Shown here one piece after another: positions 1 through 64,000 of a stretch of 64,000 nucleotides of DNA. The translations under genes were made by a program, and so were the position numbers. The stretch lies in NCBI RefSeq assembly GCF_047948215.1, contig NC_134465.1, positions 19,798,022-19,862,021 on the forward strand. The letters run 5' to 3'. Source of the stretch: Lycorma delicatula. Taxonomy: Eukaryota; Arthropoda; Insecta; Hemiptera; Fulgoridae. Every line of letters begins with the position of its first letter. The stretch's first letter is position 1. The notes beneath the pieces are model-generated. The model was not told the origin of the DNA, did not search any database, and saw only the letters and a list, made by a program, of their open reading frames with translations.

Positions 1-66
1 AATTTTCCGAAAGTCGAATCATGGTACCCATTACAATAAGTAGCTTTCTTATGAAATCTACTAAAA
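1..66 (+). repeat. Fragment of 0.8-kb dispersed repeat family D
   Basis: This edge fragment matches the end of the longer copy at 19757-20563 in the same orientation, and the inverted copy at 54698-55412. Shared words include GAATCATGGTA and CTTTCTTATGAAATCTACT. It is cut by the window start, so the rest of the copy presumably lies upstream. Confidence 0.8.
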
Positions 67-149
67 AAATTGACCGAAACGGCAAACGCAAGTAACCGTA
101 TAATGCGGGTGAAGCAGAATATATATATGTTTGCATATAATATATACAA

Positions 150-245
150 GCTACAGAGGCGTGCCATAGGCACGCCCTCCGCTGCTAGGTACTCCGGGCG
201 GGTTGTCCTGGCGGGCGGCGCGGCGTCTCGGAAAACTGATTACCT
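150..245 (+). repeat. GC-rich dispersed repeat family J, copy 1
   Basis: A GC-rich block in AT-rich surroundings that is shared with 7706-7805 in the same orientation: a GGCACGC motif, then GCTAGG, a CTCCGGGCG core and a CGGCGTCTCGG-like end. The short reading frame through it is not a recognisable protein. No termini or target duplication could be defined. Confidence 0.65.
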
Positions 246-294
246 GTTGTGTAAAAATTATTATTTTTTTAATTATGAAAATTGATATGACAAA

Positions 295-450
295 AATTAA
301 ATTAGAAATTTAACTCTAGAAATTAATATAAAGGAATCGGTAATTTCCGCTAGTGATCGGTACAATACGATGCCTACTTTTTGGTTATAGTTCATTATTT
401 TATGAAGAAAAACAATCAAATAAATAAAAAAGTCTATTATAAATATACTT

Positions 451-489
<39 letters not shown>

Positions 490-704
490 AATATAGAATA
501 TATATATATCCTTTCCCCTATATATGTATATATATATAATAGCGAAGCCTGCCAGGTCTGCTAGTATATTAATAATATACTATGATTGTTTTTCTTCATA
601 AAATAATGAACTATAACCAAAAAATAGACATCGTATTGTACCGATCACTAGCGGAAATTACCGATTCGTTAATATCAATTTCTAGAGTTAAATTTCTAAT
701 TTAA
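295..704. repeat. Foldback (long inverted repeat) with ~125-bp arms
   Basis: The left arm (about 295-422) and right arm (about 579-704) are near-perfect reverse complements. Both contain TTTCCGCTAGTGATCGGTAC and a stretch ending in GAAGAAAAACAATCA. The spacer holds a (TA)n tract and TAGCGAAGCCTGCCAGGTCTG. The core GCTAGTGATCGGTA recurs singly near 1490 and 8550, so the arms belong to a dispersed family. Confidence 0.85.
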
Positions 705-1430
705 CTATATATCCTTTCTCCTCTTTTCTTTTTCCTCTTTTCCTTTTCCTCCTTTTCCCATTTCCTTTTTTTCCTTTTCCCATTTTCCTTTTTTGCCATT
801 TTCATTTTCATTTTTATCATATTCCCTTTCCATTTCCCCATTTCTCCCTTTCCTTATCCCTCGTTTTTCCCTTTTCTCCACCATTTATCATTCACTTATT
901 TCCTGTTCCTTTTTACTGTTTTCCCCTTTACCCTTTTATTTTTTCTCCTTTTCTCTTTCCATTTCTTTATTTTCCCATTTTTTTTCTTTTTCCCCTTCTT
1001 CCCTTCTTCCCTTTTACCTTTTTCGATTTTTCCCTTTTATAATTTTTCTCTATTTCCCTTTTCCGATTATTCCCTTTTTCCCCGCGCGTAAATCGGTCCA
1101 GTAGTTATTTAGTCTATAGCGGACATACATATCGTAAACTTTGAAATGGAACGTAATATTTCGTATAACGTTTGTTGCTTTTACGTCCACAGGATAGCGC
1201 TGTATTTCAAAAGGAGGATGTTTTTATCTGTCACAGGTGAGACATCTTAGGTATATAAATAGTAGGTATATAAAAACATTCGCGTATTCGAATGCATCGT
1301 CGAGTCAAAACTTCAAAGCAATCGGTGAAGAACTTTTGGGGATTTAAGATTTTGAACAAACTAATATTTACATTTATATTTATATTGATACTTCGGTATT
1401 TCGCGTATATATATATCGATATATAATAAT
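705..1430 (+). repeat. Dispersed repeat family C with pyrimidine tract, copy 1
   Basis: A long TTTTCCC-type polypyrimidine tract (about 712-1082) is followed by a conserved tail containing AAATCGGTCCAGTAGTT and AGTCTATAGCGGACATACAT. The same order occurs at 58788-59710. The Ser/Phe/Pro-rich reading frame across the tract is compositional, not a gene. This copy lacks the SINE found in the 59-kb copy and so acts as an empty site for it. Confidence 0.75.
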
Positions 1431-1600
1431 ATATCAAGTATTCACGTGACCACCACGAGACACGTACTAACGAATCGGGATTTTCCGCTAGTGATCGGTA
1501 TATTCCGGTGCTAAGTTAAGGGGAACGTACACACATGCAGCCAGGCACACATACAAATGCCCTTTAGTAGGGTCGGATGTGTATATAAAACTTTCTACTA
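1431..1600 (+). repeat. Dispersed repeat, second copy at 8490-8790
   Basis: Shares TGACCACCACGAGACA, a TTTTCCGCTAGTGATCGGTA-like core and AAATGCCCTTTAGTAGGGT with 8490-8790. The 8.5-kb copy carries additional sequence and a microsatellite between the two shared blocks. Confidence 0.7.
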
Positions 1601-3675
1601 CAAAATGTTTAAGATTAGAATACGCAGAATACAAATTCTTTACAAATAATAATAATCTTAAAATCTTTAATATTATACAACTCTCCAAAAAGATTCGTTT
1701 GATTTTTAAAAGAAAAATTATTAAGTCTTTTAATATGTGTAATGTCAATTTTTTTATTTGTTTCACTATATTTTTTTTCGTACAACGAAAAAATTAGCGT
1801 ATAACGTTATTTGACAAGGAACTAATTAGGGACACAATTAAACTTTGGGAAAATATTTGTTATGTAAAAAACCGAAAGAGTTCTTAATACCAATAAGGAT
1901 TAATATATTTTATCAAGGTTTGAAGTGCAGAAAAATTCAAAAAATATAAACCCTAAGTAATCCATGTAACCTTTTTTCCTGAAAATTAAATCATATTCCC
2001 GACAAAAAGAATTTTTGAACGACTTTCTACGACCAAAATTGACAGAGTTATTACCCCGTTAAAATATTACCTTGTTTTTAACTGTTTGATAAAAATAACA
2101 TTTTACACTCATTTTTTGCAAATAACTTTAATAAAGCCTTATTAAAAAGTTTTAGAGCTTTCAATTTTTTTTCTATTTCTTTGACTATTTTCTTGAATTT
2201 ACTGAGAACCATCTTAAAGAAAATAATACGATAAACAATATAATTATTGTATCGATAATGCGAAATCTTTTATGTTCAAAGAAATTTTTTTGTTAAAAGT
2301 GGAACTTCCTCTTAGTTATACATAGACAATGTTCACGCTTAAAAACGATAACTACGTTTATCGTTATTAAAAGGCTGATATTATATTATACAGTAGTAGT
2401 ACATTCTGTTGTACATACGGAGGAAATCCAATTGTTTAAAAAAGAAGATATACAGATTTGCTTTTGCTCTAAACTAGCGATGTTTTTGTACAAACAAACA
2501 AATTATTCCACGTTTTACTTTTTCTAATACTATTAGTAAAGGATGTTTGATAACCATAACGGTTATGTAATTGTCAGACGTAATTTGTATTTGTTCTCTG
2601 ATAACTCAGGTTTAGATTACGGCACTAAAACAAAGAAATACGCAGCAGCATCACCGATTACAAACGTTTCCAATTATATTCTCTCTAATTATAAACGAAA
2701 ATCCCTCTTCTCGGTAATATTTAAACACGTAATGAGATATTCAAAATCTGATTACAATATTACTGTATAAGATACACTATTATTAATTACTGTAATGACG
2801 AAGGATAAGTTAAAACAACTATCTAAAAACATGACATAAGAAAATGCCATGTTACAAAAAGTAAGACGAGAAGTTACCGGATGAAAAATTCCTACGAAAG
2901 TTGACACTGACGACGTAAAAAAAAAAATAGGGAAAACAGGAAAAGCGCAATTAGGATTTAAAGAGAAGAAAAAGGATAAATTTAACAATTTGCCAAATTA
3001 TATACTTAGAAAAAACATTAAAAGTGACAAGAACTATTATGCCCTTTTTTGTCTGGAAGAAAGCATTTGGCTGAATATACTGAAGGTTAACGCTGTTGAA
3101 GATATGAAGTGTCCGGAAGACTAGACTAGAGGAATAACAAAGGACGTTTAGAGGGAGAGATAGTTAGGGATAAGTCGACGATGATGAAAATGGAAAAGGA
3201 GCGATTCAAGGTTATTGCATGTCATCAATGCTACAACATATCCAAGAAGTCCCCGCACCCTTAGACAAATATATGTTGTTTTTTGAACATTTATATTTAT
3301 GAATTGTTTATCGAGCGTCTACATATCTTGCGAAGCATCTCTGGAATACGGTTCAAAACACTACTTCCACATTGTTTCGCAATTATTCATTCGATAAGCG
3401 TTGATGTTGAGATACATATATTTTAATTATTTCATACAATGAGGTATAGGATGTTATACGATCGGGGGCTTCATGTTGGTCATTGTAATAGGGTTGGTGA
3501 TGTTTGAAAACCACAACGGATCCGACTTTCTTGTTCAATTGTTCACGGTATATTAAGTTCGGCCTCTCGTTTACGAAAACATTTAGTTAGAGACTGCTCA
3601 ATAGAATCGGCGAAGGCAATGCGTATTTAAATTATTATCTTCTTGTATGCATTACGCGACCTCTATTTGTAAGAC
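1601..3675. other. AT-rich stretch without a recognised gene
   Basis: I see no gene that I can name. A lysine-rich frame at about 2790-3120 on the plus strand is moderately open with stops, ending near a tryptophan-leucine stretch. It could be remnant transposon coding sequence, but I recognise no motif. The remaining short frames look random. Confidence 0.5.
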
Positions 3676-3975
3676 TTTTTTCTTTTTTCTGTTTAGCCTC
3701 CGGTAATTACCGTTCAGATAATACTTCAGAGGATGAATGAGGAAGATATGTATGAATGTAAATGAACTGTAGTCTTGTACAGTCTCAGGTCGACCGATCG
3801 TGAGATGTGTGGTTAATTGAAACCCAACCACCAAAGAACACCGGTATCCACCATCTAGTATTAAATTCCGTACAAAAATAACTGACTTTACTAGGAATTG
3901 AACGCTGGAACTCTCGACTTCCAAATCAGCTGATTTGGGAAGACGCGTCCACCACTAGACCAACCCGGTGGGTCC
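3676..3975 (-). mobile_element. tRNA-derived SINE, family A, copy 1
   Basis: On the minus strand the head reads CCGGGTTGGTCTAGTGGTG, containing an RNA polymerase III A box (TGGTCTAGTGG). It is followed by a B box close to GTTCAA, then the family body (GTTGGGTTTCAATTAACCAC, GTACAAGACTACA) and a tail of GGTAATTACCGGAGGCTAAAC plus an A-rich end. Flanks ATTTGTAAGAC and AATTTTAAGAC look like an imperfect target duplication. The 90-residue frame across it is a SINE artefact. Confidence 0.88.
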
Positions 3976-5695
<1,720 letters not shown>

Positions 5696-5757
5696 TATAT
5701 ATATTTGAAATGATATTTTTATAATGATGTGATTTCTTATGAAAAATAGACAGAAAA

Positions 5758-6530
5758 ATAATGGCCATGGATTCCCTCTGTATAAGCAGAATCAAAGTTA
5801 ACGATAAAGAAATAAAAATAGTTGAAGAATTTAAATACTCAAAGGAAAAACAAATATGGCAAAACAGAATAACTAAAATTAAAAGATCACAAAGTCTTAC
5901 TTGGCAAACATACAATCAAAAATTTTTCTCAATAAAATCCAAAATCCACCATTATAACGCAGTAGTTTTTCCGATGGTGCTTTATGCTTGTGAGAAAGAA
6001 GGAAAGTAAAACGGTCCAATTACTTAAAACAGAAAGACGAATTATCAGAACTTGTTTAAATAAAAGATATCAAAAGGATGGAGTCTGGCGAATTGACACA
6101 AATGAATCAGTCTACAAACAAGTCGACTCGATTCTTAGTACAGTGAAAAAACGAAGGATTTCCCATTTTTTCCACGTATTAAGAATGCCTGAGAACCGAA
6201 TTCTAAGATAACTAACTGGTCACAAGGAATATTAACAAAAATCCTGTGGAAGATATGTTGGAGAAATCCAAAGAGATCTTCAAGAAATTGGCTTGAGGGT
6301 TGAGGACGTCTATGATAAAATTAAAATTAACTACGCACTTCAAAACAATAGATTCAACGTTAAAAAATTAGAACGGTATAACAAAGTGGGGACACAGATG
6401 GGATCAGGAAACAACGATCCGATAGAATGTAGAAATACTGGGAAAATCGAAAGGCCAGACTAATACAGAAATTCAAGAGGAACTGAAATATGGCTGACTA
6501 AAGTGGTCTAATGCGGCCTCAAAAAAAAAA
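5758..6530 (+). pseudogene. Non-LTR retrotransposon (LINE) 3' fragment, reverse-transcriptase C-terminus
   Basis: Plus-strand frames give the C-terminal part of a LINE polyprotein in broken pieces. First comes a segment with FKYSKE and KIHHYNAVVFP followed by LYACE, the usual thumb/connection context (HYNTVIxPxxLYxSE in related elements). A frameshift then leads to KRRISHFFHVLRMPENR, matching the R-K-R-R-L-x-F-x-G-H-L-x-R-M block, and a third piece with GEIQRDLQEIGLRVED. The catalytic domain upstream is missing, as in 5'-truncated LINE copies. The body ends in an A-rich run at about 6520. Related fragments lie at 9130, 13120 and 49955. The family is inferred from remembered motif patterns. 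Confidence 0.8.
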
Positions 6531-6784
6531 GAAATTATGTAATCTCCACAGAGAGTTTGTTTTGGGTTAAACAGAAAATTTAAAATAAAATAAAATTTTT
6601 ATTTTTTAAACATAAATAGTTATTGCAATTGAAGAAACCATTTCTTTATCTTAATACATATAAAAGAGCGAGAAAGCTTAATGGATTCTATACAGAATAT
6701 ATCAAGAACTCTTCCTGGAACTTTCATAACATATTCTACTCGTTAAAATAATGAAAAGATTTCATATAAACTTACGTACAAAAA

Positions 6785-7070
6785 TGCTTCGTTTGATAGT
6801 TACTGCTAGAGAAAAATTTCACTAGGATTTCAGCTACTCCAGTGAAATGAAGTCGTATTGAAATTTTTATAACGTTAATTAAGGGGCAAAATTGGGGACT
6901 TTTTATGCTTACTGACCTGAAAACTCAAATAAAATTGATCCCAGAACCGTGTCTCCAGTACTTTTTGAGAAATCTGGGGTGAAAAAAAATAAATTGGAGT
7001 AAAAAAAAACCTGTTATTTTCTTTTGTTTGACGTACAATAAATAACATTGTTAAATGAGCAATAAACACA

Positions 7071-7102
<32 letters not shown>

Positions 7103-7690
7103 AACTGTAGAGAATTTAATTTTGAACGAAATTATAAGTTTTTTAAAATAAAGATAAGTTTAAAAATAAAGAATTTTATTTGTAAACAGCACATTAACAG
7201 ATTTGTCAGAACAGTATTTATTTAATATAAGGAAAAACCTGATTATTTTCTGATAGTGAAAAATTTGTAAAAAACAGAATTTACTGGTAATAAATGTCTT
7301 AAAAATTAAAAAAAAAAACTGGAAATTAAACAAAATTGTAAAATAAAAATTAACAAATAAAAATTCTTACATAATAATATTTTTATTAATGACAAACAAA
7401 ATATTGTTTGAAAAATTATTATTTCAAAGTTGGTAATAAAATAACAACAGCTGATCAACAACGCGCAAAAAACTGTATTAAATTTAAATCATTTAGATTT
7501 TATAAAAACTACTGCAGATACGGTTCTGAGACCTATTTTATTCGATTTTTTAAGTCAAAAACCATAAAAAATCACTAATTCTGCCCTTTAATTATGTTTT
7601 AAAAAATTTCAGTACGACCTCATTTCACCATAGCAGCTGAAATTTGAGCGAAATCTATCGCTAGTAATAACTCGCAATCAAATCATTTTA
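6785..7690. mobile_element. Foldback element with ~180-bp diverged inverted arms
   Basis: Arm 1 (about 6785-6975) and arm 2 (about 7495-7690) pair as reverse complements. Arm 1 has TTTCAGCTACTCCAGTGAAATG and arm 2, reversed, has TTTCAGCTGCTATGGTGAAATG, followed in both by a CAGAACCGT block. The 500-bp middle is AT-rich and contains a 24-base A run at 7080-7104. Partial single arms occur near 5200 and at 61650-61815. There is no coding sequence, so it would be a non-autonomous element. Confidence 0.75.
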
Positions 7691-7705
7691 GGTAATATAT
7701 ACTAG

Positions 7706-7805
7706 CTTCTCTCGGCGCGCCTATGGCACGCGCCCTTCGCAGCTAGGCCCTCCGGGCGTGCTGCCCTGGCTAGCGGCATCTCAGAATGGAAATATTAGGT
7801 GTCCA
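7706..7805 (+). repeat. GC-rich dispersed repeat family J, copy 2
   Basis: The second copy of the block at 150-245: TATGGCACGCGCCC, GCTAGGCCCTCCGGGCG, CTGCCCTGGC and a GCGGCATCTCAG end. It begins with ACTAGCTTCTCTCGGCGCG immediately after the right arm of the foldback. Confidence 0.65.
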
Positions 7806-8489
7806 AAATTGATTACCGCTTCATCACAGGAATTAAAATACACTTTACTGGTCGTTATTGCTCAGTGTGAACAATTTGTATCATCGATTTGTATTTTGTT
7901 ATTGATCATTTTTCAAGCTTCTTTTGGTTAATTTCGGAGATAATAATAATTAGTATTTCTGATTTCTTACACTTAGTAAAAAAAACCTTTTGTAAGAAAA
8001 AAAAACCAAATGATTACTTAAAAGAAAAATGATATTTAACGATATTAGAATAAAAATTCCCTTAAAAGAAAAACTACATATAATTCAGTAGGAGTACTGT
8101 GTAATGGGCTCTAAATAGAACTATAAAAATATATTTAAATTAATAAAAATTCAATATTAAATAATAATAAAAAGTATGAATTTATAAGGTGATTTAAACC
8201 ATCTGCATTAATAAAAAAAAGTGTTAGCAGTTCCTTTTCTTAAATTAAAATGAATAATGAATATGAAAATGAAAAAAAAATCAGAAAAGGAGGATGAAGG
8301 ATGTTCATAAGTAACAGTTCTCCAGTTGCTATCATAGTAAATTTGAGTAATTACTTTTTAATAGTTTATTATTTTAGAAGAAAAAGTATCACATTAATAA
8401 AAAAATATATTATTAATATATATTTCGCATATATATCGATTAAAGAAATAAATATATATTACAAGTATAACAAGTACAGGTAATAAATA
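7806..8489. other. AT-rich stretch, nothing recognised
   Basis: Low-complexity AT-rich DNA with many poly-A and poly-T runs. No coding or structural feature is supported. Confidence 0.5.
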
Positions 8490-8659
8490 TATAATAATAT
8501 AACAAGCATACACCTGACCACCACGAGACATGAAGTAACGAATCGCGGGATTTTCCGTTAGTGATCGGTATATTCTGGTGCCGCTTATCCGAGAAAATTA
8601 TTACTTATTGTTCTACGAATGACATCACTCGGTCTACTGGTTTTTTATGTGTTATGGTA

Positions 8660-8690
<31 letters not shown>

Positions 8691-8697
8691 GAGAGAG

Positions 8698-8728
<31 letters not shown>

Positions 8729-8790
8729 CACACATATACAAATGCCCTTTAGTAGGGTACGATGTTTATATGAATTTTTTCCATTACTTT
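8490..8790 (+). repeat. Dispersed repeat (copy 2 of 1431-1600) with CA/GA microsatellite
   Basis: Shares TGACCACCACGAGACA, GTGATCGGTATATTC and AAATGCCCTTTAGTAGGGTA with 1431-1600. It carries about 100 bases not present there and a compound (CA)n(GA)n(GATA)n(GA)n microsatellite at about 8663-8736. Confidence 0.75.
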
Positions 8791-8859
8791 CACGAGTAGA
8801 GTAGGTTATGAAAGTTCCGGGAGAACATCATGATACACGCTGTATAAAAAATAGAACTG

Positions 8860-9030
8860 ATTGTTTTATAATCATGTAATCTTCACAGATACGAAAAAAC
8901 CTTGTTTGGATTCAATAGGGAATTTCAAGGAAAATACAATTTTAATTTTTAAAATTAAAGATCATTAGTTATATTTTTAGAAAAAAATTTGTTTTTCTTA
9001 ATAAAAGTGCGGGAAAACCTAATGGACTCT
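8860..9030 (+). repeat. Diverged repeat shared with 6530-6700
   Basis: The order CATGTAATCTTCACAGA, TTTGGATTCAATAGG, an AT-rich spacer, then AAACCTAATGGACTCT parallels ATGTAATCTCCACAGAG and AAGCTTAATGGATTCT at 6535-6690. In both loci it lies next to LINE fragments, so it may be LINE flanking or 3' sequence. Confidence 0.5.
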
Positions 9031-9129
9031 TTATTACCGTAATCAAATATTTATTTTCTTTTAAATGAAAAATATATAAGAACTTTTATTTTAATGTAAT
9101 CTGGATTTGTTTTTAATAAATAAAATAAC

Positions 9130-9500
9130 ATTACATACTGAAATTTAACAAGGAGATCTACCAATACCAAGAAGACCTAGAAAAAGGGATAAGGAAAGAA
9201 GGTTCAATATTTTTAAGCATACGAACAAGATGGACCCCGACAGATTAAATAAAATAAATATTTGACAAGTTGTGGAACATAAACAAACAAAATTACCTGA
9301 AATAGATGGAAGAGGACCTCCAAAGGAAAGCTTGAAAGAAGAAGACAGAGAAAACTTTCGAAGAATAATTTACAATATAAAAGTTCGTTTGGTAAAAAAA
9401 AGGACAGCAATAAAATGGACAGGTGAGCAAAAACAAAGCCATATTGAAAAAGTTAGAAACGTATAGAAGAAAAGGAAAGAAGTGATATTTGCGTGATCCT
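9130..9500 (+). pseudogene. LINE 3' fragment, same family as 5758-6530
   Basis: Translates in interrupted frames to the far C-terminus of the LINE polyprotein: RTRWTPTD, then IFDKLWNINKQNYLKQMEEDL, then a basic lysine-rich end around KWTGEQKQSHIEKVR. The copy at 49955-50255 has a near-identical order (ATCTTTGACAAGCTGTGGAACAT). In-frame stops make it non-coding today. It lacks the catalytic region. Confidence 0.75.
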
Positions 9501-10127
9501 AAGTTGGGTTTTACACACAAAAAAATTATCGAGTTGAAATTAATAAAATAAAAATGGGTTTGAACCTGAATCGTTTAATAATCCAGACCGATTTATACAG
9601 TAAAAAAAAAAAAAAAATATTTTGAAGCGTATTTAATTTCAAATTTAATTATTTTGAAAAATGTTATAGAAAGGTGAATATCAAAACAGGAGATTTATAT
9701 ACAAAGATTATGACAAAACGTTTGAAATTTAGCGAACAATAATATGAACCAGTACGATATAATTATGCAAATTAGAATAAACGTACATATCTCTATCTCT
9801 TTTAATTATTATTATTCTCTCTATCATTCTATACGTGTTGGTATGCATACAATTAATATGTATATATATGCGTGTGCGAATCCCTATGAAACCCAGGAGA
9901 GAGTGAGATTTTATTCAGATAAGATTAATACAATCGGGGTTATTACAGGAGAGTAGATGGTAGTTGGGTCACGGGTGGGTGCGCATGATTTTGGAGAGGG
10001 TAAATGAGAAGTCGGGTGGAGGAAACGGTAGCAGGGATTGGATGATACAGTTTGGCTCGCTCGACAGTGGCGTAGCCCAAACTTCAATATCAATAAATTA
10101 TACTAAAATAATATAAATTTGCCTAGA

Positions 10128-10158
<31 letters not shown>

Positions 10159-10669
10159 TATATCCGTAACTATGTATATTTTCTGTAGAGACAATGAAGT
10201 ATGTACAACCATAAATACATCCTATAATCCATTAATCATTTTATAATTTTATTTTCATATATAATTTTATATATTTGGGAGGGATTTTAACGTCTGAATA
10301 GACCGTTAATTATAATAAAGTATATAAATTCTCTTTAAAATTTAAGATAATAGCAATGAAAACAATTTAACTTTAACGGCATAATATTAAGCTCGTTGAT
10401 AAAAAGGAGAGGGGTTTTCTCTCGTTCATAAAATTCAACAGATTTTGACTAATTATTGCATTACATTTTTAAAAAACCTTTTTTATTAAAATATAAATAA
10501 ACAAAACAATAAAAAAACACGAATACAAAAAAAAATATTGCTTTTTAAACGAGGATAATTACTAATACAGAATAATTAAAGAGCCTGCGGGTGATAACTT
10601 TGTATAATTATAGTATTTGTATATAGTATATTTTTTTAATATTTTAAATTTTATATATATTTATTTATA
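9501..10669. other. AT-rich stretch; isolated hAT-like terminus near 10066
   Basis: A moderately GC-rich patch (about 9930-10080) ends in CAGTGGCGTAGCCCAA at 10066, which resembles a hAT terminal repeat. No partner terminus was found, so it may be a relic or chance. A (TA)n tract lies at about 10130-10165. No gene recognised. Confidence 0.4.
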
Positions 10670-10790
10670 TAGCCTGTGACGCTCACGGTAACGTAAGAAT
10701 TCCAACGCGGGGTCGCACATATAAATCGGTTCAGCCGTTCGGCTGCTACGGTAGAACAAACATACATACATACACCCTAAATAAGAAATA
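10670..10790 (+). repeat. Dispersed repeat family F, copy 1
   Basis: Contains TATAGCCTGTGACGCTCACGG, AACGCGGGGTCGCACATATAAA and a tail of (CATA)n. The minus strand of 62890-62990 has the matching TATAGCCTATGATACTC and AACGCGGGGTCACGCATATAAA. The ending ATCGGTTCAGCCGTTCGG plus ACATACATAC is typical of 3' ends of insect retroelements, but I cannot assign the clade. Confidence 0.65.
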
Positions 10791-12334
10791 CCGTGCGATA
10801 CGATCTAAGAACATCATTTAAATCGTTATAAATATAATTATTATTATAATTTGTTGAATTACGATTTTTTGTTCGTCACTAAATCTACGGATATATTTTT
10901 ATCTTAGAATAGGCTCTGGCATTAATTTCTAGTAACAGATGCAGCTTTGTAAACAGTACATTCGTATTCTATACAGCATTAAATAAGGTCAATTTATGAA
11001 TATATCGGTTAATTTCTGTTCTAGTTTGGTTCGATCGTGATTTTGCATTAAATTAGCAAATATCCCGTTTGAATTTTGAAAATAGGAAGCTCGGTGGCGA
11101 AGATATAACATTTTCGAATAACCGTTATTTGTTAGATCGAGACTGTACCTGATGCGTGCAAAAGTTAGTCTTCAACCTACTAACAAATACTCCGTTTAAA
11201 TTTTGAAAATCGGACGATTTTTTTCAGAGATTTTATAGGAGCACCCCATTACACCTCCCAAAACAGCGCCTCAGGGGCACCGTTTATTACCAGTTGATGA
11301 TGATGATTACTCGAGCCTAGCACGAGGTGGCCCGCATCACCTCAACACTCTAGCCTCACACGCAGTCCCCACGGGAAGCCCATTATTATTAAACATAATT
11401 TTTTTTAATTTATCATTTACTTTTTTGAAGATCATACGGCCATAAATTTGGTTTAAAAGTATCCGATTAATACAACTTGCTGATTCAAGACAGTACCAAA
11501 TAACAATCCTTTTCTCAAATTTAAAAACCGGTGACAGTAAATATCTGCGAAAAGAATCCAGCAGCCCTAAACCATTATCTATGATGAATAGCAGTATGAC
11601 CTTGAACAAGTTTTCAAGGTCATACCATGTGTATGGCCACCCCATATTCCAATATAAAAGCTCTTTTTATTATTGGTGGACTCAAAAATCGGTCATTCCA
11701 TTTAATTAAATTTAAATAAAATTAAATTTTAAGATCTGTAAACTTTATTTTATCATGATAATTAAAAGGCAATTAATTTTTACTTAAAATACGAATAGCT
11801 TTTAAAAACATTGTCTTCAACGTAAATAAATTATATTATTTCTTCTGAAGAAGAAGATGAGTTAACAACAAAAACGTAAGAGTTTTAGAGAGACGATGAA
11901 TTTTATTTGGGTTATAAATATTTTATATTGTAATAATAATAATAGTAATAAAAAAGTTACTACTCGTACTTTTTATCAAGATTATTTATCACGCTTACTG
12001 GACCGCGTGCGCAAATAAATAATTTTTTTTTATTAATACGAAATTTATGTACGACAATAGGATCTGAATTGGAAGGTATTCTATTACGGTAAGGATAATT
12101 TTTCTTGTCTTTAATCTTTGTTGACAGGAGTTGTGTGAATTTTCACAATCTTTTCTCCTTTCTATTATAGTCACAGGTCACGTCTGTATGCGTTTGTATT
12201 TGTATAAATGTGTGAGAGTGTGTGTGTGTATATGTGTATGTTTTACTAAGGATAGGAGGGCACTGGGTGAGAGTCCATTCCATACTGCGTCATCAATCCA
12301 TCTTTCCATTTTTCTTTTCTCTCCCTTTCTTTTT

Positions 12335-12379
<45 letters not shown>

Positions 12380-13095
12380 GTATGTGTGTATTTATTTGAT
12401 GAGATTCTTGTGTACCATTGATTTCAGTAGCCTGTTCTTTTGAAATGTTTTATGAAGTTCAGTTCTGAATCTTTATTCTTTTCTTATCTCCCATATTTCT
12501 ATTTACTACTACTTTATTAATGGCTTTTTTATATCGTGGCCTATCAAATATATGACAAAAAGAGCATCAGCATAAGTCGAAATCCTGATTTGGATAATAA
12601 AAGAGAACCTTCACTTATATTTTAAGCTTTGTATAGAAAAAAAATACCTTATTACTGTAAAGGCTATTGAATTTATTTTTCATTTATAAAAAATGTTATG
12701 AATACTACAATAGAGAATCGACGAAAGGAAGATAATCTAACTGCAAAAAATAGTTCTACAAAATTTTATCGTATCGATCATTCTCAGAAAATAATTTACC
12801 TAAGTAGTAAAATTTATTTAGTTACTTTTTATAAAGAAAGAAAAAATGTTATTTCTATATTATGCTCCAGGACATCAGAGGAAAAATGTTTTCCTCTAAA
12901 TTTTCTGGTACAAAAAACTAAAAGAATTATAAAACTTAAAAAGCATTTTTTTCTTTTTTACGATCATCATCAGTGACTGGTGCCGTACTTTGAAACTTAT
13001 TTCGAAAGAGGGGACGCAATTATTAATTTTAAAGTGCCGAGTTCCTATTATGTTACGTAAATTATACATGGATTAAATAATAATATAAAAAAATA
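10791..13095. other. AT-rich stretch with TG microsatellite; no recognised gene
   Basis: A (TG)n tract with flanking TGTATG variants lies at about 12338-12385. A moderately GC-rich patch at about 11230-11390 gave no recognisable protein in either strand. A 102-residue minus-strand frame (11337-11645) has no motif I know. Confidence 0.45.
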
Positions 13096-13119
13096 TTAAA
13101 GATCTTAAGAACGAGCGAG

Positions 13120-13630
13120 ATCAGACACTACACAAAGGTAATCCGACCAGGAGTTTTATACGCAGCAAAATGCGTAGCTCTGAACCAACAGGAAACAGTT
13201 AAATGTAAATTACTGAAAAACAGATACTACGGAAGTTTCTAGGGCCCAGAAAAATATCAATAGTTGAAAATTAAGGAAAAATGAGGACGAGAGTTAGACA
13301 GAATCATAGAAGCAATACGTAAACAAAGACTGGCATTCTTCGGTCATCAGACAAGAATGGATATCAAACAGGCTTACGAAGAGAATTTTTGACAAGTATA
13401 ATAGTGACAAGACGAACATTAAATGGTTCAAGCAAGTTAATGAGGTTCTAAGGGTAACAAACGTAAACGTGACGAATTTAAAAAACATGAAGGTGTTCAA
13501 GAAAAAATCATAGAATTCAAAGGGATCCAGAGGAAGAAGAAAGAATGTGCTAATCTAAAGCGGTTGAAAACATGACGGAAGCGGGGCAGTGAATAAATGG
13601 AGCATTGGAAAGCTAAAACTTTAGCCACAA
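13120..13630 (+). pseudogene. LINE 3' fragment, RT C-terminus
   Basis: From 13120 one frame reads IRHYTKVIRPGVLYAAKC, the same HY-x-VI-x-P-x-x-LY-x-SE type block as the 5.8-kb copy. After a stop and shift comes DRIIEAIRKQRLAFFGHQ followed by RMD, the FGHxxRM block. A lysine-rich tail ends near 13615. Several internal stops and a missing 5' end make it a dead 5'-truncated LINE. It lies directly upstream of the Merlin relic. Confidence 0.75.
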
Positions 13631-13779
13631 GTTAACTATTTTACTTCGTCTAAGTAAAATAGTTACTTCGACCCGGGTTACTACCCGGGTCGAAAAAAAT
13701 ACAACTACTTTATCGGTAAGATAAGTTTCATTGGGAAAAGGCGACTTAACCCAATTCAGCACGTTTAAGGTGCAGTACG

Positions 13780-14395
13780 TGGCTGCAGTTAACCAGACGG
13801 AAATTGAAGTTGTTATCCATTTTCTGTACGCATGGAGTAGTACAGTGGAAATAATTTGGAATGCGTAATGCCTCTTTAACCGACTGGAAAAATTTTGGAA
13901 GGGATGTCTTTCTTTTTTCCTATTTAGCTTCCGGGAATTACCGTAAGGTATTACTTTAGAGGAAGAATGGGGATGATATGTACGAGTGTAAATGAAATGT
14001 AGTCTTGTACATTCTTAGTTCGAACATTCCTGAGATTTGTGGTTAATTGAAACCCGACCACAAAAGAATACCGGTATCCATAATCTAGTATTAAAATCCA
14101 TATACAAGTAACAACTGCCTTTACTAGGACATGAACGCTGGAACTCTCGACTTCCAAATCAGCTGAGCGAAGAAGTGTTCATCACTAGAGCAACCCGGTG
14201 GGTTAAACGATGGTGGTGTAGTGGACACCGTAATGTAGTGGAATGTCTGCGGACATGTTACTCCGTAATCCAATAATACTAGGCGGGAATGGTCTGAACG
14301 TGGAAATAGAACAATTTCTTTTTTCAAGACGTAAATACAATGTGGGGACTACACTCTCAGCAGCGGGTATTAGCGGGAATTTGTAGAGAAGAAAT
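13780..14395 (+). pseudogene. Merlin-type (ISXO2/IS1016-like DDE) transposase relic, split by a SINE
   Basis: Downstream of the SINE, the plus strand from about 14207 gives ADMLLRNPIILGGNG, NVEIEQFLFSRRKYNVG, and in another frame VLAGICREE. This follows the pattern GGxxxxVEIDExxFxRRKYxRG...WVFGGxxRE known for Merlin/IS1016-like transposases. The acidic residue after VEI is Glu instead of the usual Asp. Upstream of the SINE, about 13790-13895 gives a hydrophobic segment (VVIHFLYAWS) plausible for the family's preceding region. The sequence breaks at 14393, where a short transposon copy begins. Frameshifts, stops and two insertions show it is dead. Assignment rests on remembered motifs. A second relic lies at 36410-36900. 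Confidence 0.6.
13908..14204 (-). mobile_element. tRNA-derived SINE, family A, copy 2
   Basis: Minus-strand head CCACCGGGTTGCTCTAGTG with a slightly altered A box, B box region near CAGCGTTCATGTCC, body GGTTTCAATTAACCACAAAT and GTACAAGACTACA, tail TAATTCCCGGAAGC and AAAAAGAAAG. It interrupts the Merlin-type transposase. No clean target duplication was seen. Confidence 0.85.
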
Positions 14396-14806
14396 CTGAT
14401 ATGGGCACCACATAACTTCCTTGTACGCCTATTGAATTACATATACACTTTTTTTTTTTTTAATGAGAAGTACATAACATTTTATTTCATTAATAACTTC
14501 TGATATTTTTTCTATTTTTGTTATTATTTATTGTAATTTTTTTTTACAATCATATGTAATAATTATTAATAAATCAATATAATTAAATTTAAAAAAAAAG
14601 TTAAAAAACAAAACAGGAGATGAAAACTGATTCGAACCGACATGCCTTTCTGTTCGAAGATCTAAATATTTAATTAAAGTTTTATTTTGCTTTGACTCTG
14701 GAACTGGTGAAAATAAGTATCACTTATTAAAACGTCTCAATTAGGGCTTATTACTGCAGTTAATAAAAAGTTCAAAATCCATTTGGGCTTTTTTAGAGAC
14801 TATAAA
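14393..14806 (-). mobile_element. Short transposon-like repeat family E, copy 1 (truncated)
   Basis: Family E is a ~0.6-kb AT-rich repeat with CTTCCTTGTACG near both ends. On the minus strand this copy ends with TAGGCGTACAAGGAAGTTATGTGGTGCC and contains the ATTTAATTATATTGATTTATT block. It is truncated near 14806. It begins directly after the Merlin relic's GICREE segment. Confidence 0.75.
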
Positions 14807-15275
14807 TTATCAAAAACCGTATTAAAAAAATGTTTTATTTAAATTAGAAACTTATTTCATCTATTTTTATTTCTCTGGCACCATAGTTTAATAGCTATGT
14901 TTGCAAAGTAGAAAGTATGATAATCAGCCCAAAACTGGGGTATAAGTTTTTTTTCACTTCTCGAGGTTTCAGATCCAGGGATGTTCAAAAAACAAATCAA
15001 AAATGGGGAGTAATACGTAAGTTACCTACGTAAGTATACTTACGTAGGTATGTGTTTGAAGCTTAATCATTTTTAAAATAACAATCTGATTTTGATGAAT
15101 TTTGGCACACAGACTCGTGTATATAGGACAATTTTTTGGTTTAGGTTTGGGGTTAATATATCCAGGGGATGGGGTAGATAATTTCTTGGGGTCAATTTTC
15201 TCAAAAATTTGCAAACATAGCCCCACTTTTTATTAAGCTCAGTACAGGCATGCGTGCTTATATTATCATTTTAAA
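14807..15275. other. AT-rich stretch between two family E copies
   Basis: No gene recognised. Contains a short near-palindrome of TACGTAAGTTACCTACGTAAG and TACTTACGTAGG at about 15014-15050. Confidence 0.45.
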
Positions 15276-15866
15276 AAAATCTGATATGGCACCACATAAT
15301 TTCTTTGTACGCCTACTAAATTGTATATACACATTTTTTTTTTTAAATGAAAAGTATAAAAAATTTTATTTCATTAATAACTTCCGATATTTTTTCATAA
15401 TTTTATTTTTATTGTTATTATTATTGAATTATTATTTATTGTAATTTTTTTTACAATCAGAGGTTAATAATTAAATATTAATAAATCAATATATTTAGAT
15501 TAGAAAAAAAGTTACAAAAGAAAGGAGATGAAGTCGGATTTGAACCGATGAGCCTTCCTTTTGTAAGATCCAATAATTTCATTAATTAACATTTTTTTAG
15601 GCATAACTATGGAATCAATGAAAATAAGTATCAGTTATGATATATCGTTGAAAAGCTCTCAATCAGGGCTTGTTACTGCAGTTAAGAAGAAATCCAAAAT
15701 CCAAATAGTTTTGGATTTTGAGTTTTTTAGATACTTGGGTTCAGTCGATTGCAATCAAAAGGAAGGTGCACAACTAGATGTTACAATAGTCATAAATCCA
15801 AAATTTCAACATCCTACGGCTAATCGGTTTTGACTTATGCGAGATAGTACGTACAGACGTCACGCC
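15276..15866 (-). mobile_element. Short transposon-like repeat family E, copy 2
   Basis: A near-full copy in reverse orientation. The end ATCTGATATGGCACCACAT is followed by TTTGTACGCC, with the interior marker GGACTATTGTAACATCTAG equivalent at 15775-15800 and CGTCACGCC at the far end. The 74-residue frame at 15609-15833 lies wholly inside it and is not a gene. Confidence 0.8.
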
Positions 15867-15968
15867 AAAGGGGGGAGCTCGCTTCGAACACCATTCCCGT
15901 CTAGTCAGAGTGCTCTGCCCCTTGGATCCCGCAGTGTTCGTTATCCTCGTGGTTGTGAAAATAATACT
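15867..15968 (-). repeat. Dispersed repeat family I, copy 1
   Basis: The minus strand reads ACAACCACGAGGATAACGAA, GGGCAGAGCACTC, TAGACGGGAATGG and TTCGAAGCGAGC. The plus strand at 56095-56240 has the same order. It abuts family E copy 2. Confidence 0.65.
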
Positions 15969-16260
15969 AATAAATAACGATAAAAAGCATTCAGGGTGAG
16001 AAATATTTATGCGTTTGGTAAAATATTTTCAAACATTGGTGATAAAAAAAATAAAAATTGCCACTGTACTTTTATTAGAAGTACTTTTAGAAGTAACTCA
16101 TATTAAATGAACATAAATTCCAATTTTCCACGTTTTAGTTCATAAAAACTGTTGAGCAATTTGTTTTATAATTGAGCATTTTTTTTATAACTGGAAATAT
16201 ATATTTCATTTACAGATTGGTTGAAATCAATAGATTTTGTTAATTTGTGATTATAATTAG
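15969..16260. other. AT-rich flank of the hAT-type locus
   Basis: No gene recognised. The last eight bases, ATAATTAG (16253-16260), may be the left target duplication of the hAT-type element that starts at 16261. Confidence 0.5.
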
Positions 16261-16439
16261 CAGTGGCGGCTCGCGTATAGGCACTGTGGAACTGCAACGC
16301 CTCCTATTTCCACACGATATTAACATTTAATATAACGAGTCCTTTTTTCTTTAATCTTTCTGTATATTTATACAATATATAATCGTTAAACTTAATGTTA
16401 GTAGCCATCACCCAGTTTACGAGAAAGATGCAAAAATAT

Positions 16440-16696
16440 TTGTATGGAACTGTGCGCTTCACAGTTCCACCGGCGTGGTGTTTGGCTGTTGTGCGCAAGC
16501 GCACATAGGAAGTTGCACGCGAGACTGCAAGGGAGAGAGCACTGTCGCTCCCGCAGTTCCGACCCTGGCGTGCTGATAGAAGGTAGTTTTTTTAATCCGC
16601 GTGCGTATAGAACGTTCCTTGTTCCTTCCCTTTTCCAGTTTAGTCGGTGCAAGGAATATGAAACCGGTTTAGTTTTTTTTCAGTATTGATCAGAAG
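16440..16696 (+). promoter_or_regulatory. GC-rich promoter-like leader upstream of the amphiphysin exon
   Basis: GC- and CpG-rich relative to the AT-rich surroundings. TGCGCAAGCGCA at 16492-16503 differs by one base from the NRF-1/Ewg consensus and lies in the inverted repeat GTGCGC-AA-GCGCAC. No clear TATA box is seen. The region ends in a T-rich stretch and CAGTATTGATCAGAAG before the ATG. That it is promoter or 5'UTR of Amph is inferred from position; transcription is not shown by sequence. Confidence 0.4.
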
Positions 16697-16765
16697 ATGG
16701 CGGAAAGTAACGGCTCTCTGATTGTCAAATCTGTCCAAAAACACGCTGGAAGAGCGAAAGAGAAG
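16697..16765 (+). CDS. Amph: Amphiphysin first coding exon (BAR-domain N-terminal helix)
   Basis: Amphiphysin binds and curves membranes through its N-BAR domain, at endocytic sites or, in flies, at muscle T-tubules. This 23-codon exon starts with ATGGCGGAAAGT and encodes an amphipathic N-terminus containing KSVQKHAGRAKEK. That is the hallmark H0 helix of animal amphiphysins, which continues as I/VLQxLGK in known proteins. The exon ends in phase 0 at AAG|GTAATTAGT, a good splice donor. The known exon 1/exon 2 boundary in BIN1/amphiphysin genes falls at the same residue, after the EK. There are no stops or frameshifts. No exon 2 with the expected LGKxDxTxDE motif was recognised downstream. The exon lies inside a hAT-type element, so it may be a captured duplicate. 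Identity is secure; function of this copy is not. Confidence 0.8.
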
Positions 16766-17145
16766 GTAATTAGTAAAAACTAATTATGTATTTGTTTCTG
16801 TGTGCATAGAAATTTAAATTAAGCACCGTTGGACTACAATGTTTTTAAACGGACCTTTTATTAAGTTATTATCTAATAATATTAACAAATATTATCTGTA
16901 TTGACATTTTATAATATATTCGGTTAAACCGAATACGACTTTTAAGCACAATGTGCTTAAAAACCGTGTAACATATTCTTGAATGTGATAAAGTGTAGAA
17001 TTAGATTATTATCCTGCTTCCAGCTATTCTATTTGATTCATTTTCTCGGCTCTTTTATAGAAAATTTTAACCGTGCACTTGAAAAAGCCCAGAAAACACT
17101 TTTTGGAGCAGCAACCTCAAAAATTTTAGCTACAAGCTGCCACTG

Positions 17146-19305
17146 GTAACTAGTCTATAATTTTTCTGTCTAGTTTAAAAAACTTAAATTTTAAAATAAT
17201 TTTCAAAAGTAGTTTGAAGAAGCTTAAAGTAGGGCCTAACAAACGAAATATCTTAGAAAACAATGTATTGATGTCTAATATCTTAAGGCCGTGCGTCTGG
17301 ATTCAAATATTTGATTAAAACTATCATGTTGCTGCCGTTTGACTTTCGGCAATTTCATTGTTTTACGTTAGATTTTTAATATTGGTTTTATTTCGTAGTT
17401 AGCATCAGACGTTTTATATCGTTTTAGCTTTTAAGGTAAATTGTAATTTTAATTTTTAATTACTTGCTATAGTAATTCTGTGCCTGGGCGCTGATAACAA
17501 CACCTAGTTGTGCGCCCAGAAAAAAATTTAATTAATTGTTTTTTTGTTAGGGATCACTTCTTTAAAAATTTTCACTAAAACAGAGAAAGGAAGCTCCTAA
17601 AAAAATATTCGAAATTTGAAAATTTTAATGCTTAAATCTTATTTTGGTGTCTATCATTATCAAAAAAAAATCTCTTGATACTTTGTCTTCCAAATTTAAA
17701 AAAAGATTGGGAAATTAAAAAAAAAAATGTTTGATCTCAACGGTAACAAAACTAATTTTGTAATATATTAAAAGCACCTTTCTTAATACGGTAAAATTGT
17801 GCAAGAACATTAATTACTTTTGAAGATTATTTTATTTTAAAATTTCGTAGAATTTTTTACGATTTTATTTATTTTTTTACAACTTTATTTTACTTTTTTG
17901 ATTTTAATATATCTTTGTATACTTCTCTTCTTAGTTTTTTTTTTAATATTACATTACTGGATTCTGACCAGGTTAACCGGGAAAATTATGCAATACTTGC
18001 CAGTTTATTTTTAAATTTTATTCTTATTTTATTTTCTCTTATTTGTATTTTATTTATTAATTTTGAAAAAAATTAGTTTTTATGACTAATATAATTATAC
18101 TCGAAAAAAGCAGTTATAAGGCGGTATCAAATTGGTAAAAATCAATATTTTTTAAATAACAACTTTTACATCTTTTTGAAGAAAGGCAAAATAATAAATA
18201 ATTAAAATTAACCGAAGAAAAATTAAATGAAATAAAAAAAAGGAGAAATAAGACAGAAATATACAGAACACAATCAATTTAAATTTTCTCAAGATACTGA
18301 CATTGTAAGCCGAAAAAAAGAAATAAATATTGAAAGAAGAAACCCCTGACAGGCGTGTAAGAAAGAAACCAAATAAGAGGTTGAACATTCATAACAAGGA
18401 CGTAAAAAAAAAGAATCAAAATCAGTGAAAAGAAATTGTGCTCCTCTATTTTCTTACAGTATCTATCCGATGAAACCTATCAAACAGGCAAGGCAATTCA
18501 TTTAAATAACAAGGCCTATTATAAATATATATCACGGTGAAATAATTCGATTTTATATTTTAGATAAGATGACTACCAATCGTTAAAGATAAATTATTAT
18601 GACGTTTACATCTTTTATTTCTCTTTCTCACTTGTGAATTGAATCGTTTAAACAGATATAAAGTTAATACAATTTATTTTCAATTTAAAATTTTGTACGC
18701 TTTCATATTTCATTAAATTTTAAATTCACACAATTTGTTTTTCTATTTTCCAATATTTCAAACGGTTATAAGCGCGTTCCGGTACAAAAATAAAAACACA
18801 TTCGCAAGTTTTCAATTATCAATTAGAAAAAAAGGTTCCGAAAGGCCTTCAATAAATCATGCAGCCATAAAATTGTATATTTTAGGCTTCTCTTTCTCTA
18901 TGCAAGTTCCATCAGGTTTTATAAAATTCCTTCACCCGGTTCTTACGTCAACCTTCCTTTAAGAATAGAATTTAAATTAAGAATAAAAGAAATAGATATT
19001 GTTGCTTGTTCGTCGTTCGACAAGGATAATGAGAAGCTAACAAATGTGAAAATTTCTTATAAATACGATTTATTACTATAAAAATTTATAAAATAAATAA
19101 TTGAAAAAGGAAATGACGCGACTATTCATAGGAATATCATCGAGGCATCTGAGGACTTTAAGTAACTTCGGTCTATATTATCACAGGAAAAAAAGAGTGA
19201 AAGATATATTAATCGCCTTACGCCTTTACGGAGGGGATGGCTATCCAAAAGAGCAATTTTTTTTGGTGATCTGAACGAATACGGAAAGGAACTAAATATA
19301 GATTG
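17146..19305. other. AT-rich stretch; small hairpin at 17484-17519
   Basis: If the exon at 16697 is the true Amph exon 1 this is intron 1, otherwise intergenic. CTGGGCGC (17484-17491) and GCGCCCAG (17512-17519) form a perfect 8-bp stem. The rest is AT-rich. No exon with an amphiphysin BAR motif was seen. Confidence 0.45.
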
Positions 19306-19309
19306 TTAA

Positions 19310-19710
19310 AGAGTGTTACTGAGAGAATTATTTGTACCGGTCAAAAATTTTGGGACGTTAGAAAAATAGAAGAGGGAAGGTTGTCGTCGGCTGTGGAGAA
19401 AGATGTGCTGCGCAGAAGTTGTGGAGTTTCTAGAAACAACGATTGATGTTTTGGAGGGAAGAAGACTACACTGGTACGGGCATTTTCGGAGAATGAAGGA
19501 GTATAAATCGTCTACGAGGATGTTGGAATAGACTCCAAGAGAGAGGAGGAAACGTGGACGACCACCAAAGCAGTGGATGTCTGGACTAATGGAGGCAATG
19601 ATTGAGAAGGAATTTGGAGGAAGAAAGTTGGCGAGATAGAAACGTTTGGTGGCTGGGATGTGAGAGGGCATTTATAGCTGTAAACACTCGGCTAGAATAA
19701 TAATAATATT
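19310..19710 (+). pseudogene. LINE 3' end, RT C-terminal fragment of a second LINE clade
   Basis: The plus strand reads RLHWYGHFRRMKEY, then after a stop TPRERRKRGRPPKQWM, then GLMEAMIEKEFGGRKLAR. This is the order RLxWYGHxxRM...GRPxxRW known at the ends of many LINE polyproteins. The element ends in (AATAAT)n at about 19698-19720, a microsatellite-like tail found in some LINE clades. Clade differs from the 5.8-kb family, whose motif is FFHVLRM. Minus-strand frame 19306-19671 is a shadow. Confidence 0.8.
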
Positions 19711-19756
19711 AATAGTAATATATAATAAATAGAAAATAATTCAAATTAAAAAAAAT

Positions 19757-20399
19757 CCCTTTCGGCACGCCGGAAGGCGGAGGTAGATTTCACCGGTGCT
19801 AACTAGGGGATAAAAAAGGGGACAATGGTTGTATGTGAAAAAAAGTTTCACATGCTTAGCACACGACAAGCCCACCTTACAATTCCAGCAACATTTTGGT
19901 CGTACCTTGACGTAAGGTTTGGTTGGTCATATCAAAAGTTTTTCAGACAAATGTTTTAGGTAACGTTTAGAGAACTAACCAACATTTTAAACCGATTCGA
20001 TACTGTGCCTATTAAGGGAGGTATGATTTTTTTTGTCTTCGAAACCCCATTTTTTCCACCCCCTAGCTCAATGGTAAATGATATCAAAAAACTTTTCTTA
20101 TATAAGTTTTAGGCCCTTATCCAAAGAATAGTAAGAACTTTAAAAAATTCGATATTTTACTTAATATGAAAGTTACACCGATATTTTGTTTTCTAGAAAA
20201 AGCCAGGAGGGCTTTTTCGAAAAACTAAGAAAACTATAGCGATATTTTGCTTTTTGAAAATGACCCTTCATTTCCACCCCCATGGTCCGATTTTGGCCGT
20301 TAACGAACTCGACCGAGATTTTGGGACCAGTTATTTTTAAGAACATTTTGAAAGTGATTTGTGCAAAATTACGGCAGTTATCATGTCCACAAGAAAGTG

Positions 20400-20444
<45 letters not shown>

Positions 20445-20563
20445 TTTAAGCTGATGGTGGTTTTGTGGTCTGGGGGATGTGAAACGCGAAGATATGTCGA
20501 AATATTCTGGAAGTTGAATCATGGTATCCATTACAATAGGTAGCTTTCTTATGAAATCTACTT
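19757..20563 (+). repeat. Dispersed repeat family D, long copy
   Basis: One end is CCCTTTCGGCACGCCGGAAG followed by GGTAGATTTCACCGG; the other ends in CTTTCTTATGAAATCTACTT. An inverted copy lies at 54698-55412 and a fragment at 1-66. Conserved blocks include TCCGATTTTGGCCGTTAACG and ATCTCGGTCGAG-like words. A (TA)~20 tract sits at 20402-20440, whereas the other copy has a few TA units. It may be a non-autonomous transposon, but I found neither coding sequence nor target duplication. Confidence 0.85.
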
Positions 20564-20792
20564 AAAACAGAATTTATTTAACGTCAATTAAATTACAACT
20601 ACCAAAATGGAGTCCGATTTACTAAATGACTAATACTTTATAATGACTAATAGAAATTAATACTGCTTAACAATAATATAATAATGGATAAATCTAAAAT
20701 TTATAGAATTCACTTTCTGTAAATATTATTACTTTTACCGTTTACTAAAGAATTACCCTACACTTCAATAGAATACTGTCACTTTAGAATAC

Positions 20793-20960
20793 AGTAATCG
20801 TTTTTGAGTTACGCGAGATACATACGTACGTACGTGCAGACGTCACGCCGAAACCAGTCAAAATGGATTCAGGGATAGTCAAAATGTATATTTCCGTTAA
20901 AATCTGAAAAAATAAATTTTTCGTGATCCCAATAGTTCCTTCACTTCGTACAAGGAAGTA
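20793..20960 (-). mobile_element. Short transposon-like repeat family E, copy 3 (one end only)
   Basis: On the minus strand it begins TACTTCCTTGTACGAAGTGAAGG, continues with TTTCAGATTTTAACGG, TATTTTGACTATCCCTGAATC and CGTGACGTCTGCACGTAC, and ends in TAACTCAAAAACGATTA. The rest of the element is missing. Confidence 0.75.
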
Positions 20961-21902
20961 AACATTAGAAGAAAATTTCAAAATAGAATATCTGGCTTGC
21001 TGTCAGTATAGAAGATTGCAGAGACCCAATGCAGTTTCCCAATACCGACTGAAGACTTATCTTTAAAAATATGTAAAACAGATAATTGTATAATTAGACT
21101 GTAGTGTAATTAAACAGTCTAGAAACTTAATTTTAACACAACAGTAAAGGAAATTCATAGATAAAAAAAAATATAGGACAAATTTACTTAACTTACGATT
21201 TTTAATTTATTAAAAATCATTTTTTAGTAATTAGTATATAATAACTTCCACATAGATTTTATTTAATATTGTGGGTATCTTTATTTAGTTTAAAGGTCCA
21301 CTGTAGCTTTATCTTTATCGAGAATACTTTTCAATCTTACTCTTTCCTATAAAATGAGGGTAGATTAGGGTGTGTTTGCCTATCCGGTTGACCTATTTAC
21401 GTAGATCGGACGGCACTTAAGCTAAATTTCCACAAAATCGACTTAAACTGTCTAAAATATAACTGTTCAGTCAAAATTTTCAAATATTGTAAATTAAACC
21501 GTTTACAGGATATAATGTTAGAAGATACACACTCGTAAACGTGCACCCGATCGATGTATGTATGTTAGTTTTTCTAATACAGAATTTTCTAATTTAAATT
21601 TTTAGCATTTTTACTGTGGTTTTCAAATCGATGAGCTAGCCGTGTATTTTACACCTTCTCCGCGGGTACAAGACGTAAATTTTTTACAGATAGCCTTTTA
21701 TCCATTCAATTATTTACTAAAGTTGCCAGTAAAAAGAAAAATTAACGAAAAAAATAACCTCGTAAAATTTCTTTTTACTGAAAATAGATATTTTGCGTTA
21801 ATTTAAAAACAATATAACAAAGCGATTCGTGAAGAATCTAACAAACCTTAACGATTTAAATTATAAATAAATTTCATATAAATGTAGCTTATGTTTTTTT
21901 TT
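20961..21902. other. AT-rich stretch, nothing recognised
   Basis: No coding or structural feature supported on either strand. Confidence 0.45.
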
Positions 21903-22315
21903 ATACATTTGTAGTTTCCCCGCCACCCGAAGCCGAACACGCATTTAAGCGTAAACTCAGCTCCGGGAATGCCTTCGCCTCAAACTACCTCGGAAGGACG
22001 CCAGACAGCCAGGACTCGGTCTTGTTGCATACCGTGCCTCAAATGAGGAGTTCCCAAAAGGGATCACCCCACCGGGATGTTCCCTTTGAAGCCTCGGCTT
22101 ACCAGAAGGGAGGCGTCAAGGCCTTTTGTAACCCGCAAACGTATCCCTCACCGGGAATACGGTTCTACATTCCCCTCAATGGCATCTCCAAGACGTCCCA
22201 GTCTTTTTACTTACGGCAAAAGCGGGATGTTTTCTTCGATAATCGATTTCAATAAACCGACGCAAAACCTGCGTAACTTATTCAAATATATTGAAGAAGA
22301 TTGAGCCAGTATACG
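21903..22315 (+). repeat. GC-rich island of unknown origin
   Basis: A sharp rise in GC content with overlapping short reading frames (22022-22255 and 22077-22304) in two frames, both proline- and arginine-rich. Neither matches a family I know. Style resembles the untranslated ends of GC-rich LINEs such as 24425-24835, so a retroelement fragment is likeliest. There is no clear A tail or target duplication. Confidence 0.4.
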
Positions 22316-22354
22316 AGTAAATTATTAATTACTTTAAAAAATATTCTGTCAAAT

Positions 22355-22507
22355 TTTTAAAATAGGGCGTAAATACGGTGCACCCTAGCTCAAATCCAAC
22401 GCGATTTTGAAAGGCTTAACCGAAATTAAGCCGGGTTAAGCCTTTCAAATCGCGTTAGAATTGGCCTTGGACGCACCGTTTTCAAGTTACGCCCTTTTTT
22501 AAAAATT
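22355..22507. mobile_element. Perfect-type palindromic element (~65-bp arms)
   Basis: The left arm begins TTTTAAAATAGGGCGTAA and includes ACGGTGCA and CGCGATTTTGAAAGGCTTAA. The right arm is its reverse complement, ending TTACGCCCTTTTTTAAAA. Arms meet with only an ~11-base loop (GAAATTAAGCC). Such small hairpin elements are typical of foldback-type MITEs. Confidence 0.8.
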
Positions 22508-22548
22508 AAAAAATTTTTGGATTTAAAATTGGCTGGTGAGTGTGAGTG

Positions 22549-22580
<32 letters not shown>

Positions 22581-22945
22581 CCCCAGATATTATTATTATT
22601 ATGATCCATGGTACTGTCCGGTAAATAGAAAGTAAATACTTTAATCCATACGGGTAATTAGAACCTAATACTGTAACAAAATGTCCGGGCGCTAATCTAG
22701 ATCATACTCCAGGATGAGTAGCCAAAGATTTGGGGTGAATTACAAAATCTGAGAATTTAAAATCCAATTTTATACAACATTAAAAATATATGAAAGGAAT
22801 TTCTAATTCTTTTAGATATTACTAGAATTTTTCCTACGCTCAAAAAAAAAATATATATATATATAGTATAGTATATAAATAATTGTTTATTTTTATGTCG
22901 TAATACGCACAAAAAAAAAATATATATATATATAAATTGTTTATT
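22508..22945. other. AT-rich stretch with TA and ATT microsatellites
   Basis: (TA)n at about 22555-22580 and two near-identical AAAAAAAAATATATATATATA words at about 22842 and 22912. No gene recognised. Confidence 0.5.
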
Positions 22946-23600
22946 ACTTCCTTGTACGAAGTAAAGGAACCGAAAAATTTCGGTTTTCAGATTTCAACAG
23001 AAATATCCATTTTGACTATCCCTGAATCCATTTTAACTAGTTTAGTAGCGTGACGTCTGTACGTATTTTGCATAACTCAAAAGCGATTACCCGTTGGATG
23101 TTGAAATTTTGGATTTAGGACTATTATAACATCTAGTGTTGCACCTCCCTTTTTGATTGCAATCAACTGAACCAAAAAAGCCTAAAATCCAAAACAATTT
23201 TGATTTTGGACTTTTTCTTAACTTCAGTAATAAGTCCTTATTTAGAGCTTTTTCAACGATATATCATGAGTGGTACTTGTTTTCATTGATTCCAGAGTCA
23301 TAGACAAATGAAATTTTAATTAATGAAATGTTTGGATCTTACAAGGGGAAGAAATATCGGATCGAATCAGACTTAATCTGTTTTCATTTTTTAACTTTTT
23401 TTTTAAATTTAATTATGTTGATTTATTGATAATTATTAAAATGCGATTGTAAAAATGGTTTCACGATAAATAATAATAAAAAAAATGAAAAAATATCAGA
23501 AGTTATTAACGAAATAAAATTTTATGTACTTTTCATTTTAAAAAAATGTGTACATGTAATTTAATAGGCGTACAAAGAAGTCATGTGATGCCCAGATTTT
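22946..23600 (+). mobile_element. Short transposon-like repeat family E, fullest copy
   Basis: Starts ACTTCCTTGTACGAAG and ends GGCGTACAAAGAAGTCATGTG, so CTTCCTTGTACG lies inverted near both ends. Internal blocks shared with other copies: GATTTCAACAGAAATATCC, GCGTGACGTCTGTACG, TGTTGAAATTTTGGATTTAG, GGATCTTACAAGGGGAAG. No coding capacity. At ~650 bp it is long for a MITE but consistent with a non-autonomous DNA transposon. Confidence 0.8.
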
Positions 23601-24424
23601 TTTTTACATCATAATACGTTACCTGCGATGCAGTAACATTGGATTATTTTAAAAAAAAGAAAAATTATAATTTATTACTGTAATAGAACGTGAAAAGATC
23701 ACCGATTTCATAATTTTATAATCGTTAGTTTTAAAATACAAAATAAAACTTTTAGAATTTATAATATGAAAATTCACATGTTTTGAAATCAATTTTATAA
23801 TGGTAGAACGATTAAAAAAATATGGCTGAGAAGAACAAGATATGAAAAATAAATTTGGTCGCGGTGATAAGACAAAAAATTAAAAATTATTATTAAAACA
23901 TGAAAGAAAGAAAAAAATGTTTGCAGTTGTCCCGACATTACATATTTGGCTTGAAAAAAGAGATTTGTCTATACCACGTTCAAACCATTTTCGCCTATTA
24001 TTACGTGTCACGGAATAACACGTCCACACACACTTCTCTTACAAACTTTTTTCAATCTGTTACTGCGACACTAGTCATACTAAATTCTTTGTTACATAAA
24101 CATCTCTTACTCCGTGCACGCACGAAATAAACGACAATTTCCAATTTCTGTTTGCTGGATTGCAGATACCGCTTCTTCAACAAGTAGAATTGTGAAAATT
24201 TGTTTTACATAACACCACTTATATTCCCGGACGCTTAATATAAGAGATAATTCATCACCTGTTGGTAAAACCTACGATTATGTAAAATATCTTTGGGTTA
24301 TAAAAAAAAAACTAACATATTGTTGTCTATCTGGTAAATCACGGATTAACTTAATCAAACACATGTCGGATGAAAATAACGAATAGTAAAAAACGCAGAA
24401 ACACAATTGAGATAATTTTTTCCC
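23601..24424. other. AT-rich stretch, nothing recognised
   Basis: Short frames such as 23900-24130 have no known motif and ordinary composition for the region. No feature supported. Confidence 0.45.
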
Positions 24425-24835
24425 CACCCTACCCCCCGGCAGTAATCCACAAAAGAGTAAAGCACAGCCCAGGTCATTGTCTATTCAAACGGACCTCCCC
24501 GTCGGCCGGCCATAAGTCTAGTCCGACAGGTCAGCCCGCCGGTTAGATCTTTTCATTGCCTGCCACTAACCCCTAGGGCGGGGTATCCAAGCCCGACTGT
24601 GTCGTTCCTGGACCGTACCCCAGAAGTCGGGTTCCGGTCTTGACGCCAATGCCTCTAGTGAGAGGACTCTGTGCAGGGCACTCGCACCGCGTCTCGGTCT
24701 TTTTCGCGATGGGATGAGACAGTCCCAGCGTCTCATCACTGTCGCCCATCCGTCCAAGCACATACGAACGGCAGCTCCGCGGGGGCTGTCCCTCAACCCC
24801 TCGCCGACAACACGATTGAAATAATTGAACACCTA
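24425..24835 (-). mobile_element. GC-rich 3' region of an R1-like LINE
   Basis: The minus strand ends with AAAAGATCTAACCGGCGGGC, then GGCCGGCCGACGGGGAGGTCC and GTTTGAATAGACAATGAC. The R1-like LINE at 35460-36430 ends with the matching AAAAGATCCAACCGGCGGC, GCCGGCAGGTGGGGAGGGCC and GTTTGAGTTAAAGGAC in the same orientation. It is probably the 3' untranslated region plus some coding end; the reading frames here are not conserved LINE domains that I recognise. Confidence 0.6.
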
Positions 24836-25369
24836 TTATAGTACACGGTCAGCGATTTAACTGTGATGATTGAAATATAACTACTACAGCGACAGATAAG
24901 ACAAACATTAGCCGTTTAATATCATATATTATTACTTAATCCGCAATTAAATGTGTAACGATATTAATAATTTAGAAAAAGAAACTACTGGAACGTATCC
25001 GCTTTTGAATTAAGACGTAATATACGTATTGGGACCGAAGGAATTTAATCACGTAAATAAAAATTTTATTAAAAATAAATAAAAAGTTATCGGCGGTGGA
25101 GTTTAAATTTATTTTGACAAGGTTGTAGGGATTATGTTTAGCGTATATTCAAAATTAAGAGGTAAAGAGAATAATTGAAGTGAAAAGAGGAGCAACAGGG
25201 GAGGTAGAAAGGAGGCACACCCAGTATAGTAACACAAGTGGATAGAATGAATGCGAACCGTTATTTTCATAAAATGCCACCATAGACTTCATGTGGAAAC
25301 TAAAAAAGAGGGATTCCACCCTGAAGATATAGGTAGTGAATATATATTATTCCGTGCATTTTAGGGGTT

Positions 25370-25640
25370 AATAAAAAATGAAAAATGTAACGAGCGTTGA
25401 TTTTTTAAATATTAGTGTAGGTACTAGAGTTACTGAAGACGCTGGCGCGATGTAACGACAGGGGGGATCGTCAGTTGAGCAATGGTTACTGCGAAGGAGA
25501 ACGCAATGGGCGTACTGTAGTTTCATGGAAGCGGATCTGTCATTACTGTTCATAGACGTTTCGTGTAGAGTTTGGCCCCGCAGACTTACCGTTTTGGAGC
25601 TGTAACTTGTGAAAGTTTGAAAATATTGTGAATTAGGCAC
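25370..25640 (+). pseudogene. Mariner-like transposase N-terminal fragment (DUF4817 helix-turn-helix)
   Basis: Plus strand at about 25480-25600 reads AKENAMGVL, a stop, then FHGSGSVITVHRRF and, after another shift, WPRRLTV. This matches the N-terminal DUF4817 pattern (VLWFHExxSVITVQRRFR) of mariner-related transposases common in insects. A matching central and C-terminal portion lies downstream at 28795-30000 in the same orientation, so both may be halves of one copy split by about 3 kb of later DNA. That link is an inference. The reverse frame 25368-25640 is a shadow. Confidence 0.55.
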
Positions 25641-26504
25641 GTGTTCGAAACCAGTTCGAAACAGTAGCTGAACAATCCCGATCTCCTCGGCTACAGTAAA
25701 AACAGGACCGCTGCGTTGCCATTGTACCGCTGTAACTCTGGAATGCTAAGTCGTACAAGAAAATTGTCTGAATAAAAGTTGTTTGATTTTTTGAGATTAA
25801 CAACTTTTCCAAATGCAATACAGACGAAAAACAATTTTTTCCGGTGAAAACTCCGAAAAAAACACGTTTTTTACAACTTCAGCGCCACCTAGTATTTTAA
25901 TTTCAAATTATACGGCATAACTTCAAAGACATTAATTGTAGACGAGAATGTCCTTTACAGTTTTTGTTCGAAAAACGTTTCTCTAAAATGCATAGATTCA
26001 GAGAAAAACGTATTTCAATAACTTTTTGAGTTTTTCAAAAATCAATGGGAGGGGGGATTTTAAAAATCTGGAGTTGAGCTTCCCTCCTCATCATCCCTAA
26101 CGCATGGACAAAAGATCAATCGGTAGGTAAGGATTTTCAAATACAGCCTATTTTGATGACAAATTGCCTGTACTACTGTTTTGATTTGTAATTTTATTAC
26201 TCATAAATGAAAATAATGATGAAATATTTTTCTTTAAAAAAACCACTTATTCAAAAATATATTTTAATAATATAAATACTGGACGAAACAAAATTTATTT
26301 CTAATAATTGCATCTAATCGCTTCACATAAAATGTTTATACGCTTGCTTATAAACATCATCCAAATTACAAAATAAATAATATAATGATTTATTTTTGAC
26401 TTAATTACTTTTTCAAATATTATTTCGTAATGATGTCATCGTGGTAAAAGCTTTTTTAAATTCATAAATATCGAATGCTATTTTATCATTTATATAATAC
26501 TAGC
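25641..26504. other. Unassigned stretch between transposase fragment and family H
   Basis: Contains GGACCGCTGCGTTGCCATTG and, at 26045-26055, a short G-rich word. No recognised gene or terminus. Confidence 0.4.
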
Positions 26505-28345
26505 GGACCCGACAGACGTAAATATAAGTAACTTATTTAAGTTAAAATTAGCAGGAATGTGGACGAAATTTCATTTATATGACTATTATCAGTTTGTCAT
26601 TGTTGTATTATTGTAACGGGTTTATTGATTAATTATGTGTAGTATGGTTAATATTTATTTTCACAAAATATTGAGATATCTGAAGAAAAACGAAACGTCG
26701 TAAAATTAATAATTAGTGTAATTAATAAATTTTGGTACTTACGTATTAACGCCACTGCAGCTACAGCTTTATTTAAAAACAATGTAGTCAATCGGATTTC
26801 GGTGGAAAATGGGCCGATATAGAGTTTAACATAGATTAAAACAGTCTCTTTCTTAATTTTAATAATGGTTATTTATATTTATTTATTTTATAAATATAAT
26901 TTAACCAAACTTAACCTACGCTCGCTTCGCTCGCTAACCTTGACTAATTAACAGGAGTGTTTTGATTATTTAAATAATAAATAATTTCAATATGAACTGA
27001 ATTTATTAAATAAATACTCAAAAAATTACGGTATTAATTAGTCAAGGTTAGCGAGCGAAGCGAGCGTAGGTTAAGTTTGGTTAAATTATATTTATAAAAT
27101 AATAAAATATAAATAACCATTTATTAAAATTAATAAAGAGACTGTTCATTTTCCACCGAAATCCGATTGACTACTTTGTTTTTAAATAAAGCTGAATTTT
27201 GAAGTTTCATAACCATGTGATAGCTTAATTAATCAATTAATAAAAAATTAAAGCACTGTAAAAAAGCAACGCAGTTAAAATTTTAGTAGAAATTTTTATC
27301 ATTTTCCTCATTCTTTATTTTAACATCTATTTTACCAGATTTTAGATAATTGTAAATTAAAAACAATTTTTATAAAATTAAACAGCTACAAAAATTATAA
27401 CTTCAATTTTTTAAATATACTTTAAACTATAATTGTTATACGTAAATTATATTTTAATTTATAAATATTATAATTTATTTTGCAAACTGACATTTTATTT
27501 TTAAAGAGCCGTTCAATACTTCATAAGTTGCATAGAATCAAATGAGAACTGACAATTTAAATTTGTAGGTTAAGTTGATTGTTATTGAATGCAGGTGCAT
27601 ACATCATGTAAAATACTCACTTCAATACTGCATCTTACAAATTTGCACAATGTATATTTTTAATTACACTTTAAAACGTTATTTAAATAAATAATATTCT
27701 CAATAAGCCCGCAATTCTAGCAGACTCAGCAATCCTTCGCTATTGCTAGATTTGAGTATGCATACAAATTAATGAACACAATTGCAGGTTTCATAAAACC
27801 TTAAAAACAATGAACATTAGGAACTTCACAAAATTTAACTTTATAAAAGTTACACGGTAAATAATTCCAAATGGTAAAACAAAAGCACTACCTATCGGAT
27901 TTAATTCACACCACTCTCTAAACACAGTAGACTGTTAAAAATACGAATTTTAATGTAATAACAACATTAAGCAACGAGGCAAGTAACTGATATGCGAAAA
28001 AGCAACAAAATAAAAAAAATTCCTAGAATCCGATCGCACCACCAACTACCGGTTCTGACTGATATGCCAAAAATTAAAAAAATTCTAAAACGCGATCGCA
28101 GCGCTGCCTACCGGATTTAATTGCGAACCTTAACCATCGCAAGATCAACATCAACACATAAATAAATAAATAATTTAATAAACATTTTCTATCGGATCAC
28201 ACTGTGAATCTAAACCATTCTCGAATCAACTTAATCACACACACAAAATTTCATCAAAATCAGTCCAGTCGTTTAGGAGGAGTTCAGTGACAAACATACG
28301 CACAGAAGAAATATATATATATATATATATATATATAAAGATAAA
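26505..28345 (+). repeat. Dispersed repeat family H, CTAGCGGACCC start to ATATATAAAGAT end
   Basis: Begins ACTAGCGGACCCGACAGACG and ends with AATTTCATCAAAATCAGTCC, GTTTAGGAGGAGTTCAGTGA and (TA)n AAAGAT. Both are ends of a repeat type widespread in insects. Inside are a long foldback (26765-27193) and, at 27720-27900, a block resembling the start of family C (CCTTCGCTATTGCTAGATTTGAGTAT, compare 58805). The unit may be several related elements rather than one. Confidence 0.5.
26765..27193. repeat. Long foldback with ~160-186-bp arms
   Basis: Left arm 26765-26950 and right arm 27034-27193 are near-identical reverse complements. Both contain AATCGGATTTCGGTGGAAAA, ACAGTCTCTTT and the block CTTAACCTACGCTCGCTTCG, which itself includes the palindrome CGCTCGCTTCGCTCGC. 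The left arm has a ~28-base extra segment after GGAAAATG. The spacer is ~83 bases. Confidence 0.9.
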
Positions 28346-28794
28346 ATTCTTACTTTTATTTTTCATCTTTATTAAATTAATCCTATAAATTAATTTAAAA
28401 CCATAATTTAAATTAAATAATGCCAAAAGAAATGATGATGGCAAGGAACAATCCAGCAAAATTATCCCTAAAAATTTTACGAATAGACGCTATATTAGAA
28501 TGTGTACAAAAGAACCGTTTCAAATACAGTTAGAATCTTCTGAGAGATATCATAGAATATAAAATCATGTAAAAAAATATTTTTAGTTTTAAAGAGAAAT
28601 TATTCATTACGTACGGCACATTATGTGCCGTAATGCAGTCGTCAAGGACAATAAGGCCCGTACATCACAACAGTTAACTTAAATTACTTACCGTTCAGCA
28701 CTGTACTGAAATTACGCAAATGACGACAAGCACAAAGCAACTCCCTATTACGGCACATATATGCGCCGTACCGCAGCGAACGTGTTAAGGGCGC
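28346..28794. other. AT-rich stretch with paired GGCACAT/GTGCCGTA palindromes
   Basis: CGGCACATTATGTGCCG at about 28615-28631 is a short palindrome. TACGGCACATATATGCGCCGTA at about 28748-28770 is a similar one. They could be termini of a small element ~140 bp long (28610-28775). No gene recognised. Confidence 0.45.
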
Positions 28795-30000
28795 TGGAAG
28801 TGTAATACACAAAAAAGCTCCTGGCAGATCACCCATCCTCGAAGAAATTGTAGATCGAGAAAGTAAAACTTTTCAGAGAATCCGAGTAAATCCACTCGTC
28901 TTACGAGTGACGAACTGGGAATACTGTGACGGTATCAGATAATTGTGACGGTTCTATATAAACGTGTAAAACTTCATGCATACAAAATTCAGTTGGTGCA
29001 TTGAAGATGACGATAAATCACGCTGTTACAATCTTGCAGTGACACTCTTGATAAAATGAACCAAGATAATACGTTTTTAAAAAAAGTAATTTTTTCTAAC
29101 CGAGTTACCTTCCATGTTTCTGGTCAAGTTAGTAGTCATAATTATCAGAATTTGGATAGCTGGACATAACGTGATAGCCCCAAAATTAAACTTTGGCGTG
29201 CGTTGATCGCTTATGAAATGATCACATCAATCTTTTTCGCCGAGCCAACAGTTAATCCCACTACTAATGTTACAGGTATGTGTCTGTCTATCTATTGCTA
29301 GATATATTACAGGAGACCCACCGGGTTGGTCTAGCGGTGAACCCGTCTTCCGAAATCAGCTGATTTGGAAGTCGAGAGTACCAGCGTTCAAGTCCTAGTA
29401 AAGTCAGTTATTTTTATACGGATTTGAATACTAGAACGTGGATACCGTTATTCTTTGGTGGTTGGGTTTCAATTAACCACACATCACACGATCGGTCGAC
29501 CTGAGACTGTACAAGACTACACTTCATTTACACTCATACATATCATCCTCTGAAGTATTATCTGAACCTTACGGTTCATTACCGGAGGCTGAAAAGGAAA
29601 AAGAAATAAGATATGTTACAGGAATTTCCAGTAACACAAATTGGACATCGGCAACCTAACATTTATTTCCAGCAAGATGGCGCAACACCATTCTGGGGTT
29701 TACATATTTTATGTACCTAAATGAACAATTTCTCAAAGTCGGATCGATAGTATGTATCAATTCCCTGACCATCCCGATCGCTAATTTACGCTACTTAATT
29801 CCTCTCTTTTTGGGTGTTTCTCTAAGATAGGATATACGCAAAGAAGGTTGTCAACATTAATGAATTAAAAAGAAGAATCGAAGGTGTAATTAACGGATTA
29901 CCATCACGTAATCTTCGTAATGTGTAGCGTAAAACTGAATACTGTCTAGAGTCTAGATATTTTACGCGCCGCAAAAGGAGCTCAAGCGGAACTTATTTGA
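28795..30000 (+). pseudogene. Mariner-like (DUF4817-type) transposase, middle to C-terminus, split by a SINE
   Basis: Plus-strand pieces in family order: PGRSPILEEIVDRESKTFQR (linker), LDKMNQDNTFLKKVIFSN with RVTFHVSGQV (the segment around the first catalytic Asp, here not intact), AYEMITSIFFAEPTVN, then the SINE, then YFQQDGATPFWGLH (second catalytic Asp), and a C-terminal INELKRRIEGVINGLPSRN. Order and spacing match IFSDEATFH...FFAEPTV...FQQDGAPPHW in insect transposases. Multiple stops and frame changes and the SINE at 29315-29608 make it a pseudogene. It may continue the N-terminal fragment at 25370-25640. Confidence 0.75.
29315..29608 (+). mobile_element. tRNA-derived SINE, family A, copy 3, with 15-bp target duplication
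   Basis: Head CCGGGTTGGTCTAGCGGTGA with A box TGGTCTAGCGG, B box GTTCAAGTC at about 29389, full body and tail ending AAAAGGAAAAAGAAATA. Flanks AGATATATTACAGGA (29300-29314) and AGATATGTTACAGGA (29609-29623) are a 15-bp duplication with one mismatch. It interrupts the mariner-like transposase, so it is younger than that element. Confidence 0.95.
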
Positions 30001-32466
30001 AGTTAATAAGTTCTGTAAACAACACTTATCGACTTCCTTTTTAACTTATATAGTTTGTCAGCATTTAAGAGCTTCGATAGATGTAAATGAAATTCAAAAA
30101 ACCGAGGAATAAAGACTGTAAGTACATTCCACGTATAATTGAATTAAACAAACGCTCCGCTCGATTATCGGTAGGTTATACCCGTGAGATTACTTAAAAC
30201 GAATAACGCGGTACAACCCGATTTTATTAAATTATACATATATTAAAACAGCATCCAATTTTTACTGTTTATTTAGAATTTAATTACATTTATTTTTCTT
30301 ATCGCTTTTTGTGACTTGAGAGAGAAGGCACATATTAAATTTAACTTCTGAATTTTTGCCGCAGTTACATTAACCTAAAGTTCCGATGGAACTGTTTGTT
30401 GTTCGTATCAGTTTAAAACAGATTATGAAAACTAATTTAAACTAGGATTAAATTAAATCTATCCTATTATTTTCCCGGCGAATATAGCTAGAATAGTTAT
30501 AGTATTATATATTATTAGAATAGCTACATTATTTATTTATAGTTATATTATAGCTATGATTAATAGCTATATTAAAGAGAAAAGTACAGTGAAAAAATTT
30601 GGTATCGAGGTTTTAGCAAGTTTTTACGTTATAAAGTCCAGTTAGCTCATGTAGATTATAAAAAAGATCCGTATGTGTGTATATGCATAATTATGTCTCG
30701 CACGGCTTTTGGGATGTGCGTATGTAGGTCAGTTTTATATTACTTTCCCGGCGAATGTAGTTAAAATAGTTTTGCTATGGGGGAAAAGTATGGCGAACAT
30801 ATCAAAAGTGGGTCATCGGTTTTTTTGCATTTACTTTTTAGGGTCCCACTAGTTCATCTAGATCACTTGTTCTCAAAGTGGGCGATAAATTCAAAACTGG
30901 GTAATGGTGATAGAAAAATTTTATTAACAGATCTGTAATGTACGCAAAGAAGCAATTCAAAAAAATTGTATCGCACTTAGAGAAACATTAAAAAATAATT
31001 TATAACAAAAATTCTTTAATTTATTTAAACTAGAATTATTCGGATAACACAAGATCAGTGAAATATTTTTAATTTAGGGGGAATACAAATTATGACTATT
31101 TTTGTTGTTAAACAAAATTAATACTTAAATAAATGTTTCATATTTACGCAAAATAAACAAAAATTATTTATGCGTAATACAACAATCAGATTTAAATTGT
31201 TTTGTTTAAATAATTAATTACAGTAAACGATGAAAAGGATACAGATATTATTATTATTAAAACAAACAATGGAATATAACAATAGGTTGATCAAAAAACA
31301 CATTGCCACCCGGTTACGTTAACTACGGTTTATAATTAAAGGGTAAAGTGAGAAATAAATTCTGTTATAAATAATTACTGAAATAACAGATTGATTGACA
31401 CAATTTAGGTTTTTCTACAAGTGAAAATAAACAAGCCGGTGAAGCCCACAATTAGCTCATTATATCTTTGCCGCTTCAATTGTTCGATTAACAATAAGGT
31501 TTATCATATTATAATCGCTTAACAGTTTTCTGTTAATTTACGTATCGGTTTAATTTCGTTAATAAAATTAATCTTTAAAAACTGAAGAGCGTTATAAAAA
31601 ATATTCCTTTTTGATTACTAGAGACCGGATTATATGCAACATGAAAAGCTTGAAATAAGAATGCAAATATGTATGAAAAATGCTTAAAATAACTACGAAA
31701 AGCTTCAAAATATGCGACTTTAAATAATAAAAAAATAGTAATTTTTAGTTTTTTTATTTCAAAATCAGCATACAATTAGTAAGTAATTGAATAACATATC
31801 GATAAATTCGATAATTAAGTTATTTAACATTTTGTTACTTTTGTAAACATAAATAGATGGAGGTATTGTTCCGCGGCTGCTAAGTGCGCTTTAAGAGCCG
31901 TGCAGCTAATAGGTTTGGCCGGCTACAACGTAAGATTTCATTTATTAACATGGTACCCTACCGAAAAATATTGTAAATGTAGCGAAAATATGCATCATCA
32001 CTAGATTTGAATGAAAACATGCGATAACCGGTGAGAACGGGCTTAATATGAAAATGGATAAAATCCGGTATCTATTGATTCCATTTTAATCTACTCTGAA
32101 TTTATACCCGTGTAAAACTTAAAAACAGAAAACATTCCTAACATGTCTCATTAACTGATAAAATTTAAGCTTTTTTCTATTTGATAAGTAATTTTGGATG
32201 TTTCTGGATGAAGGTTTCCCATTTATTAAGGATTTTTCAATTAAAAGCTGCTTCCGTCCGCAAAGCAATAAAAAACTGGAATGATAATTTAAACGGTATG
32301 AAAAAATAATGTGTCCGCTATTTAAAAGTAGTGATTATTAAAAAAAGTGGTGAATTGGTTTTAAAAAGAGAATCTTCATTTAAAATAGCTGTTGCAGAGA
32401 AAACATGTGTTGTAATATCAAACAATTACATACAGCAAGCAAATTAAAATTTCATCTGGATTTGAT
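30001..32466. other. AT-rich stretch with a family G repeat copy
   Basis: At about 30737-30900 the words ATATTACTTTCCCGGCGAAT, TTTTTAGGGTCCCACTAGTTC and TCAAAGTGGGCGATAA match the minus strand of 47960-48297. A weaker start of the same word occurs near 30468. The remainder shows no recognised gene. Confidence 0.5.
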
Positions 32467-32853
32467 TGGCACAGCAATAATTATTATGTATTTGTTTCTT
32501 TGTGCATAGAAATTTAAATTAAGCAGCATTGGACTATAGTGTTTTTAAGCGGACATTTTATTAAGTTATTATAATACTAAAAAATATTATCTGTATTGAC
32601 ATTTTATTATTTATTCGGTTAAACCGATAAGGTTTTTAGCACACTGTGCTTAAAAACCGTGTACCACATTCTTGAATTTGATAAAAGTGTAGAATTAGAT
32701 TATCATCCTGCTTCCATCTATTCTATTTGATTTATTTTATAATAAAATATTCTTTTATTATACAGAAAACTTTAACCGTGGCCTTGAAAAGGCCCAGAAA
32801 AACAATTTCTGATGCAGCACCCCCACTTATTTTAGCTACGAGTCGCCACTCCT
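32467..32853 (+). mobile_element. hAT-type 3'-end fragment, homologous to 16777-17145
   Basis: Matches the right part of the amphiphysin-carrying element over its whole length: ATGTATTTGTTTCT, GCATAGAAATTTAAATTAAG, CTTAAAAACCGTGTA and ATTTTAGCTACGAGTCGCCACTC. It lacks the exon, the leader and the left terminus. It starts within bases of where the amphiphysin segment ends in the 16-kb copy, which marks the likely boundary of the foreign segment. Confidence 0.8.
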
Positions 32854-33162
32854 CAGAACTACCAGATATTTATATGAAAAGTAATGTTTTATGCTCTTTA
32901 TAAATGGAGTAACAAAAAGGAATTATAAAAAAAAAGACTGGAAAATACAAAAGTATACAGTATTTTATTGAAATATTATGTAAAATGAGATTGTTGTAAC
33001 TGGATCTATAAGAATACGTATCTAAGGAAGTTTTACGATGAAGTAAAAAACATAAAGATTAAAAGTTTTCACGGGAAAGAAAGGCATATAAAATTAGTTT
33101 TTACATAACAAGAAGAATTTTGGGGCGTAACTGAAAATGAAGAAAAAAAATTAAGTATTTAA

Positions 33163-34616
33163 CCCTTAATAGTGGGGTCTTTTTTGACCCCAGACAAATA
33201 TTTTTCATATTTTTTTTTTTAGGTTAGTAGGCCGGGAAGCTGATTCTCCAGGTATTTTCCTAGTTTGATAGTCTATATCAGATGGTGGCCAAATTAGATA
33301 CGCGCTGCGTCCTACTACCGAATCAGAGACATCTGGGGTCGTTTAAGATCCCGCCATGCTAATTATGTTATCTTTTTGCTGAAGTTACAATTATTGCTTC
33401 AGGTGTTACTTCTTGCTATTTTACGAATTAATTTTCAAGTGAATGTGGATACAGACAATTTAGAAGTGAATTAAGTGAAATTTACAGACTATTAGATGAA
33501 AGTTTATCGGATATTGATTTTACATCCGATTTCTCTGATGCACTGAAAAATAAGGGTTTTACTTATGTTGGCACCATGAAAAAAACAAACTAGAAATTCC
33601 TAGCAGTTTCATATCCGATAAAAAAAAAAAATTATACACCAGTGAGTTTGCTTTCACAGCGGATAAAACTCGCGCTGTAATATTGATTTCTTCAATGCAC
33701 CACAATAAATCCATTCTCCAGAATCGAGAAGATAAAAAACCAGAAATAATAGATTTTTATAATATGACCAAAGACGGAGTAGATGGTCTAGATCAAAAAT
33801 GCGTCTTGTAGGTCGTCGCACTAGAAGGTGGCCGAATGGCTATTTGGTATGTGATAATATTGCGGGAGTCAATTCCAGGATTGTATTTGACGCTGCCAAT
33901 CCAATTGGTTGTACGGAAAGGGGGGAATTTCTCTTAGCATTTGGAAGACAACTCATAAACTTCCATTTGATTCTGCGATCTCAAAAACAGAATCTACCCC
34001 GAGAACGTCGATCTGTAATATTAAAGAGTTTGGGAAGAGGTGAAGAGGTTACAGAAACTTGTCGGTCTGCACAGGATCTAGACCCTTCAAAAAGGCGAAG
34101 GTGTCATCTGTATCCAAGAAGTAAGGACAAGAAATATCTGAAAGGTGTTCTACATGTTCAGGAGGTGTTTGCAAGGAGCACAACACTTAACGAAATAGTC
34201 TGTATAAACTGTAAACAGTGATGAGAAAAGATAATGAAAAAAAAAAATGTTACTGGTGACTACCAAAGTTTTCATGTCAGATTTCAGCCTATTAATTGAT
34301 ATCTTGTTTATTTTTTTAATAGCGATCAAAGAATATGTTTAAAATTTACAAAAATATAGAAATTAAGTTTGTAATAATTTTAGTTTTTTAAGAAAAGGTG
34401 TTTTAAAACTTGTAGTTTTAATTTGTTCTAAAAAATGTTAATTGAAATAAGTCAAAAATACTCTGACTAGTAAGATTTTTAAATAATATATTATAAATAA
34501 TGTATGAATTAAAAAAAAAAATGAGTAAACTACTTTTGCGGGGGAGGAAATCCTTGGGGTCAAAAAAGACCTCATAATCCCAGAAGTATGATTTTTTTCA
34601 CCGCGCCAATTAAGGG
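33163..34616 (+). mobile_element. Internally deleted piggyBac-type transposon with TTAA duplications
   Basis: TTAA at 33159-33162 and 34617-34620 flank the ends CCCTTAAT. Inside the left end, the palindrome GGGGTCTTTTTTGACCCC lies at 33174-33191. The right end, reversed, has AGGTCTTTTTTGACCCC. TTAA target sites and CCC-starting ends are diagnostic of piggyBac. At 1454 bp it is well below the ~2.3-2.5 kb usual for complete elements, agreeing with the internal deletion seen in its gene. Confidence 0.93.
33431..34221 (+). pseudogene. piggyBac transposase remnant
   Basis: A cut-and-paste transposase. The first frame gives an acidic N-terminal piece (SELSEIYRLLDESLSDIDF) that runs straight into KGFTYVGTMKK, a motif normally hundreds of residues later. 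The region carrying the first two catalytic Asp residues is therefore deleted. A frameshift follows. Then MTKDGVDGLDQ, holding the third catalytic Asp position, leads into GRRTRRWPNGY and DNIAGVNSRIVF. The C-terminal cysteine-rich zinc-binding domain is recognisable but frame-disturbed: VCINC is in frame, while a CxxC and VCKEH segment lies one frame over. The long open frame from 33799 is not a domesticated gene, since it lies inside intact transposon ends and lacks most of the catalytic core. Confidence 0.9.
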
Positions 34617-34620
34617 TTAA

Positions 34621-35455
34621 AACAGAAAACTGTTCAATCAAAGGATTGATAATTAAAACATGTTTCCCATAACCAAAAAACATTTTATGTCTATTATCAA
34701 GGTTATATTTCCAGAAATTATTAAAAATCTACCAGTTCCATTATTTTACTGTCCTAAAAACTTAACACGAACAGTAAGTAAATAGATCGCAAGTTTTATA
34801 AGTCTATATGTACCTATATAAATCAAGTAGCCAAATTAATTTAAACTTTTCTCTTCTACTCAAACTCACACGTATACACATGAATACATATACATGAAAC
34901 TCTAAAATAACAACCAATAAGGATGAAGTATAGTTTTCTTTATCCGATACTGAGGTGACACACTAGAAACCCACCCTTCTAACAAAGTGTTAAACTTTTC
35001 GAAAACTTCTTTTCTACTGCTTTAACAATATACTTACCATCATTTGTGAGGTAAAACTTTTGTTAGAAAGTTATTCAATTAACCGGGTGGTAATTTGATT
35101 TTTTTGTTTATCCTTTTACTTATTAAACTTTAGGCTGTGTAATAACAACTTTATTGCTATGATTATTATTAAGTTACTTGTTACTATTTCAACACATATG
35201 TACGTAAATATAATCAATTAAATCATTATAACGAAATCTTGGTACTAAAAAATAAACCGGTCATATTTAATTACTTTCTACTACTTTATTCTTAACAGAA
35301 AAATAATAATAAAATTAAGGTACTTTTATCGAATACCGGCGCCACCCGGGCGCGTTCTTTCAAATCGGTAGCTTTTTTGTTTTCGAAGTTCGAACGAACT
35401 TATTAATCATTAACTTACGGGTTACGGCATTATTTTAATTTTTTTTCCATCCCTT
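34621..35455. other. AT-rich stretch, nothing recognised
   Basis: GAGGTAAAACTTTTGTTAGAA near 35050 is weakly complementary to CTAACAAAGTGTTAAACTTTT near 34979, possibly a diverged inverted repeat. No gene recognised. Confidence 0.4.
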
Positions 35456-35459
35456 CATA

Positions 35460-36430
35460 CACCCCTGCGCGGGACCAACAGCAAAGTATTACACTACGCA
35501 GCGGTGTGTCCTTTAACTCAAACGGCCCTCCCCACCTGCCGGCATAATAGGTCAAGCCGCCGGTTGGATCTTTTGCTATTTGATTTACCTACTGCAGTAA
35601 GAACAGCCATTGCAGACTGCCCCACCGGTGTAGATCTAAATGAACCCTCAAAATTCACTACTCAGCAGAAACACGCAAGGGATCCAATGTCCCCGCACAT
35701 TTTCGCCACCGCCCACCCAAGCAAGCCCGGACGGATGGCGACTCCTTGAGAGGTTAATCTTCATCTCCCACATCCTCACACACCATGCAGCCACAGCTAC
35801 TTACTATCCAACTCCCAAGCATCACGGGTTTCTGTCATCAGTATTATTGAAGAAAACTTGTCAACATCATCCCAGGCCCGCCTAATGGAAAACATGTAGT
35901 CCACTGTACTCTCCGGATAAAGCCAGAAATCCAAGCTTCTGTCTCACACCATCCCATCTATAACATATATAAATGGTATGCTCGAGTATATCGAGTAGAT
36001 GGTAACTCGCAGTGCCTGTAGGCAGATGTAGCACGCTTTCCGAATCGACCCAGGTATCCTTCGAACTCCCCATGCCCTGTTAGTAGCTGGGAGAGGTAGA
36101 ACCACACCTTCCCGAAGCTGCGTTTCACCCATCAATCAATATTATGCATAATACGCCGAGTGCACTCCCAGTAGGCGAGGCATTCCAGGTATCTTACCAG
36201 TCTCTCAACAGCATACGCCTGGCTTCAGCTTTGGGCATTCCGTTGTATACCCGAAAGAGCATTTGGGCCCTCAAAAAAGCTGGAAGAACACTTGCAAAGA
36301 CTTCAACCGCACTACGAAAGACAGGGAAAATTTACTTACTGACTATTATATGGCGACTTCCGACAGACAGCTGTCCCTTATTATATCGAGTATTTTCTTT
36401 AATGAATTCTCATCCCCTATCATTTGATGC
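35460..36430 (-). pseudogene. R1-like LINE, C-terminal coding end plus 3' region
   Basis: Read on the minus strand, about 36420-36160 gives VYNGMPKAEARRMLL and WNASPTG, resembling the WxxxWxxSxxGxxT segment near the end of R1-clade polyproteins. About 36120-36030 gives FGKVWFYLSQLLTGHGEFEG, matching the LxQxLTGHGxFxxYL block. One frame over comes LEHTIYICYRWDGVR, the DxxEHxxFxCxRW zinc-knuckle block. Stops and shifts make it dead. Below about 35880 it becomes 3' untranslated sequence, whose end matches 24425-24835. The clade call rests on remembered motifs. Confidence 0.7.
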
Positions 36431-36900
36431 TACATGAATTCGGCGAAGTAGGATTTCGCCGAAATAGCCTGGTAGTTCCTCCGTATTTTTATTTCGCAAT
36501 TTCAACGACGTCTGCAGGCGTTGAGTATGAAAACCGCTCTGACGATAAACGAAATGGTACCGATGAATCACAGTATAATGACGGAGGCCTTCCGTTTTCA
36601 ATTCAACGTCTTGGTACGCTCGCCAGGAATCCAAATACAATATACTTCTATAGTTAACGTTGTCTTTGAGCGCATTCAGCACGGTTTATATCAATTTGTC
36701 AGTAACTTTCAGAATGAAACGCACATCGTTTTCGACGACAAATGACGTCGAGAAACACATTATTGTAGGTAGACGCGACCAGCATGATTTTTCTGTATAG
36801 AAAACAGCGCCTCATTAATTTTGACGACCCCACCGTTTTTTCCAATCTTATCTTGCCTGTGCTGTTTAATATCGTTGACATTAACTTATCTTATAGAACT
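36410..36900 (-). pseudogene. Merlin-type (ISXO2-like DDE) transposase remnant, C-terminal half
   Basis: The minus strand has a 90-residue open segment containing ILYLDSWRAYQDV, HYTVIHRYHFVY, GFHTQRLQTS and GYFGEILLRR. This fits the ISXO2-like pattern TIxSDxWxAYxxL...HxTVNHSxxFVxxxTGxHTxxIE...GYLxExLWRR. The second catalytic Asp is the D of LDSWRAY. Upstream in another frame, about 36860-36720, GSSKLMRRCFLYRKI and NNVFLDVICRRKR correspond to the segment around the first catalytic residue, which is not preserved. The N-terminal side stops at 36921, where a mariner-like element inserted. Confidence 0.75.
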
Positions 36901-37029
36901 ACTCCACTCGACTACTACGGTACCGGGCGATTCAAAAAGGACTTCACAACTTTAAAAGCATATAAAAATCTATTGAGATAACTTACAGATGAGGTCTTAT
37001 TCCATAGAAAAACACAATCAAGTTTGTCA

Positions 37030-37722
37030 CCCGACATTCACTTTGGTTCGATATGGATTCCGTTTTTAATGCGACAAACATCCCACCTGAAGTTGATTTA
37101 ATCCCAAATAGTAGCCAGCTAGTCAGGCGTTACTTCTGCAACTGCAGCGTTAATTTGTAGTTTGAACTCAACAAGATCAAAGGTGGCAAAGGTGGTACTA
37201 CATTTGTCTGCTGATCTTGTTACTATTTCAATATTTAGTATCGACATTTATATTACCTATTTGATAAACCAGATCTTTAATGAAAACCAACAAAAAAACT
37301 CTGACGGGGTTAATCTGGGGAGTGAGGTGGCCAACAATTGGACTTTCACGATCATTCCACCGACCTGGGAATCTAGAATCAAGAAAATCTAGGACTTCTA
37401 GGCAGTAGTGAGAGGTGGTGTTCCGTCTTACTGATAGTAATGGTGTCCATTTTGATCATCATCTAACTGAGAAATTAGAAAATTTTGAAGCATATCCAGA
37501 TAAACGATAAAATTTACCGTTACCTCCTGGAAAAAGAACGGGCCGTTCTATCTGGAAGAAGAACCTGTTCAACAAAGGTAGCTGCCTAAAGTAAATTGTA
37601 AGTCTACTAGGAGGCACCATACTGTACTCTCTACAAAAAATTACGTTGTACTGCCGTGCTAACTGCAAATCATGAAACCCAAACACACAGCGAGCACGTT
37701 TCGCACCAGTAAATGTATCCAT
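37030..37722 (-). pseudogene. Mariner-like transposase of DUF4817 type, internally deleted
   Basis: The minus strand starts with MDTFTGAKRARCVFGF, a DUF4817-type N-terminus that goes on through SMVPPSRLTIYF. After about 37440 the sequence jumps to WPPHSPD, a stop, then in other frames IKDLVYQIG, AAVAEVTPD, and CRIKNGIHIEPK followed by a stop. Those are the usual end blocks: WPPRSPDLTPxDFFLWG...VTPDML...CRxTNGxHIE. The middle, containing the first two catalytic residues, is gone. Stops and shifts confirm a pseudogene inside the terminal repeats of 36923-38815. Confidence 0.82.
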
Positions 37723-38089
37723 TTTATACTTGTTTTTTTTTTTTTTTGTTAACTCACAATGTTTTTTTTCATGTTTATCCTCAAATCTTGCATCATTAAT
37801 TTAACATACTTCTTGACATTGCCTGTTGATGAAATTTTGCAGTTATTAAGGTCGGATGACAATACAATATTCCACCATTATTTTTGCAAACATACCCTGT
37901 ACGGAGGTAAATTAAGGGTGCAGGCGTAAAAAATTGCTAAACGGAAAATCTGAAAAACGGCTATGCGGGGTTTTTGGGATTGCAGATGACAAATCCGATA
38001 GATGTTTGATATAAAAAAAGTGACATAAACTTGGTACGGAAGTTTTTGTGGTTTCAAATTTGACAACATTCGTCATCACTCGTGTAAAC

Positions 38090-38140
38090 ACACACAGAGA
38101 GAGAGAGAGAGAGAGTGAGTGAGAGAGAGAGAGAAAGATG
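38090..38140. repeat. (GA)n microsatellite
   Basis: CACACAGAGAGAGAGA and GTGAGTGAGAGAGAG runs within the mariner-like element. Confidence 0.9.
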
Positions 38141-38462
38141 TTTGATATTTTATAAATATATTAGAAATTTCAATATATGTTATCTTTTGAAATACAGATT
38201 AACCTACTAGTTAAATTCACATTCAATGTAAGATAGTAATTTGATTAAAGTATGACTATAAAGTATAAAGAAAGTTTTTAAAAATTTTTGTAATATTATC
38301 TAACTACACTGGTGAGCGTTGGTGGCAGAATTCGGTTCTAATGAACTACGTTAGTCAAACTTGATATGTTTTGCTATGAAATGAGAACTCAACCGTATCT
38401 ATAAGTTATCTCAATCAATTTTTATATGCTTTTAAATTTGTGAAGTCCTTTTTGAATCATCC

Positions 38463-38798
38463 TGACACCTCCCCCTTCGTAGGGGAAGACACCCTCCACA
38501 ACCCCTTCCGTTCCGAGCCCTTATGGACATTTTTCGAAAGATGACCGGGAGGTCATCTTCGAAACCACGGCTTCTGCTATATTTCATTCCACCTCGGTCA
38601 GGATGCCACCGATGCGAATGCCACGAATGACATTCCCGTCGGTGTACTACTATTTAATGAACTCAAAACAAAACACATCTCACAGAGTCTTAAACAAGAC
38701 TGAAACTACCAAAGGAATTGAACTAACATCCCTTAGAAGATGAAAGTGAGTTCAACACACAACACGAAACAAAAATATTACCCGGAATAAATAAAAAA
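38463..38798 (+). mobile_element. 336-bp retroposon with 15-bp target duplication
   Basis: Flanked by two identical copies of CTTTTTGAATCATCC (38448-38462 and 38799-38813), one inside the mariner-like terminus and the other completing it. The insert starts TGACACCTCCCCC, is GC-rich at first, and ends AATAAATAAAAAA, an A-rich tail. This is the signature of LINE-mediated insertion. No A or B box was evident, so it is a 5'-truncated LINE tail or an unclassified SINE. Confidence 0.88.
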
Positions 38799-38817
38799 CT
38801 TTTTGAATCATCCGGTA

Positions 38818-39258
38818 TATTAGAACCCATACTTTATAGACACCAAACTATATAGAAAATGTATGTCGGTCACGAAGCGGAGGTTCAAATTTTCATCCAT
38901 TTACCGATTCGCATATTGACTTTTGACTGGTAGGTATGTTTGTTCCAACGCCATTCAATACCGTCAGGTTTTTAAGACCATAGCGTGTCCGTTGCGACAT
39001 GTTCTGGTTCCTAATAGAAAGCCACCCGGTTGCAGGAACTAAATAAAATCGTATTTATTTGTCGGTAAATTCTAAATATTCATGCTAAATATTGATTGCG
39101 AAATTAAACTGATTTTACCATAAACGCACAGAACCGATTCTAGGTAACCAACTGGAATATATTATGTATAGATATTGCTTAAACATCTACGTATTTTTTC
39201 TTTTGTGTAATTACTTCAATACCATTTAGAATTACTTCTTTTTTACAACAATTATTTA
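38818..39258. other. AT-rich stretch, possibly the displaced part of the Merlin element
   Basis: Since the mariner-like element inserted at a TA within the Merlin region, the N-terminal part of that transposase would be expected here on the minus strand. No convincing motif was found. Confidence 0.4.
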
Positions 39259-39620
39259 AGAATTATAATAAATATATAAATTACTTACCAACAATTATAT
39301 GTAACACGTCCAAGCGTTTTTAGAAAGTGATTTCCATCATTAGGAACACACTAAGTTATTATGCATGTAATAATAAAAAAAATTTTCATATATTAATTTC
39401 ATAAAATTTTTTGTATATATAACAATTGATCGTCACATATGTCAAAATTAGGTCAACGTAGTACATCTTGTCCGTATAGTGTTCTCAATTGTTATGTTAT
39501 GTACACTCAATTGTTAAGTACACATAACAATTGAGACCATTATACAGACAAGATGTACTATGTTGACATAATTTTAACACGCACGATGATCAATTTTTAT
39601 ATATACAAAATAATTTTATG

Positions 39621-40348
39621 TTTGACGGCCGTTCGGAAAGTAACCTCCGTTTGGTTATAAATAAAACACAGTAGTAGTTAAATACTTTTTATTATATACA
39701 TCTTAAAACTACATCTTTCCTCTACTTTTCAACATAATTACCATTTAAATTTAGGCACTTATCGTACCTTGTCACTAATTTACAAATTCTGGCTGCAAAA
39801 AAAATTTCCCACCTGTTCCTTACTTACGGAACTTACAGTAGTCTAACTTTTCCGTTACTAGCTCGAACAAAACAGTCCTGTAAATTTGCAGTAATTCATT
39901 GGAAAGCTACGAGATGGTAAAACGTCGATTTTCACGCACTTTGTCATCAATCTTTTGAACCGTTCATGATTGACCACTGATGGGGACGGCTACTCTTTTC
40001 TTCATCATGGACGTTTGTTCGTCCGATTTTGAATGAACGAACCCGATCAATTCCTTCGCTCATAATCTTCGGTTCGTTTACAATGCAAAGTTTCCAATGA
40101 ATATCTGCCGCTGAATGTTGATTTGCCGTGAGAAATCTTATAACAGCGCGCAACTCACACTACGCGGGGTTTTCTATTGAGGTGGACATTTTAACAAGCC
40201 ACAGATAATTAACGAACGATCGCACGACCTTGCTACTGCCACGCTGGATGCTGACTGGTTTTCCGCTCATGTCTATAGAAAACGATAGTGCTACCCCCAC
40301 TATCCACGTAGTGAGCAACTGGAGGTTACGTTCCGAACTGCCCTCGTA
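39621..40348 (-). mobile_element. Deleted mariner-like element A, nested in the foldback
   Basis: Ends, both oriented inward: TTTGACGGCCGTTCGGAAAG (left) and TACGAGGGCAGTTCGGAACG (right), followed by TAACCTCC in both. The TA at 40347-40348 is a target site; on the left it appears decayed to TT. At ~724 bp it is about half the usual 1.3 kb. Confidence 0.85.
39724..40189 (-). pseudogene. Mariner transposase, N-terminus fused to C-terminus
   Basis: Minus strand from the ATG at 40189: MSTSIENPA, a stop, then AVIRFLTANQHSAADIH and GRTNVHDEEKSSRPH, the DNA-binding helix-turn-helix and the linker before GRP of mariner/SETMAR-type transposases. The central catalytic domain is missing. Near 39835-39725 NRWEIFFAA leads to LVTRYDKCLNLNGNYVEK, the mariner C-terminus. 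The internal deletion explains the short element. Confidence 0.85.
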
Positions 40349-40469
40349 ATTAATATGTGAAGTTTTTTTATTACCTACATAATAACTTAGTGTGTTCCTG
40401 ATGATGGGAACTACTTTCTGAAAGCGCTTAGACGTGTTAAGTTAAGGTTTATATATTTATTATAATTCT

Positions 40470-40905
40470 ATATTATACCAACGGGCCATGCTAAACAAAA
40501 TAAATGTGAATCATTTAAGAACATACTGCACTCTTTTAGTTTTTTCTAACTCTTAATAAATGAACTTTAAATTATAAAACAAACTATGTATAAGTAATTA
40601 TTTCCCTGTATGAGAATCTTGATAGCAAAATCATTATATCTACATGCATGAATGGATTTATTACTCGTAAGTAAGTCTCTTGTAAATAAGATAGCAAAAC
40701 CTGTTAATGTGTGCTGTAAATGGACTTTCTAAATAAGCAAATTGCTTGTAAGAGAGGCAAAAATAGAAGATACCGTTTATAAATGTTCTCATATAAGCAA
40801 ATTTTTTTTATAATTGGATATCACTAGTGGATCAGGCGAAGCTAGATAAGAATTTACTATGTTAAACAGATACAGTGAATAAATTATATAAAAAAATCAT
40901 TAATA
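40470..40905. other. AT-rich stretch between two mariners
   Basis: No gene recognised. The TA at 40904-40905 is the target site of the following mariner. Confidence 0.5.
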
Positions 40906-41801
40906 CGAGGTCTGTAAATAAAGTATTGAGACTAGTTATTTGGCAGCCAAAGTGGCAACACTGTAAAGTTACTAGTAAACATATGGTTATATGAACAGCT
41001 GATTTATATTAGGTATTAACATTTTTAGTCTATTGTTGCCATGTAAGAGACATAAACAAACGTTTTGTGAAACGAGTTTTTGTTGTGCGTTACAAAAATG
41101 TGTGATACTAATTATTAGCACCGTTGTGCAATCAAATTTTGTGTTAAACTTGGTGAGAATGCTACTGAAACTTTTTCAAAATTGCAAAGGGCGTATGTAG
41201 ATGATGCTCTGTCATGAGCCCAAGTTTTTAGGTGGTTTAATGCATTTTCAGATGGCAAGGAATCAATTACATACCAAAAAAGCAAATAAAAATTCAAAAC
41301 CATGCTAATTTGTTTCTTCGATAGTAATTGTATTGTCCATAAGGAGTTTTTTTCTGCAGCACAGACTGTAAATCAATGTGTTTACTGAGAAATTCTTGAA
41401 AGGCTGCGGAAAAGAGTTGCCCGTGTGAGACCAGCCATCAAAGACAAGTGGATGCTGCATCATGACAATGCAACTTGTCACACTGCACTCTCATTTAATG
41501 AGTTTTTGGCAAATAAAAACATTCCTGTAGTTTCTCAACTATCTTATTCACCTGACTTGAGTTCCTGCGATGTTTTCCTGTTCCCAATTTAAAAAAAACA
41601 ACTCAAAGAACACCATTTTGGAAGAGTAGAAAACATTAAAGAAAATTTTAACCGACCGTCTGAAGGATATTCCGGTTTCTGAGTTCCAACACTGCTATGA
41701 AGAGTGGAAAAACCGTTTGAAGGTAATAGAGTCCTTGTAAAATTGTAGTGTGAATAAAACATTTTTCTGAACCAGTTCCATTACTTTATTTACAGACCTC
41801 G
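40906..41801 (+). mobile_element. Deleted mariner element B with 20-bp perfect terminal repeats
   Basis: CGAGGTCTGTAAATAAAGTA at the left end and its perfect reverse complement at the right end. TA duplications lie at 40904-40905 and 41802-41803. Length 896 bp against about 1.3 kb for complete mariners. Confidence 0.95.
41098..41743 (+). pseudogene. Mariner (DD34D-type) transposase remnant
   Basis: Starts MCDTNY, then a stop, then CAIKFCVKLGENATETFSKL and FRWFNAFSDGKESI, the mariner helix-turn-helix region. It then jumps to MLICFFDSNCIVHKEF, containing the second catalytic Asp (FFD), and WMLHHDNATCHTAL, SYSPDLSSCDVFLFP, containing the HHDNA and SPDLxxCDFFLFP blocks with the last Asp. The gap between ESITY and the FFD block removes the first catalytic Asp region. 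Stops after FLFPI and later frameshifts add to the damage. Confidence 0.93.
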
Positions 41802-41803
41802 TA

Positions 41804-43020
41804 ATCACTTACTCAATTCCTTAAAACAGGTAAAAAATATAGTTTGTGTATCAGCGAATTATTCCATTTGGCATTTTTACATCCGCAACAAGTACTAAAT
41901 TGTCTGAGCCTATCTTTTTTTACTATCAATACATGTTTCCACTATAATGGAAAAGTGTTTTTGTCTGATATTAAAACTAAGTCTCCTTCACAAATCGCAC
42001 TATCGATGCAAGAGTATCACAACTCAAAAATTACAATTTTTTATTTATTTTGATATATCTAAAGTAAAGGTTTGTTTTAACTTGTGCAAAATTATTAGTT
42101 TTAATACTTTCAAAATATGACTGAATTGTTAGAGCAAGACTATTCCTTTTACGCTGTGATAGTATAGCATTCAACAAAGCATATATAAACAAGGTCTTAA
42201 ATAAAACATTTCCAAAGAAGATAGTCTTTCATTACACTTCCAGTGAAATTTTTATTTAATAAGCGAGGTTATGCTATTTAGCAGAATCTAGTACATCTTT
42301 AGGTTGTTTTGAAAATTGTTATTTACATTGAAAAATGGCATATAGTTGAAAATATGGAAAAAAAAATAGAAACACAAGATGTAAGAAATTATTAGATCTC
42401 ACTAAAGAGGTAAAAAAGTAAGTAGAACTTTGTTTCTAATTTTCTGAATTTGTCGATAACCAATACATTTTTGTAGCAATGTAGTTCAGTTATTTACCTA
42501 ATTAAGGACTGTAGTTATTAAATTGTTAATAATTATAATTGCTGTTAAATCTCCAGTAGATTTTAATTGGTAATGCCAGTTATTATAGTTTAGGTTTTAG
42601 ATCACCTTTCCTTCTAAAAAAGATAAGTTTTCAGTTTTAAAAACTTCTAAAATGATGTAATATTCAGTTGCTTTTCAGAAAAATAACTTTTAATATAGCT
42701 TTACATTATTTATACTTCAGAATCTCTTGCACAATACTGTAATGGAGTTTGGAAAGATTTTTTTTTTATTGAATCTGTATCTTAACCTTCACAATTATAT
42801 AAGGCATGCATGAGCAGTATTAAACCATTTTTAAAGAGTTGCAATCCAGTTAATAATTCTTCCACATGGTTCTATTCTTTTTGGGTTACTGTAGCTAGAG
42901 AAAAACCTTAGAAGTTGTCACCTATTAGACTATGTAGTTAATTTTTTAATAACCATTTATTGTTGTATGTATCACACTTATAATTTTTGATACCAATATA
43001 TTTTGTTGTATTTTTGTTTC
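41804..43020. other. AT-rich stretch upstream of the decayed transposase-like gene
   Basis: May contain intron or an unrecognised first exon of the gene at 43021, because that gene opens after a splice-acceptor-like sequence. No coding motif identified. Confidence 0.4.
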
Positions 43021-44979
43021 AGTTGAAGGAGATGAAAGAAAAAAGAATATTATTGAATCTGAATCCATCATTCTTCCACACACTGAACTAGTAACACAAG
43101 TTTTTCCTGTTGCTTATGACAACATTCCATGTAATTCTAAAGCTAACAGTGTTGATACTTAACACAACTGTAGTCCTAAAGCGTACACTTCTTTAGAAAA
43201 TGGAATCATAAGGATCTCTTACTCACCCACTGATGACAACTTAAGCGGTTGCAATAACTATGACAAAGTTCCCGACTCGGTAAATAAATCTGATTCTACT
43301 GATAGTGAAACTGAAAACTCAGTTTAACATCTACCACTGAAACCCGACGATACTACTCACCAAAATGTAGTGTTTAGCAAAACTGAATTACACAATAATT
43401 CTGCTGATCAAATGAATGAAGTGTCTAATGTTCTTTCAAAGATACTTACAAAGTCTCGTAAAAGAATTTGTTATCCACCTAAATCGATATGAAATATAAA
43501 AAAGTCAAAGCTAAATGCTGGCGAGTCTTTTGTAAATTCTTCAGGTAAGCTGATTGAAAAGAAAAATGTAAACTGCCATGTGGCAGCTCATGCCATTTAA
43601 AGTATAGTTCTAAAATTAACAATGACAGAGAAAATATGTTTTCGGGTTTTTACAATTTAAATGATATTACCAGAAAGTGGGATTTTATTGTAAATAATAT
43701 GAGTGAAATTATAGTAAAATATGAATACAAAAAGATAGGAAGTAATAGATCATGAAATTATGTGTTTCATTTTGTCGTTAATGGATCTCAAATCACACTG
43801 TGCAAACAGGTTTTGTTGGTATTCTGTCTATTACTAGTACGATGATAAGAATTGCTTTAACAAGAAATTAATAAAGGAGGTATTGTTGAAACCAATATTC
43901 AAGGTTAACATGGCCATCAAAAATCAACTAGTAATGAAATAAAAAATGGTATTCAGCAACATATTGAATACCATTATTTACAGGCAAAAACATCTCATGA
44001 ATACATTGATGGAAGCGTTAATTTGACTTCATTATATAGGTCGTACAAAGAAAAATGAGGGGAAAAAATAAACCTTATGCCAAACAGCCTATTAATGCAA
44101 ACATTTTTAATTCTGAATACAACATTGGAAAAAAAATCCACACAAGGCTGTTATTTTAGTGTAAAATTTACAAGCTGTGTTACCCATGCCTTTAGGAAAC
44201 TCTTCGGAATTCTATTATGAAAGTAAGCTTAATACTTTCAATCTTACGGAGTATAATATCTCTAATAAAGAAGTATATGCTATGTGTGGCAACAGGCCAT
44301 AGCTAATAGAGGATCAAATGAAGTAGGTTTATTCAGTTATTTGATTAAACACTGTCTGGAAAAAGAAACAGCTATATTTTATTCCGATAAGTGCTTTGGC
44401 AAAATAAAAACAAATATGTATGTGCTACATACCTACATGTAGTTAATGTGATACCGATTAAAAAAATTTTCCATAAATATTTGACAGCTGACACATTCAA
44501 AATGTAAGGTAATAGTGTTCACTCGACTGTAGAAAAAGAGAAAGAAAGAATGCTTGGAAGTAATTTAATCTACGTTCCATCTCAATGGATTCCAGCCATC
44601 GTGCTAGCAAAGTAAAAGGACAAACCATAATCAATTGTTGAACAGACTTAACAAGTTTAAAGAAATTAAATGAATCGATGAGTAAAAATTATTCTGTAAA
44701 CACCAGTCGAGAAAAGATTAACTAGAATAAAATAAAGGTTTTGAAATTTTATAAATCACATCGCAATCAATATTTACATAAAAATTGCTTTGATGATGAA
44801 GAATTCTGTGTTTAATTAAAATTAAAGAAAAAACTAGAGGCCCTCAAAAACCAGCAACTGGTATTTGCCTTGTACCAGCATTTCAGTCACTTCCACCGAT
44901 AACGACTAAGAAGAAAGCTGATCTTGTTTCTTTGTGCATTGATTTGGCTGTTCCTAAAGAACATCATACATTTTTATGA
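43021..44979 (+). pseudogene. Decayed transposase-like gene of an uncharacterised insect family
   Basis: Opens after TTTTTGTTTCAG|TTGAAGG, a convincing splice acceptor. An acidic, Ser/Asn-rich segment is followed by KSRKRICYPPK, CGSSCHLKYSSKI and NDRENMFSGFYNLNDI, a Cys-rich head. Then come HGHQKSTSNEIKNGIQQHIE, YHYLQAKTSHEYIDGSVN, LYRSYKEK, and later ETAIFYSDKCFGKIK (an Asp-containing block like FYSDNCxGQNKN), GNSVHSTVEKEKERML, IYVPSQWIP and KADLVSL. I recall this block order from unnamed insect proteins that look like DDE transposases; I cannot assign a superfamily. More than ten stops and frame changes are spread evenly, so it decayed as a whole. No terminal repeats found. Confidence 0.65.
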
Positions 44980-45885
44980 TGAGAACAAAATCAACTAAGA
45001 AAATTAAAGATTACCTCTATGATCTTTAATAACGAAGGACTTAAATAACAGGAATGTAATTTGAGATATTTTTATACTTTAGGTTATTGGGCAATGTTTA
45101 GCTGTGTATTGTTATATCTTATTCTCTTTGTTTGTTTATTCTCTTATATGTGATGTGATGATATGTGATAAAAAACTTAATCTTCAGGTGGTATAGTATG
45201 CTGTTTGCCATTTTTGTTATTATTTAACTTATTGCAATTTAAACTTGTTTCTTGATTTGGTTTTTGTAGTTAAATTTATTTTTCTGTAGCCCTATCTAAG
45301 AATTAATTATAAACCAATTAATTTTGAAAACCTAAGGAACAAATTTATTGCGCTTAATTGAGTTTATCGTGAAGATTATCAATGCATTTATTAGTGTTAA
45401 GTTTTTCTATTATTTATTTTGTAGTACAGTATATAATTAAATCTTTAATACAGAAGGGTAATAATTTTTCCTTTTAAAGTTATCGATACAACTATTCTAA
45501 CAACATGCAATTTTGTAAAACTAGTTTAGTTTAAAATCATTTTTGAATGTAACATTAGGCACTTTTACATAATGTTTTTATTAGCAACATTATGGTATAA
45601 GGACAATTATTTTCAGTCATCAACTGAATTTTTAGTTTATTTTGTTTAATTAAAATATTTTTTTTTATAAACATTAATTGGTATTGCTTGAAAAATACCC
45701 ATCATAACAAAAAATTTATCTTCCTAAGAATCAACAATCTGCTTTCAAGACTATTACAAGTTTAAAATATTAAAAAATAATCATTTACAAGCTTTTATTT
45801 TCAGCTATGTATATTACATGTGAAAGAGTAATAAGAAAAATAGTAAATTTAGAGAAAAATATTTTTCAGTAAGTAAATTTAATGA
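44980..45885. other. AT-rich stretch, nothing recognised
   Basis: No coding motif. May include the 3' untranslated part of the transposase-like pseudogene. Confidence 0.4.
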
Positions 45886-45889
45886 AAGA

Positions 45890-46740
45890 GATTCAATTGC
45901 TGATTCTGTAAAAAGTAAAATTTTGAGTTGTGACATTCTTGTACTGATGGTATAATATGTTTCCTTTATTAGTTTGCCATTTATTACGTCATTCTAATTG
46001 ATTTATGTAATCATTAGACCATTTATTCCAAATACCCTGTGTAAATTTTTGTAGTTACCAACGGCCTAAACTATTAAAAGAAGTTCTAGTGATATCAGGA
46101 TCAGGGATCAAAGTGATAGCAGATCCAATAAGAAAGTGTTCAGGTGTCAGTGGTTGTTGATCTCTTGAATCGCAAGATACACATATAATAGGTGTAAATT
46201 TAGAAAGGTTTCAATTTTATGCGAGTGCGGCGTATAATTCCTCAAAGTTAATAACAGTTTGTCCTACGACATGGTGAAGAACATACTTTATGCCGCTTTC
46301 TCATAATCCAACAAAATGTGAGGATAAACGAGGGATGTATGACCAATTTATTCCTTGCGATGTGATAAAACTCTGGATATTGTATATTGACATTCCCTTG
46401 ATTTAATTATTATTGAAAATAATTCATGTAGAATATTACTGGCAGGTTTAACATTTTTCTATTATTGGAAAACATTTGTTTCGGTATACCACTTCATGAA
46501 ATAAATTGCCTTAGTATAGTGATGAAAACCTCTGAAGTTAAATTAGAAATTAAATATAATGAATAGCCTTGTTGAAAGACAAACAAATGTATACAAGTTT
46601 TTGATATGTCTTTGATCTTTGCCTGCCATGCCGAATTAAAATTCTTTGAGGATGTATTGTATTTGGCTACACCATGAATGAAACCACTTGCATTTACAAC
46701 ACTATTTCCTAATTGGAGCGGCAGCTTTGCCATGTAATAA
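45890..46740 (-). pseudogene. BEL/Pao LTR-retrotransposon integrase remnant
   Basis: Minus-strand blocks in pol order: MAKLPLQL, AWQAKIKDISKTCIHLFVF, SLYLISNLTSEVFITILRQF, SGIPKQMFSNNRKM, then SYIPRLSSHFVGL, a stop, SGIKYVLHHVVGQTVINFEE, LTPEHFLIGSAITLIPDPD and GIWNKWSNDY. These match the BEL/Pao integrase order CIFVCMxTKAVHIELVSDLTSExFLxALRRF...FIPPxAPHFGGLWExxVKxxKxHL...LTPGHFLIGxPL. Expected catalytic Asp positions near the start and at YSDNG are substituted. No gag, RT or LTR was found nearby. Confidence 0.82.
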
Positions 46741-47555
46741 CCTTAATAGTTTTTAAATGTCTCACTTGTAGCGCTGCTTTCATAATCATGAATGATTATG
46801 ATTAATGATTAAATGATCTTAATCATTTAATTCGCTTTTTAATTAATTAATAACATTTTTTGGAAAATTAATTTGGACAGCAGTTGGTTATAAGTTATAG
46901 AGCTTTTGAAAACTATTTGACCACGTATAAGTTTTATAACATAGAAGACTTTAATAACTTTTAGAAGATTTAACAAAATTTTAAAAAATCAAGCTTCTTC
47001 CTATGAAGTTTACCAATTAGGAAAGATGCTAATTTTTTCCTGCCAGTCAAATATTCTAATTACAGAACTTTATCTACTAATCATAAAAGAAGAAACAAAT
47101 GAAAATTCATAATGTGGAAATCAATTCAGAATGTATATATATTTTGGGAAAAAATAAGACTATTAAATACTTGAAATTACTGAAATAAAGCGTAATTTAT
47201 ATTTCATATAGATTTAGAGGACAAAATATTCTCTTTATTTACCCCAGAAAATATCTTGATTATATATTTTATGAAAGGTTGTAGGGTTTAGCTCTCTACA
47301 CATCAGGCACTAAGTTTATTTTGCAGGCACTGTACTACTCACAAGGCTTATATAAACCCCTACCAAATAACACCAAGGAAGCAGGATGCACTAATTTATG
47401 GATTATTTTATGCTTTTGGACTTATCAGAGTGTAACCAAAACAAACAGAATAAAACTGGAGAATGAGGGTTAAAGAAAAGGAAAAAAGTACATATCAAGT
47501 GGTTAAACAAATTCATATAAAGTGTAGCGGTTAACTTGCTGTCACAAATTAGTTA
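46741..47555. other. AT-rich stretch, nothing recognised
   Basis: Upstream pol sequence of the BEL/Pao element would be expected here on the minus strand, but no motif is recognisable beyond about 46740. AATGATTATGATTAATGATTAAATGAT near 46790 is simple-sequence-like. Confidence 0.4.
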
Positions 47556-47775
47556 TTTTGCAGCTAATTTTCGAAGTCAAAGTTACTAAAAATCAAATCC
47601 TAGTAAAAGTTAGTTACTTTTATACAAATTTGGGATTTGAACACTAAACAGCGGATACCGGTGTACTTTGCTGGTCGGGGTTCAATTAACCAACCACAAA
47701 TCTTAGGTACGGTCGGCCTAAGTGTGTACAAGACTACATCTCATTTAAATGTCATACAAATCATCCTCATTAGGT
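47556..47775 (+). mobile_element. tRNA-derived SINE, family A, copy 4 (damaged)
   Basis: Body words AAATCCTAGTAAAAGTTAGTTA, GGATACCGGTGTACTTTG, GGGGTTCAATTAACCAACCAC, GTACAAGACTACATC and CATACAAATCATCCTCATTAG. The head is degraded and the tail is missing after ATCCTCATTAGG. The 47637-47834 frame is an artefact of it. Confidence 0.75.
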
Positions 47776-47809
47776 GTGGGAGGGGTCTGTTTATTATATG
47801 CTATTCCAA

Positions 47810-47880
47810 CGTTCAATCCTTTACTAGGATTTGAACGTTGGAACTCTCGACTTCCAAATCAGCTGATTTTGGAAGAAGCC
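47810..47880 (-). mobile_element. SINE family A head fragment, opposite orientation
   Basis: TTTACTAGGATTTGAACGTTGG and TCGACTTCCAAATCAGCTGA are the reverse complement of the SINE head including a B box close to GTTCAAATC. Only ~70 bp remain. With copy 4 it forms a head-to-head remnant around 47780. Confidence 0.75.
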
Positions 47881-48297
47881 ATCGCCTTCTTAGACCGCCT
47901 GAACGCCCCCAATTTTCTGTGGGCCTTTTATCGCCCGTCCCTGAAAGCCTCCAGCGCCCATAAGGTGGCGTTGTCGCCCACTTTGATAACAAATGGTTTA
48001 TATGTACTAGTTGAACCCTAAAACGTATAGATTTGCAAAGAAACCCGATACCCCATTTTTAACACCATAATTTCCTCCCCTCACCACAATATAACAATTT
48101 CTTTTTTACTCACCTCATAAACTTGAAGTATGTACGGGGGATATTGAAATGGACATTTTGTAGCGTATGAAAATTGCCATGCCAGATCGAGCATTCGAAC
48201 TCGGGACCTCCGGATGATAGATCGAGACATTAACATTCCGCCAAGGAGATCGGAAACTAACTATTCTAGGTATATTAGCCGGGAAAGTAATATAAAA
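47881..48297 (-). repeat. Dispersed repeat family G, interrupted by a SINE
   Basis: Minus strand: ATATTACTTTCCCGGCTAAT with CTAGAATAGTTA (48265-48297), then the SINE at 48137-48262, then TTTTAGGGTTCAACTAGTAC, ATCAAAGTGGGCGACAACGC and GGCGCTGGAGGCTTTCAGGG (about 47930-48030). The same order is uninterrupted at 30737-30900 on the plus strand. Confidence 0.65.
48137..48262 (-). mobile_element. tRNA-derived SINE, family B, copy 1
   Basis: Minus-strand head GATCTCCTTGGCGGAATG with an A-box-like TGGCGGAATG, B box GAGTTCGAATG, then CATGGCAATTTTCATACGCT and ACAAAATGTCC. The family-specific CATGGCAATTTTCATACGC segment recurs at 53010, 55490 and 63500. It splits family G. Confidence 0.75.
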
Positions 48298-49954
48298 TTG
48301 AATATAAGAAATAAAAACGAAAATATATATGAAATATAAACTAACATAAATAAATGAATGAATGATCCTGGTGGTGGGGGGGGGGGTAAATAAACAAAAA
48401 TTTTATCTGCGTTTTTCACACATGTAGAATAATTGCCTGGAACGAAATGAATGGAATATGAGATACACACACACACAAATATATCTGTATAAAGTTTAGT
48501 AATAAATTGCCCTTAACAGAAAGGATTATAATATAAATTTACGTAAACGATGGATCGGGTGTGTTAAAGAATCATATTGAAACAGAGAAATCTGCAAGAG
48601 AGTGAGAGAGGAATGGTAGGAATAGACAGAGAAAGAGAAAAGTAGGAAAAAAGAGATTGTATTATCGTGACAGTAAAAAAAAAGTAGAAAAATACAAAAA
48701 AGGATACATTTTGAAATAAAAATTTATGAATGTTAGAAGTAAAAAAAAAGATGTGGGAAAAATATCAGAGGAAATACAACAAAAGAATAATGTTTGGGGG
48801 GGTTTGGGAAAAAAGGGGAAACATAAGTTACAATTCTGTTAGTGTAAATATATTGAGTCATACATAAAATATAGCTGAAGTATACAGAATACACAGTAGT
48901 AGTTTTGTTACAGCCTTAACACTGGTAAACAATTCGCAGTGTCACAATGATAAAAAAAAAAAACTGTAGAAGAAAAACCATAATTCTTTTTAACTCTTAC
49001 ATAAAATGTAGTGGACACACTTTTTCATTTATTTAGCCTGTTTAACTTAGTTTGAAATTATTGATTATTGTATTTTTTTATAAACAATTTGAAAAGACGA
49101 TACATTATGTTTAGCGGAATTGGAAATTTATATACACGTTCTACAAGATGAAACAAATAATTTACGACAGAATTATAGCACAATTTCTTGAACGAAAACG
49201 TATTATTTACAGAAAATTGAACCGAAGTAAAAATTAAACAATATAATCAGTCGGGCTTCAGAAGGGAATACTTATAGGGAAGCCTACTATAATCCTCAGA
49301 TTAACTTCGGAAACCGGGATGAGATATTCTACATTTACTTCCGTTGCGAATTTAGCTGAAAAATTTACAGTTTAGTTGGATTCTTCTTTATGCCGCATAG
49401 AAGAGTATTTTTCATCAGCAACCGTATTCTAATATCTCGTACTATGTCGAAGAACAACTATTATTATGTGTATATATTTAAGTTAGCCGACGCAAGCCGG
49501 CCGATTAGTAAGTAGTATGCTTCTCTCATCTACGGAAGATCGGCGGCACCCGATTCCTGAGAAGAGGGTTTGATCTTTTGATGCTGTCTATCTCTTTTCC
49601 TTAATCCTTTCTTCTTCCGATGAATGTAAGAATGTAATTCAGATATCATCCTAGATTCCCCGCTTTAATCGTTCCGGGAACACGCAGAGCTAATTTATCT
49701 CGATATTATTTAATACGAAGGGAAGAAATTTGGAGAAGTTATTTTCTAACCGGAAGGTGCACAATAAGTCTAACAATTAAAGCGATTTTAAGATCGAATC
49801 GTGCCTCCTAATCGTTTTAAAATAGACAAAAAAATTACTAAGTTTTCAGACATCTAAAATAATATAGAATAAAATTATAATTTTAAGGGAAATCAAGTTG
49901 AAGACTAGAAAAGGAACACTGAAACAAAGAAACTAGATAAGGAAAAGAAAATTA
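48298..49954. other. AT-rich stretch with an 11-base G run
   Basis: GGTGGTGGGGGGGGGGG lies at about 48370-48386. A moderately GC-rich patch occurs at 49490-49700. No recognised gene on either strand. Confidence 0.45.
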
Positions 49955-50255
49955 AATTTCTTAGGGCACGCGTTCAGGATAGACCCAAACAGATTAAATA
50001 AATACATCTTTGACAAGCTGTGGAACATGAAAAGTAAATCAAATTACCCGAAACAGATGGAAGAGAACCTTCAAATGATAAGTTTGAGAAAAAAAACAAC
50101 TGTAGTTACACAGATAACTTTCGAAGAATAATTAAAAATATAAAAGTTGTTGTGGCAGAATAAAATGGACAGATGAGCAAAAAACGAGGACATTCCGAAA
50201 AAAAGAAGAGGAAAAAATGATTTTTGCGTGGTCCTAAGTAGGCTTTACCGCATAA
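49955..50255 (+). pseudogene. LINE 3' fragment, same family as 9130-9500
   Basis: Translated pieces: DPNRLNKYIFDKLWN (with frame interruption), YPKQMEENLQM, then a lysine-rich end around KWTDEQ. Nucleotide words ATCTTTGACAAGCTGTGGAAC and ACTTTCGAAGAATAATTAAAAATATAAAAGTT are almost identical to 9.1 kb. Many stops. Confidence 0.75.
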
Positions 50256-50764
50256 AAAAATAAAGTTAAATGTTAAATAAAACATTACAACAAACTTTGT
50301 AATAACATTTATAAATTGAAATTCTAGCAGATTAAATGTTTTAAAACAATTACGGGATTAATCCTAGATCAAACGATTTAAATGAGCGACAAAAAAGGAG
50401 AAAACTCGATTAAATAGTTATAAAGGATTAAGAATCGCTCAGTAACATGGAAAAAAGCTGACAAAGTTGTAGGCTGGGAGTGATTATTTTTATATAGTGA
50501 AAGAATAATGAATGAGACTTGAAAAATGCTAACGACACAGTTGTTTCTGATTCACGGCTTACAATCGCATACACAAACAACTTAGTTTAAAATATTTATT
50601 ATTTTATTAAATTTCATATTTTTTCGTTTATTTAATTCAGTGATTCTAACTAAAGCGCGTGGGCATACCGTATTTAATTCGCGCGGGTGTAGCGATACTA
50701 GCGGCGACGGTCGGCACTAACTAAACTACTTTCACAACTTACAGATGACAAATTTCGCTTGAAC
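50256..50764. other. AT-rich stretch before a tRNA-like motif
   Basis: No gene recognised. GC and CpG content rise from about 50650. Confidence 0.4.
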
Positions 50765-50860
50765 AGTCGGCATGCTGGTATAGCCGTGAGGGTTAACGCT
50801 TCAGGTACCGACTCAACCGAGCGATCGAGTTGGAGACCCAACCAGACCGAGATACGTTTT
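50765..50860 (+). mobile_element. tRNA-like sequence, possible SINE family C head
   Basis: TGGTATAGCCG (about 50774-50784) is a perfect match to the Pol III A-box consensus. GAGTTGGAGACCC (about 50828-50840) differs from a B box at one base, about 45 bases downstream. A TTTTT run follows at about 50855. No paired acceptor stem was found, so a functional tRNA gene is unlikely; a SINE head is likelier. Confidence 0.4.
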
Positions 50861-52370
50861 TACACCTTAAATACTATTCGTTTATTTAATTCTGCCGCTC
50901 ACTTGTAACGTCACAACATAGCGGTCGAGTAAAACAGTATTTTTTGGGGGTAGGGCTGCGACGTTGCACTTTTTTCTTTACAAATATTGTTATTTTTAAA
51001 TTTTTAACAAATGCGTCTAAGAAAAATACGACGCTAATTAGGCGAAATCTTGAGATACTGCGGGTGACCTTGCTCTACAGTTTCACCCCTTGGCCTTTTC
51101 AGTTGAAAATTTAACGGCATCAATGCCCCGTATATAGAAGTAATCTGAACAATTTTGGTCAAAATCAATTCAATAGTTCTGAAGATATAAGGAGATTTAA
51201 AGGCTAACACCGAACACACGTGTATTAACATGCGGGAAATTTGCATCCGGTTTTTTAGGTTGCTTAGGAGTCAAAACGTCAAGATCCGGTGAAAACTGCA
51301 TACGCCCAAATTGAACCGATTACAATACTTTCCCTTTTAGAGTATAATTTTCCTATAGCGCAATCTAGACGGGTATATAAAAGTAACCTAAGATTTATTT
51401 TTTGGCGTCAAAGTAATCTATGATAAAATTTTATTTAAAAATTATTATTATAGGTTTGAATAAACCAAAAAAAGTATAAAAAATTGTTTTTTTTTGCTCC
51501 TCATGTCCAAAATCACCTTCCTACAATTTTTTTTTATTTTTCCACGTATACTTCTTTAAATGGAGAAAAAGAAACCACAGAAAAATGTACATCAATAAAA
51601 ATTTTATCAAAAATTTCTTTTTTGAGGTTGGGGTGAATTATGATTAAATTTTATTGTATAATTATTAAAAGTTTAAAAAAAAAATTTAATTTCAAAAATC
51701 GATATATTTAAACTTTGATCTGCTTCCCACCCCTAATATTGGCCTGAAAGTATTTTTTTTTCGAGTTCACTTGCACTACTAATAAGCCTAGAAAGACATA
51801 AAAAAAATTCGGTTAAAAATATTTTATTAAATAAAAAGATAGCCTACATTTTTAGATTTTTGGAGAAGGAAAAATTATGGGAAAAAATGTTAAAAAAAGG
51901 GTAAGATAAGCTATGTACGTACGTATTGAACTGAACTTAAAGTGAGGTTATGTTTGAAAACTATGTTTAAAATTTTAAGAAAATTGATTTCAAAATGTTT
52001 CCAACAACCGCCCGTAGATTCGAGTTTCTGCGACAAATTTCATCAAAATCGGTTTATCCGATAAAAAGTTATTAACCTTCAAACACGTACATCGTATGCA
52101 AGTATGTATGTATGTACGTATGTACTAACATTTTCCCCACCCCTTTTTGACTGAATACAAGCTTACCCTCTGTATCTGAGCGATTAATTGATTGCACGAT
52201 AGAGGTGCCGGATTAATGAAAAAAATGTTCACATGTTTATAAATCTTGAAAATTTTTTTAAAAATCTTAAACTAGTAAAATAAATATGGTATACTAACTC
52301 TGGCAAAAAAAAAACCTGTTAAAAAAGGAATAAAGAAATCTTTTTATTCCTTTTTTAATTCCGTGTTCTA
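50861..52370. other. AT-rich stretch with a retroelement-style end near 52090
   Basis: AAAATCGGTTTATCCGATAAAAAG at about 52046 followed by (ATGTATGT)n-like words and CCCACCCC resembles the 3' ends of several insect dispersed repeats. No coding sequence recognised. Confidence 0.4.
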
Positions 52371-52375
52371 AGAAC

Positions 52376-52919
52376 AAGGAAGTATTGTAATCGCGAAAAA
52401 TATTGGTTTTCAGATTTCAACGGAAATATCCGTTTTGACCATCCCTGAATCCACTCTGAATAGTTTCGGCGTCATATTTGTATGTACGAATGCATCTCGC
52501 ATAACTCAAAAATGATTAGCCGTAGAATGTTGAAATTTTGTGTTTAGGAGTTGTAACAATCCAAAAAATTTGGATTTTGGACTTTTTCTAATTGCAGTAG
52601 TAAGCCCTTATTGAGAAATTTTCACTGATATATCATAAGTGGTACTTATTTTCATCGGTTCCAGAGTTACAGCCCAATAAAATTTGAATTAATGAAATAT
52701 TTGGGTCTTACAAGGGGAAGGCACATCGGTTCAAATCTGATTTCATTTTCTTTTTTTTTAATTTAAAAGAATTGATTTATTAAAAATTATTAACCTCCGA
52801 TTGTAAAAAAATTGCAATAAATAATAATAACAAAACAAAATATGAAAAAAAGTAATAAAAAATATACGTAATTGAACAGGCGTACAAGGAAGTCATGTGG
52901 TGTCCACATCAGATTTTTA
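52376..52919 (+). mobile_element. Short transposon-like repeat family E, copy 5
   Basis: AAGGAAGTATTGTAATCGCG, GATTTCAACGGAAATATCCG, TTTTGACCATCCCTGAATCC, GGGTCTTACAAGGGGAAGGC and the end GGCGTACAAGGAAGTCATGT. It lacks the ~50-base GTTGCACCTCCC block present at 23.1 kb. Confidence 0.8.
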
Positions 52920-52954
52920 AATATAATCTTGTTTTTTTTTCATTTTTGTTTGAC

Positions 52955-53070
52955 TTCCGGAACCTCCGTTAGGTATTAATTTAGAGGATGAAATGAATGA
53001 CAATTTTTGTAGCGTGTGGAAATACAATGCCTGACCGGGATGGCATTTTCACACGCTACAAATCATTCAC
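52955..53070. repeat. SINE family B tails in inverted arrangement
   Basis: GTAGCGTGTGGAAATACAATGCC and GGCATTTTCACACGCTAC flank a short centre (TGACCGGGAT), so two copies of the family B segment face each other. Left of them GGAACCTCCGTTAGGTATTA and TAGAGGATGAAATGAATGA is the tail shared with family A, on the minus strand. Confidence 0.7.
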
Positions 53071-54697
53071 CTTATTCTAATATATATTTGTGTTTAACCA
53101 TCATTTAGACTAATTTTCTTTGTAAATCTATATATATATATATATATTTACAACTATTGAATGTGCTACTCAAAAATTATAAATTTTCTTATTTGGAAAA
53201 TATATATTGAAAAACACTCTGTATCGGTAGGATTCCGATGCGTAAACATTTTTAATTAATAAATCCAGGTAACGATTAAATATAATTTATCTCTCTTAGA
53301 AAATTTTTATTCCACTGTTGAACTATCCATCTTGCATGATTATAAGGAAGTACAGAGTAGAAGAAACGTACAAACTTTTGGGTCGAGTAAATAATTAATT
53401 CGTTTTTTTAACGATCGTGTAACGCTTAGTTGTTTTTAATTTTCTATTAAGAATAGTAATTTTTCTAATAATATTGGCACAGGGAAAGTAAAAAAAAAAA
53501 AAAAAATAAATAATACGAACAGGAATAGGAAAAGTAGAAGAAATAGATAAAGATTTCAGATATCTTGATGGATTTTCGTAAAAGAATGGATTAGAAAAAT
53601 CATAAGTATAAGTTAAATTAAAAAAAAAAAAAAAAAAAAAAATATAGAAAAAACTGGGGTGTTCTCTAATACGCCCCGCACCGTTTTTAGTTATTTCTCG
53701 CGGATTTATATATAAAACTAGTATCACCGTAGCGGTAAATATTTTTTTATTTTATGTTTTTTAGTCAAGTAACCAGATGCAGATGCAACCAGTCGCGTCG
53801 CACATACAATAACAGCGCTTGTGCTGGTTGAACCGCTGCGTCGTACGCCGTTGCTCACCGTAAAAAAATCTTAAATATTTGCAAGGCCAAATCTAATGAA
53901 TATCTCGTTTATTATAGTTAGAAATGGGGAAAATTTGGAATCAGTGTTCAAATTAATAAAAGTTATTTTATTCTAAACGTAAAAAAGTATGTACATTTTC
54001 TGACTTTTTCCTTGTTTTACCCTGTTTTTCTGAAAACCTAAGTAAGAGAGGTCTGGAATCACTTTTATTCAATTTTATTGATCAAATATCATAAGGAAAC
54101 ATCAAATTTACCCCTCGATTTATACCCCAAGAAGTTTAGTACGGTTTAATTTTAAAAAGGGAGCACAAAAGCAGGACTAAATGTTTCGCGTGCCGAAAAT
54201 CGCTAACGAACCGTTTTCCGATCTATGTGTATATGACCGGCTTTTCTTATTTTGGCGATAGAATCATCTCTGGAGCGATTGCCGAGCAATTTGGAATCAC
54301 TCGGTATATTAAAAAAAATGTACTCATAATAAATATACTATAAAATATTAATAAAATGAATGAAGATTATTAATAAAATATATATTAAAAAAAAATTATT
54401 ACTTAGCAGCAAACCGATTTAGTTAAAAATTTTAGCCGTTACTCTCGTAGCCAAAATAATATAATGTCCTCCAAAACATATTTTACGTCCTTGCACTTCA
54501 GTCAAACCAAAAATTGGTACGATGGATACAGTACTTCTTAAACATAAAATTTAATTACACGGCTATTAAATTATTAAAAAAAATATAAGCTAAAGTTAAA
54601 AGTGAAATCGGGTATTCGAAAAATATATAATATAAAAGTGATGGTTGTAAAATCAATAAAAACATTTTTTAATTTGAATGATTGAATGTACCACATT
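53071..54697. other. AT-rich stretch with long A runs; nothing recognised
   Basis: Poly-A runs at about 53491-53506 and 53621-53641. A CpG-containing patch at 53770-53870 has no known motif. The 110-residue minus-strand frame at 53395-53727 is phenylalanine- and lysine-rich because of the A runs. Confidence 0.45.
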
Positions 54698-55412
54698 TTA
54701 AGTAGATTTCATAAGAAAGCTGCCTATTGTAATGGTTACCATGATTCGACTTTCGGAATATTTCGACATATCTTCGCGTTTCACATCCCCCAGACCCCAA
54801 AACCACCGTCAGCTCAAACGTATATATATATTTCACTTTCATGACACGGTAACTGTCGTAATTTTGCACCAATCATTTTCAAATTGTTCTTTAAAAATAG
54901 CTCGTCCCAAAATCTCGGTCGAGTTAGTTAACGGCCAAAATCGGACCGTGGGGGTGGAAATGGAGGGGCATTTTCAAAAAACAAAATATCGCTATAGTTT
55001 TTTTATTAAGTAATATCCAATTCGTTTAAAGTTGCAACTATTCTCTGGATAAGGGCCTAAAACTTATCTAAGTGAAGTTTTTTGATATCATCAACTATTG
55101 GCTCAGGGAGTGGAAAAAATGGGGTTTAGAAAACAAAAAAAATCATACCTTCCTTAATAGCTACAGAATTGAATCGGTTTAAGTGGTGGTTAGCCCGCCA
55201 AACGTTATCTAAAACCTTTGTCTGAAACAATTTTGGTATGACCAACCCTTACGGCAAGGGATGACCAAAATATTTCTGGAATTGTATGAAAATGGGGCTT
55301 GTCGTATCGTGTAAATCTGAAATGTTTCTTAACTTTAAGGTGGAAATCTTTTTTATCCCCTACTTAGCACCGGTGAAATCTACCTCCGCCTTCCGGCGTG
55401 CCGAAAGGGTTT
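54698..55412 (-). repeat. Dispersed repeat family D, inverted copy
   Basis: Reverse complement of 19757-20563: starts AAGTAGATTTCATAAGAAAGC, contains GCGTTTCACATCCCCCAGAC and GTTAACGGCCAAAATCGGACC, and ends GGTGAAATCTACCTCCGCC with CCGGCGTGCCGAAAGGG. Several small deletions relative to the 20-kb copy. Confidence 0.85.
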
Positions 55413-55429
55413 TTTTTTTGGCTTGATGA

Positions 55430-55562
55430 TTTCGCCAAATAAGCTCGAAGTCTTTGAGTGGGAAATGGATATGGAATCATTGTAGCGTATGAAAAATGCC
55501 ATGCCTGACCGGAATTCGAACCCAAGACCCTTGTACGAAACGGTATCCAACCGCACCACGAC
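55430..55562 (-). mobile_element. tRNA-derived SINE, family B, copy 2
   Basis: Minus strand: GTGGTGCGGTTGGATACCG head, GGGTCTTGGGTTCGAATTCC with B box, GGTCAGGCATGGCATTTTTC and ATACGCTACAATG. Tail part is short. It lies right beside family D. Confidence 0.75.
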
Positions 55563-55624
55563 TATTTTTCATCTATATTAACTTATCTATAAATTCATTA
55601 ATTAAAAATAATTATATTTTCTTT

Positions 55625-55627
<3 letters not shown>

Positions 55628-55709
<82 letters not shown>

Positions 55710-55711
55710 TA

Positions 55712-55784
<73 letters not shown>
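55628..55784. repeat. (TA)n microsatellite, ~157 bp
   Basis: An almost pure TA tract with a few TAATATA interruptions. Tyr/Ile-rich frames across it are artefacts. Confidence 0.95.
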
Positions 55785-56094
55785 AACCCAAAACTTTGTT
55801 GTTGCATCACGTGAGAACTAACCGGACAGCTGGATACATTCCTGTAATCCCCGGGAAGGTTTTAAGCCATTGTACGTGGTTCCAGCCCCCTTGCGCGGAA
55901 ATTGTGAAATAAAGATATTCGTTAAAGAAAAAAAAAATTATTTTACTACAGTATTATTTCTTTGCCGTGGGTAACAGAAATACATTATGCATTTTTTGTT
56001 ATCAAAGGTACGATAGTTCCGTAGTTACTAATATACTATGCTTTGTAATTTGGTCTCTTTTTCAGATTCTATTAAGCCTGAATACTTAATTATC

Positions 56095-56240
56095 ATCAGT
56101 ATTACTGTCACAACCACGAGGGTAACGAAAACTGCAGGGGTCCTGGGGGCGGTGCCCTGTCGCTAGACGGGATGGCGAGCGAAGCGTATTCTACGACCTT
56201 AGGGTAAGCCCTTTATCGCCCCTAGGTTTGCCTGGTCCGC
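56095..56240 (+). repeat. Dispersed repeat family I, copy 2
   Basis: CACAACCACGAGGGTAACGA, GGCGGTGCCCTGTCGCTAGA, CGGGATGGCGAGCGAAGCG. Matches the minus strand of 15867-15968. Confidence 0.65.
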
Positions 56241-57239
56241 CGTTAAACTACACAAATCTTTAAAAATATTAATTTAATATATCCATTCGTAATGCTCTTG
56301 TAACCATTTCGGTATAAACTGTTTTTGGTAAGATTAATTTTGTAGAAGTAAACAGAAATTAATTTTTATACGTTTTATTTTTTATAATGAATATCTAGTG
56401 TTCTAATTCTGTATGATATATTAAAATAATTATGATAATAGTAAGCGTTATAGGCTTATTTATACGTGTTGACTCGTGTTGAATCCAATAACAAGAAAAA
56501 TATAAGTTTATTTTAACGGTTTTCAGAAAGTTTATCAATGTTTTTAGAAAAACACTGTTTACAATGTTACTAGATTATTATACAATTAATTAACATTATC
56601 CTATTAACACGATTCAGCTGTTGAAAATTATAGGGAAACGAAAAAAAGGAAGACTTAAGCTTAAACGATAAGGTAACAAAGTTCAGTGAAAGAGATGGTG
56701 GAGAACTGAGGAAGCATGGTCACACACTCGTACATATAAATGGTAAAGAAAAATCAAATACGCGTAACAGAAGGCAAGGATAACAATAAAAAATTATAAG
56801 AAAAACCGTTCTTATGAATTTTTCATATAAATAACAATTACGGAATTCCGAATATATCATTTAATCACTTTATAAACCATTTTTTGGTTCTTCAAATCGG
56901 ATAACTGATCAACGGATAATTAGTGTCTATCTATATATCTATTTATATAAATAATAAAATAAATTAAAAATTTATTTACCTTTTAATGATGTCTGTTTTA
57001 TAACTTTTACTGAAGTTAATTTTTAAAGAAATTTTACGAAATAATATTTTGTTATAATCACACCTAAATAACCTAAATTAAATAATATTTAAACACGTTT
57101 ATGACATAATATTTAAGTACGTAATTAATTTAACCGATCGATAAAGTTATAATTTTGTTTATATAAATTAAGACATTAACAAAATTAATTAACATATAAA
57201 TAATAACCATTATGAATATCGACTATATTTATAGATGTA
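56241..57239. other. AT-rich stretch, nothing recognised
   Basis: No coding or structural feature supported. Confidence 0.45.
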
Positions 57240-57430
57240 TATATAAATACTGCACAAGGAAACGCACACACAATCCACAGACGAAACGAACTGTATAACG
57301 CTCGCGAGGTAACTGATGTGTGACGTCACCGTATATAGACGAGACGCAGGCAAAACAACTAACTAATATATGTGGCACTGCCTAACGGTGAAATCGTAAA
57401 CTACAGCGACAAATACAGTATTCTTTCCGT
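57240..57430. promoter_or_regulatory. Promoter-like cluster: CTCGCGAG, CRE and TATA motifs
   Basis: CTCGCGAG (57301-57308), a full palindromic CRE TGACGTCA (57321-57328) and TATATAG (57332-57338) lie within 40 bases in an island of CpG-containing sequence. A TATAAATA word is at about 57242 for the other strand. No exon was recognised on either side, so this is a guess from motif clustering. Confidence 0.3.
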
Positions 57431-58787
57431 AACTCCACCTGTCTGACTAGCCGACGTTATTTTATTTATCATCTTACTGAGTATTGTTTATCAAATAGGC
57501 TAAATATAATATCTATTATTTTTGCAAGCACAGACATGTTGCTCGGTAGCTTACGGTTATGAAGTATTACAATTAAATCAACTTCTTGTCGGTTTTAATA
57601 AAGAATTTTAATAAGGTTTTTTATATTGTTTTTAATATTATATTAAGCGTTCACCGTCTACATCATTGATGTTAAACAAATACAAAATTATTTCACAGTA
57701 AACTCTCAATTATCCGGGAACGGATTAACCGGTTTTCGGCTTTATTCGGGTACCAGAATCTTTTTATTCTTAAAGAATTAAAAATATAAATTAACGCGTG
57801 AATGAAATTTACATTTTTTTCTTGACGAGTGAAATCGATTAGTTTCGTATTTCCTAAACCCAAAATTGTTTTCGTAATAAGTCACTGAAAAAAGAATACG
57901 TGAAACTTTTTAAAAATTTAAATATTTTTGGGGTAAAAGAAATAAATTCCGGCGAAATAACGGCAACATGATTTTTAATAAGCCTTCGTAAAAATAAATT
58001 TATTAATGCTACTAATAAACATTAATAAAATAGAGCTAAATAGTCAAGAGCGATAGGTACGGTTTTTCCACCTATCGTGTAAACGGACAAATTATAATGA
58101 ACATGGTGGGGGGTACCGAGTGTATCTCAAATCCCGACGGGCAGACACGTAAATGGTGATCGGGGGTTGTTGGCGAGGGATAAAGTTGTAAAATATCGGT
58201 TTTTTCTGTATACCTCGAGGAGTATGCATCGGATGAAAAAATGTTTACGACAAATTTTGTTTATCTTTTCAAACTCCATAAAGTTTTACGATAAAACGTT
58301 TTTGTGCAATCGATAGTCTTTGCAAAAAATGAAAGATAAAACGTAAAAATAATTTTGTTTTGTTTTTAATTTCCAAAAATACTAATTTTTTCAAAACGTT
58401 TCCGTTGGAAATATTTTCCAATTTGTGTGGAGATCCTATACAATTTCCTGATTCAAAATCCTGAACGGCAGAAACGTAGCTGAGAGCCAGAGCCCCGCTC
58501 AGTTGGGGTAATGTTCATCCCCCGGTTTTTGTATTGACTATTTGAAGGACTTTAAACAAATTTTCCTACTTTCGGTGAAATAGGATTTTTTTGCAAAGAA
58601 GTTTGTATTTAAATAGTACTATTACATTATATTCTTATTATGTTATACCAAAGTCTATTTCTGACACGACCAGTCTTCTGATTTAATGCTAATTATTTTA
58701 CCAGGAAGGGAAAGAATTTTTTCTTTTTTTGTTTTATGTAACTAGTAGTCCATATCTTAAACGTCTCCAAAAATATATGTATGTAAC
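57431..58787. other. AT-rich stretch, nothing recognised
   Basis: A GC-rich patch (58100-58180) contains GGTGGGGGGTACC and a short CCCGACGGGCAG. No gene identified. Confidence 0.4.
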
Positions 58788-59710
58788 TAGCAGACACGGC
58801 AATGCTTCGCTGTTGCAAGATTTGAGTATATATATATATATATATATATTAATTAAACGAACACAATTAAAAGTTTAATAAAACATTAACAAAATGAACG
58901 TTACGGAAAGTCACAAAATTAAATCTTTCCCCTTCTCCCTTTTACCCTTTTTCTTCTACTTTTCTTTTAATCTCTTTTCCCCTTTCCATTTCCTTTTCCC
59001 TTTTTTTCTTTTTTACATTTCCCCCTTCTTCCCTTTTCCGATTTTTTTCTCTTTCTTTTTTCCGTTTTTCCCCTTTCACCCTTTTCCTTCCGCTCGTAAA
59101 TCGGTCCAGTAGTTTTTTAGTCTATAGCAGACACATATATCGGAAGCATTGAAATGGAATCGTAAAATGTTTACTACAGCGTGTGTTACTTTTACGCCCA
59201 ACAGATTCATTGGTAGGTTTTACCTACCGGGTTGGTCTAGTGGTGAACGCGTCTTCCAAAAATAGCTGATTTGCAAGTCGAGAGTTCCAGCGTTCAAGTT
59301 CTAGTAAAGTCAGTTATATTTACACGGATTTGAATATTACATCGTAGATACCGGTGTTCTTTGGCGGTTGGGTTTCAATTAACCACACATCTCAGGAATG
59401 GTCTCAGGACTGTACAAGACTACACTTCATTTACACTCATACATATCATCCTCATTCATCCTCTGAAGAATTATGTGTGAACGGTAATTATCGGAGGCTA
59501 AACAGGAAAAAGAAGAAGATAGCGCTGTTTTTAAAAAAAAAATGTTTTTATCTGTCACAGGTGTGACGTCTTAGGTATATAAATAGTAATATAAAAACAC
59601 GCGTGTATTCGAATGCAATGTTGCGTCAAAATTTCAAAGCAATCTGTGAAGAACTTTCGGTAATTTAAGATTTTAAACGAACGAACGTTTACATTTCTAT
59701 TTATATAGAT
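58788..59710 (+). repeat. Dispersed repeat family C, copy 2, carrying a SINE
   Basis: Begins CTAGCAGACACGGCAATGC, TTCGCTGTTGCAAGATTTGAG and (TA)n, continues through a TTTTCCC tract (58930-59092), AAATCGGTCCAGTAGTTTTTTAG, GATAGCGCTG and ends TCTGTCACAGGTGTGACGTC with TAAGGTATATAAATAG-like sequence. The copy at 705-1430 has the same order without the SINE at 59222-59516. Confidence 0.78.
59222..59516 (+). mobile_element. tRNA-derived SINE, family A, copy 5, nested in family C
   Basis: CCGGGTTGGTCTAGTGGTGA head with A box TGGTCTAGTGG, B box GTTCAAGTT, complete body, ATCCTCTGAAG tail block, CGGTAATTATCGGAGGCTAAAC and an AGGAAAAAGAAGAAG end. The preceding GGTAGGTTTTACCTACC is a small palindrome at the junction. 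Empty-site comparison with 1185-1205 shows insertion between ACAG and GATAGCGCTG. Confidence 0.92.
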
Positions 59711-60605
59711 TACAATAAAAATATTTATTATCTAAGGAAATCTAATATATTAAAAATCTAAGCCTATTTGTGAGAAACATAATGGTTTCATTTATTAAAT
59801 GTTTTCCGCTTTTGGTTTTATAATCAAGTAGAATAGAGGGTAATGGGAAATAAAAAAAATATATTGTGTAAGTTAATTTAATTGATTTCACCATATTCCT
59901 CTCAATATATCGGTGGGAAATTAGGTATTGTAAAATTTCCCTTTCTCATTGTTAAAAAAATAATAATTTTCAAATAGTCGAATGGAAATATTCGCGCGAG
60001 CGCGCAAACACACACTCACACACACAAACAAACAACCTGTACACATAACAATTAGTTAACTAACTAATTCCGATGAAAATATAATAAATCTCTTTTGAAA
60101 AGTCAGAATGAATGAAATACATACCGCACGGAAATCTTACTTTTTACATTAAAATTTGTACTCTTATCTAGTTGTATAGAGAAAGATCACTATTTTCGAC
60201 TTAAGCTATTAAGTTCTCTTTAACGTTTAATGTCATGCTTCCAATTCTGCAGAGAACTGTAAAATGATACTCATTTTTACAGTTTTATTGTAATTTTCTG
60301 TGTTAAGCTTCATCCAACACATAAATCGCCATATCTTTCCCGACAAAAATTGTAATGAAACAATATAAAAAATGCAACAATATTAATGGTGAAATTTTCA
60401 AATACTTATTGTACATTAATACATTATAAACCAAAATTAATATTTTGTTTTAAGTAAATTAAAATTATTTTAATTTTTCAAACATCAAAATTTATTGTAC
60501 TAAAAACAGCTGTTTTTAATTTTTACAATTTTTTTAAAATTATTATAACGTCACAGCAACTTTACAATCTGTTCAGTAAGATAATTGAACAATAACTAAA
60601 AAATA
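59711..60605. other. AT-rich stretch, nothing recognised
   Basis: Short (CA)n words at about 60007-60036. No gene recognised. Confidence 0.45.
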
Positions 60606-60610
60606 TCTAC

Positions 60611-60890
60611 TTTTTTCTGTCTAGCCTCCGGGAATTACCGTTCAGGTAATACTTCAGAGTATGGATGAGGATGACATGTACGAGTGCAGTCTTGTACAGT
60701 CTCAGTTCGACCGTTCCTGAGATGTGTGATTAATTGAAACCCAATCGCCAAAGAACACCGGTATCCACGATCTAGTATTCAAAATGCGTATAAAATTAAC
60801 TGCCTTTACTAGGACTTGAACATTTGAACGCTCGACTTCCAAATCAGCTAATTTGGAAAGACGCGTTCACCACTAGACCGATCCGGTGGT
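60611..60890 (-). mobile_element. tRNA-derived SINE, family A, copy 6
   Basis: Minus strand: ACCGGATCGGTCTAGTGGTG head, TCGAGCGTTCAAATGTTCAAGTCC with B box, GGGTTTCAATTAATCACACA, GAACGGTAATTCCCGGAGGC tail and AGAAAAAA end. The flanks TATCTAC and GATCTAC may be a degenerate target duplication. Confidence 0.88.
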
Positions 60891-60911
60891 TAAGATCTAC
60901 TAGAACCGACA

Positions 60912-60949
60912 TTAAGTAACCACAGAGACTGAGGTTTGTGGTTACTTAA
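60912..60949. repeat. Perfect 13-bp inverted repeat hairpin
   Basis: TTAAGTAACCACA (60912-60924) and TGTGGTTACTTAA (60937-60949) with a 12-base loop, directly between SINE copy 6 and the LINE fragment. Confidence 0.9.
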
Positions 60950-61440
60950 TAATAATAACGAAACAAAAGATCCAAATCTGGTTTCTCATCGGACAACCCG
61001 TTAGCGTTCCAGATTGCTAGTCTGAAAGTTGTTATTTTTTTCTCAAGATGACTCAGGAAAAGTCCGAACATCCTGTTCTTCATAATAAAGCCCGTCATTC
61101 GCTCAAATCTTTAAAACATATGGTCTACGATATGCATGATCCCGTGAAAATTCTGGTTATTAGAAGTTCTATGACCGTATGAACCTATCATCTTAACTCG
61201 TTCAGCGTACGTAGGACCGGAAGTATTCAGCCTATTTTCATATTCATTATCGTTGTTATCAGAGGGTCCACACATTGTAACTTTTTCAACCTAGGTAGGA
61301 CCAGAAATATCCAGCCTATTAACAAAGTCAGTATTATTGTTATCATTAATATTATTACTATTATAAACATGATGCTCATTGTCACTCGAGCCAGTTACCG
61401 CACATCTCCTCCTTCGGGACGCGGAGTACGGTTACTGACA
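60950..61440 (-). pseudogene. Jockey-type LINE fragment, ORF1 end to endonuclease start
   Basis: Minus strand: an Asn/Asp-rich linker (SDNEHHVYNSNNINDNNNTD), repeats of NRLDISGPT and NRLNTSGPTYAERV, then near 61020-60960 FRLAIWNANGLSDEKPDL. LRIxxWNANGLxxxxxEL opens the apurinic endonuclease domain of Jockey-like LINE ORF2. The sequence stops at about 60950, next to an (AAT)n and a hairpin. At least three stops. Internal LINE fragments like this need rearrangement after insertion. Confidence 0.65.
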
Positions 61441-62889
61441 TCTGTTTTGTTTTTAATAATAAAAGTTCTTTTTTTTGTTTTTCATAGACTTTATTACATA
61501 AGCTTTTTTCAGAATTAAATTCTCTACAAGTTGCGATAATAAAATTTACGCATTTATTATTCATTAAGCAAATTTTTTTTATACTTGAAATCTAAAAAAC
61601 GTTTTTTATAACCAAACGTTTCAGTTTTACTTTGGTTATAATGAAACCTACAGAAGATACAGTTTTGGGACCTATTTTATTAGATTTTTCAATTCAAAAT
61701 ACGTAAGAAACCAGCAAGTTTACTCCCTTATAAACTTCAGTATGACCTCATTTCAAAGAATAAAAATTTTTTTCTAACCGTAACTCGATAACAAATCATT
61801 TTCGGTTATATATTTTTATGAACTTTTTCCTTATTTAAAGCCGCTAAATTATTTCACTTTCCTCCTGAATATCTGTGCAGATTCTTTTTCGATTTTTATT
61901 TTTTATCAAACAACGCAAAATGAGAACAAATGAGGTAAGAAAATTCATTGATAATTCACTATATTCTTATATCTGTAATAATCATTACTAGATAAGAATA
62001 TTTTACGTTTAATTTGATTACTGATCTCTGTTTATTATGTATAAAGATTTGCATGTATTATACTCCCTTTTTTTATTATAATAAAATATATAATTAGTAA
62101 GCCTATATTTATAAATATCACAAAATAACAAACACATACGTAATTCTTTTCTTTTTATTTTTGATTTAATGTGATGTATATATAATATTTTTATTCCAAA
62201 TAGAGTCCATGACAAACTAGAAATATTGTTCGTTAATTTGAATCAAATCAGTAACATATTTACTCAATTATACGTACATAAAGTGTCTTATATTAATTTA
62301 TTTTTTTTTATGGTTTAATTTGATTTTATATTAGGTATTATTTATTCAGTATACAATCCATGACAAATTAAAAATTATTTGCAACATTTTCATGCAAATA
62401 AATAAACAGTTGTGAAAGATTACTATATAAACTAATGACATTCGATATCGTTTAAACGCATTCTAGAAATCTTAACTCGAACAATTAATTATAATTTAAA
62501 AAAAATATATATACTATTCGACGATTTATTTTATAAAATTAACGCTATTTTATTTAGGTAGTTTTTAACATCATGGGGTGGAATTTTATTTATTTTTACG
62601 GTTTCATTTTTATAATACTACATACGGTAAGCTTTATAATTAAAAACAAAATACAATTTATATTAAAATATTATAATTTTAAGAAAAAATATTTTTTATT
62701 ATTTTTGTGAGTAGTAACGTATGGTTGTATACGTTATGATTTTTAAATTCTATTTTTAACGGTTAAAAAATTTAGTATATTTGTTTCAGCTTATTTATCC
62801 AAGCTCATAACAGATAAAAATATTTAAATAAATATAAATATTTAAAAATAATAATAATAATATTTACACGAATGTCCAAAAATGAGTGT
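61441..62889. other. AT-rich stretch with a foldback-arm relic at 61650-61815
   Basis: CAGAAGATACAGTTTTGGGACC, TATTTTATTAGATTTTTC, and CAGTATGACCTCATTTCA match the right arm of the 6785-7690 foldback (7515-7690). No gene recognised in the remainder. Confidence 0.5.
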
Positions 62890-62990
62890 AATGTTTGTAG
62901 GGTGCTCAACGGTCGAACCAATTTATATGCGTGACCCCGCGTTTGAATCCTTACGTTACAAGGAGTATCATAGGCTATATAATTGTGTAT
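62890..62990 (-). repeat. Dispersed repeat family F, copy 2
   Basis: Minus strand TATAGCCTATGATACTCC, AACGTAAGGATTCAAACGCG, GGGTCACGCATATAAATTGG. Matches 10670-10790. Confidence 0.65.
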
Positions 62991-63463
62991 ATATGTATGT
63001 TTAATTGTAACTACAAGGCCAAAAAAAAAAAAAAAAAACATATATACGAATTGGAATATAGAATCGAAAATAGTTATGTTTTAAGAACTGCTAAGATACT
63101 GAATGAATGAATTACTGTAGTAAAATTTATTAATTTAATTTATAATTATTATTACTGTTATTTATTATTTATAAACATTTATGAAAAAATCTTATGATTT
63201 TTTATCGGGTAGTATGTTTGATCATGCAAGCATGTTCTTTCTTGGCGCTCTTATTTGTTGATGTTGGTACTTCTTGATTATTGTTTATACATATTAAAGA
63301 AAAAAAAAGATTTTTTGATCGGCAATATGGGGGGTAGAGGAGCCGATCAAAATTTAAAAATATTCTTTTTTTAATATTTCGGGCTAATTTAAACTTTATA
63401 TAGAATTAAAAATTTAAATAAATAATTTGTAGTAATAGTATAAAATAAAATTTTAACATAATT

Positions 63464-63585
63464 CATCCGGAGGTCCCGGGTTTGAATCCCGGTCAGGCAT
63501 GGCATTTTCACACACGTTACAAATCATTCATCTTCATCCTCTGAAGAATTAACGGTGGATCCGGAGGTTAAACAAACCATAATTC
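63464..63585 (+). mobile_element. tRNA-derived SINE, family B, copy 3, with tail
   Basis: CATCCGGAGGTCCCGGGTTTGAATCCCGG holds a B-box-like GGTTTGAATC. Then CAGGCATGGCATTTTCACAC, ATCATTCATCTTCATCCTCT, GAAGAATTAACGG and GGATCCGGAGGTTAAACAAA. The last three blocks are the same tail as in family A. The A-box side is truncated. Confidence 0.75.
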
Positions 63586-64000
63586 ACCTCCTCCCCACGC
63601 AGAAAAGAGAGATCTAAGAGAATTTTGTTTTATTGGTTGTACATTTTTTAGTAGAATTGTGTTCTAGTTTATTCCATTTAACATAGTAAACGTGGCAAAA
63701 TTTAAAAAAATTCTTAGAAGGTGATTTTGAAGGTGGAGAGTAGAAAAAATAAAAAATAACAATTATTTGAATTTTTAAAACTAATCTATTAAACATATGA
63801 TAATTTTACAATAAATTTTCATCAGTTACCTCCACCCCAAGCAAAGATATCTTACGTCACTATTTTATATATAATTATTTTTCCACTATATAAGAATAAA
63901 TAACCCACTCCAGGAAAGTATTACAACTTTATTGTCAGACTCTTTTTATGTTATTTTTTTATAGAAATTTTTTGCCCTCTTTTCAGAATGAATATTTCAG
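63586..64000. other. AT-rich window end, nothing recognised
   Basis: No coding or structural feature supported. Confidence 0.5.

Follow-up and report, generated by a model that had tools for sequence, protein, structure and literature searches.

An Amphiphysin Exon Probably Captured by an Old hAT-Type Element in Lycorma delicatula

Introduction

An 885-bp segment of Lycorma delicatula DNA, located at positions 16261–17145 of the 64-kb window that was analyzed (the whole stretch, 64,000 nucleotides in length), has hAT-like ends and carries within it the first coding exon of amphiphysin (Amph). Two very different histories could lie behind this arrangement. Either the exon marks the start of the host's own Amph gene, with unrelated transposon debris on both sides, or a transposon has picked up a piece of the gene and carried it off. 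Judging from its sequence, the segment is probably an old, non-autonomous hAT-type element containing a captured Amph 5′ end of ~200 bp, which would make it an example of the elements termed Pack-TIRs in animals. At 885 bp, it is too short for a transposase gene.

The Amphiphysin Exon and Its Boundaries

The frame at 16697–16765 on the plus strand (69 bp, 23 codons, phase 0) is open and encodes MAESNGSLIVKSVQKHAGRAKEK. When this peptide was compared with PDB chains by phmmer, Drosophila amphiphysin (1uru_A) was the sole match up to an E value of 10, with residues 1–23 of the exon aligned to residues 1–23 of the fly protein (E 1.8e-4), and the stretch KSVQKHAGRAKEK is identical in the two. When 194 Amph proteins were retrieved and made into a profile, the exon likewise came out on top of 3513 reading frames in the window (E 4.4e-10), as compared to E 2.4 for the runner-up frame and a best value of E 10 in a reversed-sequence control.

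Immediately following the exon is a predicted splice donor, GTAATT (16766–16771, plus strand). The usual donor consensus is MAG/GTRAGT, and the sequence AAG/GTAATT agrees with it by eye at 8 of 9 positions, lacking the G at +5. The donor's position can also be judged against Amph proteins that begin differently. Three of the six proteins set aside for missing the usual segment (P0015, P0018 and P0019) either start differently or lack the N-terminus, and their agreement with the other Amph proteins sets in at [I/L]LQNLGK, which immediately follows the KEK position, so the predicted donor sits at a conserved Amph boundary. Both an intact 23-codon Amph exon and a donor at the conserved position had been claimed in the first-pass annotation of this DNA, and both are borne out by these comparisons.

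Transposon Ends and the Target-Site Duplication

The left terminal inverted repeat, CAGTGGCGGCTCG (16261–16273, plus strand), and the right one, which reads CAGTGGCAGCTTG on the minus strand (17133–17145), face outward and are alike at 11 of 13 positions. They resemble hAT-type termini, both in the general form of such ends and in a table of silkworm MITEs (PMC2997013). A window search with the left repeat, which matches at 16261 by construction since the query is the left end itself, recovered two further sites at a limit of two mismatches, each with two, where 0.08 would be expected. The second of these sites terminates the other copy of the element's right part, as described below.

Flanking the element are the octamers ATAATTAG (16253–16260) and GTAACTAG (17146–17153), which are alike at 6 of 8 positions and probably represent the left and right copies of an 8-bp target-site duplication. 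Among random pairs of 8-mers drawn from the window, 1.1% reach this level of identity, and 0.1% do so with both members fitting the pattern nTnnnnAn, as the two flanks do. When the comparison is confined to pairs of window octamers that both fit the pattern, 7.8% reach 6/8. The pattern itself is the one reported for Hermes, a hAT element (PMC2803484). The hAT-like termini with a 6/8 duplication that had been described earlier are found at the stated places.

Between the left repeat and the Amph sequence lies a probable subterminal region (16274–16566, plus strand; the right edge is an estimate) marked by a cluster of GGAACTG/CAGTTCC motifs, with 4 of the 10 occurrences in the 64-kb window falling in 16288–16560. 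hAT elements commonly have such repeats close to their ends. The clustering is only suggestive, however, because the motif was picked by eye from the same left region. No second copy of this region or of the left end was found within the 64-kb window, and the left end's membership in the same family is therefore argued from the 13-bp repeat, its orientation, and the post-hoc motif.

A Second Copy and the Breakpoint

The right part of the element (16783–17145, plus strand) recurs in the window at 32483–32851, on the same strand and without any Amph sequence. Positions 16783–17144 are 83.5% identical to 32483–32850, with 32851 supplying the final base of a right terminal repeat at 32839–32851. 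An exon-free recurrence at 32467–32853 had been noted previously; the recurrence is confirmed, with its coordinates refined to 32483–32850. The inner edge of the shared sequence, at 16783, is 17 bp 3′ of the exon and is sharp, as the first 43 bp match at 42 of 43 positions, after which similarity ends. To the left of this edge, 46–83% of random pairs score as well as the two copies do over 18, 30, or 45 bp, and 13% score as well over 11 bp. The simplest reading, from the comparison of two copies, is that the first copy passes at this breakpoint from transposon into Amph sequence.

A probable captured segment would accordingly extend over 16567–16782 (plus strand), with the breakpoint as its right edge, and would include the leader and exon 1 together with at most 17 bp of intron. 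Its left edge was set directly after the last GGAACTG-type motif and is a provisional placement with no other support.

Other interpretations of this part of the element were considered and set aside. An independent element starting at 16783 is unsupported, since a duplication would be expected across that edge and the 8-bp flanks match at 2 of 8 positions in both copies. A faint likeness to Amph exon 2 at 17061–17130 was dropped because it fell outside the top 15 rows in the profile comparison, because tblastn returned nothing there under E 48, and because the same stretch is present as transposon sequence in the second copy. A left end for the second copy was sought at 20001–32851 (six or fewer mismatches, with a duplication matching to within two mismatches) and none was found, and two ORFs in or next to this copy had no Pfam match. 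Exact patterns for further copies of the element had no match in viral_contigs (three patterns) or genome_contigs (one pattern), both of them non-insect collections; ten viral_contigs matches to a bare 16-mer lack the exact 13-base end and were taken as chance.

The Genomic Neighborhood

Several repeats are present in the surrounding DNA. A dispersed family whose members are 69–79% identical lies a short way to the left of the element (15261–15865) and is also found at 14389–14781, 22971–23616, and 52394–52916. Another repeat of ~300 bp is present in at least five copies that are 78–88% identical (3675–3974, 13909–14203, 29315–29610, 59222–59517, and 60610–60889), with shorter pieces at 47593–47879. 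The GC-rich stretch at 15880–15971, donor-like and promoter-like by eye, was considered as a possible 5′ leader exon and rejected as a repeat, as it recurs at 56095–56186 with 80% identity.

Nineteen open frames of the window were compared with Pfam (9 of the 14 of at least 110 aa, plus 10 shorter ones), and none scored at the curated cut-off. A weak match to DDE_3 was obtained for 41389–41589 on the plus strand (E 0.0069; 16.7 bits, below the cut-off of 28.6), and by eye this frame looks like a decayed remnant of a mariner-type transposase. The open frame at 36413–36685 on the minus strand, which looks by eye like a Merlin-type transposase, had no Pfam match up to E 0.1.

A Resident Gene or a Captured Fragment

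The most serious alternative to capture, although a rather unlikely one, is that the exon and its promoter are the genuine start of the host's Amph gene, that the first intron is very long, and that the two hAT ends are independent fragments. In its favor are the frame, start codon, leader and donor of the exon, as well as the identity of KSVQKHAGRAKEK with the fly protein. Moreover, the transposon sequence on the exon's right side might simply be a repeat of the kind that introns often contain, and 47 kb lacking exon 2 would be compatible with an intron longer than that. What this explanation must accept is a coincidence of two outward ends of one type, where 0.08 further sites are expected per window, with a duplication whose 6/8 likeness is reached by 1.1% of random pairs.

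No other piece of the Amph N-BAR domain was detected by the profile anywhere in the 64-kb window, including the 47 kb downstream of the exon. When Amph pieces were planted as a test of sensitivity, 237 of 240 scored above 10 bits at a length of 20 aa, and 240 of 240 did so at each of 25, 30, and 40 aa. The pieces were taken from the 215 residues after KEK in four held-out Amph proteins, with relatives of the held-out proteins kept in the profile. Given this recovery, an exon 2 lying in the 47 kb downstream would not have escaped the search.

The residues of the exon itself are a weak argument against a resident gene. At residue 5, every one of the 184 Amph proteins that have the exact motif (the 194 retrieved, minus 10 that were dropped) carries K or R; here the residue is N, and the V found here at residue 10 is shared by 1 of the 184. 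In two of the dropped proteins, P0058 and P0089, the N-terminus is divergent and contains an N five residues from where it starts. Substitutions such as N5 and V10 weakly favor a drifting copy, on the evidence of these alignments. The argument is weak because 8 of 189 real Amph proteins are just as unusual when a looser motif is used, having at least two residues as rare, and because against 33 distinct sequences only N5 is rare here (one or more such residues occur in 9 of the 33, and two or more in 4).

A protein containing this exon would have supported a resident gene, and none was present among the best 120 of 444 proteins (~195–620 aa) returned by a search whose scoring was confined to the exon and 17 exon 2 residues, with lengths limited to near that of the query. 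This negative is weakened by clustering of the database at 90% identity, in which a protein that has the exon may be masked by a representative lacking it, and by the chance that the species is absent from the database.

Taken together, the paired ends, the 6/8 duplication, the sharp breakpoint, and the lack of another N-BAR piece in the window make capture the best reading of the locus. Counted against it are the two mismatches in the eight-base duplication and the 7.8% of pattern-fitting pairs that are equally good. The capture by a hAT element that the first-pass annotation had envisioned remains the preferred explanation and is, overall, partly supported.

A related explanation, which we regard as improbable, is that a segmental or gap-repair duplication brought the Amph 5′ end into a resident hAT copy and that the composite never transposed. 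It is helped by the fact that a target duplication dates the insertion of the transposon alone and not the capture. On the other hand, gap filling favors nearby parents (PMC8277862), and there is none in the window. In other respects, the present data cannot separate this history from capture followed by transposition. Neither a parental Amph locus nor a second exon-bearing copy occurs in the 16 kb to the left or the 47 kb to the right that make up the 64-kb window, which leans toward a distant parent or later movement, provided that a parent exists. In the published set, the parent is no more than 15 kb away for 57% of Pack-TIRs (PMC8277862), and the lack of one at that distance here is a point against capture.

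Finally, a merely accidental resemblance to Amph is barely credible: the shortness of the exon, at 23 codons, is all that could be said for it, in the face of the E values obtained among PDB chains (1.8e-4) and in the window (4.4e-10, with the next frame at 2.4 and the reversed control at 10) and of a donor that falls on a known Amph boundary.

Proposed Mechanism, Age, and Possible Products

In the capture reading, both ends of 16261–17145 would belong to one element, whose interior was replaced or filled by ~200 bp of host Amph comprising the leader, coding exon 1, the donor, and 17 bp or less of intron 1. The filler may have been copied from a separate Amph gene when repair or replication within the transposon switched template. 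A hAT transposase acting in trans may have moved the composite or its empty parent.

The element looks old. The two copies of the right part differ by 16.5%, which suggests roughly 8% change in each and is consistent with the two mismatches in the target duplication. An open frame in such an element is no sign of function, since in simulations of neutral decay at 8% (with a substitution model and a rate of 0.12 indels per substitution that are assumptions) the 69-bp frame stayed open 44% of the time. Under the same assumptions, a frame that was open with no more than two amino-acid changes was left in 11% of simulations at 8%, 35% at 5%, and 62% at 3%. The exon is thus rather well kept, with more of its sequence retained than decay of 8% usually leaves, which counts against the capture reading.

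If transcribed, the exon could conceivably splice from its predicted donor to an acceptor downstream. A candidate AG inside the element itself (17059–17060, plus strand), proposed from sequence and translation, would be joined to the donor at 16766 in a predicted 45-aa open product. The unspliced frame, by comparison, reaches a stop five codons into the intron. By eye, the second copy has a pyrimidine-rich stretch and a CAG at the homologous place (~32766–32771). The element as a whole is probably inert today.

A far more adventurous possibility, which we consider very improbable, is that the locus is one of many copies of an insect hAT family in which the promoter, start codon, membrane-binding N-terminal helix, and donor of Amph travel together as a mobile cassette. 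In this reading, the cassette would serve as a natural exon and promoter trap, with some copies spliced to genes at or downstream of their insertion sites.

Comparison with Known Captures

Silkworm MITEs of the Pegasus-like type, which we assume to be hAT-related, provide a point of reference for the ends of the element. BmMITE-14 and BmMITE-16 have an 8-bp duplication and, like the present element, ends starting with CAGTGGCGG (PMC2997013). Their ends, CAGTGGCGGATTA and CAGTGGCGGATTT, differ from those of 16261–17145 after CAGTGGCGG, and the passage on these MITEs mentions no host gene fillers (PMC2997013).

For the filler, the appropriate comparison is with animal Pack-TIRs. A survey of 100 genomes found 370 of them, 208 of which were in hAT elements, the commonest carrier; the median filler was 224 bp, and 13.4% of the Pack-TIRs held exonic sequence (Tan et al. 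2021; PMC8277862). To be counted, a case needed a parental copy of at least 90% identity. Its authors attributed single-copy Pack-TIRs mostly to template switching in gap filling, and multi-copy ones to fork switching followed by transposition (PMC8277862). The present element resembles the animal hAT Pack-TIRs in that hAT-like ends enclose a short stretch of non-transposon DNA, which in some of the animal cases includes exons or 5′ UTR, and its ~200-bp filler is close to the published median. The frog element hAT-N8_XT, for example, carries 291 bp of the CAPSL 5′ UTR. The Amph filler differs from those described in the survey in that it holds a start codon, a first coding exon and a donor (PMC8277862).

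None of the Pack-TIRs was found in insect reference genomes, which the authors linked to the few annotated TIR transposons in these assemblies (PMC8277862). This agrees with the initial suggestion that such captures are rarely described in insects. An insect parallel in that source is Ssk-FB4 from populations of Drosophila melanogaster, in which a DNA transposon likewise bears part of a host gene; its carrier is FB4, and it is polymorphic and expressed, whereas 16261–17145 has hAT-like ends, looks old, and is known from sequence (PMC8277862). The Pack-TYPE elements of plants are also non-autonomous DNA transposons that capture coding DNA, although in plant hosts (PMC8903248). In the open-licence literature, no paper was found that combines amphiphysin, a hAT transposon and an exon, and none that contains CAGTGGCGGCTCG; among the matches listed there for Pack-TIR, Pack-TYPE, and captured exons, no case of hAT capture in an insect was present.

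Implications

If confirmed, the locus would represent gene-fragment capture by a hAT element in an insect, a group in which the main survey has none from reference genomes. The capture would be an unusual one, as it carries what is needed both to start a protein and to splice onward. Moreover, its existence would suggest that the gap in insects comes from a shortage of annotated transposons and is not a true lack of such captures. The importance of the finding would be much greater if other copies of the element exist and splice to new genes.
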